Below are positions 1 to 64,000 of a stretch of 64,000 nt of DNA, piece by piece (positions within the stretch are counted from its first letter, which is position 1; the number at the start of each line of letters is the position of its first letter). Origin of the DNA: Utricularia gibba (Eukaryota > Streptophyta > Magnoliopsida > Lamiales > Lentibulariaceae); NCBI GenBank assembly GCA_002189035.1, contig NEEC01000013.1:806001-870000 (forward strand), given 5' to 3'. The position numbers and the translations under genes were made by a program. The notes beneath the pieces are model-generated. The model worked only from the letters and a program-made list of their open reading frames with translations. It had not been told where the DNA came from and ran no database searches.

Positions 1-928
1 TGGACTATCATCATTCTCTATTGCAACCTTGGAGCAAATGATTCAGAAATTTCTTGATCGATATGCGCCCCTAGGAAGAGCATCTGCCGGAAAAAGAGCT
101 TTAGCCACCATGCTACAAAGCGAAGGAGAGAATTTACAGAAGTATTATGACAAATTCAACCGGATTTGTAGCACTTATCCACAGCATGGACTTACTGAAG
201 GTCAAATTTTACAGCATTTTTACGAAGGACTAACCCCTATGATCAGAGGACAAATGGGTGCCGCTTGTAATGGGACATTACTAGAGAATCGCCATAGCGC
301 TGATGCTCGAAGATTGATAGAACAAATGGTTGCCAACTCTTATTCTACTTCCAGCTGTTATGATTACTCATACCAAGCACTTGGAGGAATTTCTCAGCCT
401 GTAAAATCAGTGCACGATGTGAAAAATTCTGAAGTTTTAGCTCAACTTGCTGCTATGAGTAATACCTTGAAGCTTGGCTTCCAATCACTTCTCCAACAAC
501 AAGGAAGGTATCAAGGATCTTCAATTTCTTATCTTTCTGATCCACGACCTATGATACATGAAATGCCAGTAGAAGAGGTGAATGCATTCTACCAGAACCA
601 AGGAGGAGCCTACAATTACGGAAACTACCAAATGCATAGAAGAGATCACCCTATTTTCCGTTGGAGACAACCAGTACCTCTTGGTCAAGCCCCATCACTA
701 GGGAACCCTTCTTCTGTTTCTCAGAAAACTCTCACTGCTCCACCTCAACCTTTGCAAATCACTGGAGTTCTAGATCAACCTCTTGTTCATTATCAGCCAA
801 ATCATAATTTGGAGTTCATGGTGAAGTCCCTTGCCAAGAGCACCACCAAGATATATGCCGCACAAAAGACATGGATGGATGAATTACAAGCATGCAAACC
901 CAAATCACCTAGTTGGTACAAGCCATGA
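1..928 (+). pseudogene. Ty3/gypsy (Athila-type) gag, 5' end outside window
   Basis: This encodes the retrotransposon capsid/nucleocapsid polyprotein. An open frame runs from about position 29 to 928 and begins before the window. Its first ~100 codons match the plant retrotransposon gag domain, with the pattern KFxDRYxPLGRxxxGKRAL and a QFYEGL-like motif (here HFYEGL). The remainder is Gln/Pro/Tyr-rich linker. A second frame (831-1139) carries on with an acidic stretch, so gag has shifted frame near 900. It is followed directly by the protease region. No LTR is visible because the left part lies outside the window. The gypsy assignment is firm from the downstream RT; the clade is inferred. Confidence 0.8.
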
Positions 929-1213
929 ACCGACTGGAGACGCAAGGAGCACTACCATCCCAACCAGTGAAGAAGTCAGAACACATAAATGCAATATCTT
1001 GGATGATGACGATGACGTAGATGAGGAGATTATTTTAGAGAATCCTGATGATTCTCCAGTCCATAACACTGATGTACCGACGCCACATGAGAAAGTGAAG
1101 GAGAAGGAGAACAAGAAGTTGATCAACCCAAGTCTCTAGTCATTCCACCTCCTTTTCCTACGAGACTTCGAAGGAAGAACAAGGACAAACGTGGACTGAA
1201 AGCATTCCTGGAG

Positions 1214-1777
1214 GTGATGAAGAAGGTTAATGTGAAGATTACCTTGCTGGACATGATTGATCAAGTGCCGAAATACGCAAAAATGTTGAAGGACTTGTGT
1301 GACCCCAAGAAGAAGGCAAAAGTGGAAGAGGTAATCTCTTTGACTAAAAATATTTCAGCAATTATTCAGAGAAGGCTTCCACGAAAGTATATGGATTCAG
1401 GTATGTTTTCCATACCTGTTACTATTGATGAGACCAAAATTTCTATTGCCATGTGTGATTTAGGAGCATCGGTTAATGTTATACCTAAGTCCCTTTACCT
1501 TTCTCTTGCATCTAAGCTAGTTAAATTTGAGTCTACTAGTATTGTCTGTCAATTAGTTGATAGATCACATGTGAAGCCTTATGATAGATTTGATGATGTG
1601 TTTGTACATGTTAAAGATTTGATTTTCTCTACTAACTTTTTAGTTATCCCCATGGAAAGCGAAAATCCCATGATTTCGGAGTGCATCATTTTGGGAAAAT
1701 CGTTTATGGCTACTATAGGCACCAAAATTGATGTCCAAGCGGCACAATTTCCCTATAGTTCGATGGATAGGGTCTAG
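1214..1777 (+). pseudogene. gypsy aspartic protease region
   Basis: This is the retropepsin-like protease that would process the gag-pol polyprotein. The frame contains the active-site signature DLGASVNVIP (codons ~82-91) and the downstream ILGKSFM motif that closes the domain in plant Athila/Tat elements. It lies between gag and RT, in its own frame, ending in TAG at 1775-1777. Positions 1798-2298 hold the protease-RT linker in another frame, with no catalytic motif. The element therefore needs several frame changes to be read through and is dead. Confidence 0.8.
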
Positions 1778-2399
1778 ATTTCAGCCTAGACAAAACCATG
1801 CAATATCCGGATCAAATTAACGAGATATGCTCAATATCTACATTTGATGTAGATGTGGAACACTTAGCGATGGTTCATGAGCAAGATCCCTTGCTCAAAT
1901 GCCTTAATGAAAACTTTGATTCTGATCGTATTTCTTTTTCTTATTTTGAACTTTTAAGTTATCTTTATCATTTTCCTAAAAAACTTGAATTTTCTGAAGT
2001 CGCTTTTCTGAGTTTAGAAATGCCTGAGAAACTGTTGATTCCTTATGTTATTCATGCCTCATTACTAGAGTTAAAAACTCTGCTTGAGCATGTGAAGTAT
2101 TTATTTTTGGGCGAGAATGAGACATTACCTGTTATTATCTGTATTACACTAACCTTGGAACAGGAGGAAAAGCTCAGGGGTGTGCTCCAGAAGCAAGCAA
2201 TTGGGTGGACATTGGCAGATATCAAAGGAATAAGCCCCTCCATATGCACTCACCGTATTTATTTGGAGGAGAAAACAAAGCCAATTCGCCAACCCTAGAG
2301 GTGAACCCTCCAATGATTGAGGTGGTCAAGAAGGAGTTTTTGAAGTTATTGGCCGTATGCATAATCTATCCTATTTAAGATAGTGAGTGGGTTAGCCTT

Positions 2400-3662
2400 G
2401 TGCTGGTTGTCCCAAAGAAAACAGATATCACAGTCATGGCCAATGACCAAGGGGAACTCCTACCTACCAGAGTGCAGAATGGCTGGCGAATGTGCGTAGA
2501 TTACCGAAAACTGAACGCAGCCACCAAGAAGGACCACTATCTACTTCCATTCATTGACCAAATGATGGAAAGACTCGCTGGAAGAAGCCACTACTACTAC
2601 TTAGATGGATACTCCGGTTTCCATCAAATATCCGTGGCTCTTGAAGACCAATCTAAGGTTGTTTTTGTTTGCCCTTTTGGAACTTTTGCATACCATCAAA
2701 TGTCTTTTGGAGTTTCCAATGCACCAGCAACATTTCAGAGATGCATGGTTAGTATTTTTTCTGAATATGTTGAGAATATTATTGAGGTTTTTATAGATGA
2801 CTTTACGGTTTATGGAAATAGTTTTGATGAATGTCTTGTTAATTTGTCATTAATTTTGAATCGTTGTGTTGAGACTAACCTTGTTTTGAATTATGAGAAA
2901 TGTCATTTCATGGTAGAACAAGGTATCATTTTAGGACATGTTGCTTCCCAAAAGGGAATTGAAGTTGACAAGGCCAAAATTGAGGTAATCCAAAAATTAC
3001 CTTATCCAACTTATGTAAGAGATATACGTTCTTTCCTTGGACATGCTGGATTTTACCGTAGATTTACTCAAAATTTTTCGAAAATTGCATCTCCTCTGTG
3101 TGCCTTGTTACATAAGGATGTTAAGTTTCATTTTGATGAAAAATGCATGCATGCATTTGATGTTTTGAAAGAGAATCTTGTTTCAGCTCCCATTATCCAG
3201 GCTTCAAATTGGAGTCTACCGTTTGAATTAATGTGTTATGCAAGCGATGTAGCTCTAGGTGCAATTTTGGGACAAAAGGTGGAAAAACCATCCCATGTTA
3301 TCCACTATGCGTCCAAGTGCCTTAATGATGTCCAAAAGAGCTACACCACTACAGAAAAGGAGCTGATGGCCATTGTGTTTGCCTTGGAGAAATTTCGATG
3401 TTACTTGCTAGGAGTCAAAGTGATAGTTTATTCGGACTATGCCGCCTTGAGATATCTCCTCACCAAGAAGGATTCGAAGCCTAGACTCATTAGATGGATT
3501 TTATTGCTTCAAGAATTCGACTTAGAAATCAAGGACAAGAAAGGATGCGAGAATCTAGTAGCAGACCATCTCAGCTGCATCACTTTTGGAGAAAAATCGA
3601 GTCTGATCGATGACAGCTTCCCGGATGAATACCTATTCACGATCCATGATGAGAGTCCCTAG
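2400..3662 (+). pseudogene. gypsy reverse transcriptase and RNase H
   Basis: One 420-codon frame carries RT motifs in order: [18 protein letters not shown], the [22 protein letters not shown] block, the FIDDFTVYG catalytic box and the [10 protein letters not shown] connection. RNase H then follows with the [10 protein letters not shown] and [17 protein letters not shown] blocks and ends at ADHLS. The FIDD box (the second of the catalytic Asp pair) and the long RNase H place it with Athila-type non-chromoviral gypsy elements. The frame ends at TAG 3660-3662 where relatives have tryptophan, and another stop lies upstream near 2378. It is the best-preserved part of the element. Confidence 0.9.
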
Positions 3663-4300
3663 TATGCTGACATCGTAAATTTTTTAGTGACTGGACAGTT
3701 TCCTGTAGGTTTCTAGTACTACAAAAAGGAGAAATTGAGTGACAACCTGAATTTCATCTGGGACGATCCATATCTCTGGAAAATTGGCACTGATCAAATT
3801 ATTAGGAGATGCATCCCCAAGATGAAGTGCACTCTATTCTTTCACATTGTCATGAGCTACCTTGCAGTGGACACTTTGGTGCAAAAGTCACTGCAAAGAA
3901 TGTTCTCGAGGCTGGATTTTATTGGCTTACCATATTCAAGGATGCCTACCTTCATTACAAGGCGTGTCTGAATTGTCAAAGAAGTGGAAATTTGGGATAT
4001 AAAGATCAAATGCCCTTTCAACCCATTATCATGTGTGAGATCTTTGATGCATGAGGCATTGACTGTATGGGACCATTTCTCACTTCTCAAGGGAAGCTCT
4101 ACATGCTTCTTGCTGTAGATTATGTTTCTAAATGAGTGGAAGCCATTGCTTGTGAAAGAGATGATGCCAAAACCGTGAGTCATTTCTTAACTAACCTCTT
4201 ATTTCCTAGGTTTGGACATCCCAAGATTATTATTTCAGATTGTGGCACCCATTTTGTGAATCATGCCATCAAGAGTGCCCTTGCTAAGTATGGAGTCAAT
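3663..4300 (+). pseudogene. gypsy integrase, truncated
   Basis: The integrase region shows the HHCC zinc-binding set (HCHELP, GHFGAK, CLNCQR), then the first catalytic Asp in GIDCMGPF and the second in ISDCGTHF. The third catalytic residue, the C-terminus and the 3' LTR are absent. Coding similarity stops at 4300, where the palindromic repeat begins. Stops at 4052-4054 (TGA) and 4133-4135 (TGA) replace expected tryptophans. The fragment is inactive, and the break coincides with the repeat edge. Confidence 0.8.
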
Positions 4301-5606
4301 GCAGATCTTGGAATACGGTATACATCAGATAAATGGATGTTCAAAATACCTTTTAGATGACTCCGTTTTTCACCAACCGCCAATAGCAGACAGGCCTCTA
4401 TGGTATCCACACGTGGAGCACTCCGTCGATAACCTTCTCAACGCTCCTGAATGCTGGTCGAATTTCTCAGGTGCTAGTAGAGAAAAACGCCTCCTTGTGG
4501 ATCAGTCTTAGAGAACACGAAGACCTTGGAGCAGATCTCAAGATCTAAATCTTTTTTAGAGATATTTTGTGACATATCAAATCAAATCTCCACAAAGATC
4601 TCATCTTGTGGAGATATGTATATGTTCCAAATCTATACAAGATCTTTTATTTTGAGTTTAATCAATATTAATCTCAAAATAACTCTCTATTTAATTTATC
4701 CACTTTATCAATTACATCTCATGTAATTGTGTCATTCTATTTTATATCGATGAGTGACTCTATTATTGTGTGTGACTCTATCGACTTCTTCAATCAAGAA
4801 CATAATAATAGATTTATTAATTAACTCTTAATTAATCAAATCCATAATTATCAATCATGAGTGATGTCTAGCGACATATCACGATCCCCAAGATGTAAGA
4901 TTAATTAGGTGAACTGATTGAGCCTTTCTATGATCATCCATCATGCAATAAACAGCTTTCATCATACTTATATCTTATTCGATAGCAGAATATGGGTGTG
5001 TGTCAAGGTAAACATCAAAGGATAAGATTCGCCAATGAATTAAAGAAAGACACACACTCATGATCGATAATGATGGATTTGATTAATTAAGAGTTAATTA
5101 ATAAATCTATTATTATGTTCTTGATTGAAGAAACCTATAGAGTCACACACAATAATAGAGTCACTCATCGATATAAAATAGAATGACACAATTACATGAG
5201 ATGTAATTGATAAAGTGGATAAATTAAATAGAGAGTTATTTTGAGATTAATATTGATTAAACTCAAAATAAAAGATCTTGTATAGATTTAGAACATATAC
5301 ATATCTCCACAAGATGAGATCTTTGTGGAGATTTGATTTGATATGTCACAAAATATCTCTAAAAAAGATTTAGATCTTGAGATCTGCTCCAAGGTCTTCG
5401 TGCTCTCTGAGACTAATCCACAAGGGGCGATTTTCTCCTGAGAAATTCGACCGGCATTCAGGAGCGTTGAGAAAGTTATCGACGGAGTGCTTCACGTGTG
5501 GATACCATAGAGGTCGTCTGCTATTGACGGTTGGTGAACAACGGAGTGCGCTGAAAGGTATTTTCAGCATCCCCTTATCTGATGTATACCATATTCCAAG
5601 ATCTGC
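4301..5606. repeat. 1.3-kb imperfect palindrome (two inverted arms of an LTR-like repeat)
   Basis: The left arm (4301-4863) begins gcagatcttgg. The right arm (5056-5606) is its reverse complement, ending ccaagatctgc. Arm identity is about 90 percent by eye, with small indels, and a ~190-bp unpaired centre (4864-5055) separates them. The same sequence family recurs once at 55627-56830. The palindrome's centre joins two pieces that lie ~640 bp apart in that copy, so the palindrome derives from an internally deleted copy plus an inverted partner. No target duplication is visible: the left flank is gypsy integrase and the right flank is a MULE relic. The arms carry no coding capacity. Confidence 0.85.
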
Positions 5607-6760
5607 GTTTTGGGTTTCTCAAAAATTTTTAAATTCCGTTGCTTTTGTGACATACGATATCTACGAGAAAGCCAACAATAATTCGTTGCCTCATTGACTA
5701 CAACTACAATTGTACTTAATTTACTATCAATATCTCTTTCCACAAACGGTCTCACTATGTTGGTGATATACCTAACTTTAATATTTCGATAATCAAAATA
5801 GATTGGATCATCCCAACTAGACCTGAGCATGGGTATGGGTCAACCCGAGTTACCCGTGAGTCAACCCGTATGGAATGAATACGAGTTACTCGTACTCGTG
5901 AAAAACAAGTATGAGTTGAGTTCGCGATTTTCGACTCGGTGAGTTACTCGAGTAACTCATGAAAGAATAAATGATTTATATTTTAAATTATTCATTTTTT
6001 AATTTAATTTTTATATTTTTTTATTTAATATTTATAATTTGATACTAACTAACTTCAACTATATTATATATCACAAGTCCCAAATATCATAAAATACGAA
6101 GGAAACTTTATTACATTTTTTGAAATCAAATATCCAATAATTAAATAGATTATATATAAATAAAAACATTACTACATAATGAAAAAAGTAACTGAAAAAT
6201 AGAATAATTATATAAAAAAAATAAGATAAAATACGGGTTGACGAGTTCATACTCGGGTCAACTTAACGAGTCAACGGGTAATGAGTTAATTCGGGTATGA
6301 TACGAGTTGGGGGTGAAAACCCATCAACCTGTCAACTCGTGAACCCATAATAGGGCCATGACTCAATGAGTCATACTCGTTACTCGGCGAGTCCCGACCC
6401 ATGCCCAGGTCTAATCCCAACTACAAGTGTGAGGTAATTCCACTATATTAACTTTCCATTGATCATGTCTTTTATAGTAGTCACCATGAATCCTCTATTA
6501 GCATCCTTGTTCTCTGCGTTGTTTGCAACGTAAATCCAAAACATTAGGCTTTGAATCATTAACATAGAAATCTTTACCGATTTTGATTGAATACTCCAGC
6601 ACTACGCTATGAAAGTCCTCCTTATTTTCGAAAAAATGGCCTTAAGCAATTGGGCATTCAATCTTATCGAATTCTGAAAAATTATCCTCATCCTCTTCAT
6701 CTTCATCAAAATATAGATTGTAATTTGGATCCCATTTTCCTTGATTACCAACATTAGGAC
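5607..6760 (-). pseudogene. MULE (Mutator-like) transposase, N-terminal relic
   Basis: Read on the minus strand from about 6760, this gives an acidic leader, then a MuDR-type N-terminal domain (GKDFYVND, a KVN..ELPHTC motif), then KVRYITNIVRPFV and SRRYRMSQKQR, typical of the region before the catalytic core. Translation breaks at several stops. The frame is split at 5818-6413 by a hAT-type element; removing it and one TSD copy brings PHTCSWD back into phase with DPIYFDY. The catalytic domain is missing because the palindrome abuts at 5606. It differs in sequence from the MULEs at 34-37 kb and 51-54 kb. Confidence 0.65.
5818..6413. mobile_element. Non-autonomous hAT-type element (596 bp) with 8-bp TSD
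   Basis: The ends are inverted repeats: tagacctgagcatgggt on the left, and the complement of acccatgcccaggtcta on the right. Perfect 8-bp duplications atcccaac flank it at 5810-5817 and 6414-6421. An 8-bp TSD and a TAG..CTG.GCATGGG terminus fit hAT elements. The subterminal ~100 bp at each side are rich in motifs such as gagtaac/gggtcaac; the middle is AT-rich and non-coding. It sits inside the MULE relic and is therefore younger than it. Confidence 0.85.
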
Positions 6761-8200
6761 CGGAAATTACTTACGATCCTAATGCTCCGTATGAGTTTTA
6801 TGGGTAAACCGTGCCCATATGGTTTTATTATATATATATATACACATAACTTAATTGGTATGTTTTATTTTTATTAAATCCATGGATCAAAATGAATAAA
6901 ATGCATTAATTTTATTTATTATAAATTAACAAAAAATTTAAAAAAAAGGATGGGTAGATTTATTATACACTCACACATAGTGAATAGATTTCTAAATCCA
7001 TGTTTTGACAATGGATATAATTCTAATAAACTCTGATACATTATGCTACTAATATGACATTTATTAAGCTTGTGTTCTACAAAAAATTTATTTCTGATTT
7101 CTCATTCTCAAAAATATAAATTATTGGTTTTAAAGACATGACACAAAAGTGTAAATTGAAGGGATTGTGTTTTAATGAAAGTTGTATATTTATACAACCC
7201 TAGTTCATTCATGACTAAATCTCCTCCTCAAAATCTAAGAAATTTTAAGTTATTTTGAAAACTACTCACTACAAAAAATATTCTTTAAAAAATTACTTTG
7301 CATAAATTATATATGCTCAAATTTAAAAAAACTATCCCTTTCCAATTTGTATATAAATATACAAGTATCATAATTATAATTTTTTCATATACAATAATGA
7401 TGTTCAGAGAAATGAATTCTAAATAATTTTTTAATAATGTTTATAGAAATTATTTTTATTTTGTGAAATCTATGTAATATTAAAAGTATTTAAATAAAAA
7501 TTATTCATTATAAAAAAGGATTGATTATTATTATTAAAGAATAATAATATATTACTTATTTAAAATAAGTATTTACAAAGATTTTTTTCATTAGTTTAGA
7601 CAATTTATATTTTTTTTAAATGAAATATAAGTAGAACTTATGTTATATAAATTAATTTAGATGAAATTTAGTAATAAAATAAAAATTATTCTGTATTTTA
7701 AAGCATTAATTAATTTTTCACAATTTTTATTATTAAATATTTTATTTATTCATATTTACAAAATTCATATTTTCAAATATTTTGAAACTTAAATATATTC
7801 GCAATTAACGAAAAATACCTTCCATGCGAAGTATGTATATTCGCTCAAATAGAAATTTTCATTAGTAAAATGATAGTATCATCATTGTAATTGCCGATTA
7901 CATCCACTATGTGAATGATAATTTAAAACCAAAAAATCACCACAATAAGTGAATTGCACGGGCAATGTCTATTATTTTTTTAAAATATCATTATTTTAAA
8001 TAAAAAATACTTGACTAAATATTTTTTAAAATATTATATTTAGTAATTTAATTTTTCAAGAATAAATTAGTTTGTTAGACATTAATAAAATTAAATAAAT
8101 CAAATGCATAAAAATCTGTAATAATTGTTATTTATAATGCCAATTCATTTAGTTGAATTATTTTATTAAAAGAATGAATATGTGATATATTTTCAGAAAA
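6761..8200. other. AT-rich stretch without recognisable gene
   Basis: No frame with family similarity and no convincing splice structure was seen on either strand. It holds poly-A/poly-T runs and a short TA run near 6829-6842. It looks like decayed intergenic DNA. Confidence 0.5.
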
Positions 8201-8204
8201 AATC

Positions 8205-8625
8205 CATTCGAACATCACATGTTATTTGGATCGAATGAATATTCTTTGAATGCCTATTTTTTTATTTTAAATTTATATTATACATCATTCTATCCTTATG
8301 TGGTAATTGAATCAAGTGACTTTTATTTGATTTTAAATTTGTATTATGCATCACCTCATATTTAATTGTTATTTGGATCAATCATTTATTTTTTTATTTT
8401 AAATTTGTATTTCACATCACCCACTTTTAAAATATTGTTGAATCAATTGTCTATTTTTTATTTTAAATTTGTATTATGAATCACTAATACTATAGTATTA
8501 TTTGAATCTAATATCTATTTTTTATTCTAAATTTGTACTATGTATTACTTGATCCTAAATGTATTATTAGGATTGAGTGTTTATTTTTTTATTTTATATT
8601 TGTGTTGCGCATGATTTTTTATATA
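8205..8625. repeat. Tandem array, ~65-bp unit, about six degenerate copies
   Basis: The motif tattttaaatttgtatta recurs at about 8264, 8330, 8396, 8460, 8524 and 8590, a spacing of 64-66 bp. Each is followed by an atcac/atcat motif and a ttatttggatca-like block. Units differ by substitutions and 1-2-bp indels, so the array is old. No coding potential. Confidence 0.7.
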
Positions 8626-8640
8626 TATGCACAACATTTT

Positions 8641-11450
8641 TTTATTATTTCTTTGAATTATGTATAGGATTGTTTAGCTAATATTTATCACATAGAATTT
8701 TAAAATAAAAATTGTGCATTGTTGTGCAATCCGGATAGTTGCATATTGATTATTTTCCTAAAAAATCATTTTTTTGGTTATCATGCATAATAAAAAAAGA
8801 TAGATTAAAATACTTTTATTAAAGATATGAAAAATTTCATATTTATAATTTTAGAAGAAAAAACATAAAGGAAAAAAAAAAATTCATACATGAATGCAAA
8901 TTGCTTAAAAAAATCTAAAATATGTTGCAAACTAAATAAGAAGAATGAATGCAAATTGCTTATATGTTGTAAACTAAATACATAATGTTGCAAATTGCTT
9001 AAAAAAAATACTCATACATGAATGTGTAAGGTGTTAATTTTGATAGTTAATTTAAAATAATGAATCAAAGTTAATTAATATAATTAAAAATAATCAAATA
9101 ATTTTGTACTAAAAAAAGAATTCATTTTAACTTTTTGATGGTATATTTTCATGTGCACATTGTGAATACAACTATCTCTCGATATAGTTCTCTATGATGG
9201 TATATCACAAAATATCTCATTTATATCGAAGATAATCAATTTCCTTTTAATTGACATGTCATTGTGGATCATTTCAATTGATACCACCAATTCATGAAAT
9301 GTTAAAGTCTTTTAACGTTGTACATCGATGTCTTCTAGGTCTTGCTCTTCCTCTTCTATAACTTTATCGTCATACTTTGATACATTATGTCTTAGTGTTC
9401 TACATTAAAATTTTTTCATTCTAGGAATTTCTAGAAATCAAGACTCAATATCTTAAAATGAAACTTTACTACTATCGAACAAATTCAAATAGCAGCTTTT
9501 TTGTTCTACATTTAAAAAAGTAATACTTATATTGAATGAATAAAATTTAAATACAAATAATAAATAAAGTAAATTTAAGTCAATGCAAATTAATTAAAAA
9601 AATATACAATTATCAAGCAAAACAAGAAAAATATAAAAAATTGAAATTACCTACAAATAACTAATTTTCTCAAAAAAAAATCAAACGAAGTTCCAATTGT
9701 AAAAGTATTTATACCAAAATGAAATAATGCTTAACAAAGAAATTTTGCCTTTTGGATTGTTTATGTCATATCTTCTTACGATCGTTTGTAGAAAATCAAG
9801 TCAATGATTACACATTAATGCAACCCATATAAAGGATACCCTCCGATCATCCTATCCGTTTCGTAAACTACATATAAACTTAGTACCAAGCTTTTATCGA
9901 GATATATAGCTATTGGTTTTTTTTTTCTATAAGCATACATAGAAATAACAAAAAAATATCAAGATAAAGAGATATGTTTTGCTCATTGCAAATTTGAATT
10001 GGACTAATAGAACAATAATACAATGAATGTTTGAAAAAATTAATGATAAGATTGGTTAGCATAATCTGCAACAAAAATATTCAGTAGAAATAGTCATACC
10101 ATTAGTATCGACACATTTTGGTAATCTGTCATTAATCTTCTTAGCAACCATTTTGTTGAACATTTTGTATTCACTCACAACATCAAAACACATCTTAATT
10201 TTAAGAAGTATTCATTAATCTATTTATTCTAGGAGTCATAAGTAATAGAAGAGAACATTCAAAGTAATTTGAACAATCATTATAATACATTTATATGTAA
10301 GAGAATAATATTTCGGAAAATTATTCTTGAAATAAATTATTTTTTTTATTTCATGAAGTCAATTTTGGAATCACATTCCAATTGTTCATCAAATCTGCAA
10401 ATTTTTGTTCCCAATAACATTGAATTGCTAATTTTGAAAAATCATTAAAAAAACTAGTAAAAAAATTACAATGCACAAGAACTTCGTGGAGTGTGAATTA
10501 TTGAGAATTTATACTTATTGTAATCGCTCAATTGCAACGAAGAGTAGCCCTTAAAAAACCCTACATAACATAATCCTAATTCGTAATTATTCAATTAAAT
10601 TATGATTTTTTAAGGGTAAAAATATGTAGATATTAAATATTACTCATACATTTAAAAATATAAAAAAAAAAAGTTTTCAAACTACCATATATTATTGGAA
10701 ATCAAAGCAACACTTCAAAAGAAAATATTGTCCTGAGTGCTTTTAAATTTTTCAAAAAGCCTAAAAATCTATTTTTTCATAATATAATGTGTTTTCAATC
10801 ATCGCATGTTTTGAATTTATTTTTTGCACCTCGTCAATAATTTTTTTCAGATAATTATATTTAAGCAACACAACAAGATTCATCAACATTGAATTATCAA
10901 ATTACAATCTTGTCTTTTTCTTTGATTAATGATTATACATAAGGTAGAGTACAATTGTCTTTAACACGATTGATTTTTGTCTGAAGATTTAATATAATGT
11001 TTTTGTTATTTTAAAACTATCAAATTCAGATATAATATTTTTTACATTAAATATGTAATAATCATAACCTAGATTGAATACCAATTGCATTTTTATTATT
11101 TGAAGCTAAATTTTTATTCTAATTACATATTTTACATTTTGTATAGTCATGATATGCGAACATCACAAAGAAATCAATTGCAAATAGAGAATCCATGCTG
11201 CTTGCCTTAAAAGGATCGAGGAGTGGAAAATTACTGTGCACACCGTGACACGTGAAGACGATTCAGTGTCGGTATTTTCCAACACAAAAATGTTAATTTT
11301 GGATATATTGCAAAGATAGCGAAATCATTTGTAAAGACATATACAAGTGCAAAAGTGGTGATAGTAAATACTGTTTTTGAAACTGCTACTGGTTATAGAA
11401 TCTTGTATCATCATGTATTATATAGGCTACATAAAGCGTAGCCTATATAG
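8641..11450. other. AT-rich intergenic DNA with small local repeats
   Basis: No gene is supported. Around 8885-9010 the phrase gaatgcaaattgctta and variants recur three times. The short open frames here are low-complexity and lack family motifs. Confidence 0.45.
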
Positions 11451-12431
11451 GTCGCAACACAAATCCCAAGGAGCCGAATATGAACAATGTGATGGCAGAG
11501 GATGAGACAGAAGTCTGAAAATGAGTACACACAAAATCCAAGGAAGAGGAAAAAGGGGATTTTGGACAAAAAGAGGGAAAAGTTGGAGAGATAAGGTAGA
11601 TCTCCCCTATTGGAGACTCACGACGTGATTTCTGGAGAAGGTTTTCTAGGGGAAGAAGAAGGAAGACGAATAGGAATTAAGCTGATGCTTGAAGATTATT
11701 TTCTGTTTTCCAAACATTATTGCTCTTAGCTAAGAATAGCTAGCGACATTTCCCGCTTTCTGTTGAAGTTTTAAGTTTCATGCTTGTTTATTTTTTGCTA
11801 GTCGATTGAAGGATGAGTACATTGTGGATGATGTTTTCTTTTCTATTTTCGTTTATCTTAAGCATGAGTGGCTAAGTACTTAGGAGGTGTCTTGGGGTGA
11901 AAGGGGAAGAAATGTGCTAATCAATCTTAGACCTAATCAGCCATAAGTCACGCCACTTCCTTAACAAACCAGGATAGATCCAGGAAGGGTAAGTAGTGAA
12001 ACCTAACTTAACAACCCTAATTAGAGGTAGACCAAAGATTAGGGGAAAAACAAGAATCTTGGTAGACCTAGATTTTTGTGTATTAGTTGTATAATTTATG
12101 ATTTGTATGAGCTTGTTTAATAATAAGCATACATCCCTAAGAGTCCCAAGGCATCATCCATTTCATTCCAGAAACAACCGAGCTCCAAAACTTATTACTT
12201 TTCTTTACTGTATTCCATTATAATTCTGTCTTAGTCCTAGTTAAGACCAATTCTATCGACGTGACATTGATTTCATACATTAACTTTCACATAGCAGGCA
12301 TCTAGCTCCTTATGTTCGACCCTAGTCCACTATACTCATATTTTTCATATGATTTGATGTGAATTAGGTTTATAAATTTTATTTGATAGGAGAAATTTGC
12401 AATTACTTTTCACTAATTTTTCGTTTATCAT
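11451..12431 (+). repeat. Dispersed ~1-kb repeat, copy 1
   Basis: This 981-bp stretch, from gtcgcaacac to tttttcgtttatcat, is found again in inverted orientation at 52937-53874 with many substitutions and indels. Shared landmarks in order are the aatcccaaggagccgaat start, a purine-rich gaagaagaaggaagac block, aagcatgagtggctaagtac, aattagaggtag and the ataggagaaatttgcaat end. It encodes nothing. The style resembles LTR or leader sequence of a retrotransposon, but no TG..CA ends, primer site or target duplication could be fixed. Confidence 0.75.
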
Positions 12432-14090
12432 ATTACTAGTAAAAAAACAAGTAAAACCATCAACAACGGTATGTACAAAAACAAACATATAGTGATTCTC
12501 TTGAATCTAAGTTTGCTCATCCCCTATTAGCTCGAATATAGGCATCATTCTTACTATGAAATCATGAGTAGAACTATCTATAATCTCACTTATAGCAGTT
12601 CAATCAAAGGAGCCACCGAAAAGTCAAACCACTGTAAGAATAAGTCTTTGCTACCTTGAGTGACTTTCGTTACTTTGCTACTGCCTCATCTCTGTGGCCA
12701 ACCAAATCTACTGAAATGGTGCCTCAGACATGTATAAATCTTTAGCATGCCTTGGCAAAGCCAAGTTTCCAAGAGTACATGTCTGTACTACCTTGTCTCT
12801 TACATGTAAACAAAACAACACATAAAGCAATTCATACATATAGCGAAAACAAATGTATATCTTTCAGTAAACTTGCTCAAAAATCATGAATCATGTATCA
12901 TTTCAAAAACAATAAGATAGCTTTCATTCAAAAATAAAAACACATAAAACATAGGTCTCAATAAAAAGATAAGAATTTTTGATTGGAAGTCGAAATGTGT
13001 CATATGTTTTACTAAAATGATGTTGAGGTATCTAAAATTGATACATATTCACCAAACTCCATCTTTCTCTAAGGCCAATAAAACAGAAGAGGAGAATATT
13101 GTTTTATTAGGATATATAAACGAAATTGTTAAGGGTTTTTCAATGATTTTCTCATACTATTTTTTGGTAAGTAGCATTTTGGTACCATTCCTGAAAGTAA
13201 CATTATTGCATGATCAACATTTCTTCTTGGTGGGAAGCTAGTTGACTCCTTAAAAACACAAAAAATTCTTGAGAATAACAGCAATGTATTGGTAGGGTGA
13301 GACATTCAATTCTTGAGTATGAAAGTCATAAAATTATCCCAATATACATAAGATGGTAGATATTGCTATTTTTTAGACTAATAATATTTAAGAAGTTATG
13401 AAAGACGTAAAAGTAATTATTGCCCATTCTTCCTGCCAATGGATCATGTGCGCTAAAGAATTTCCTCCAACACCATGTCATGATTTATGAGAAAATCAAA
13501 AGCATAAATTATGGATGGATTCCCATTTTTCAACATAAGTTATAGTAAATAATAATTGATGATTTCTTTTATAGAATAACAAAGTAGGTCACAAGTAAGA
13601 GATTTTTGGATGATAAAAACATCATATTCTTCTAGATAATGACAAACATTATCTGTTTTCTTGATTTTTCAAAATTTGGCAAAATGAAAGAGAAAAGATA
13701 GGGAAGCTATCCTGTTTCAATAGAGAGGTTCCTGGATACCCATTTGATAAGTTATTTTATGTTGTTCCAAAACATGCTCTTCCATTACTCTTGAGTGTTG
13801 TTTTTACTTATCTTAGACTCCACTTTCTCATTATTCTCAATTGATTTTGCATCTTTCACACTACTTTGATCTTTTTGGAGAGAAAGTGTATTTTATGGAT
13901 TTTTAGGGTACTTTTGAATCAATTTGATGAGAAATCAAGACCCACCAAATTATGAACTTGATGGGCCACGAATCTCAACCCAAGACTCGGTCAAACAATG
14001 AAGATTTGGTCCAAGATTCGTTGATATGATAGAGATATGAAGAAGATCTTCGAAGATTTGAATAAAATATTTGGATAGAAGATCTTATCC
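12432..14090. other. Intergenic DNA, no gene recognised
   Basis: Only short unconserved open frames occur (for example 13017-13241 plus). Nothing resembles a known protein family or a structural RNA. Confidence 0.4.
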
Positions 14091-14099
14091 AAGCCCATC

Positions 14100-14940
14100 G
14101 AATAAGCTCAATACGAAGACTTGGATCTACTCTCCTATAAATACCTCACTCTCTCAACCATTAGGGACGTCTTTGACCACTTTTACTTTGAATCTTTCCT
14201 ATTTTCGTGTCTATTTTCATGTTTGAGTCGAGTCTGCGCGTGTAGGCGCTTGCGGCTGAAGATCTGTGGTGAAGCCTTGCTTGCGCAAGTCGTGCGCGTG
14301 TGACTGTTTTACTATGTTTTTCGACACTTAAATTGAGGTTTGATTCTGTTTTTCGCAACGTTTTCTTTACCAACGTGCTCTTTAGTACCATATAACCCTA
14401 AGGGAGTGTGGGAGAATCAATGGTTGGCCTCAAGTACGTAAGGAGAAGGGCTCAATCGAACATAGTTGGTAAGACACATTCTGTCTAATCTGTCTGCGAG
14501 GTGTGAGGTGTAGGGGTTAGATTTGGGTGTGGGGAAAACATGGGTTATCACAAGAGGTGAAATGGCTATGGTGGCATGGTTGATTCCATAATCCCACAAA
14601 ACAAGGGACGGTGCTATAACGGTTACCGAGTAGCACTACTTTAGAATAACACCCCCAAAGCTTGCGCAAGTAGGTCAGTTTTCAAGGTTTGCACACACAC
14701 AAGGACGAGTTTCAAGTAGGTGGATCTTAAATCCAATGCCACTTTCCTTATTGTTTTCAAAACCAAATCTTTCTTTTGTTTTGAGTCTTTTTAAGTCTTT
14801 GTTTTGAAAAAAAATTTCAATAACAATTCTCTGTGGATACGATCTTATTTTATTACTTCGACGGTTTCTGTGCACTTGCAGAATCATCATCACCATTCAT
14901 CTGTAACCCTTGTAAAACTCACTAGGCATAGTTGGACACT
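14100..14940 (+). mobile_element. Possible degenerate LTR remnant
   Basis: A TATA-like motif (cctataaatacc, near 14135) lies ~110 bp upstream of a GC-richer block. At 14827-14880 comes ctctgtggatacgatcttat followed by ttacttcgacggtttctgtgcacttgca. That word order (gtggatacgat ... gtgcacttgc) is common in plant gypsy LTR 3' portions. No second LTR, primer site or coding frame was found, so this is a weak call. Confidence 0.35.
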
Positions 14941-16044
14941 TGGTTGGCAAAATAGAAGTATTAAGTGATGTAGCGTAATCAACCCCAACCCCGAGGATTT
15001 GTTCTATCATTTAGAGTAGAAGATTGATATAACCAATCAAGTGAGGAATGAAACAAGTTTACTATAGCTTTGGTCTGAGGTAGTTAGTGGATGGTTGGCT
15101 TGGTCATCCTCATAATTCATAGGTGGTATTGGTAGTGTTGAAACCCCTAATCCTAAATAAGAAAATTGAGATTTTGGAATAGTGCTAACATTGAGTTTGA
15201 TCAGATGATTGGTTCGTCTTTCCAATAATCATTGAGTTGAGCTAAACCAAGATGTTGGTGATGCATTGGAGCTGCTGTCGCCAGATATCATTATCTATTG
15301 CCTTCTTCTTTCCATGGTTAGTGTCAAGATGGGAAACCATTCCATCTTAGTATTTCTAGGATAGCTTAGCTTGGGTGATAATAGGATAGCTTTGTTGCAG
15401 CTCAAGGAATAAAGAGAAAAATAAAATTGAAGAAAAGTGAATAAGAGAAGGTTAATAACAAGAATTTAGAGTTGATTTTATAATAAAAGAGTCAACAGTC
15501 ATCTATTCTACAAAATCTATTTTTACTCTAAATATTTTTTTTTTCAATTGCCATGCTTTTTTTTTAACTTGATTGACCTTGAATTTGATAAAATGTCTCA
15601 ACTTCCTCTTTTCTTTCTATGTTAATGTTATTTCTTCTTTGGATTTCATCATTGTCCATGTTCTTTACATAATTTTCTTGTGCTGTTGCAGGATTGAGAT
15701 TAATTAGGTTAAGTGATGATACATACATGTGCCTTGGTTCTCCGGATGATAACAGGTAGTAGTGGGGCTTCTAGCTTTTCATTGGATGGAGGGATTGTGA
15801 GTCAGCTCTTCAGCTGACGAGTACGAGTGCATTCCGATCGCCATTGCAGTTTACACAAAGTAAATGAAGGAGTGAAACCTGAACCTCACAGAGAAGCACC
15901 TTTGGTTCTGTCTGTGGGATCTCTCTCTCTCTCTCTCTTTCTCTATGTTGGGGAATGCAAATCTGAAGAAGATCGATCAGTCCACCCCATTCAGTGACGG
16001 ACGGGCTGTTCGACTGACAATTTACAACAACATGAAAATCTTTC
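14941..16044. other. 3' flank of the PHGAP gene; no separate gene
   Basis: No coding frame is supported. A short (CT)n tract lies at 15920-15938. The minus-strand gene ends at 16045, so the right part is its 3' UTR or downstream flank. No clear polyadenylation signal was assigned. Confidence 0.4.
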
Positions 16045-19000
16045 TTAGCTCCATGAGGGAGAAGAAGGCTTCAACACAAACTCCTGGGGGATTGCCCCGT
16101 AGTTCAGATCCAGACTATGCAGCTGCTCCATCAACTGCGATCTCCTTTCCTTGAAAAAATCCAGGCGCGTCGTCAGCTCCACCAAAGTAGACGATGCGGC
16201 CGATGGACGCTGAGGATAATCCATCACCATCACCTGTGGGCAGGGCATACTCTTCGCTGACCAACAGTTTCCCTTCCACCATATAAGTAGTACACGTCAC
16301 GATGCATTCATTTCATACCTCGGCCACCCGAGAAGTAGAGGGTGCAGAATTGACACAGCGGACTCCATCCTCCCCTAAACTCGTACATGCTACCGTGCTT
16401 TTGGTGTCACTCAAGCTTGTAGACGCTTCACTTGACTGCTTCTCAGGAAGGAACCTGCGTCTGTTGATGGAGGTAAGCAAATTCACCTTGGTGCTTCTCA
16501 GATGTGTCCCTGACAACTCCTGAGGCATAACCAACAAGGATGAGTGAGTGACCAGGCTTCGCTGGTTACAACAGCAGAGTAGCTGAAGAAGAAAGACAGA
16601 GAAAACTTCCACCTCTGTCCTTTGTTTGCGTTCGTGGTTACAGACAGCAAGTGTAGTATCAAAATCATGCTGCTGCAAATACTTCCTGCATTCAGATTGA
16701 TGACATTTTAATACATGGAAAAACAACGAAGGATATCACAGAACCCAGTGTAGAAAAAATGCGGTAAAAAAGATGCACTAGCTCAGATAGAAGGCAGCAA
16801 AATGAAGCTCACTGGTGAGAACTTGGATTTGCTGCGATCTGACGCTGATAACAAGCATCAGATAAGGAGCTGTGGTGGTGCTGACGCTGCTTATTTAGCT
16901 GTTGGTGGAGCTCAGCCACTTTCTGCTTCAGTCTGGCGACATCAGCTTCAGCTAGAGCTATTTCCTTGAGCTCAGCCCTTGTCTTCGCAAAAAAATTTAA
17001 AACATGTTCAGCACTGTAACTGATTTGGATTCAGTACGAAACAAAATGCGTTGACTGAAAGAAAACCTTGAAATCCATAGCATGGGATCCCGATATTTGC
17101 TGGGAAGACATGCTCAAGCCGACCTCCAAAGCAGCACGCAGATCTCTCTCGGCTTGTAGCTGTTCTTGTAATCTTGCTACCTGCTGATTGAAGCCACGTT
17201 AATAAAGAAAGCCAGAAGATTCTGGGAACCTGTTCTTCTGGCAGCTGATAAACATAGAAAAAAAAAATACACAGTAATGACAAAAACTATGCTACTTCTA
17301 GATGCCAAACGAACACTCACGTCCTGTTCAAGAGCCAAACGCCGCTCATGCAAAGCTTGCTTCCTTCTCTCCAGGCTAGTTTGCAGAATTGCATTCCCCC
17401 TTGCCTAAATAAAATGATGCAGGATTACCAAACATTGTCTCATGACACGAAGGAAAGCGCATTTCATAACTCCAAGAATCACCTCTTTTGCAATTCGATG
17501 ACGCAAATCATTCTTTACAGTCTCCAGTCTCTGGATGGCAAGCCTACAAGAAACCGTTGCACTTTCATTTATGGAAAATGTTTCAAGGAAAGAAATGTAG
17601 GATAGATTTTCACTATCAAGTGCTGGGTAGTGGCTTGCAGTTATGAGGTTATTAAAAGGCAATCGCTAGAGTAACTGAGGTGGTGATAAAAATTTCTGTG
17701 TGCTCATCGGAGACTACAGAGGCCCTTTTTTTCAGAAAACATTGCACTTCAAATCAGACAGTACAGAGCAGCATGTTGAAATGATCTTACTCGTCTTCAC
17801 CAGAAGAATCAGTTGGCTCACCAGCACCTTTTCTTGACTGCAGTAATACGAAAATCACTAACTTTTGTTCCAAGGGAAGATAATTAAATACTGGAAAAGT
17901 AAGACTAATGCGGATAGCACATTGATAGACCGAATGAAGACATTGGAGCAAAACTCACGTTATTCCGCCCCCAAACTGTGGATCCTTTGGCACTATCCAT
18001 ATTGACATTTGAGACCTTGAGCATCGAATTCTCCCCCAGTAGCTCAGTTCTAGGAACTGACGGATGCAGCACCTGGTTCATAGACAAAAAAAGTTGGCCC
18101 ATTGAATGATGCGACCCAAAACCCTCTACTTCAGCTGAAGGATCTGTTCCATTTTCATACACCTTAGTAGCTACAACACTTGATTCAGAGAGAACTCCAG
18201 AGTCTAAGTTTGTGTTCAAAAGAAGCAGTTTTGTACAGGTGAATGAGCACCCGAGTTATCATTACGCAAGTGCGGGACGTACAAGAAGGCATAAGAGGCA
18301 GATTTGGTAATCATTACCAAAAAAACAAAGAATAGTTCGCAAGTTCCTAAAAATTGCATTGAATAATGCAGGAAGATAGATGGAACCTTAAAAGCATAAA
18401 GATCTGCTGGGGGTGAACCACTGCTTTCACTAAAGTTTCCACTGTGCCTGCGATCACAGTGGAGATCTGATTCGACATCAGCTCCATTTTGAACATCATG
18501 ATAGCCATCGCGTTGAATTACATGATTCTCATCGTCACTTGTAAGCTCACTTCCAGAGGGATCATTTCTTGAACCCATGGAAATGGAAAAACTTTGCACG
18601 CTGTCAACCTGTAAAGAAACCATATTTAAAGAAAAAAAAAGCATTCTAGATGTTTATCAATAGGATGGATTACCATATTTCATTAAAATAAAAAATGATC
18701 ACGATGCTTGAATCTATGTGCTGACCAGAAGTTAGACTTACATCAAAAATATTATTATACTCTTCCAGGAGTGTGGTGATAATTGCCTGGGCAAGATTAG
18801 CAGCATTGGCAGCAGCAAGAAGCTGTGCAGAACAATCTCCATTGGCCTCGTACTCATCCTCTAATTCACATTCACCAGCTAACAAAGGGCGCAGCAGCAA
18901 TGGAGCCATACAAGCAGCAACGGCCAATGATGTCATCCGATTTTCCGATGAATGAGAACATATTGCATGCATCATCTTCAGAAGTCTAGGAATTGACATC

Positions 19001-21700
19001 AACTAAGTGCATAAATATCTTGTCAAGAACTTGTTTTAAGCAGCCCAAAAAAGTTCCTATACCTCTTTAAGAGGCGCCTATTAGGTTCTGGAAAGGCTTC
19101 CTGTATTGTGGATCGCAATGCATTCACTTGAGCTTCTTTTTGATCAATTTCTTACCAAAGAAAACACAATAAAAAAACATCATGAAGAATAAAGAAACTC
19201 TATGAAATTACAGCTAGATAAACAACATGAAATTCAAGACATACTGTATGCCTCCAACAATGCAGTGCAGCAAGATGCAGGAACAGGAGATGATGGCAGC
19301 TCTCGAAGAACATGCTGGACAATGTGAAACCAAACAGGAGACAAAGGTCAAATCAGATGACAGAAAAAAAAAATTGAGATTTCACTAGACCTTAACACAA
19401 TCTCCAACGACATGAGCATCCTCATCCGTGTCAAACTCGATCCTGCCTACAGTCCAGTAAATTTCAAAATTGGTAAAAAGATATAGAGGGAATAAGAGAA
19501 CAAAAAAGTCGATGATGATATAGCATATAAAGATATGACTGTTAACTGGTCAAATCGTGCACATTTCCCACTAGTTCATTACTTTATGATATATTCCAAT
19601 TACTACTCCAGTAGTGATTTGTAAAACTGCAGATCATCAAATGTAATATTCATTCATTTACCCCACCACAGACTTCAATTGCAAGTGAAAATAACAGAAT
19701 CAATTCTCCAGTGCAGATATCAAACACAAAGAAGACCAATAAAAAAAGTATCTGGACAAGAATTCAGCAAACCAATAAAAAAAGAACACCTTGTTCATAT
19801 TCAAGAACTCTTCGATCCACTTCCTCAACATCAGCAGCCTGCCGAAGAATTCCTTCTACTTTGATACCTGACATGAATTTAGTCAATAAAATATTAGACT
19901 AACAACAATTGGTGTTAGTATTCTAGTCATGAGGACTAAGACTTCATTAGCTACTTAAGCCACAGATGGCTAACCCTGCGTCTCAAGAAATTGAAGTGCT
20001 TTCTCAAGGAAGGATGGGCCTCCATCTATATCTTCCAACGCAAGCAGAATTGGACGCCCAACAACTGAAGACTTAATGAATTGCTTGTCTCTCCCTGAAC
20101 GAACAAACAGGAGATCAGAATTTTTTCAGATATAACGCTTCAGTAGATGTTGGGGGGATTATCTCATAGTGACAACTAATAGACTTATCAAAGTTACATT
20201 GATAGAAAGTGCCTTCAGTATTCGCATCACTTCTGAATATCCCATTGTGCTCCATAATAAGAGCAGCATTTGGTGCTTGTGCAAGAGCATTTTCCAGTGC
20301 TATCTTCCATTCATTCAACTCCTCCGATGTTTCAGCCTGAAATGAAACCTAATTGCATGAGACTAAGAGGAATATAAAACAGTGTGACCTACATAGACGG
20401 ATAGAGCAAAAATCATCCATGCATTTTTCACCTTAAGAGTAAAGGCTCGCCCATCCCGTCCATCAGGGAACAAAACAGTTAACAGTTTTCTGTCTTCTCT
20501 AATGACAACCCTGCACAGAAAACGAACTGAAATCATTGCCAGACACATAAACCGCTGCTACAAAGGGACAATTTATTTAATACCTTCCGGAATTATTTAA
20601 ATCAATGCCACCTAAAGTCAAATTGACTTCACCGCCATGTTGAGGAATTGCACTCTGTACAACTCGCATATGCAAATTCACAATGGTAAACAGGATCAAC
20701 TAACATCACAACGAGTCTTATCCTGGGTAATAGAACAGCGGGATCTAAAGGCCTGTGCAAATGAAAATACAAGTAGGGCTGGCTAACCGGGTCATTCTTG
20801 AAGAAAACCAAGGAGGTACGCGTGAGGATAAACCATCGCTTTTTCCATGACTTCCAACCAAGACCTGGAAGAAGCTTAGAAGCTAAAAAAACGTCCATGC
20901 TATGAACACAATAAGAGCTGAGCCACATAAAATAATGTGGACCAAACTGCTGATTTAACCAAAACACTCATATACAGATTCATTACATCTCACTTAGAGC
21001 ACCATCTTGTTGCCTAGTAACAAAGATGTCGAACCATTTAGTTCAATATTATTGAAGATAAATGACTGCAATTGATAAGTCACAAATGGACGATCTTAGC
21101 ACAAACTAGGGAATGTATCTTCACATAGGAAGATCCACGAAATACATGAATAGCAAAACATAAAGAAAAAAATCAAAGAGAATTTTCATTTCCAGATTTA
21201 TGAAGAAAGGGAAAACAAAGCAAGAACTAAATCAAACGGTCTGATAGCAAGAGTTTTAGTCTAAAAACAATCAATAATCATTGCCTCATAAGCAGGAATC
21301 GTTGTCTGAAGTGCTGTTGGAGATGGGAACCATATTAAAAAAAGAGCTGCACCCAAGTAACGCAGTCAGAAACCACTAACCTTTTGATGAGATGAGGAGA
21401 TGGCCGCTCTTGAAAATCTAGATGTGGATAACAAGATAGAAACATCAAGCAGAAGACAAGAAAAATGAGAAAAAACACTCAAGTGGAACTTCATCTATCA
21501 CTACAAACTTGTTGATAAAAAAGGAAGGAATTTTAGCCTTAAAACTCACGACTAGAAAAACCCCCGCCCCCATCTCAGCCCATCACAATAGCCAACACCC
21601 ACAAACTACTAGAGCAAAATAAACACAAGGATTCTTCAGAAAATACCGTATTCGAGTTCCCTCCACGAGGACACTCAAATGACGCAAGAGAAGACGTCAT
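16045..21700 (-). CDS. PH domain-containing Rho GTPase-activating protein (PHGAP/REN1 family)
   Basis: It stimulates GTP hydrolysis by plant ROP GTPases, restricting active ROP at the membrane in cell polarity. The ATG is at 21700 and the stop at 16045. Hand-built exons (minus, start-end): 21700-21647, 21417-21381, 20864-20788, 20654-20584, 20510-20432, 20336-20198, 20094-19975, 19867-19790, 19446-19391, 19314-19245, 19150-19063, 18985-18742, 18608-18387, ~18203-17959, 17837-17791, 17543-17483, 17404-17321, 17180-17067, 16982-16813, 16685-16613, 16519-16319, 16233-16045: ~839 aa, usual for the family. The PH domain spans ~19-132 (GWKSWKKRWFIL, LFPDGRDGRAFTL). The RhoGAP domain spans ~160-370 with arginine finger R~201 in GILRQAAD. 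A predicted coiled coil lies at ~543-685, and the C-terminus carries LDFFKERRSQLMEQLHSLD. All junctions are GT-AG and in phase except exon 13/14, which is one base out and unresolved. It is closest in my memory to Arabidopsis PHGAP1 (At5g12150). Confidence 0.92.
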
Positions 21701-22921
21701 TTTCCCACTTTACACCGGAATCAACATCTCAACTGGTTAACTCCCGCCAACGCCGGATCACCAAAAAAAAAAATAAAATAAAGCAGAAGATTCCAAGAAG
21801 ATCTGGGTAAATGCGGACTATCTGCAACACTTTGGTTGGAGGGCTTGCTCCCCCTCTTCCACCCTTTTTCTTTTCTTTCAGGGAAACATGGATAGATGTC
21901 GCAAAAAAGAGCTACAATCTCATCAGCCGAGGCCAGCTAGCATCCGCCACAAACCTATCTTGATTGCTGCTTCGTGATTGCAATGCGAATGCGAGTGATA
22001 CGTGTTTGGAGTGAAGAAGGAACAGCTTTTGATGGAAGTGGAAGTCATGACGTCGTTACCAGTTTGGGAGAGGTGTATTAATCCATGGCTCCTCTTCTTC
22101 GTCCATGTGTGCTTGCTTTTTACCTAACTCCTGTTCCCCATCTGAAGCATTTTTTTACCGCTGTCAATGAATTCACCTCCGGTCAATGGATTCAACGTTT
22201 GTCCTGTGTGCCACCAGCACCAGGTCAGATTATCAGCAACTGGCAACTGCTCTATAACTAACATTTATTGCAACCTCCCTGCTTTTAAAAAAATCAATTA
22301 ACCTACATTTTCTCACAAAACTTAACCTATGTTTGCTAAAATACAAAATCAGGGAATTATAAAATTATAGTATATTTTCTTTAATCATATTCATTAGAAA
22401 CCTTTTATTTTATATTAATTTTATTAATTATATTTTTTAAAAAATTTATACATCAAATATAATTTTATTTTAAAAATATATTTATAAAATATTTAGATGT
22501 CATTTGATATTAGTATATTAGTATGTTTAAATATAATATAATTGGATATGTATATAATCAATTATAAAGTATATAAGAAGTTATATATTTGATATATAAG
22601 AATAGAGGTTTGAGGTATAAAATCGAAAAGAGTGTTTCATATATTAAAAAAAAAAACATAATAGCTAGGGTTTGAGAGAAGAATATTTTTTTTTGAAGGG
22701 ATATAATGAGAAAATATGTTCTGGTATATGTATTAACCCTCCTCTCTTTGTGAATATTATTCATATGTTCAAAAAATGAACATATAATTTATATAATAAT
22801 ACAAAACTAAACTATATATATTAGTTAATCAAACAACAGTTTGTATGTAAGCTTAAATATAAATTTTTTATGTTATATTATCAAACTCTAGTATAGTCAA
22901 CACGATTTTAAATTAATATTA

Positions 22922-22955
<34 letters not shown>

Positions 22956-24971
22956 TATATCATTAATTAAATTATGCATTTTCCATTACTACTTTCAATT
23001 TGTGGTAAACATCGACATGTTTAGACCTCTCGGCAAGCTCAAAAAGGTGAGCACATTTAGATAGTTTTCTTTTTTTTAGCAATTAAAAATTACATGGTTG
23101 ATTATACAGTTCCACACATGAATACTTTTTTTTTTTTAGGAATAGAGAATTTTCCTTCAAATTGAAATTTGCAAAATTGTGGATGTTGTAAAAATAAAGA
23201 ATTATTTAAAATGATATGATGAAAATTTTCGTTGTCTACATTGATCATGGGATGGACACTTTGATTTTGATTTCATTAAGGGCCTTGTATTCATTCATTT
23301 GTTTGTACATCGGAATATTGCCATATATTCATTCTAGTTGTTTAAAATCGTAATAATAATCGAATGTGTAAAGTGTTTTTTTGGTATATATTATCGAATA
23401 ATAGTTGGTTTTTATAATTGAAAAAAATCAATCTAAAAGCACCCAAGTTAATGGATGAAAGTCGTGGTCACCAAGATTTGTTTTGGACACCTCTAAGTGC
23501 TCCCCACAGTTGTGGCCGTGGTCCAGAGGCTCCCTGGGCCTTTCTTTCCATTGCTCTTTACTCCTGACGAGCAATGGATTCCTGTGGTGTAGTAAAATTG
23601 TTTGTCTTTTGCGAGAACGACGATCAGCAAAGAGAACAATAAAATGTGAAACAGTGGAGGGAGATCTGAAGAACAATCCAAGGGGACAGCAAAGAGATGT
23701 GTGTAAGAATGGCACCTTCTGAAAAACACCACCATGTGGTCCAGAAGAGGCTGGTTCAGCGCCAACTCATGCTGCAGACTGGTATGGTCGACTTCCAGTG
23801 AACAGCAATGGAGAAGACAAAGATTCCATGTTGTGGGTCTTTGATTCTACTAAGACACAAGGCATTGTGGCATCAAAGCGGTCGCATTAATCATATACCT
23901 CATTTTGTGCTTGAGATGGAGATGCACACCTTGATCTGAATCCTCTGGATTCCTTGGTATTCGCGTTATACCACCTTGCTGTTGCTGTAAAAGGAAGGCT
24001 CCATTCATGTCAGTGCACATAACAAGACTGCGCCAATTAAATAAAGATGACTGAATCAGATGTGTTTTTTTGTCATCAGGTGTTTATGTATCTACACCAG
24101 AGAAGTGCTCATAAGGGCTCTTGGTTGTGTCGGTATAGTAAGTCGATGTGAACGAACCTCAATCCCTTTGCACTGATGGAAACAAGATTCTTGTAAAACG
24201 CATGGTGGCCATAGCAGCTGTAATAGCTCCATTGACATGATTAGCAAAAGGAATCCAGAACATGAAGCTAATAAAAAGAAATGAAGTGGTACCATCCCCT
24301 AGCATATGACTAGGCTGAAATTTAATGCAGTGGTCATGATGCATGGATACTTCTCTCCAACACAAGAGACACAGCGTCTGCTCTACAGATCTAACCAGTA
24401 TGCTTTTAAATTGTGCAAAGCATGTGCAATAAAAGATAACAGAAACTGCGATGCAAACAGAACTCCTTGAAGGGCAACAAATTCCAACTCAAAATTACTT
24501 AGTTATTCACATCACATGATAACCTTTGAACAACGTTGGATGATTTAACTACATGATTCATTAAAAAACCAATGCTACATGATAATGCATTGATCACTCA
24601 CATATTTTGTAGAGGGGAAAGACAAAGGGCATGATGTGCTAAGATATGCTTTGATCATTCACATCTATCAAAAACCAATGCTACATGATTCTGCCAAAAG
24701 CAACTAACTCAACAAGGTTGTAAACTCACCCTACTGAAACTTCTCACAATCTTGTAAGTATCCTGCGATTCGTTTAAGGTACAACACCTTGGCATTTAAC
24801 ACACCAGCATTTGTCATGACATAGCGAGCAAGAACAGCATAAAAACCACGAAATTCATTGAAATTCAGCGAAAAAGTTCAAATCTTGGCGTCACGAGGCA
24901 CCTAAACATGATCGCAAACATCTTAATACAAGTCCTAAAAGCCTTCGTCTCAGACGTTCCCTTCAGTAGTA
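21701..24971. other. PHGAP 5' region and intergenic DNA
   Basis: The first ~500 bp is relatively GC-rich and should hold the PHGAP promoter and 5' UTR. Beyond ~22260 it becomes AT-rich. From ~23430 to 24970 the composition rises again. Several open frames occur there (for example 23428-23765 minus, in two frames), but none shows a family motif. This part may hold the SF3b14 3' UTR or an unannotated transcript. Confidence 0.4.
22922..22949. repeat. (AT)14 microsatellite
   Basis: An uninterrupted run of AT dinucleotides in AT-rich upstream DNA of the PHGAP gene. Confidence 0.9.
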
Positions 24972-25352
24972 CTACTTATCTTTGGAAGCAGGGGTCCCGA
25001 TACCATACTTCTCCTGCAGTTTCTGAATCTCCTCCTCCTTCTTCTGGTCAAATTTCTTCCCCATCTTCGCCTGCTGATAATACAAAACAATCAAGTATCT
25101 ATTCGCCACGTTGAACCCCGAGAGATGATCTACAGCCGTCTTAGCATCGTAGATATCCTCGTAAACCACGAAGGCGGTGCCACGCGTGTCCTTGTTCGTA
25201 CCGATACGTATCTGCCTGATAGCGCCGTATTTCCCAAAAATATCATACATCTCTTCGCTGGTTATGTTGAACGGAAGATTCCTCACGTAGAGAACCCTAT
25301 TCACCTCAGGCGGAAGACGAGTGTTACCCTTGCGGAGGCCGATCGCGGCCAT
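24972..25352 (-). CDS. Splicing factor SF3b14 / p14 (SF3B6), U2 snRNP component
   Basis: This small RNA-binding subunit of the SF3b complex contacts the branch-point adenosine in the spliceosome, in the nucleus. It is 126 aa, full length for the family, and encoded by a single uninterrupted exon, from ATG at 25352 to a stop at 24972. It consists of one RRM (about residues 18-95) with RNP2 LYVRNLPF and RNP1 RGTAFVVY, followed by the family-specific tail with [14 protein letters not shown]. The start is preceded by a GC-rich leader and gives the conserved [10 protein letters not shown] opening. It lies head-to-tail between PHGAP and the glycosyltransferase gene, all on the minus strand. Identification is very secure; the Arabidopsis counterpart is At5g12190 by memory. 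Confidence 0.97.
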
Positions 25353-25872
25353 CGTCGGAAGATTCGCGCTTCTAGGTTTACTTTTCTAGTTCTTTTTCCT
25401 AACTGCAGCGTCTTGTTCCCCGATTTTGGGCGCCTCTTAATTTTGCCCAAGAAAATAAATACTTTATTAGAACACACAGAAGCCATGAGACATTACAAAA
25501 GATGCAAACCGGAGGCCGGAGCTCGCCGCCATGCTTGACCGGAAAAGTGCTACTTCTTTAGGCGATGAAGGGATGGATGTTACGATGCTTGCTAATGAGA
25601 TGATCCACAATGACAAGACAAAGCAGCTGGACAGAACCTACATTTTTCCTTCAGAAGCAGGCGCTTCGATGGAAACCAATCATTTCAAAAGAAACTCAGC
25701 TGCAAAACTCGTCTCATTCGATTAATCCAGATGACAATCTAAAATGCCATCGCTGCTCTGTTCTACTGCAACACTCTGTAAGCTGCACCAGGAAAGCATG
25801 CAGAAGATAGCAGCAAGCAGATAATGATGCTCAATAATTCTGGGCATGCATCATCCAAGATGGCAAAAAATG
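25353..25872. other. Spacer: SF3b14 upstream region and glycosyltransferase 3' flank
   Basis: This ~520-bp gap should contain the SF3b14 promoter and 5' UTR and the 3' UTR of the next gene. The open frames here (25125-25538 plus, 25531-25725 plus) are antisense shadows or unconserved. Confidence 0.5.
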
Positions 25873-28184
25873 TCAGTAATGGCGACAAACAACGGCAGTG
25901 CATGAAGAATCGGCATCAACAGCCCACAGACCGAGATGTTTCAGTTGCTGCTGTATGCTATGGATGTCTGTTTTGTCAGACCAGGATATGAACTTGCTTT
26001 TCCCAAGGAATGAGGTCATGTTGGTAGCGATGTCTCCTGGCCTGACCATTGTGCCATCAATGCGGCCAACTTTTGTGTTCTGCTCATTCAGTAATTTATC
26101 AACTGCTAACAAAAAGGGGGTGTCATCAGAATCCGGATGTTCTTTTAGAGAGAGAACTTCAGAGGCAACATTATATACAAGTTCATTGGTCCAGATCTTT
26201 GACACAGAAGGTGAGCTCCGCAAGAACAGAAGCCCAGCATACCGGCCTACAGAAAAATCATTTCCATCAAAAAATGAATCGTCACTCAGAGGAAGTAAAT
26301 GCCCATCCAACAACCAGGTCGTATAACCAAGTTCCAGGCTCTTTTTAACAGCAAACACCTTAACTGCATTCTCCTTCATCAGCTCAATACTTGAATCTGA
26401 ATGCTTTTCAGACAAGGAAAGCTGATTAAAATCAAAAAACTGGCTGGCATCGATAACAGGGTGACCCCGTCTAGCAAGATCGAGAAGAAAATTAGAAGCT
26501 GGGCCGATCAGGAGATAGTTTTGAATATTTAGCCTCTCAAAGTGGCACAGCATGTTCCTAACAATTTCCTCTTGTGCTCTGTATATATTCACTAACACAA
26601 TGTAACTATTTTTACCCATAGGTTGAAGCAGAGATTGAAACTCTTTTGAGCTCTTGATGATCCTGTTGTACAGAACCTCTCTAAAACAAAAGTCATACCA
26701 CTTGAGACTGCTTAGAGGAGGCAATTCCAAGAAGTTTGAATCAACGGATGTTTCATCTATCAAAGATGAATCTGGTCCAGCAGTCTTACGATAGTTCGCA
26801 CCAGCATCTCTGTGAGAGATGCTAAAAGCTCTCTTACTACGAAAGTTTGTGTAAAAATTGAAGTAACCCTGAGTGTGGATGAATTTGATAAACCAAGGTG
26901 TCCAAATTTTCTCCCCCATTTTCTTGTACCATCCATTTGTCACCTATGAGAATCGAAGATCCACATAAGATTAGGGCAAAACCATACAAAATGATCACCT
27001 TCAGGATAGGAATTAGTATAACAATAATCACCATTCCATCCAAGAAAGGCTTCAAGCCTTTAGCCTTATGGACATCATACCAAAGGCGAAATTCTTTCCA
27101 TGGTCTAGGAAAGAGGAGCTGGCCCCAAGTTCCAACAAGCTGATACAAGAAAATCCGATCTTCACCATCCAAATTCATTTGGTTGCCATGTTTTCCTGTC
27201 ATCAAACCAAACAGAGCATAAGACCTCATAGCTAAGAATTAGAAGATCATCGTAAATAAGCTGAAAACCATGGAGAACAACAAGATCATCTGGTGCACAA
27301 TCCAAAACAGCTGCATATCTAAGGGGCCAGCCCCAGATCAAGTATTAGAAGCTTCCAACACACACCACCAGCAAGGCTTGTGTTGCAAACGAAGGTTATA
27401 GCAGCATGGAGAGCAACGAGAGTTTACCTGGCACAAATCTGGGCCTTTGCAACGAAGCTCCATAAACAAAAGGACTAAAGTTGGATGAATTGTAGTAATA
27501 GTTCAGAATCATAGCCTTCAGAAACCTGTAACAAGACATTCATTCACGAAAATCACCAACATAGAACAACAAGCTTGTGACGGGTAGTGATCACAAAATG
27601 AAGACGAATTCACAGCGCACTTCCGAAAATCTTATACTTCAATCGTAAAACCCATAAAATAACCTGTAATAGAGAGGTGAAACCTCGAGATCATCCTCAA
27701 CAACAAACGCAAATTCATGATCCGAACTGGGCCACCACGACTCAATCCACTGAGCCTGAAGCCCCGCATTAGAAGTCCGATAATGTACTACCTTCTGTCC
27801 AAAACCCCAAAAGAACCCATCAACAAAATCAAGAATTTCCCTTGAAATCCTCAATCCTTCATCGGTATCCGCAGATGGGGTCTCAGCATCTTTCCGGAAA
27901 TTATCAATGAACACGTGAAGATGAACTCTGTCGCCATTATCGTAATGAGCTCTAGAAAGCGAGTTCAGGCAACGAGCAAGAGAAGAAAGACGATTGTAAG
28001 TGAGGACTTTTATGATAAAATTGAAGCTCCGAGGGGTGTCGGGACCGGAAATTCGGCTAATCTGAGTTTGAAATTGGGATTTGCGACTTGGGGACGAGAT
28101 GGAGAACAGGAATATAAACGAAAAAGAAATGATAATGAAGAGAATCAACGGAAGAAGATATTGCTTTGTGGGCGGGGCTGCCAT
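25873..28184 (-). CDS. Type II membrane glycosyltransferase-like protein (At5g12260 family)
   Basis: This is a putative glycosyl transferase with unknown substrate, probably in the Golgi. There are four exons on the minus strand: 28184-27664, 27525-27428, 27195-27032 and 26943-25873, all GT-AG and in phase, giving 617 aa. Residues ~10-29 form one strongly hydrophobic segment after a short N-terminus, fitting a signal anchor. A nucleotide-diphospho-sugar-transferase-like N-terminal domain follows: a FIIKVLTYNR strand, an LHVFIDNF strand, the NAGLQAQWIESWWP stretch and an acidic EDDLEVSP motif (~163-170), which takes the place of a DXD metal site. A second half (~265-617) has its own strand-rich pattern (NYLLIGP, WLLDGHLLPL) and ends at CRHY. 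The EDDLEVS motif recalls GT13-type enzymes, but family membership beyond the plant orthologues is inferred. Confidence 0.88.
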
Positions 28185-31150
28185 CCCTTTCTAGTGTCTC
28201 ACCTCTCCGAAGCAGCGGAGATCGGAGCTATGCCTCCGCACTTCGCAATACAAAATACGGAGTTGGCAACATTTGCTAAATTTCAATTGGACCCCTGAAA
28301 TTTCAAAAATAGCATATCATCCCTACATTATTTTTATTAATTTAAATCAAAAGATGATGGATATTTTTATAATGAAAACTAAACGATGGCCACTTTTCTA
28401 ATAAGTAAACGAGATAGTGGCCATTTTTTTCAAAAGACCCTTATTTTTGGCATGTAGCTAAATTTTTTGGGGTAAGCCTGCGCCTGAATAGGATATGGTG
28501 GTGGTTAACAAACCTGCTCCACTTTTTATGGTGGCTGTGGAGATTTTTATGTTGTGGAGTTGTTTGATGCATTATGGTAGTGTATTGCATTACTTTTATT
28601 ATTATTGATTTTTAAATTAATGAATTTATAAATCAATTGTAAACACATATTGTTTGATTTGATATATATATATATATATTAAAATCTTAAAAATTAAGTT
28701 GTTAGAATTGAAATATCTTAAATTATATTTATATTGAATACTATTTTACCTTTTATTATTAAATAATGTTATTTAGGAGTATTTTTTATTTAATAAGAGT
28801 ATATTAACATTTCATGGTTTTAAAATAGCTATTGAAGAGTGGGTGATAATGTGCGGAGGAAGAGAGAATGTAGAAGATAAAATCCCAACATAAATGTAAG
28901 TAATTTTTTTTTTATTTTAAATAGGTATAATAAATATGGTATTTAGTATTTTAGTAATTACAATAATTCAATTGATTTCAAAAGAAAAATAATTACGTTT
29001 TTCCTACATAAATGAGTAATTTATAAGTAAATTAAAAACATATTTTAAAATCACTTATAAATAATAAACGAAATAATTATATATTTATAATTAATTAAAA
29101 TAACTTATAAACAATACATAACACCCTCTATGAAATTATTTTACTGATATCAATGAAAGAGATGTCTGAACATGATTTAATATTAAATTGAAAAAATATC
29201 TAACTTTTGATCTAATTTTATAAATACCTAAACTAATATATTTTTATTTATAATTTACTCTATGTTTAAAAACTACTTTTACCCTTTCAGTTGTACTTCG
29301 TTATTTAATTTTGTGTATTATTTCTATATGATAGTTTATAATAAACATACAATTATTGATTACATAATTATTTTTATTAATAAATTACTTTTATTTAAAT
29401 TTATATTTACTTTACTGTGTCAGAATGGATAAATACAAATAAGCATTTTTTTCAATTTTTTGAGAATATCATCAGATTCTCAATATTCGAGTAACATAAC
29501 ATTTAACAACAAAAATGTCAATCTGCCCTACAATCTTTGAACCTCCAACCATACACGAACAATTTAAACTGCTCACTCTTTCAATATATATCGTGTGGGA
29601 AATTACACTTTTATATAGGATGAAGAAATGAAATCTGAATATATACCCATAGCTACATGAAAAATATTGTAACATGAAAAATTTTAACGTATATAATACG
29701 AGTAGAGGAAGCACAAAAATGAACTTGAAGAAGACGGTGGACATCACTCATTGTAGCATGCCTAAGCACACATATAAATTCACAAAACAGCAATCCCCCA
29801 ACTAGTGGCCATCCAGTGAACTTGATCTACCATCCAATAAAGAACGTTCAACTTGCTACGGTTACTACTGGCATCTTGGTAAAAAATTCTATGACAAACT
29901 AACAATACAAGAGCACGAGCAAAACATACAACTTCCACCTTCGGAGTTTCTACTATAATAACAACATATGTATCATGGTTGTATATTTGAAGGCCAATCA
30001 TAATGAATTATGAATCACCAACAATAAAGTGCTACTCAGGCTCCCATCCAAAATTGTTCGATGCATAGCTCATATCATTGTTGTGCTGTGCATTTTGTAG
30101 ATATACGAACTATCAATATACCATCAATATGAAGATTCTACAGCTTAGAAACATCTTGGAGTATGATGGTGGCCTCTCTGCATGGTTGGAAGAAATTGTA
30201 CGTCTCTAGACTCCATCTCTCCACTAGAACTGTGAGTAGATTCGTGTGTGGTTCCATTCGTAATATAGTTAGAACCTCATAAAAATCTCAATGATCAATA
30301 TATCTCGCAATCCTTTCCTCACAGTATCTACCTACCAAGAAGCTGAAACTATGTTTGAACTACAGTATATTAAGATTTAATGCATATAATATATCATAAA
30401 TAATGTGCACTTGTTACATATTCAACAAGCTCAAATCCTTAGGACTATAAATTTTTAGACGAGAATACTTGTTGATCTATAGAAAAAATATAAATAAATT
30501 AATAAGTAACATATATTAAACAACAAATAATATAATAAATTAATAAATAAAATATATTAATGAAGACCAAAAAATAATGAAAATATATAATTAATAAAAA
30601 AATCTCATATAGATTTATACAAAAGTTAAAAATAAATTAATAAGTATTATATATTAAACAAGAAAAAAAAATATAGAAATTGATTAATAAAATAATTAAT
30701 CAAATAATAAAAATGATTGAAGAATTAAATTGATATTACATTAGTAATGGCAACTTAACTATAAAGGTCTTTAGTAATAATACTAAAAATAGTACAAAAA
30801 ATTTTAATAATTAAAAATAGAATTATAAAATAAAAAAAATGACATTATCCAAATTTTGCTTCAAATTTGACTCTATTTAATGCTGAATATGAATGAAATT
30901 TTTTTTGGAAATAAAACATATATATAGAAGAGGAGGCATGATAGAAATGAATGATGATATATCTATTTAATATACAATCAAAAGGATGATAGTTATCATT
31001 ATTCATGATATATAAAATTAATAATATATAATTATTTTGGATCAATATTATATAATTGACTTTTTCAGAATATTTCACATAAAATAAAATTATCATCATT
31101 GGAAATTGGTTTTGGTTTTGGAAAACATAAAAATTACAAGATAAAATGGG
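28185..31150. other. AT-rich intergenic DNA
   Basis: The first ~120 bp probably contains the glycosyltransferase 5' UTR and promoter. Beyond that no gene is supported. A small hairpin (atggccact at 28386-28394, agtggccat at 28416-28424) is present. The stretch 29460-30440 is less AT-rich but gives only short unconserved frames. Confidence 0.45.
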
Positions 31151-32079
31151 TTGAATGCCATCTATAAATACTCATTAATCATTCTCAAATATCATTTGAG
31201 AAAGTAAGAGAAATCTAGTTTTATTTGAGGAGAAACGAGGTTAGTAATTTTTTTATTTTTAAAATATTTTATTTGAATTTTTAATTATATTAATTTGCGT
31301 GTTGATAATATATATTTGAGATTTTTTGGATATATTTTTTTGACAAATTTGGTTAAATAATTCACTAGATATATTTAATTTGATTTTTTGAAATATATTT
31401 TTGTGTTTATTTTTGATAATATATTTATTTCAAAATGTAACTTTTTAAATTTGATTTGGATTAGATAATTAATTAAATATTTTTATGTTTAATATATATT
31501 TTTAAATATTTTCAAATTTAGTTATGTGTATTTTGAGTGTTAAATTTGATTAAGTATATTGGTTTTTGATATTACTGTATATCTTTTTAAAAAGTGATAA
31601 AATTAATATTTTTTATTAAATTTAAATGTTAAAAACCTTTGGAATGAAAACTTATTAATGAGTATAAGTAATTACATTTTTTTTAATTTTATTATTGTGT
31701 TGTTTATATAATGGAATTTCAATATGATGTTCTAATTCATTTTTGTATCATAAATTTGTTCATTTATGTTTCGTATTTAACGTAATTTTTAGACATTATA
31801 TTTATATAATATATGTTATTTTTGTTTTTCAATTTCACTTATATATGTGTTTTTTATTATATATTTGGATTGTTTGTCTAATTTACTTTATTATTGTTTC
31901 AAATTTTTGGATTCTCAAAATGTATCATTGGATTCTAACTTATTGCATCTACAAAGTTATCATATTTCTAGTTGTTTTTTAAATCGTAAAAAATTGAACA
32001 ATTTATTTATATTTAAACATTATGATCGTATTTTATGTGATTGAAAAATCTTCTCTCTAGTTGTCAAAGTTATAATAAC

Positions 32080-33640
32080 TCTATAAAATGTGTTTGTTAT
32101 TTGAAGTTTTTTCAATGATTGTTCTTCCCATTTATAACAAAAGAACATCTAGAAATCAGAATAAGTGGTTTGAATTTCTTGAAAATAAGTTTAGAGAACA
32201 CAACAAAACTCTTATTTTCAAAATTTAAAGATAGAAGTTTAGGAAAAAAATTGGTTCCAATTTAGAGCATCTTGATATAATGCGGTAGTTCTTCAATTTT
32301 TTGTATGGTTTTATGTTATCACTAATTCTACTGATTGTAGGTATGCCTTATATCATTATTTTGATCGTATGTTGTGTTTTTTTCCCAAATATGAAAAGGG
32401 GTGAAGTTCGTCTCGACTATATGGATTTATTTACTAACGATGAAGAAACTAAGCAACTTAGTTAGGGTTCAACTATTTTGGCTTATATTTATTGTATGTT
32501 AACCGAAAGTTCTCTCTAAGCATATTTATAAAATAATACATCTTCACTTTCTCTCTCACTCACTAAGTACAAAAAATGCACATAGGGTGGTTAATTTTTT
32601 CATACACTAATTTGATAGTGGGTACTTTTAAAAATAACTTGATCTATCTGTGGATGTTGGATTTTAAGTGTACTTATACTACTTTTATAGGTATGATAAT
32701 GAAATTTTCATACATATTTTTTTAATCTTCAAACTATAAAGATTATTTTTTAGATATGAGCTTTGAGTCGAATCTGAACTTTATCACCTACTTTGCAAGT
32801 GCTGATTCTTGGTATATCATATAATTTAGAATATTATATGATTTACGATTAGGGGTAAATTATTTATGAATGTTTTAAACATAAATATATTTTTTGTTAT
32901 AATTTTTTTTAAATGAAAGTAAATCATATATATGAAAAGTATGACTGTAGGTGATAATCAATAATTATACTCTATACCTTATTGGACATGATAATATGAA
33001 AATCAAACTAAATAACTTTTTAATGTACATTTTTTCCTTTTTTTATTTTACAATTAATTTAGCACCCATATTTCAATGAAGATTTTCAGGTTGTTGAAGA
33101 AGATTGCCGTAAAATTTGGACATATTGTGAATCATTGATCTTTTTTAGAATTTTTGAATAACACAAGTTAGTTACTTGCAATTGTAGTTACTTTGACTAT
33201 GATGAGGTAGTTACTTGCAATTGTATCCCACCAAATTCAAAACTGACTATTTGGTAAATCATACTGGCCATTTGATGCATGCAGAATCTATCCTGGAGAA
33301 TCTTACCTAATTAGTCATTCAAATAATCCTTCAATTTTATCATATCCATCACATGATTACTTTTATGTTTCATAATTTACTAATAATCCAATGTCGCCAT
33401 ATCTAACTCATGAGAGTTTTGGTTCATAATTTACCCCTAAACAATAGAGTGCGCCTTATGAATTTCAAACACCATCATGTGTTGGTGGCATTAATATGAG
33501 GTTTTCTTTAATAGCGGCTAGGTCTTTTCCATCATTATATGACAATTTTACCACTAGTTGTACTAGTCTAATCTGATTGCACCTTCGTCTAGCATTGATA
33601 TTAGACAAAATAGATATAATAAAGAAGGGACGAAAAAAAA
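32080..33640 (+). pseudogene. Plant mobile domain (PMD) gene relic, copy A
   Basis: PMD proteins (the MAIN/MAIL1 group and transposon-borne relatives) share a ~350-aa aminotransferase-like fold domain. Visible pieces in order on the plus strand: NKWFEFLENKF (~32160), CVFFPNMK and NDEETKQLS (~32370-32465) followed after a stop by GSTILAYIY, then EEDCRKIWTYC (~33097-33130), and a C-terminal part at ~33510-33640 alignable to the end of copy B. Each piece has a clear counterpart in the PMD at 55461-58290, in the same order. Numerous stops and frame shifts show that it is dead. Confidence 0.65.
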
Positions 33641-34369
33641 CAAAAACTTAATTTCTAGAATTTGTACATTCTTTTATCTTTAATGTTTGACAATATATTG
33701 TTATTAGTACATACAATTGCATAGTTTTGGAAGAATTGATTTTGTACAAAGTTGAAATTTCATAAAATCAAGGGGATTTGATGCTTTGGAGCTAATACAT
33801 AGAGGATCGGTTTGACGCTGATTGATCGTTTCCAATGAGAAAGGTAAGTGGGATGATAAGTTCTAAGCGAATATTGTGTTTATTTCTATGTTTGTGTGCT
33901 TTGAACATTTGTTGTCTGTTCATGCATTTTTCTGTTATAATTGGGTGTAAATCTAAAGTTGATTTTTATAGCTTATTGTATTAGTTTACATATTTGAAAA
34001 GAATTTTCAAAGTCTAATTTTAAAAATTTATAATTTAATGTTGGATAATTGGATTACATGATTCTTAATTCTTTAAATAGATTTACTTTTTAGCTTTCAA
34101 ATGAATTTTTCATGATTTTTGACTAAATTTAAGGCTTACAAAATATAGCTATTTTAAATGACTATAAAAATGTTTTTAATGCATATTATACATAAAATGT
34201 GTGATGTGAATTAGAAAAATAAAAAGAGTTGTGAAATTATGGTTTGGTTCATAATATAAAAGTATTTAATATATTAAATAATAAAAATTTATTAAAAGTT
34301 AATATATATTTATTCAATAATTGTTTAAAATCAAAACCAAAAACACTAGTATAAAAATAATACATTAGT

Positions 34370-36790
34370 CATCCATTTCATTTGAAATTCTAATACTACG
34401 ATGACGACCTCTTCCCTTATGACACTTATTATGATTTAAACATACTTTATCTTAGTTCATATATCTTGTTGACCTAAATTTTGTAATAGTTTATAAGCAT
34501 ACTACATCTGCAACAAATTCAAAGTCAATTCACGAATAACCATTTGGTTTAAATGAAAGTAAACACATTTTTCTACATTTTAGAGAAACAATGTAAATAG
34601 AACCAACAAGACGATCAAGATCCCAATAGTATATCTAAAGTTGTCCCGTGTTTGGTTATTGTTTCTAAAACCATGTATTTTTTTTGTCTGTGAAAATATG
34701 TATTAGTAATAAATGCATTAAATATGAATCATTTATAAATATCAATACAAAATAATTTGAAATAATATACTTTGGTATGATTGAAATAAGAGATCTATTG
34801 AAGTCTTGTAATAAACATTATTTATGTTCAATAGAAAATAGTATCTACGATTCTACAAATTTGATATCTTTGTATTTTTTTAAAAACTCCATTCATGCAT
34901 TCAACTTGATTTGTAATCAAATATCAGTGATGTTTGTCATTGTCAAATGCAAGTGTCTATTTGTTGGTATTTGATAAGTATTAGGAAGATAATGAAGAGT
35001 ATTTAAAGAATCATGAGGACGTTGTTCAAGTTAACATATTAGAAATTATGATCATTCCACCAGGACTAATTATAAAAATCAATACCATTGGAATTAATAT
35101 TGGGTCTGAAGTATTACCATTAAAAGAGTTCAACTATTGGAATCTAAATCTATCTTATAGTCCAAAACATCTTCTCATCTTTCATGTTTATTATTGGACT
35201 TATTAGGCTTTTTTTTTTTTTATTTTGTTGAACTTTGTAATATTAGAACTCAATTTTAGAGTACAAATACTCTAGAGATGTACTCTTTGAAAAACTTTTT
35301 AATTCATTTCATTTATTTTGTGAGGATTTTCCTCTTCTTTGAGTGCTTAAACACTCTTGACTTATCAAACCTTGAGCTTAAAGTGTTCTAAGATTATGAC
35401 TTCCAATTCCTTCTCCTTCTAAAGTATGGCTCTAAATTTTTTTTCTTTCAAAATCTGATTGCAATAGATTCATTTTCTTGAGAGTAGATTTGGGTGGGTT
35501 CTTTTCTAAGCTTCAAAATCACCTTTTGTTCGTGGATTGTTAAACTCTTTAGATTAGAGGATCACATCAATATTATTCATAACCTCAGGACGATTTAATT
35601 ATGGCACTACCACATGATAAGTAAAAATTTCTTTCATATATTATTGAAATTTACCTTATTTGGTATAGCACCAGTTGCATATAAATATTTTTTAATTCCT
35701 TATTTTTTACAAACTTGTAAAGATTGGAAACAAAATGTCGAAGGCATCAATAATGAATATACCTACCATTTATAAATGCATGCAAAGAACTAACAACAAG
35801 CAATATACCAATATGACGATTTGAGATGATTATACATGTCTATCATTGAATAATTAAAACATTTAATTTCTTAATGAACCATGAATATAATTTTAAATTT
35901 TCATCATTCACAATAGCACATGCTACAATATTATATATCCATCAGAATTGTGACAAATATTAATTAATAATTTATAAATAAGATATCATAAAATATATAA
36001 ATAAAAATTCTAAAATTAAAAAGATTATTTTACATAAAGATGTGTTACATTAATGAAAAGCACTAGAACACATAATTGATAATCATCAAGATAAGGCTTG
36101 AAAGCTCAAAATATATATCGAAATATTTTATGATTAGATTGTGTATCATGAATAGCCCACTCTACAATTGTAATGAGATTTATCACTTGAATCGCCAGCA
36201 TATATATGGCAATTTTTTTATTGAATATTTTCAAGACTCATGAATAAGTTAAAATGCATGTTGCACGACAAAACATGTTTTATCATAATTAATGATATAA
36301 TAATATCTGACTTGTATCTCAACTATTACTTTATCTATGATCAATTTTAATATAAGTAAATAGCTTTAAAATTTTAATTTATATCAATAAAAAATAAAAA
36401 TATATTATCAAATGCTATAAAAATATTATGTTGCATATTTCACATGTAATCTATTAAATCTCATCTAATAAATGTCATTGAAATGTTTCTATGTATGTTG
36501 CCCGCTATTTCACTTTCACAAGAATGCGACTAAAAAATTTTGAATTGTCAAATCCCGTCTCTCTTCGATTCGTATAAATGAATATGAAAGTCACATTATG
36601 TTACTAGAATAGAATAACACAAATGCTTTGATTTAATTTCGCTCACATAGAATTAAAAATACTTCCTAATGTGTCAAATGTGAACACAAAAATAAACTTC
36701 TTCTTTGGATATATATTTCAATCCAACTTTTAAGACGAGATTATCAAGATTATAGCTCATATAAACACATCTGATTGCAAATTCTTTTGC
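34370..36790 (-). pseudogene. MULE transposase relic, copy A
   Basis: The minus strand matches the plus-strand MULE at 51260-54450 in four blocks: ~36790-36650 (SYNLDN, then EEVYFCV), ~36610-36540 (the CxFHIRLY-like region), ~36260-36120 (an AIHDTQSNHKIF-like stretch) and 34990-34780, the conserved motif before the SWIM finger (TTNQ.E.MNG.F in copy B). A C-terminal block, 34700-34370, has YWDLDRLVGS and an Arg/Gly-rich tail. The SWIM zinc finger present in copy B is deleted here. Stops interrupt every block. Confidence 0.6.
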
Positions 36791-37180
36791 AACTATCTGT
36801 TCTCCACTCTAAAATAAAACAACCAATCTTTCAGATTATCTATTCTAAATTGATATTTCAAACTTGCTACATGCAAAATAAGAACTCATGGCAATTGAGC
36901 AGTGATATTCAGCTTTTCTTAAACCCATATTTATTTGTGTTTTTTGTTGGCATAGGCTTAGATTCCGATTCGAAAGTTGAAGAATCAAACTTGTATACTG
37001 TCACATTACTGGATGCCATCATGATATCAAATGAAATGAGTGAATTAATTAGGATAAGAATGCATTGTTTCATTTATAATTCTTTTGTAGAATTATTTAT
37101 TTACCTTCATATTCACGAGATGTATTTAAAAATTAAAATTGAAAATTCATGTGGGTATTTACTTTCGTTTCCATAAAATA

Positions 37181-38743
37181 TAATTTTCTAGAAGGAAAGA
37201 GTGATCTTTTCTATTTGTGTCGTTTTCTTGGTAGTTATTTGGAAATAAAGTAAAAAAAGACCGTAAACTCGATTTAGGGTAAATATCTTTATATTCATTG
37301 TGATAAATAATGAATTTTTATCGAAATTAATTAGTAACTCTTATTTTAAAATGAATCACATAAAATCTCAATGTTTATTTTCTTAATTTGATAATCAATT
37401 TATTATTTAGTATCGATTATACATAATATATAATTAATGATTTAATTATCTTTCTAAAAAGATTTTTTTATATGATTTTGAAAAATATGAAAAATTAAAA
37501 AATACTTATTATTTTTTATTTTAAAATTAAATTTTTCCATGACTTATTTAATGATAATAGTATAAAATTATTTATGACTAACATTATTGAAGCATATTAT
37601 TTTATCTTAAATGAATAATATTTACATTCATATAATATGAAATATATGATTTTGTCTTAAATTTTATCTTGTATAGAATTAAAATATGAAATTCATAATT
37701 TTATAAAAAGAAATCTCGATATTTATTAAATAAAAATTTACAGTGACCACATGTGACTACTTATTTTACAAAAAAACTTGTTTTTTTTTCGTTTCTATGT
37801 ATTGCACAGAAAAATGACAAATAAATCATGAATTTTGGAGTTAACACAAATGAAATTTCTAGTTTAATGATATATTTTTTTTAATAGAACAATTCAGTAT
37901 TTGAAGATATTATTTAATATGAATTTGTCTTAAAAATTTTTGATATTTTGATTTTTAATGAACTTGTGAAGTAATAGGAGTTCCACAAACCACTATGATT
38001 TATGTTATGTGGTAATAGGTTTTAGGGTTTTAGGGAAACCCTAAATACTATAATTTGTGAAAGGATATGATGTCAACTAAGCACTACAATTCACGTTCTT
38101 TGATGTTTAATTAAACTTATGAAACAACATGAAAAATTAAATTGTAATAATTGATTTTAATTAACTAAAATGATATATTAGTAATTTTACACAAAAATTT
38201 ATTAAAATCATACTTTTATACTCAGATAACAAGCATATTTTGATTTTAACTTCAAATAAATTATAACTATCAATCAAATATGAATTAAATTTTAAACACT
38301 CAAAATATATTAAATTAAATTCAAATAAACTAAGCTCAATTTAACATTATACACACCAACCAAAGGCATCTAGATTCTAGAATGATTTATGTACATCAGA
38401 GTGTACTTTTGCAGTTTAACACTTGGCCGCAGATTAACCAATAAGAATCATTCAGGCATAGCCTTATTGTTACACTAAAACGAATGTTCCACATTACTCA
38501 GGTTGGATTAGAAACAACTTGGACGCCAAAACATGCAACCAACGCCACACAAAGGTTCTAAAATTAAGCTTAATCCTCTACAGTCTCCCCTCATTGGATT
38601 TCATGCTATCTAACAAAAGAACGCACAGCCACCAAGTAGAGTTTGCGATATAGCGAGCATACACACGCCTCTGGCAACAAGGTTTACCTCATCTACAGAC
38701 TTATAACACACCTGGGATAAGCTCAGCTGCTTCTAGTTGATCC
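37181..38743. other. AT-rich intergenic DNA, CIPK 3' flank
   Basis: No gene is supported. From ~38390 the composition rises towards the CIPK stop at 38744 and should include its 3' UTR. Confidence 0.45.
38020..38046. repeat. Telomere-like motif with short hairpin
   Basis: Two TTTAGGG-type units (ttttagggttttaggg) are followed immediately by the complement (aaaccctaaa), forming a small snap-back. Such motifs are common in plant DNA, and this one lies in intergenic sequence. Confidence 0.6.
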
Positions 38744-41700
38744 TCACATATCTTGCCTTGTCCAAACAACATCCTTTATGCTCCTGGACAGGCTCTTGCA
38801 GAACTATACATCGAAAAAAAGTAGCTATGTTGTCGAACTCAAAAAGCCTATGTGAAGATGATGCTGAAGCTTGGAAATACTTTCAGTAAGTTGCATTACC
38901 TTGTTGAATTCTAAAGTGTCGCCCTTGGCTTTCTTCATCTCTACCATATGCAAACATGGGGCAACTTGAAAAACCTGATATGTGAAAGGAAATGTTTTTT
39001 TAAGGATGATAGGACAAGCCGATCAAGATTATTTCACTGAATTACCTCTGTGGCGACTTTAAGGTTTCCTTTTCTCCCTGCTTTTGAGTTTTCGAGCCTC
39101 ATCTGGGAAGAAAGTCATCAGAATTTTATGGAGAGAGATGCGATGGATTGAGCATCAATACTATACCTTGTAGTTTTTCTTTTGAACATCAAAACCAAGA
39201 GGTTTCGCAGCTTGTTCAATCTTTTCAAGAATCTCAGGAGCTGATGATTTTGATGTGAATCTTGTTTCCTTCTTGTATCCCTATCACCATGTATGAGGAT
39301 GCAGTGAGTGATCATAAACAAGGAATAGTTTGTTTCAAGTAAAATTTGAAAGAATAAAAAGAGCTCAAACCTGCTCTGGATCAAAGAGGTTCTCGAGGTT
39401 GAGACCATGAGACATGGAAATCAAGTCAAATGCATTCATAGTAACAGGCTCCTCCATCTGCACTTCTTTTTTCTCTGTCACATGATGCTCCTGTATCGGA
39501 TGTTCTTGGATAAGTATTCATGCGACTAAAGGTTTTGATATGGGGTGTCAACATTTAGATTTTTCCAAAAAAAGTACAACGTGCCTCGGAGTTGCTGAAC
39601 ACAGCTTCAACATCATCCAAGCATGTCTCCTCCTTCTCATTGAAAACCGGTGGCTTGTAACCCTTCTTGAACCATGGGTCTTCCAGGATCCCAACTACCG
39701 TAATCCGCTGCAAAACCGTAAAATTTCTGGGATATCAGATACAGCAATTCAGCAAGAAATAAAAAAAATGCAGCTACTAGAGCACTTTGCTCGGTGTCCC
39801 TTTTCATCAGTTTCTATTCTCGAAATTTTAGTATGCATTTGTTACAGCTTCTCAACAGAGACAGGATCGGCCAAATTTTCAGAGTGAGGTACTAAACACC
39901 CGAAAGCTAATTTTGGAAAAACAGGAGCATTCTCAACATCTTGCCTCAAAAAAGAAGGAATGAAAAAAAGAACTTATTCATACTTTCTCCGGGTTCGGCT
40001 CCAAGATTTGTGCTATCAACTTAGCAGCACCAAAGGAAAGCCAAGGAGGACACGTGAAATTAGCGCAAGATATCTGATAGGATTAAAAAGATATGCTCAA
40101 GCACTCATCTGGTAAAAAGATAACCACCATTTTAAAGTTCATAGAAAGCTTACTCTCTTATAAAGGTTGATAACATTGGAGTCATCAAAAGGCAAGTAAC
40201 CTGCAAGAAGTACAAAGAGTATCACTCCACACGACCACAAATCTGCAGCTGCTCCATCATATCCTTTATCATTAAGAACCTGTAGTGATAGATTATATCG
40301 TGACAAGGTCAAATTGAACAAGTAAAGAAGGATGACTATTTCAGTTTCACACCTCAGGTGCAACATAGTTTGGAGTCCCACAGGCAGTGTGCAGCAGTCC
40401 ATCATCCTGCAAAATTCATTGCATTAACAAAATATTCGATTTTTTTGGAAATGATTTGAGTTGAAGAAGTTACTTGACTTACCCTGACTTGCTGAAAAAG
40501 AGCACTTAACCCAAAATCGGAGATTTTGAGGTTTCCAGCAGCATCCATCAACAAATTCTCAAGCTGAATTAAATTTCATAAGCTCTTCTTTAGCACATGA
40601 AATGAAAATTGTATCCAGAATATGAAGATGCAACTAATGAGACCACGGATTCAAATCTCTGGAAGCGGATGAGGAGTATTAAAGCTAAAAATTGTAGTGT
40701 AGTGCAGAATGTGGTGCAGAGTGGCATTACCAAATGTATCACGGATTTTGCACAAGTTTTACCTTTAAATCCCTGTGAAACACCCCCCTGCTATGGCAGT
40801 AATCAACTGCATTTATCAGATGCTGAAAGTACTTCCTTGCTTCATCTTCTCCCATTCTTCCATGATTCACCTGTGGAAGATAAACCCAACACCACCAACA
40901 TACGATCAATACAAAATGAATAGTTACATAATTAAACACGCAAAACACGTGCTTCACATGTATTGTAATGCATCATTCTTCCTGCCGGTTCATCCTGGCA
41001 TCCTACAATGCCAAGGTGTTATGTTGATCGGCACAGCAGAGATAGATAAACACATATTATCCATTTAATATTTGTATTCATTGTGGATACTACTGCTATG
41101 CAGGTTTCCATCAATTTTAGTACCATCTCTACTGTCCCAGAGTAACATTGTCTACTTGTTTCACCCTGAATGAATTTATATCATATCTCTATAATGATGT
41201 AAAGGAGTAAGCTTTTATGCGGCTTATATGCATAAACATGGACCACAAGCTTCTAATACTCAAGTATGAAGATACAATAAAGGAAGATATCCCCTGATCT
41301 TACGATTTTGTTGAAGAGCTCTCCTCCACTAGCAAATTCTAAAACGATGAATATCTTTGTCTTGCTTGCCATCACCTGAAGCAAACGTAAAAGAAATAAT
41401 GCGAATTCATTGGTTGCTGTCCCTCTTAAAACCGCAGAAACGAAAAGAGTAAATTGTAAGGAAAAAAGAACCTCATATATTCGAACAACATTGGGGTGGT
41501 TTATCAACTTCATAGTTGTTATTTCCCTTCTGATCTGCAAATCAAGCGTGACAAAAAATAAAACATGAAATTTGCAGAGAGATAGCAGCCTCACTGCTAA
41601 GACTAGCAATCAAACCTGCTCAGCCATTTTATGTTTGAGGACCATCTCTTTATCCAGAATCTTGAGAGCCACCGGTTCCCCCGTTTCACAGTTTCTTGCA

Positions 41701-41786
41701 AATTTGACCCTCGCAAAAGTTCCTTCCCCAATTGTTCTTCCCATCTCATACTTGCCAATCCTTCGCTTCACTTTCGGCTGACTCAT
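38744..41786 (-). CDS. CBL-interacting protein kinase (CIPK/SnRK3), CIPK3/9/26-type
   Basis: A Ser/Thr kinase activated by calcineurin B-like Ca2+ sensors, acting in ion homeostasis and stress signalling. Hand-built exons (minus): 41786-41616, 41534-41472, 41375-41304, 40870-40763, 40563-40483, 40406-40353, 40279-40154, 40073-39984, 39707-39585, 39490-39371, 39280-39167, 39102-39046, 38974-38900, 38803-38744. All are phase 0, giving 437 aa, normal for the clade. The kinase has the GEGTFARV loop (20-27), Lys42 in VALK, HRD (134-136), DFG (154-156) and an activation loop ending APE (181-183). The NAF motif that binds CBLs is at 315-317, followed by the PPI-region RFTS and a VVW C-terminus. The HRDLK motif continues as LEN where most CIPKs have PEN. 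Intron 9 appears to use a GC donor (GAG|GCACGT). The in-frame GTG two codons before the ATG was not used as start. Calmodulin lies ~1.3 kb upstream on the same strand. Confidence 0.95.
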
Positions 41787-43060
41787 TTTCACTTAGATGT
41801 CAGGCACCCTTCTCTTTTATCCTTAAAGTCAAGTGACACTACCACCACTACAGTGATACACCAAGATGGGAGCCAAAAAGCAGCGAATGCCTCGGAATCT
41901 ACAGCGCAGATCAGGATGGAAAAGGGCACGATGAAGGCCAAAGTCCAAGGACTTGTCAACCAAACGACTACAGAAACCCGAGAAAAATCAATCCCACCAC
42001 ACCCTTTTCGTTAAACTCTCTCTACAAGCCTGCGGTGTTCACCAAGATGACAAGTAGTGCACTTCTCTTTGCTTGCCTCTTTCCACGAAACAAAATAGGT
42101 GGAGGGAGATGGCGTTCTGTCGACAAGTCGTGTCGCCCAGCATATCCCACCAAGCTCAAATAAATGGCTGATGAATTAGGCCATGATTACCCTGATCTAC
42201 AATTTTAAAAATTAATTATTCTAACATTATATCTTATACGCTAATATCAAAATTTTACATATAAAATGGTTATTTTTCACATACACTAATAATAGAATAG
42301 CTACTTTTCAAATTCATCCTCAAAAGGAGATGTCATTCCACCAAATTGAATTTAACTCTATAATTTGTGGTGCAAAACAGTTGAAGCATGTTATTTTTTT
42401 GCTCACTGATAATCATTTATTCAATCCCCATCGAGCGGTTCATTGATTGAAGTAACTGTGTCTGGGACAACTTGTCGATACCTTCATTATGGCAGTGCAA
42501 CAGATGAGTGTATGTGTTTGCACCAAATTAAATGGGCCGGCCCCGAACAGCACAGGGGACCATCAGCTTCTTGTAACAGTGACGCGTTACTGAACCTTTT
42601 TTTATAGTGAGTGCATCCTAAGGGATTTGAATTCTTGACCGTGAAAAGGATTTGTGGGTTAGCAGAGTCCACACATGCACCGAAAGAAGAGTGCCGGTGC
42701 TTGCTGACTTGTATGGACTTGGACTGTATAGCCCATGGGGACATGGAAGTCATCATACAAGCAACAACGCACTGTTCTGCACCAAGAGTTGTCCAGTAGA
42801 AATGTAAGGAGTAATCAGACATACCAACAGATGCAAGATGGAGAGCGTTGAAGGAAATTGGGAGATAAACAAAGTGCGTTACAAGGTACATGAACTAGGA
42901 ACACTGAAAGAAGAGACTTGATGGCGACTACGAAGAAGCTAGGAGAACAACCACAAGAAACAGGACAGGAGTGGTTGGAGGAAGATGATATCCAAAAACC
43001 ACAGTACTAAATAGGCCAGATTGTCTAACCTGATTCAAAGTTGGGTAAGATGAAGTTTTC
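41787..43060. other. Spacer: CIPK promoter and calmodulin 3' region
   Basis: No separate gene is supported. The open frame at 42487-42891 (minus) lacks family motifs and probably overlaps the calmodulin 3' UTR or downstream flank. A ~250-bp AT-rich patch lies at 42200-42450. Confidence 0.5.
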
Positions 43061-43969
43061 TCACTTGGCCATCATAACTTTGACAAACTCCTCGTAGTTG
43101 ATCTGCCCATCACCATCCACATCCGCCTCGCGGATCATTTCGTCAACCTCCTCATCAGTTAACTTCTCACCAAGATTGGTCATCACATGGCGAAGTTCAG
43201 CAGCAGAAATGAAACCATTCTGATCTTTGTCGAAAACACGGAAGGCTTCTTTTAAATCCTCCTCAGAATCAGCGTCTTTCATCTTCCTCGCCATCAAGTT
43301 GAGGAACTCCGGGAAGTCAATTGTCCCATTGCCGTCAGCATCCACTTCGTTTATCATGTCCTGAAGTTCAGCTTCAGTGGGATTTTGACCCAGAGAACGC
43401 ATCACGGTACCCAATTCCTTGGTCGTGATGCAACCTGTCACAAGACCACAACATCTTCAAACACAAAAGGCATGGATTTGCCAATTTACTTCTCAGCGCC
43501 AGAGGAGTTGTTAGAGTAACCTCTATACCTAACCATAAATTTTACACTGACAATATCACAAGATAAAATAAGAAAAACCGAAGCATGAAAGTGGCTAAAA
43601 CAGCACAAACGCCTTGCCGGGGACTCTAATTTACCTCATCTTCAATAAAGGGTTCACGTCCATCGGAAGATAAAAACCAAAATACGTCACAAAACCGGGA
43701 GTTTTTCGTAGTCAATTAATTAAAAAGCAAGCCCAAAGAGTCAAGTAAAAAAGAAAACACACTTCGATCTACAGTTGTGGAGCATGAACAAGTTCGTAGA
43801 TCCACACTAACAGCGATTGAATTGAAGAAATACCTCCGAATCGAGACGAGCGAAACTTAAAATGAAGCAAAAACGATAAGAAGAATTACGAACCGTCACC
43901 ATCCTTGTCGAACAGAGAAAAAGCTTCCTTGAATTCAGATATCTGGTCATCGGTGAGCTGATCCGCCAT
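43061..43969 (-). CDS. Calmodulin
   Basis: This is the ubiquitous Ca2+ sensor that binds and regulates many target proteins. There are two exons: 43969-43894 and 43434-43061 (minus). The intron interrupts the codon for Gly26, the position conserved in plant calmodulins. The protein is 149 aa, the exact canonical length. Four EF-hand loops are intact: [27 protein letters not shown] and DVDGDGQIN. Cys27 (Cys26 after Met removal) marks it as a plant form. The linker reads [10 protein letters not shown] where many plant calmodulins have MKDTDSEEEL, a small deviation from the most common isoform. It is adjacent to a CIPK gene on the same strand. Confidence 0.98.
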
Positions 43970-44617
43970 TTTTCCTGTTCTCTAAGGAGAGTGTCTTCCG
44001 TTCGATAACAATGAAGCTTTACGCGGAGAGAGAAAGGAGAAAAACTCCAACGGTGGCGTCAGAAAGAAACCGCGTTCGGATATTTTTTATTTTAAAAGTA
44101 AAATTACAGATTTGATATAATTTAAAATATTTGAATAAAATATACTTTTCAAACATAGCATTATAACATTACATTCCAAATATAAAGTAGCAAATATTAA
44201 CAAAAATACTGTAGCATAATTCACCTGACATCATCAACCCAACTGCTAAAACTTACTGCATGTTTCTGAGTGTCTATTTTATTAAAAAATATTCATAAAA
44301 CAATATCATTATTAAATATGAATAATTTTTATTTCACAAAACCCAAATAATCAATTAATTCAATGTTTTTTTAAAAAAAACTATAAATCCATAATTTTTT
44401 TATTAGAATATCCATCAAATAGTTTTTCAAATTATTTTGATTTTATTAAAATTTAATATAACAAATATTCAGCATAATAAAATGTAATATCAAATTCAAT
44501 GGTTTAGAATTATAATTTAAGATGTTTAAGACAACCAACTCCAAATCACGCCTAGTAATTTGGGGAACGATATGAGAATCATAAAATAACTAAAAATTCT
44601 ATAGGAGGAAATATCAT
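43970..44617. other. Calmodulin 5' flank, then AT-rich DNA
   Basis: The first ~110 bp should hold the 5' UTR and core promoter. The remainder is AT-rich with no gene. Confidence 0.45.
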
Positions 44618-44625
44618 GATCACGA

Positions 44626-45427
44626 TAAAGGTGGGCACGAATGCAGGTCATTGACTCGTAGCGAGTCAACTCATGATTAGTAATTGTGTGAAAATGAGTA
44701 TAATTTAAGTCCATATTTATGAGTATCAAACGATTAGAAGTTAAGTCCACATTTATGAGTATGAGTCGATAGTCCAAATTAACTCAAATTTTTTATAATA
44801 AAAAATATTTTGAATCAATGTAATGATTCATTATTTTTCTTTTTGTCAAATCTAATTATTATACCCAAATTCAAACCAAAAAAATACTCGTGATTTTGAT
44901 GCTAATTTTTCAAATTTCTAATATAAGATTTGAAAGAGTTTCACTTCTATCATTTTCTATACGTTTTCAATAGAATTTTTAAATCGATTTCTTCTATCAT
45001 TTTATTGTTTTTCACCACTTATAATTTTTTATCTCAATTTTTTGCATGTCTATTTATGTATAATCTTTGTGGAATCTTTCTGTTCCATGATCACATGATT
45101 AAAGCATTGATATCATACCATGAAAACGGAGGATGAATGTATCAATGATGCCGAAGTAACTTCTTCGACCTCGGACAATCAGCAAATCATTTTTGTTAGG
45201 TTGGCATGACCATTTAGTAAATGACATGAACATATATTCCACATAACTATGTATTGTGGATAATTTTTATTTTATTAATTAATTATACTTCTATTGCTTA
45301 GTGATTCATACAGGAGTCGAATCAAAAATCAACTCGTGGTGGGTTGGACTCATCTAGTCCACTTCATCGCCTTTGAATTGTCTGACTCAATTCAAACTTG
45401 AAGGAGATGTACCTGTGCCCACCTCTA
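44626..45427. mobile_element. Non-autonomous hAT-type element (802 bp) with 8-bp TSD
   Basis: The left end taaaggtgggcac pairs with the right end gtgcccacctcta. Perfect 8-bp duplications gatcacga flank it at 44618-44625 and 45428-45435. The termini and TSD length fit hAT elements. The interior is AT-rich with subterminal gagtcaa/actcgt motifs, similar in style to the element at 5818-6413, but the terminal sequence is different (AGGTGGGCAC versus GACCTGxGCATGGG). No transposase frame. Confidence 0.85.
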
Positions 45428-45649
45428 GATCACGATCTCAATACTTACAATTTTTTTTTTCATTGAATAATATTTTTTTACAAAATAGATCGTATAACTT
45501 GAATTAACCGCATAGCTTAATTAAATATTAATTTAATAATAAATCATAAAAAAGGTGTGATGTAATATTTTTTAATTAAAAAATTTAACTGAAAAGAACA
45601 TATTATGATTTTGAATTAAACTGCATATCTATTTTTTAAAAAAATATAT

Positions 45650-46085
45650 ATATAAAGCGTTACATGAGCATGACGTTGTGGAGCTCTCTTTTCATCCAAC
45701 TAGAAATATCGTATCGTAAGAGAATCAGAGAACCTATGCTTACTTATGGTCAAGGGCTCCCATGCTTTTTTTTTCTTGGTGCACATTTTCGTTAATCCAT
45801 GAACAGGATCTATACATCTCGATCGGAAAAGAATCAAGAGAAAAAGAAAGAATCGGAATTGATCGATAGATTTCTCGAAACAAACGAAAAGGAAACGAAA
45901 GATGAAACATAAATCATGGATCAACTAAGCCCTCTCGGGGGTCGCTATCGGCTAGCGCCGTGACTCTAGGGCATTCTTTCGCGCCTAAGACACTCTACTC
46001 TAAAAGAGCTTTCTTCACCTGTCCTTTTTCTATGTAAGTGAATTCTAAAGAGGTCTAGGACCATATCCGGTGTGGGCTTTAATTT
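45650..46085. other. Compositionally distinct stretch, possible organelle-derived insert
   Basis: This ~430-bp piece is much less AT-rich than its flanks and ends abruptly near 46085. Phrases such as aagccctctcgggggtcgct have the look of plant mitochondrial spacer DNA. No organellar gene was identified, so the origin is a guess. Confidence 0.3.
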
Positions 46086-46878
46086 TCAAACAATTCTAAA
46101 AAGTTCTTTAAAGAATTCTAAAGATCACGTACCGCTTTAATTAAAAAAATTGAAAAAAACAAATCGTATATAATAGAATTTATGTTCTCTAACTCCTTAA
46201 ATATAATGAGACTATAAATGTAATTTTTTATATATAACTATTCAATTCCTATATTTTAATCTCGGATACCAAATAATTGATAAAAATAAAATTTTAATAA
46301 ATTGACGAAGTTTATTTATATATAATGAAATAAATTAATTCCAGATTAAACAGACCTAATAGTTGAGTTGGGTGGTGGGATGATATAAACACAAGTATCC
46401 ATTTTTAACGCAGCTGCACAGAAAAATGGACCAGAATAGAAGAGTAGGAGACGTGTCCTAACTGTGGAGACGCGTGTCGGTGCTGTTCAGACATGGAGTT
46501 CTTTTTGGACCGGGTTTGCCCTTCTGTGCCATGGTGAAAAAGGTTAATAATATAAGACAAGCTTTTCATACATATTAAAGAATAATATCGCAGAAATGGA
46601 ATTTTAATTGTAATATTAAGGCAAGTCCTCGCACAAGCCACGTTTTCCCTCCCTCGAGGCCACGTTTTTCCTCCAACTCATTGGAATATTAAATTACAAA
46701 TTATTAATTAATTGGAAAGGTTATTTTTAAGGGAAGCGAAAACCTAGAAGGCTCAAGGCAGTGGCAGCCTCCCTAAAATGTCTTGACCGCTGCTGCTGCA
46801 TTTCCTCTCCATCACTCGTTATTCTTCAGATGTATTCGCGGCTCCAGAATTCGAACCTCTTGATCCCATCATCGAGTC

Positions 46879-47571
46879 ATGCTGGTGAAGCAATCCTCTG
46901 AAAGCCCATCGCCATTTCTTGATCCTGGGCTTTCATGGAAGAAGCAGATCAGACCTATGATGAAAGGTGTTCGACATTATTCCTTAGACACGATGAATTT
47001 AGAAGAAACTGATGTTCTTGATCTCCCCGAGCCTTCTTCTTCCTCTCCACCGTCATCTCTTTCCTCTGGCTCCCACATCAAGACTGAAAATGGAAACGGG
47101 AACCGGGGGAGAAGAAGGGTGTATAGACACCGAGAAAGCTTCTCTTCAGCGAACTCCGAATCCCTGTCGATGTGCACAGAGGGGCTCGGATTCGAGAGTT
47201 TCGACGACGTTGAGGATTTGTTGAGGAACGACATTTTGGGGAACAAGGAGTCTCTGTTAGAGGAGGAGGGGAGAACAAGTAGCGGAAGCATCGAGGGTAA
47301 CAATGGTGAATCCCTTTGGGGCGAATCACTGAGATCAAGATCGAGTATGGGATCGACGGCTTCGTTTCCTCCTCCCATCTCTTCTATTGGGAAAAGTGGG
47401 AAGCAATTGGTTTGCTTCAAATCGATTAGGAAAGAGGGGAGATTTATCCTCAGGGAGATTAGAATTCCCACGTCGAATCTGCTGGATACGTGCAGAGAAA
47501 ATGGGCGTTTGAAGATGAAGTTCTTGTGCTTTGAAGATGGTGATGACGATGAGGAGGAGGGAGGAGATTGA
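46879..47571 (+). CDS. FANTASTIC FOUR (FAF) domain protein
   Basis: FAF proteins are plant-specific regulators first described for shoot meristem size; related FAF-like proteins act in ABA signalling. The biochemical role is not settled. It is a single exon of 230 aa from ATG 46879 to TGA 47571. The N-terminal ~160 residues are Ser/Pro-rich and low complexity, with an ESFDDVEDLL acidic patch near 103-113. The FAF domain lies at about 165-215: FPPPISSIGKSGK, a CFKS..KEGRFILREIRIPT core and ENGRLKMKF. An acidic tail (DDDEEE) ends the protein, as is common in the family. No signal peptide or membrane segment. It is the only plus-strand gene of the window and points away from calmodulin. Confidence 0.85.
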   Translation: MLVKQSSESPSPFLDPGLSWKKQIRPMMKGVRHYSLDTMNLEETDVLDLPEPSSSSPPSSLSSGSHIKTENGNGNRGRRRVYRHRESFSSANSESLSMCTEGLGFESFDDVEDLLRNDILGNKESLLEEEGRTSSGSIEGNNGESLWGESLRSRSSMGSTASFPPPISSIGKSGKQLVCFKSIRKEGRFILREIRIPTSNLLDTCRENGRLKMKFLCFEDGDDDEEEGGD

Positions 47572-50500
47572 AAGGAGTGGGTTTGTGTAATGGAGCTTCA
47601 GTAAATAAGGAGTGAGTTCATTCGTGTATACATTACTACTGAAATGCACATTTCTTTTCAGGAAAGGAGTGATTTTTTTGGAAACCATATCTGTTTTTTT
47701 TTTTTTTTTTCAATATTTTAATTTAATTTCCGTTTATTTTTAAATACGTATTTATGCTTCTATGCACCAAGGAAATTGTGGAAAAAATTCTAGAAACTAA
47801 AATTTTAAAACTTATACTTTATTGATACTATAAACCGTCACTTTTTTGAATTTAAAAACTCATCGTATTAATAAATGTTGATTAAATAAATTTAAAAATC
47901 TTAAGTTTCGATGAAACTTAAAACCTTGGCTGTAATTTAGAATTAGAAGGAATTAGGAATAGGAAATTAAGTTATTATTTTTCGGAGTAATATATTATAC
48001 TTGAATATATCATTTAATTTTTTTCCAAAAAAGAATTATTTAATGTCCTCGTTTTCATTTATCTTCACATTATTGGATTGTGCCATGTGCATATGGATTG
48101 TCTCTATGGATTTATTAAATAATGTGAACTTCTAGTGTTTTAGTTTGGGATTGTATTTGTTTTGACTAACGTTTTTTTATCAATTTGATAATTTCAGTGT
48201 AATGACCACTCAAATTTAATTGTTTGACTAGTTTTGATTTGTTTGTTGGTAAAATAGGTATAACTATTATAATAATATTTTATTTTTTATATTAATTTAT
48301 CATATATTAATAATTGTATTTATTATTATATTAAAATTTTAATTTGAATCATCAAGTTTAATGGATTCAACAACATTACATTAATCAATTTTTCCTAATA
48401 TATGACCAAATCATTAGTGACAATTGAATGTAAACACTGATCATTTTTATCATTTGATTAATCTATGTAATATATGACCAATTCTCACTCTTTCAAATCC
48501 TAGAATTTTTTTTATATCCAGACCTGCAATAGGTAGTGGTGACTAAAAGATAGCACATCTATATCATCTAATAGCCTCTTTGTTAAAAACAAATTATATT
48601 TAAATCTCACACTAGAAGAGTATTTAATAAATGTAATTTGGTCATGCCTAACTCCAAGTGCATCATACCTAAGAACTCCATGTTTGAGAAATTGACCACT
48701 CGTTGATTCGTGAAATCTCCTACTGAATAAGTAGCAAATCCATATGTCCTATGAGATGTATTCATTAGATTGGCAAATTCTTGTTGTATCACTTGCAATA
48801 AGTTTTAAGGAGAGGATTATAAATCATACCATTAGTAGTATAGAATGGTTTCTCTAATGGGGACTCAACTAAATGAAGTATTAAGTATCATTTTCTACTT
48901 ATTTATTATGTGTTATTATGTATTAATTAGGTATTAAATTACCCAAATCAAGAGTTAAATTGATAATTATTCTATTTTCTTAGAAAAATCTTATTTTTGT
49001 ATTTTACGTATATTTTGTTGTTTTTTTTCGTGTACTTTCACCCAAAATATCAGAAGGCAGGCTTCACGTGTTGCAGAAGACTTATAGGAGACCAAACATT
49101 GAAGTTTCGTACCTTTCATGCAACTTTGATCAATTGTGGGCAAAAGACTAACACTAGTCATAATCCCTAACTTACGACATGTCAGAATCTATAACAATGA
49201 TTGAGTGTTTACTTGCACGCATGAGAAAACTGACAGCACACACAAGATAGAAAGAATGATTGAAGAGGAGCAGAAGAAGTGAGTGAATTAAAACCAACTT
49301 GAAACACTCGTTTTCAGACCTTTTCGCACTTTGTTTCTAGATTTAGAACTTTTAGTTATTCCTCTCCACCAAGGGAGGAAGAACACTTAAGCTTTCCATT
49401 TCGTTTTATATTTTCATGATCATTCGTAGCTAAATTCTTTTAGTTCTTGGGAGTAAATAAAGTTTCCTTGAGCATCAATCTCGGTTCTTTGCTGAATTCA
49501 TTCCGAATTTTGGATACTTCTACGCGTCTTGTTGCAGTCTCTCTATAATATCTTGTAGTCACGGTTCATGAGTAGCAGGCTACTCCTCGCGGATTTCGAT
49601 GAAGAGCAAGGTGAAGAGCACCATCTCTAACCCTATTGATTTGAAGGAAGTAGCGAATTTTTTGTGACCGAGGTACTATGACATTGGACAGATAGTGACC
49701 TCGTACTTGCCTTTGGTCATTGACACAGTTGGGCACACGTGCAGAATTCTTTTTTAAAGGCAATCGATGGTAATCCTCTTGTCTTTTTCAACGTCCAAGG
49801 GGGAATCACATGAGGCTATTCTCGTGTTTTTTTGTCAATCAGAGTGTAAGCTATTCCTTATTCTTATAACCAGCTATTTGGAAAGAATAAGTGAAAGCTG
49901 AGGCGAGGATAGACAAAAGGAACAAACGGAATCCAATTCCTAGGAACTACAACCATTAGTCAATATCAATTACTTGCATTGTAATTTTTATTTCTGTATT
50001 TCAAAAATTCCCTTTTACAAACCCGTTACAATTTGTAAAGGTTTTCTACAAAACACTTTTCGTGAAACTCAGCTCCCTGAGATCAACACTCATATTACGC
50101 TTATTTGTATTTTACATTTTTTCTAAATTAAATTTTTTTGAGAAAATGACACGCAATATGGAGCATGGGTGAGAATGAGTTATATGCATTATTCTATCGA
50201 AAAACTTATTGGTCTGTTATTGTAGAAACCAAATTTTTATTGGATCTTCGATATATACATTTGTTGCCTTGGTTTATAACCTTTCTTCCTTCATCAAGGA
50301 AGTGCTCCTTTCATTGTGTAGCAACTATCTTTCATGTATCCAAGTTTCTTGCAGATTACATAAAACCAATTATCCCTTTTTTGTCCAGGATCTAAGTAAG
50401 ATAAGTATTTTACCCAACAATGATATGGCTCATGTTTTGGGTAGGCTTGCTAAACATTGGAGAGTCAAAACAAAATGCTCACTGCATTCTCTTGTCGCAT

Positions 50501-51250
50501 GCTTATTTGGTATTCAACATTTAATAAATATCATAAGCTTTAGAAACAAACATTATCTACTCCATGAACAATATTTTATTTTGCTTGGCACCAAACTGAG
50601 GATTCAATCCTATAATAAATTGATTCAACTTTGTGATCTCAAAAAAACTTATCAGACAAATGGTTAGTTTGCAACCATTATATCAGACTTCCACAATGCG
50701 TTCAGTTATGTATATGATTTAACAATGCTCAAGTCTCCATGCTTGAAATTGTATAGATCTTGTTGTACTTGATAGAATATATTGTTATTTAGCTATCCAT
50801 AATGACTCTCCATTGTTATCCACAATTCGTATGCATTGATACGTTCTATACAATAGGCAACAAAATCCTTCAAAATGGAGTTTAGCAACCAAGACATAAC
50901 CATAAAATCATCCTCACCCACAAGTCATAAGTGGGGTGTGTAGGATTTGGCCTCAGTACATCTCCATACACCGATCATGTTTATTCTTTGCTTTTAAAGC
51001 CCGGTAAATACTAGGAGGCGAAATCGGTTATGTAGGCTACTTTATATTGTGAGTGTGGAAATTGGGCTGTTTCACGTCCATGTGTGGAGAAAGTAAACAA
51101 TCTTGCATGCAAATTTTCTCCATTGAAAAGTTTCAATAATACAACAACATCTACTTCTCTTTCAATACAAGATTCTGATTCTTCATTTTTTGAATAAAAA
51201 CATGAGCCAGTGACAATTGGAAACATTGATGAAGATGGGTTTCAAGAAAA
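47572..51250. other. AT-rich intergenic DNA with unrecognised relics
   Basis: The stretch after 47572 should contain the FAF 3' UTR. The less AT-rich patches at 48600-49100 and 49300-49950 give short open frames (48607-48798 minus, 49566-49763 minus) without family motifs. 50165-50667 (plus) has two overlapping open frames that I cannot place; they may be 5' parts of the MULE that follows. Confidence 0.4.
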
Positions 51251-51259
51251 TTTTGATAC

Positions 51260-54200
51260 CAATAATCAATTGTTATGAGTTCCTGTTTTACATGCAGCAA
51301 GTTTGGGGTATCAGTTTTCAGGTAATGCTTATGAAAGATTGGCTATTTTATTCAAAGGGGAGAGCCGATGTTAGCCAATGAATTACCTACTAAACGAGTA
51401 TATATAAGCTATGATCTTGATAATTCTATTCTGGAAGTAGGATTGGGATTTAAATCTAAAGAGGAAGCTTATTTTTGTGTTCTTCATTGGCACATAAAGA
51501 AGCCTTTTTAGTTTTGTGTCGTTGAAAGTAAATCAAAGCATCTGGTGTTAAAATGCTATTCTGCTTTAGTGACTCAATGTGAGTTTCATATTCGTCTCTA
51601 TAAATCGAAGCAAGATGGAATGTGACAGTTCAAAGTTTTTTATCCTCATACTTGTAGAAATGGAATTGAGGGAAACAAATATAGAAACATCTCTGTAAAT
51701 TTCATTGGACGAGATTTGACAGATTATGTTTGGAATATGCAAGGTAATACGATTTTTTATTATTAATTTTTGGTTTAATTAGCATTATTTTTTAAAATTT
51801 ATTTATTTATTTTAGAGTTGACGGTTCGTAAGGCAATTGCTGAGATACAAATCATGTACAATTATATTATTGATTATGAAAAAACCTGGTTTGGTGTTCA
51901 ACGTGCATTTGAACTTGTTCATGGATCTTGGGATCATCAATGAATAAATTCCTTCATCATATGTTTGCGCTCCAAGTGACAAATCCGGAGACAATTGTAG
52001 AATGATCGATTTATGATACGCAATCGGGACTTGATCATAAGATATTTCGGTATGTTTTTTGAGCTTTTAAGCCTTGTGTAGAGGCATATCAATTGTGTGC
52101 CCCTGATCCTTTCAATTGATGCAACACATCTCTATGCACGGTAATATTTCTACCCTCGTATAATGTTTTGTCATTTTTCATAGTCTAAATATAATTTTGA
52201 TATACAGGTATGATCATAAATTATTAATTGCTATTTGTCGCAATGGTGGTGGGCATATTATACCTGTTGCATATGCTCTTGTGGATGATAAAAATCTTGA
52301 ATCTTATTCTTGGTTTATTGAGCAATTGGATTATTTCGTTATTAAATGACAAGTTGGTACAATTATCTCTGATAGGCATTCAGGTATATTGGGCAATGTG
52401 AGTTCTAAAGAGGTATTCAATACCGGCAGGCTTCATCATTGATGGTGTCTTAGACATTTTGTGTCTAATTTTAGCAAGTCGGTAAAAAAAAAGAAACTGA
52501 AAGATTGTTTATATGCGGCTGGTGCTATTCCAAATTTGGTGAAATTCCAAAGTTACATGAAGAAAATAATGACTTATCAACTAGCAGCAGAATGGTTAAA
52601 TCGTATGGAGATTTTGAACAACATGAATAAATGGGTAAATGCATACGATAATGGTAAGCGTCACGGATATTTGACGACGAATCAAGTGGAATGCATGAAT
52701 GGCGTATTCAAACAAATACGAAGATATCTCATATGCAGCATTGTAGATTCCACTTTTTATTGGATTCAAAAAATGTTCATTAAAAGACGGCAAAAGGTCG
52801 CTCATTTCAATGATAATAGAGAGGTAAATTATGCTATTTTTAATTGCAGTACTATGCTATTTTTACTAATTCAAATTTTTTTGTAGATGTTTACAGATGA
52901 GACGAACTCATGGTTTCATACACAACAACAAAAGGAATGATAAACGAAAAATTACGCAATGTTGTTAAATTGCAAATTTCTCCTATCAAATAAATTTATA
53001 ACCTAATACACATTCAAGCATAAAACAATTATGAGCATAGTGATTAGGGTTGAACACGAAGAGCAGTTGCTTGCTATGTGAAAGTTAATGCATGAAATCA
53101 ATTTCACGTTGGTAAAATTGGTTTTAGCTAAATACAGTAAAGAAAAGTAATAAGTTCTGGAACTCGGTTGTTTTTGGAAGGGAATGGGTGATGCCTTGGG
53201 ACTCCTAGGGGATATATGCTCATCATTAAACAAACTCATACAAACCACAAATCATACAACTAACTCACAAGATCTAGGTCTACCCGGATTCTTGTTTTTC
53301 CCCCTAATTTTTGGCCTACCTCTAATTAGGCTTGTTAAGTTGGGTTTCACTACTTCCCCCTTCTGGATCTATCCTGGTTTGTTAAGGAAGTGTCTTGACT
53401 CATGGCTGTTTAGATCTAAAGATTGATTAACATGTTTCTCCCCTTTTTACCCCAAGACACCCCTCCTATGTACTTAGCCACTCATGCTTAAGATAAATTA
53501 AAGTGGAAAAGAAAACATCACCCACAGTGTGCTCATTTCCCAGTCAAATACCAGAAAGCAAACAAGCAATTAATGTGAAGTGTCAACAAAAAAACTGAAA
53601 AATGTCACTAGCTACTCTTAGCTAGGAGTAATGTTCTTCGAAGACAGAAAATAATCTTAGAACTTTAGCTTCGTTCCTATTTGTCTTCCTTCTTCTTCCT
53701 CCCAGAAAACCTTCCCAGAAAATGTGTTCGCGAGTCTCCAAGGGGAGATCTACCTTCTCTCCCCACCTTTCCTCCCTTTTTGTGTGTACCACTTTTCAGA
53801 CATTTGGACTCATTTGCTGCTACTACACTGTGCATATTCGGCTCCTTGGGATTCGTGTTGCGACCTGCACTGCATTGCTCGCGTAAAACTATTAGAAGGT
53901 TGAGACGAAATCGTAGATTTAGTCCCAACTAAGACTAAAATAACACAATTACGGTACTTATGCGCAAAAATATAAAACTAGGTAGTAAAACTAAATTTTT
54001 GTAGCACAATATGAATCTTTTCCATGCACTCAATCACTTAAAAATATGTGTTATCAAGGAAGATCGTTATCAATTGTATTATTGGGATCTTGACCGACTT
54101 GTAGGTTCTGTTTACATTGTCAGCAGAAAACGTGCTAAGCGGAACCGACAAACTGTTGACTTACAAGCCCAAATATGTACATGTAGAAAGTGGTTGATCT

Positions 54201-54450
54201 ATCATCTTCCTTGCGCTCATGCTCTGAAATGTGGGAAAATGTGTCGAATGCCATTAAATCAAATGGTCATTTGAGAATCGACCTTGGATTTGTTACAAAT
54301 GCAGTATGCTGACAAGGTTTTACAAGATTTAGGCCAAAAAGATGGATGGCCAGAGGTTCAATGGTACTTGTATCACAATAAACACCGAGAGAAACATGGA
54401 CGAGGCCGACGTCATGGCACTTGAATACCAAATGAAATGGACGAATAATG
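51260..54450 (+). pseudogene. MULE transposase relic, copy B (interrupted)
   Basis: This is a Mutator-like DDE transposase of plants. In order: a MuDR N-terminal domain (KSKEEAYFCVLHW ... KVFYPHTC), a helical region (FIGRDLTDYVW | ELTVRKAIAEI, with an intron gtaatacg...tttattttag from 51745), then the MULE core with SIDATHLY (~52108), a second intron (52142-52207), LLIAICRNGGGHIIPVAYALVDD, a second Asp in ISDRHSG, and a 3' part in frame 52461-52886 with TTNQVECMNG. After an insertion (52937-53874) come YYWDLDRLVGS and a SWIM zinc finger, CTCRKWLIYHLPCAHALK, at 54174-54227. Many nonsense codons are present (for example at ~51510, 51624, 52001 and 52347). Confidence 0.8.
52937..53874 (-). repeat. 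Dispersed ~1-kb repeat, copy 2
   Basis: The reverse complement of this 938-bp segment matches 11451-12431 over its whole length, with substitutions and small indels. It lies inside the MULE relic, between the core and the C-terminal SWIM part, so it arrived after the MULE. No target duplication was recognised, so the true ends could lie a little further out. Confidence 0.75.
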
Positions 54451-54619
54451 TGTTTTGTGATTTCTAGTATTATTTTTATTCTATCTGAATATCATTTTAA
54501 TAAATTGATAAGTGTCGTAACACTAGAAATAATCATGAAATTCTCTTAAAATTTAAATAATATTTAAACAATACTTGAAAAATTCAGAAAAACAATATCA
54601 AAAATATTACTCAAATTAA

Positions 54620-55245
54620 TTACATTTATATTTATATCTAAAATATCAACTCAATATTATTTATTAACTTTATATAATAAAGTTCATATTATATTTTTTT
54701 TATCATTTTGTAGATAAACAGTATTTTGATTACTTTATTAGACTTAGTCTTTGCTGGTGCACACATGCGGTGTGGCATTAGGGGCGGGGTAGGTTCCCCT
54801 CTCAGAGCGGGGCGTGGCATGGTGTGAGGGCACATGTCTCGGTGCACTCCCCCATGCACGCGCATATGCCTGCCCATCGCGAGGAGCCTGCGGATGTGGC
54901 GACACGACTGCAACGAGCGAGATGGCAAAGCAATGCTGCGCACACGTGATGCTCGTGTGACCTCCCATATATTCTCTTTGTGCTTCACCAATTGCACATG
55001 CGGAAGCCTGCCATGGTGAGGAGTGCCGGGCATGGCGAGGGAGATGGTGAAGTATTGCCACACATGCAGGACGATTGTCATTAACAATATATATATTGTT
55101 TGGAAATATAAATAATATTTTGATTAGTTTGTTATCAATTTTAGATATCTCAAATTAGTTACATTAATATTATATTTATATTTATATCTAAATATCATAT
55201 TAATAATATTTATTAAATTTATATAATAAAGTTAATATTAGATTT
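54620..55245. repeat. Direct AT-rich repeats flanking a GC-rich island
   Basis: The stretch ttatatctaaaatatcaactc...tataataaagttcatatta (54628-54690) recurs as a close variant at about 55180-55240. A third, weaker relative lies near 55320-55350. They bracket the GC-rich island. Confidence 0.55.
54742..55080. other. GC-rich island in AT-rich DNA
   Basis: A ~340-bp segment is rich in CG dinucleotides and GC words (gggcggggtagg, gagcggggcgtgg, gcgaggagcctgcgg), between flanks that are nearly all A/T. It starts with gcacacatgcgg and closes with a similar gccacacatgcagg. Open frames on both strands look composition-driven. Origin unknown. Confidence 0.6.
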
Positions 55246-55460
55246 GTTATCATTTTTTTGAAATATAAACAATATTTTTATTAGTTCATTGTCACTTATA
55301 TATATATCTCAAATTAATTACATTAATACTGAATTTATATACTAAAGTTAAAAACAATATTTTGAAGTTAATTTAAAATTATAAAGTTTGGATTAGTTTG
55401 AAAAAAAAACAATAAAACTAATTTAAAATGAAAATTACAAACATTTAGACATCCAATCTT

Positions 55461-58290
55461 CTACTCATGCTCATCATCTTCTTCTGCACCCCTATTGCGC
55501 CTAACACCAATACTAGAAGTAGGAACAATCAAGTTAGGCCCAGGAGGAACGGGTGGAGTTGTAAACTGCCTGTAAGCCCAAGGACAAGTCATTCTCGCCA
55601 TTGAAGAAAAAACCATGTTTTGATAGATATTTGGTAACATATCAAATCATATCTCTATAAAGATCTCATCTTGTGGAGATATGTATATGTTCCAAATCTT
55701 ATCTATATGAAATCTTTTATTTTGAGTTTAATCAATATTAATCTCAAAATAACTCTCTATTTAATTTATCTACTTTACTAATTACATCCCATGTAATTGT
55801 GTCATCCTATTTTATATCAATGAGTGACTTCACTATTGTGTGTGACCCTATAGGCTTCTTCAATCAAGGCCGTAATAATGGATTTATTTATTAACTCTTA
55901 ATTAATCAAATCTATCATTATCGATCATGAGTGATGTCTAGCAACATATCATGATCCCCAAGATTAAAGAATAATCAAGTGAACTGATTGAGACTTTCCA
56001 TGACCAGCCACTATGCAATGAACAACTTTCATCATACTTATATCTCATTCGATACCAAAACATGGGTGTGTGTTTTTATGATGTATCGAACTTATAATTG
56101 CATTCAAGCACTAACACTCAATGACCTACTCAAACAATTCGAGTGTCATTACCCTGGGCCCAGGGCTTACTGTTAGGCTTTGATGCAATTATTTGAGATA
56201 TGATCTCATCGCTAACATAAGTGATGAATTCTTTATTGATCAATTAACTATCTCCAACCTTAAGGAGTCACATCCCTACTCATCCATACAAGGCAAGCCA
56301 TGGTTAGGCTCCCATTAGTAATGAGAGAAAATATGAGCTTAAGATCAAGATAACTTTATTGAACTCAAGTTTAAACTTATTTGCACGGCTGTCATATTAG
56401 AGATCTTGCTACTGACACTTGGTTAGCTTCTCATAGTAGTATCTCGAAGATGAGTCATCCAATGAATTGATTCTCTAATCAACACCTACATATAAGTTCT
56501 AGTAATCTCATTATATCAATTGTGAGAACCATTGCCTAAACAATTTAGGGAACTTAATGTGTGTCAACTTATCCGTATTTGTAATATCCTCATTTCACAA
56601 ATACTCTAGCCAGGGAGTTTTTTAACTTAAGCATAAGTGCTCGAAGAATCTCACATTACGATCTTATCATAATTTCTGTAGCACATAGATTAAGTAGAGG
56701 ATTTTATCAATGATATAAATTTGATCACAATTCAAAATAAATATCAAAAGATAAGATTTGTCAATAAGTTGATTGTCTCTAGAACACATACACTAACAAC
56801 TGAGCTACAAGGGTTGTGAGAACGTGTATCTGGATATGATTCTCAAGTAGACTCATTATGCATCATCGGCCAATATGAACTACCAAATAGGTAGTTGTGC
56901 ATCTGGTGAGAGGCTATCTCAGCTAATTGTCTCATCATGTTTGAATCCGCAAATGTCATATTTGTCATACGATATTGAATCATCAAATCAAATTTATTAA
57001 TATAGCAAATAATAGTATAAACATGTAGTCTTATTGCATAAGATAGAGGCTGTGCCACTCCACCTAACCATCCAGTACTGAATTCAATAGGGGTGTTGCC
57101 AAGAAATCTTATTGTCACCCTTTCATACCACTCATAATATTCCTTCTCAAAAACTACACAGCCATTAGAGTGATAAAGATGGTCCATCCCAGCATTCCAA
57201 GTCTCAAAAAATTGAATATTTCTTGATTCCCAACTCTGATCCTTTGCAGTCCAACGACTTGGTGGATGATCAGTCGGATTGGCTGGTATACATAATGGTA
57301 ACCCAAACTGATGAAAGACTCTATGAATATTATGATGCTTAACAATCCAGAAAAATAGTAAGGGCCCACAATATGTCCAAATCTTCCGACAATTTTCTTC
57401 AACATCTCGAAAGTCTCTAGTGGAGTAAGGTCTCCACTTAAATTGTAAAAATTGTTATTTAAGCAATCATAAATAAAAAGGATGCTTTGAATAAATTTAC
57501 CTTTTCGTGTCCAATAACATCTAGACTATCTCTGTAAATAAGAAGTTGATTGTGAGCTATAGTCGTTCTATTCATAATTGTAGCATATCTTTCATATTAA
57601 AGAAGAATAATTAACAAATAAAGTGAATTATATTTCTATCATAAAGAAATTAGTGCATTCAACCATAAATCATATGACATACCCGATTGTATGATACATC
57701 CGGAAAAGGCATACGATCTATGAGTGTAGTGTTTGAATTTGACTCCAAGCCCATAACTGAAAAGGTAATCATAAATCATTTGAAAAAATTAAAAAGTAAT
57801 AATTTTCATTAACAAACCTGTAAAAGTCGCATAGGGCCGCCGATGGTCTCTCTTCCAATTATGCATCCTTCACTCAAGCTACGATACAAGTAAGCTAAAA
57901 CTGTTGAACCCCAAACTAAGTACCCCTATTTCTTCGTCATTTGCGATCAAATACAGATAAGAAATACAACATTTATTGCCTTTCATATTAGGGAAAAAAA
58001 CCCCAAAAATGATCAACGCGGCAATACAACGAGCATACCTTAGTATATCTTGATGATCTGAATCAATATCAACTTTCTCTCCAAACTCCTTAACATAATC
58101 TTTAAATTTGGGAAGCGAAAATTTAGACGCACTTCTTAGCTGAGGCTCTCTCCATCCAAATTTGTTTTCAAGAAATTCTATCCATTCATTTACCTTCCGA
58201 GATGTCCTTCTGCTATAGATGGTATCGCCACCCACTCGAAATCCCCAAATGATGGATACATCCTGTAGCGTAACTATTGCATGCAAAATT
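55461..58290 (-). pseudogene. Plant mobile domain (PMD) gene, copy B (interrupted)
   Basis: On the minus strand: the PMD opening ATVTLQDVSII-like motif (here AIVTLQDVSIIWGFRVGG, 58283-58230), NEWIEFLENKFGW, LRYARCIAALIIFGVFFPNMKGN and NDEE (to ~57880). After a gap come ENCRKIW, VFHQFGLPLCIPANP, SRNIQFFETWNAGMDHLY and YYEWYERVTIRF (57400-57080). The last part, at 55620-55461, reads MARMTCPWAYRQF, a Pro-rich linker and an acidic end with a stop at 55461. The repeat at 55627-56830 separates the last two parts. The frame changes between parts could be introns or damage. It is closer to intact than copy A, but with the insertion probably not functional. Confidence 0.7.
55627..56830 (+). mobile_element. 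LTR-retrotransposon-like repeat fragment, related to the 4301-5606 palindrome
   Basis: The first ~460 bp (55627-56085) matches the arm of the palindrome in the same direction (tcttgtggagatatgtatatg, tttgagtttaatcaatatta, aactctctatttaatttat). The end (56715-56780) matches the palindrome's centre (gataagattcgccaatga). The ~640 bp between is unique to this copy, so it represents the less rearranged form. No coding frame. It splits the PMD gene of copy B. Confidence 0.7.
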
Positions 58291-58577
58291 AAGAATATTT
58301 TTAAAATATTGATAATCCAATGAAATAAACGAATTACTAAATATATATTGATAAATCATTTAAAACAAATCAAATATTAAAATATTCTCAAATCACAATA
58401 AAACTAAATATATTAGAATATTTTAATTTCTAAAAATTTTGCTTTAAAAATTACATAATTAAAATATAAAAAATATATGAAAGACTAACAAAAAATAAAA
58501 TAAAATAAATCAAATTATATAAAATTTTTACAGCAAATTTATTTAATATGAGTAAAAAAATTCATAACAAACTTATA

Positions 58578-58875
58578 GAAAAATAAAATATAATAAATAA
58601 TTATACAATTATTAATTAAATTAAAAACATAATTGAATTATATAAACACACTGTAAATAAAAAATATAGAATTCAATCTAAATAACACGTTTATTAATTA
58701 ATAAATAAATAAAATCCTATATTTTATTTAACACTAATTAATAAATAAATAAACAAATTAACAAAAATATAATACATAATCAATGAATTTTTGAAGAAAA
58801 ATAAACACTAAAAGATAAATTCAATTAGTAAGTAAACAATTATTTCTAAAAATGAAAATAAAAAAAAATAACAAT
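58578..58875. repeat. AT-rich direct repeat, unit 1
   Basis: This 298-bp sequence is repeated at 59010-59307 with only two or three differences, an offset of exactly 432 bp. The intervening 134 bp contains a partial, more diverged relative. Near-identity indicates a recent local duplication. Confidence 0.85.
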
Positions 58876-59009
58876 AAAATATAATAAATAATTATATTTT
58901 ATATAATTATACAATTATTATAATTAAATTAAATTAAATTAATAAATAAATAAATATAATGAAAAATAAAATATTATACAATTATTAATTAAATTAAATT
59001 AATAAAAAT

Positions 59010-59307
59010 GAAAAATAAAATATAATAAATAATTATACAATTATTAATTAAATTAAAAACATAATTGAATTATATAAACACACTGTAAATAAAAAATATA
59101 GAATTCAATCTAAATAACACGTTTAATAATTAATAAATAAATAAAATCCTATATTTTATTTAACACTAATTAATAAATAAATAAACAAATTAACAAAAAT
59201 ATAATACATAATCAATGAATTTTTGAAGAAAAATAAACACTAAAAGATAAATTCAATTAGTAAGTAAACAATTATTTCTAAAAATGAAAATAAAAAAAAC
59301 TAACAAT
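59010..59307. repeat. AT-rich direct repeat, unit 2
   Basis: This is the second copy of 58578-58875. The visible differences are cgtttaataatt versus cgtttattaatt, and one base in the terminal A-run. Confidence 0.85.
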
Positions 59308-59506
59308 GAACCTCAAGTGGCCTCGCCTCTCTCTAGTTGTAATCATTGAATGCGTAAAACTTGGGTTGTTATACCACATGCAAAAAAAAACATGAATAAA
59401 AAACAAACAAAATATAAACACATTTTATTGCACTCTTTTAGTCTAAAATATCAACTTTTGCTATCTACTTTATTAGACCAGCCATCTGTGTAATGTTGGG
59501 TAGGAG

Positions 59507-59940
59507 TTATTACACACATGTTGGGGTGTTGTGAAATAATAGTTCAATATCGAATTGATTTTTGTTTGAAGCCCAAGATGAATGATTACGAATAAAGCAA
59601 CCTCAATCATTGAGGGCTGGTAGTGAATAGAAAGGGGAAGAGAGAAGTACTTTGGAGATTTGAGCCTTCATGATGACAAAATGAGTGAGTAATTCAAGTG
59701 ATAGTTGAAGGTTATTGACTTCACCTATGACATTTGAGTGGTTTGTTATTGTCGAAGTTTTTCCATCCTTTTTCTCTTGATTGAAGCTATGTTATGATGT
59801 GATGAATTATCAACTTGATATTCTATCGGTTATGGTGAATATTGGTGATAGTTGATTTACTTTAAGTCGAATACTTTGTGTCAATTTTTTACTTGTATTA
59901 TCAAATCAATATTTCTTATTGTTAACACTCGTAATCTATT
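59507..59940 (+). mobile_element. Probable 5' LTR of a Ty1/copia element
   Basis: A candidate LTR starts at tgttggggtgttgtg and ends just before ttggtaacagtggtagc, which resembles the tggtatcagagc primer-binding site used by copia elements. The gag-like frame begins ~50 bp further on. The 3' LTR lies outside the window, so the ends are not confirmed. Confidence 0.5.
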
Positions 59941-59984
59941 GGTAACAGTGGTAGCAAAGTACGTTACTATTGAGGGGTGTTGAA

Positions 59985-61000
59985 GATATGTGTGACAAAT
60001 ACGAGAATTTGAGTGTTTCTAAAATGAATGAGATGAACTATTCAATATGTAGTACAAAGATTCAAGCTGCACTTGATTGAAAGGATTTGTTGGACTCACT
60101 TCTTGGTGAGAGAGGAGATAGAATCACTTACAAAATTTGAAACAAAATGCATTGCAGAAAATGCTCTAGATCCTACTCAGCATGGATAATAATTATTGTA
60201 ATAGAGTGACTAAAAAGGTAGAAGCTCATAAACTTTGGGCTGAGTTACAAGAGACGTTTCATCAAAATATTTTCTGAACAAAATTTAGTTATTTGAAAGA
60301 CTTTTGAGTATGAGATATAAAGATGGAGATGCTATGAAGGACCATCTTCACAAGTTTAAGAAGATAGCCGATCTTCTACTAATAACAAGTATGAAACATG
60401 ATGAAGTGATAGCTTCTTTGTTTCTCATATCCCTCTTGAAATCATGGTAGATATTAAAGATCATAATCATGTACTAATGCAACCAGCCTATTATTCGAAT
60501 ATGTTTCTCATCATCTGGTCCAAGAATAACTAAGAATGAAGAATTTGAATCTAGAGAACAACCCATTGGGAATGGTAACTCCAACAGTAGGAGAAGAAAA
60601 TTAAATAAAGAAATTTGAAAGAGATTTTTTGAAAGTAAAGTCAAGTGGGTATAGTAAGTCTGAGGATAGAGGTAAAAATCAAAACTTGATAAAGGAAAAT
60701 ACTTAATCCTACTTTCATTGTGGAAAGAAAGGTCACCTTAGAAATGATTGCCCACACTATCAAAAATTGAAGAAGAATAAAATGGGGAATAAACATTGGA
60801 ATTCTAAAGATTCTGATAGTGAAGATGAGAAATTGGTCAACAGAAACAATGGCTAGGATTGAAGATTTAGATATTGTGACTAATCTAGGCATAGTCTAGC
60901 ATTGAAGGATATAAGATATGTCCTAAAGCTCCATGTAAACCTTATGTTACTTGGTTTGCTTGACTTGGCAGATACAAACATTAATTTGGTGATAGAACTT
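59985..61000 (+). pseudogene. Copia gag relic with degenerate zinc knuckle
   Basis: Frames show a copia-type gag: an NYS..STKIQAALD motif at ~60040, then a helical region (AHKLWAELQETFHQ), then a CCHC knuckle at ~60710-60760 reading YFHCGKKGHLRNDC. The first Cys is Tyr (TGY to TAC). Stops interrupt every few dozen codons. Confidence 0.7.
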
Positions 61001-61820
61001 GGAAACTGCGAAAATGGTCATTGCTCATTGTAAAAGGAAAAAAATGAATGAAACACTATATAATATTGAAGTCAAGATGAGTGATCACATGATCAACTTG
61101 GTTAGCGATAATTCATGTTCAAAATTGAATATTCGGTATCAAAAATTGGGCTATCTAGCTAAAAGTGAAATATATTACCTTATTAGAAAGGATTATTTAT
61201 CTGATTGTAAATTTGAAAATCTGGATAAATGTGAGCATTGCATTGTAGCAAAATAGCATTGAGTTGCCCTCAAGGAAAATATCTCTAGAATAGCATTGAC
61301 TTGATCTATTCTGATGTAGGGGGACCAGAGAATGAGGCTACATTTATTGGAAAGAAGTATTACTTGACATTCATTGATGATCATATAAGACAATCTTGAA
61401 TATATTTGATAGAATGGAAATCTGATGTGTTCAAGATATTCAAGAAATTTCGTCAAATGGTAGAAAGAGCAACCTGAAGAAACCTTAAAATGTTTCATAT
61501 TAATAATGGTGAAGAATTCCATAGTGATGAATTCAAGTCTTGTTGTAAGGATTTGGGCATTGATAAGGTTTAGACAGAGCCAAGAACCTCTAAATATAAT
61601 ACAATCCTTGAGAGGTTCAACAGAACCATTTTTGATAAAGTGAGAAGCATGCTGAGTGATGCTAAATTTCTTGGAAAATTTTGGGGAAAAGCATTATCTA
61701 TAGTGAACTATTTGTCAAATAAAAGTTCTAAAACAATCTTGAGTTTTGAAGTTTTAGTGTTCATATAGTCAAGTAAGATGCTTAGATTTTATTATTTAAA
61801 AGTATTTGAATATAAAGTGT
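61001..61820 (+). pseudogene. Copia protease-integrase relic
   Basis: Visible motifs are LYNIEVKM-like protease/GAG-pre-integrase remnants, the HxxC-like KCEHCIVAK, DLIYSDVGGP (first catalytic Asp), TFIDDHIR and NSNNGEEF-like blocks, in several frames. The series stops at 61820, where an unrelated sequence starts. Confidence 0.6.
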
Positions 61821-63190
61821 CAGGACCCATGTCCAGGGCCCAAGAGGCATGAGGCATGACTGCCAAGTCCCATCAAACGTTAGCACTCAAGGCAACTTAA
61901 CCCCTTTGTAACATGGAGAAATATCTTTCAGATGGCTATATGTATACTAACTCACAACCGTTCAAACATGCAAAAGGAACTATGTCCAGCCTACTAAGCA
62001 TATTCCTCACAACGTAGTTAAGGTTCCAAGAGCTATTCTTGATCTAACACAACTTCTACAGCTAAACTCCTACTTTAGTTGATCACCAGACCTTCTGCCA
62101 TTCCCCTCTACACCTGGAACAAGTTAAAACATAGACTGGTCATGCTACTTAAGTTTGGTAAAATATAAACATGAATGAAGTGAAGAAAAGGTGTTTGAGC
62201 ATAAAGACTCAAAGTCAAGCACATATCCAAGTAGTGAGTCCCATTGCCTATCTTTGCCCAATACCCTTGATCTTTCAGTTTAGGCATCACCTCCAGATCT
62301 TAGGAAATGGGTCATGTGTTGCCTAAGTTCTTTAGTAGTGTTCAGAAGAGCCACCAACCGAACACCACCTCTAAACTTAGACCATAGCATGCATAAAACA
62401 TGTTCTCTAGTCTTTCTTGATTGGCTTATCCATAGGGATGCCTCACACATGTCTGACATATTTAGCCATGAATCTCATGGTTAAAACCATGTTGCTAGAA
62501 GTGTGGGTCCACACTCCTCTCCATTTCTTAACATATATTCACATAGCACATAAACAAAGAACATTGAGCACCTTATACATCTCGAAAGGGAACACTTGTT
62601 TGGAAATCGACCAACAAGGCACCTAATCCTTGGAAGAAAACAATTTAGGTTTTGAAAGAAGAATTTTAGGGACTCTAAATAGAGTTGAGGCACCAAGACC
62701 AAAAGGACGTGCCTTGGTGGACTTTTCACACATTGAAGAACAAGTAAGAGAAGCAAGTTCATGAAAACAGGGAAGAACACTTTCCAAAACAGAATAGTAA
62801 CACATATGCAATTAACCACATATGTTCCAGAGAAGCATCAAAACATGCTTCTAAATAAAAAAGTAGCACTCATCCCACTTACCTTATTCCCTATAGAAGT
62901 AATCCCTTTCTACAACTAGAACCAAGAACTTTCCCCCTTCTCACTAGCTGTATTCTCTACCCTCCTTCATCTTCAACTATGATTCTTCAGCTTTTCCAAC
63001 GTGACTCTATTCACTGAACCTAGGAGACATCATGAGTCAGCATCCCCTCTATCTTGAGGTTGCCATGTGGCCTTTCCTTTAGATAGCATCTGCTTCATCT
63101 CCATTGGTTAATAAAAACAACCTCCATACTGGTGTGGGCCACATCCTGTATTGATTTCATACATAACCATGATCATTAGAGAGGTATTAT
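61821..63190. mobile_element. Probable insertion inside the copia element (right limit approximate)
   Basis: At 61821 the copia similarity ends and a less AT-rich sequence starts with tgtcaggacccatgtccagg, an LTR-like opening. RT motifs do not come back until after ~63190. The frames within (62481-62819 minus, 62417-62626 plus) show no family motif. The matching CA end and target duplication were not found. Confidence 0.45.
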
Positions 63191-63599
63191 GCTAAACTCC
63201 AGCAAAGGATGTCGCAGACCATAACATAAAGTCTTTTTTCTTATACTTAAGGGACAACAAAAGAAGTTGGATGATCATTCTTTCCCATGTATTTTTCAGG
63301 TATATGGTAAGTTGGAGCTTGGGTGCAAATTGAAGAATCCAGGGAAGTAGAAAGTTGTAACATTGAGTGATATAAATTTTTTTCAATTTGAATGCGTATC
63401 TCTTAGTGGCAATGAAAAATCAGTTAAAGTAGAGTTTCATATTAATTTGGACTCCAATGTGTGTAATTCAAATCGTATTGAGACTTTGAATTTTGATCTA
63501 AAAGCGCTAATGATACAATAAATGATCAACAACCTAAACAATTGGCCAAAACGAGGGAAAGACAATCTTTGATATAGCAGATACCATCTACTAGATATC

Positions 63600-64000
63600 T
63601 AGCTTCAAACTACATTTTTTTTTTTACAGAGCATAAGGAGTAAGAAAATTTCAGTAAGACAATGAACTCAACTGACAGAGGTAAATGGATTGTTATAATG
63701 ACTAATGAGATGAACTGTTGAAATAAAATTAGACTTATGAGTTGGTTCAGTTTCCTCCTAGGAAGAAAGCTCTTGATAACCAATGGTTTTATTAACTTGA
63801 AAAATTTTGATGAGACTATTTGACATAAAGCTAGATTTGTGGTCAAGAAATATTGACAGAAAAAAGGAATAAATTATTTTGAAATCTTTGCACATGTTAA
63901 ATCTGTTATGATAAGATTGCCACTTCCCTTACCAGCTCATTTGGATTTAGAATTGAACAATATGATGTGAAAATAGTTTTCTTCCATGGTGATCTTCACG
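63600..64000 (+). pseudogene. Copia reverse transcriptase, N-terminal part, cut by window edge
   Basis: The frames give the beginning of a copia RT: WIVIMTNEM, a LVTNGFI..KN-like stretch, HKARFVVKKY, KKGINYFEIFAHVKSV, LPAHLDLELNNM and a FFHGDLH-like end at the window border. Stops and frame changes show decay. Confidence 0.65.

Follow-up and report, generated by a model that had tools for sequence, protein, structure and literature searches.

Decayed copies of a two-gene Mutator-like transposon with a convergent plant mobile domain gene in Utricularia gibba

Plant mobile domains (PMDs) have been described inside Mutator-like elements (MULEs) since Babu et al. 2006, as that work is cited in PMC5418596, and the association was tabulated by Dupeyron et al. 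2019 (PMC6446971), whose plant MULE groups include some with a PMD in most members and with the PMD frequently or mostly antisense. Gene and transposon silencing involves the host PMD proteins MAIN and MAIL1, and captured PMDs, according to a suggestion by Ikeda et al., could counter silencing (PMC5418596). Maize MuDR carries two convergent genes with promoters in its inverted repeats (PMC3440606), and VANC of the VANDAL elements, which has a DUF1985 domain, was identified by experiment as an anti-silencing gene (PMC5735166). The MULE-PMD pairing itself is thus already reported in other plants, as the first-pass annotation of the DNA studied here had stated; what is new is that selection maintained the PMD gene together with the transposase. 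That annotation also regarded the tail-to-tail layout as an open point, but antisense PMDs are already listed in several plant MULE groups (PMC6446971), and the layout parallels mudrA and mudrB of MuDR.

We analyzed a 64-kb stretch (the window) of the 100-Mb Utricularia gibba assembly, which served as the search space, using self-alignment of the window, genome-wide model searches for PMD and MULE domains, and DNA searches from the better copies; relatives with both ends were then read. The window contains two old, broken members of one MULE family, copy A (31067-37195) and copy B (51017-59337), in which a transposase gene and a PMD gene are convergent, stop facing stop. The transposase is of the MuDR type and has the domain set of the MULE/MuDR superfamily, that is, MuDR DNA-binding, MULE (PF10551), and SWIM domains; in copy B, MULE and SWIM are above the cut-off and DBD_Tnp_Mut is 1 bit under it, and in the relative L018, MULE and SWIM exceed the cut-off. 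Both copies of the convergent pair, as first annotated, proved real: they align in opposite orientations and share sequence in and between the genes at about 70% identity, with about 70% over the transposase and a weaker match over the PMD. An Rfam search of the region gave no match. Based on anatomy, co-inheritance, and selection jointly, copies A and B are very probably fossils of an autonomous two-gene Mutator-like transposon, whose genes were inherited together and whose PMD was selected.

Copy B is an F2b-type PMD-MULE with nested insertions on the plus strand, and it is collinear with the end-to-end element L031 in four blocks (51163-52933, 54056-54566, 55408-55619, and 56800-59305). It had been assigned to 51260-58290, which is too short, as it starts at an inverted repeat at 51017 and reaches at least 59337. 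The left terminal inverted repeat (GGCGAAATCGGTTATGTAGGCTACTTTAT..., 51017-51105, plus strand) is 85.6% identical to the L037 terminus over 51016-51105, and the same repeat is found at both ends of L035; the right inverted repeat was not found, and homology ends at 59337. The gene content, strands, and convergent layout first described for copy B hold, but the gene limits given with them (51260-54450 and 58290-55461) include foreign DNA. The 5' part of the transposase (51260-52933, plus strand) has DBD_Tnp_Mut in frame 1 and, after a frameshift, the MULE domain in frame 2, where the HMM match (52206-52469) contains 2 stops. The transposase is then interrupted at 52938-54055 by 1.12 kb of foreign sequence, and 51260-54450 therefore does not represent a single gene; this insertion starts with TG and ends with CA within a short inverted repeat and has an AAGGAA duplication on both flanks, as expected of a solo LTR. 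The 3' part, with the SWIM zinc finger, follows at 54056-54566 (plus strand). On the minus strand, the segment between the genes, or PMD 3' region (55408-55619), aligns to positions 3120-3332 of L031, and a foreign repeat at 55618-56073 is 88% identical to window positions 4553-5003. The PMD domain itself occupies 58280-57029 on the minus strand rather than the full 58290-55461, the remainder of which includes this repeat. It is broken by frameshifts, with PF10536 matches in two frames (E = 4.8e-13 and 4.8e-4) and a match in the genome HMM search as well. An open frame (57454-56843) runs past the domain into the C-terminal tail (56800-57028, minus strand), which matches the L025/L031 tail. Because the domains are spread over several frames, both genes of copy B are broken.

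Copy A is an F2-type body collinear with positions 159-7894 of the 8066-bp L031 element over 31067-37195, with the PMD on plus and the transposase on minus, in agreement with the initial description. Its PMD-domain region (31885-33166, plus strand) is decayed and was recognized by DNA alignment to the PMD exons of L024, L025, and L031 (74-78%), and its PMD C-terminal tail region (33192-33718, plus strand) aligns to L031 positions 2798-3341, which contain the PMD tail. The transposase region (33998-36996, minus strand) is in two parts, 33998-34971 and 35570-36996, separated by an insertion. The inverted repeats of copy A are eroded or lost, and a scan for them returned none above chance. A third PMD fragment (29531-30734, minus strand) adjoins copy A; it is of the sister family F1, with 73% identity to L018 positions 4025-5205 and a PMD HMM match at 30075-30284.

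The first-pass annotation had concluded from the linkage that the two genes form a single mobile unit, and the better-preserved F1 and F2 relatives bear this out. The F1 elements measure about 5.7 kb and have inverted repeats of about 80 bp (95% identical between the ends of L020) and target duplications of 11 bp, which are exact in L017 (TAGAAATTGCA) and L020 (CAGAATTTAAG) and imperfect in L030 and L021 (10/11 each) and L018 (8/11). The F2 elements span 7.3-8.3 kb. Their inverted repeats, some 60-100 bp in length, are present at both ends of L024, L031, and L032, and their target duplications, of about 10 bp, are imperfect; those of L031 (ATACATAGAT/ATTCATAGAT) and L032 (TTAACTGAAA/TTAATTGAAA) have one mismatch each. 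Part of L024 is inverted internally, between the ends of the element. Both families thus have the long terminal inverted repeats of MULEs, and their duplications fall in the MULE range of 8-11 bp, usually 9. Since these repeats and duplications enclose both genes, the pair is one mobile unit. The search for such ends had a mixed outcome: they were found in the relatives, and copy B keeps its left repeat, the only inverted repeat surviving in the window, but copy A has none, no right end was found for copy B, and the target duplications of copies A and B themselves are not recoverable. Likewise, the genome search proposed for intact two-gene copies recovered better-preserved ones with both ends, but every copy read is decayed. 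Just inside the inverted repeats, F2 elements have short palindromic motifs (CTCGATGAGTCATCGAGA), and F1 elements have an array with a 29-bp period around GGCTCCATCAGTGATGGTGCC.

This anatomy resembles several described systems. As in groups 42 and 47-50 of Dupeyron et al. 2019, including MUDRAVI2 and MUDR, a SWIM-finger MULE transposase is combined with a PMD frame that is often on the opposite strand, and the inverted repeats fall in the tabulated range (PMC6446971). Target duplications of 9-10 bp are a further shared feature, except that F1 has 11 bp; element anatomy, co-inheritance, and evidence of PMD selection, all from one genome, are what we add. As with the PMD-C domains that MULEs have captured (Ikeda et al. 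2017, PMC5418596), the PMD lies inside a MULE and is related to host PMD genes, but it is encoded separately, on the opposite strand, unlike the PMD-transposase fusion proteins of grasses and Amborella (PMC5418596). Like mudrA and mudrB of MuDR (PMC3440606), the transposase and the accessory gene converge between long inverted repeats; in contrast to MuDR, the accessory gene is a PMD and the repeats are about 80 bp rather than about 215 bp. Arabidopsis VANDAL21 with VANC (PMC5735166) is likewise a MULE with an accessory gene for its own benefit and short repeated motifs in its non-coding parts, but VANC carries DUF1985 and not a scored PMD.

Model searches of the genome placed PMDs at 47 positions and MULEs at 150 scored positions; on these two lists, 11 MULE matches lie less than 6 kb from a PMD match, and all 11 pairs are convergent. 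We also counted loci by DNA searches with both genes of each family, with matches grouped into loci. A PMD is nearby at 30 of the 43 MULE loci of the clade (21/25 in F1; 9/18 in F2, the family of the window copies), and at all 30 it is antisense, downstream, and tail-to-tail with the transposase, usually with a gap of about 1 kb. Thus, the PMD lies inside the element and antisense, as in the groups of Dupeyron et al. The chance of 30/30 against two orientations is 2e-9, a figure that, since the loci are related, measures the fixity of the layout and not the number of origins.

Regular occurrence of the MULE without the PMD had been named in advance as evidence against a two-gene unit, and no PMD was detectable at 4 of the 25 F1 loci or at 9 of the 18 F2 loci. 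Among the PMD-less F2 loci that were read, the F2b members L035, L036, and L039 have transposase sequence joined directly to the PMD-side end sequence, and L035 retains an inverted repeat at each end plus an exact 10-bp duplication (AAAGAAAGAA). At least these three PMD-less relatives are therefore internal-deletion derivatives and do not constitute a lineage of their own without the PMD. The far (right) end of L033, L034, L037, and L038 was not found within the DNA read, and PMD loss is likely in these four.

A tree of 57 sampled MULE transposase-domain sequences, all from this genome, recovered the F1 and F2 transposases as monophyletic (support 1.0), apart from all other sampled MULEs, with copy A in subfamily F2a (with L025) and copy B in F2b (with L033-L039). 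The PMD tree, built from the element PMDs and only three host PMDs of this genome with no outside references, separated the element PMDs from the host PMDs (0.98), the nearest host gene being L028 (37% identity to F1, 34-39% to F2). L028 is an ordinary gene locus; an adjacent open frame reads as what we take to be a histone-fold NF-YB protein. The F1/F2 split is the same in both gene trees, as expected if the two genes were inherited together since before that split. The simplest history, judged from these trees, would be a single association of a PMD with the MULE lineage followed by joint inheritance, although two PMD captures from closely related host genes may also account for them, given that the PMD tree covers only three host PMDs.

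We then compared coding conservation in the two genes. Between copy B and F2a PMDs, amino-acid identity exceeded the expectation for the nucleotide divergence (z 5.3-7.2), much like that of the transposase in the same comparison (z 3.6-6.4); the PMD of copy A was left out because the search picked up the neighboring F1 fragment. Comparisons inside the F2 subfamilies gave z values of -1.5 to 1.4, and copies inside subfamilies mostly drift neutrally, the exceptions being a few F1 pairs with z 3-4 in one or the other gene. For F1 on its own, in-frame dN/dS was 0.44-0.69 versus 0.45-0.93 in non-coding frames, so that selection is not separable from neutrality there. The alignments were repeated with DNA only to exclude a bias from protein guidance. 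Differences between the copy B PMD and L025 then numbered 60/47/100 and were concentrated at third codon positions (P = 1e-5), and the same excess was seen against L024 (P = 4e-5), L023 (P = 1e-4), and L031 (P = 0.01), the four comparisons being non-independent as they share copy B. Collectively, these comparisons point clearly to purifying selection on the PMD between subfamilies; the element was thus using the PMD while active.

Three other explanations of the gene pair fit these data poorly. The window is repeat-rich, and Gypsy elements also carry PMDs (PMC5418596, PMC9289625), so two independent elements, for example a MULE beside a PMD-bearing Gypsy retrotransposon, could be chance neighbors; this is refuted by the several copies in which a single pair of inverted repeats and a single target duplication enclose both genes, and disfavored by the 30/30 convergent loci, leaving it a negligible probability. 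A Gypsy origin of the PMD location was rejected because the PMD is inside the MULE inverted repeats. Copies A and B are inverted relative to each other and separated by about 14 kb, as a recent duplication of a single locus might, in which case they would not be independent evidence of mobility; but they are only 70% identical and belong to two subfamilies, and the transposase of copy B is 87-92% identical to copies on other contigs, so the tree refutes such an event, which we consider highly improbable. More plausible than these, yet still improbable, is a functionless captured fragment of a host gene, a passive passenger acquired by Pack-MULE style transduplication. Capture of host sequences does occur in MULEs, the PMD has its closest match in the host gene L028, and drift inside subfamilies is mostly neutral. 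Nevertheless, the PMD is retained in F1 and F2 in a constant place and orientation, and between subfamilies its amino acids are conserved, and its codon positions biased, no less strongly than those of the transposase, which largely refutes a captured fragment; a transposase is also present, and Pack-MULE status does not fit a PMD with this selection signal. Given purifying selection between subfamilies, the PMD functions as part of the element and is not a captured fragment.

What this part does is a more tentative matter. Each gene begins a few hundred bases inside one inverted repeat, and by analogy with maize MuDR each inverted repeat would be a promoter firing inward, one gene per end, which would explain the invariant tail-to-tail layout. 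The element PMD might interfere with or imitate host PMD-based silencing (MAIN/MAIL1), and by analogy with VANC of the VANDAL elements we lean, at somewhat short of an even chance, toward an anti-silencing accessory. The main alternative, a real possibility that we hold to be less than probable, is that the PMD, in the manner of mudrB of MuDR, helps transposition or reinsertion structurally or mechanically and is unrelated to silencing. Co-selection of the PMD with the transposase agrees with such a helper, but a silencing-related role is favored because the known host PMDs, MAIN and MAIL1, function in gene silencing (PMC5418596). A PDB sequence search found no solved PMD structure. It is rather unlikely, but conceivable, that the PMD of the element is dedicated to anti-silencing and antagonizes the host MAIN/MAIL1 pathway, that PMD and the DUF1985 of VANC are distant homologues, and that the antisense accessory genes found in several lineages of plant MULEs all belong to a single ancient family of anti-silencing genes, which may read palindromic motifs inside the inverted repeats. 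The host PMD L027 has a weak DUF1985 match (E = 4e-4), below the cut-off and a lead only. The element PMDs have no DUF1985 match and so differ from VANC-type genes; a DUF1985 search of this genome, whose sensitivity was not demonstrable in control genomes, found none, and our literature search found no paper mentioning both PMD and DUF1985.

Host PMD proteins silence transposons, and a transposon lineage with its own selected PMD, fixed in a two-gene layout, is a natural counterpart for testing whether transposons use PMDs against silencing. For such a test, the family described here supplies the limits of the elements, their division into subfamilies, and data on selection.

A fragment of a PMD gene from the sister family F1 (window 29531-30734) immediately adjoins copy A and brings the number of PMD remnants in the window to three. 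Copy B contains a solo-LTR-like insertion (window 52938-54055), which has TGATAA...TTATCA ends and is flanked by a duplicated AAGGAA. This repeat occurs again at window 11449-12431, and it also lies within or adjoining four PMD-MULE copies (L023, L024, L029, and L031). In L024, an F2 element, the interior (2276-6706) is flipped relative to its two ends. Another segment of copy B (55618-56073) is 88% identical to part of a second repeat (window 4298-5609), within which 4298-4863 and 5055-5609 are in inverted orientation and 93% identical.

Arrays of short palindromic motifs were found immediately internal to the inverted repeats in both families, at 1521-1662 of the F2 element L025 and at 2039-2181 of the F1 element L018, and the motif sequence differs between the two. 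These arrays recall the repeat motifs that are recognised by VANC, the anti-silencing proteins of VANDAL elements.

Locus L060 (C496:540302) holds a divergent 314-aa reading frame that is PMD-like, and no MULE or retroelement domain was found within the 2.2 kb read there. The host PMD gene L027 (3804-3998) weakly matches DUF1985, the VANC domain (E = 4e-4), and the match spans the conserved WG..LA.LYR region. This sequence similarity suggests that PMD and DUF1985 are possibly distant homologues.
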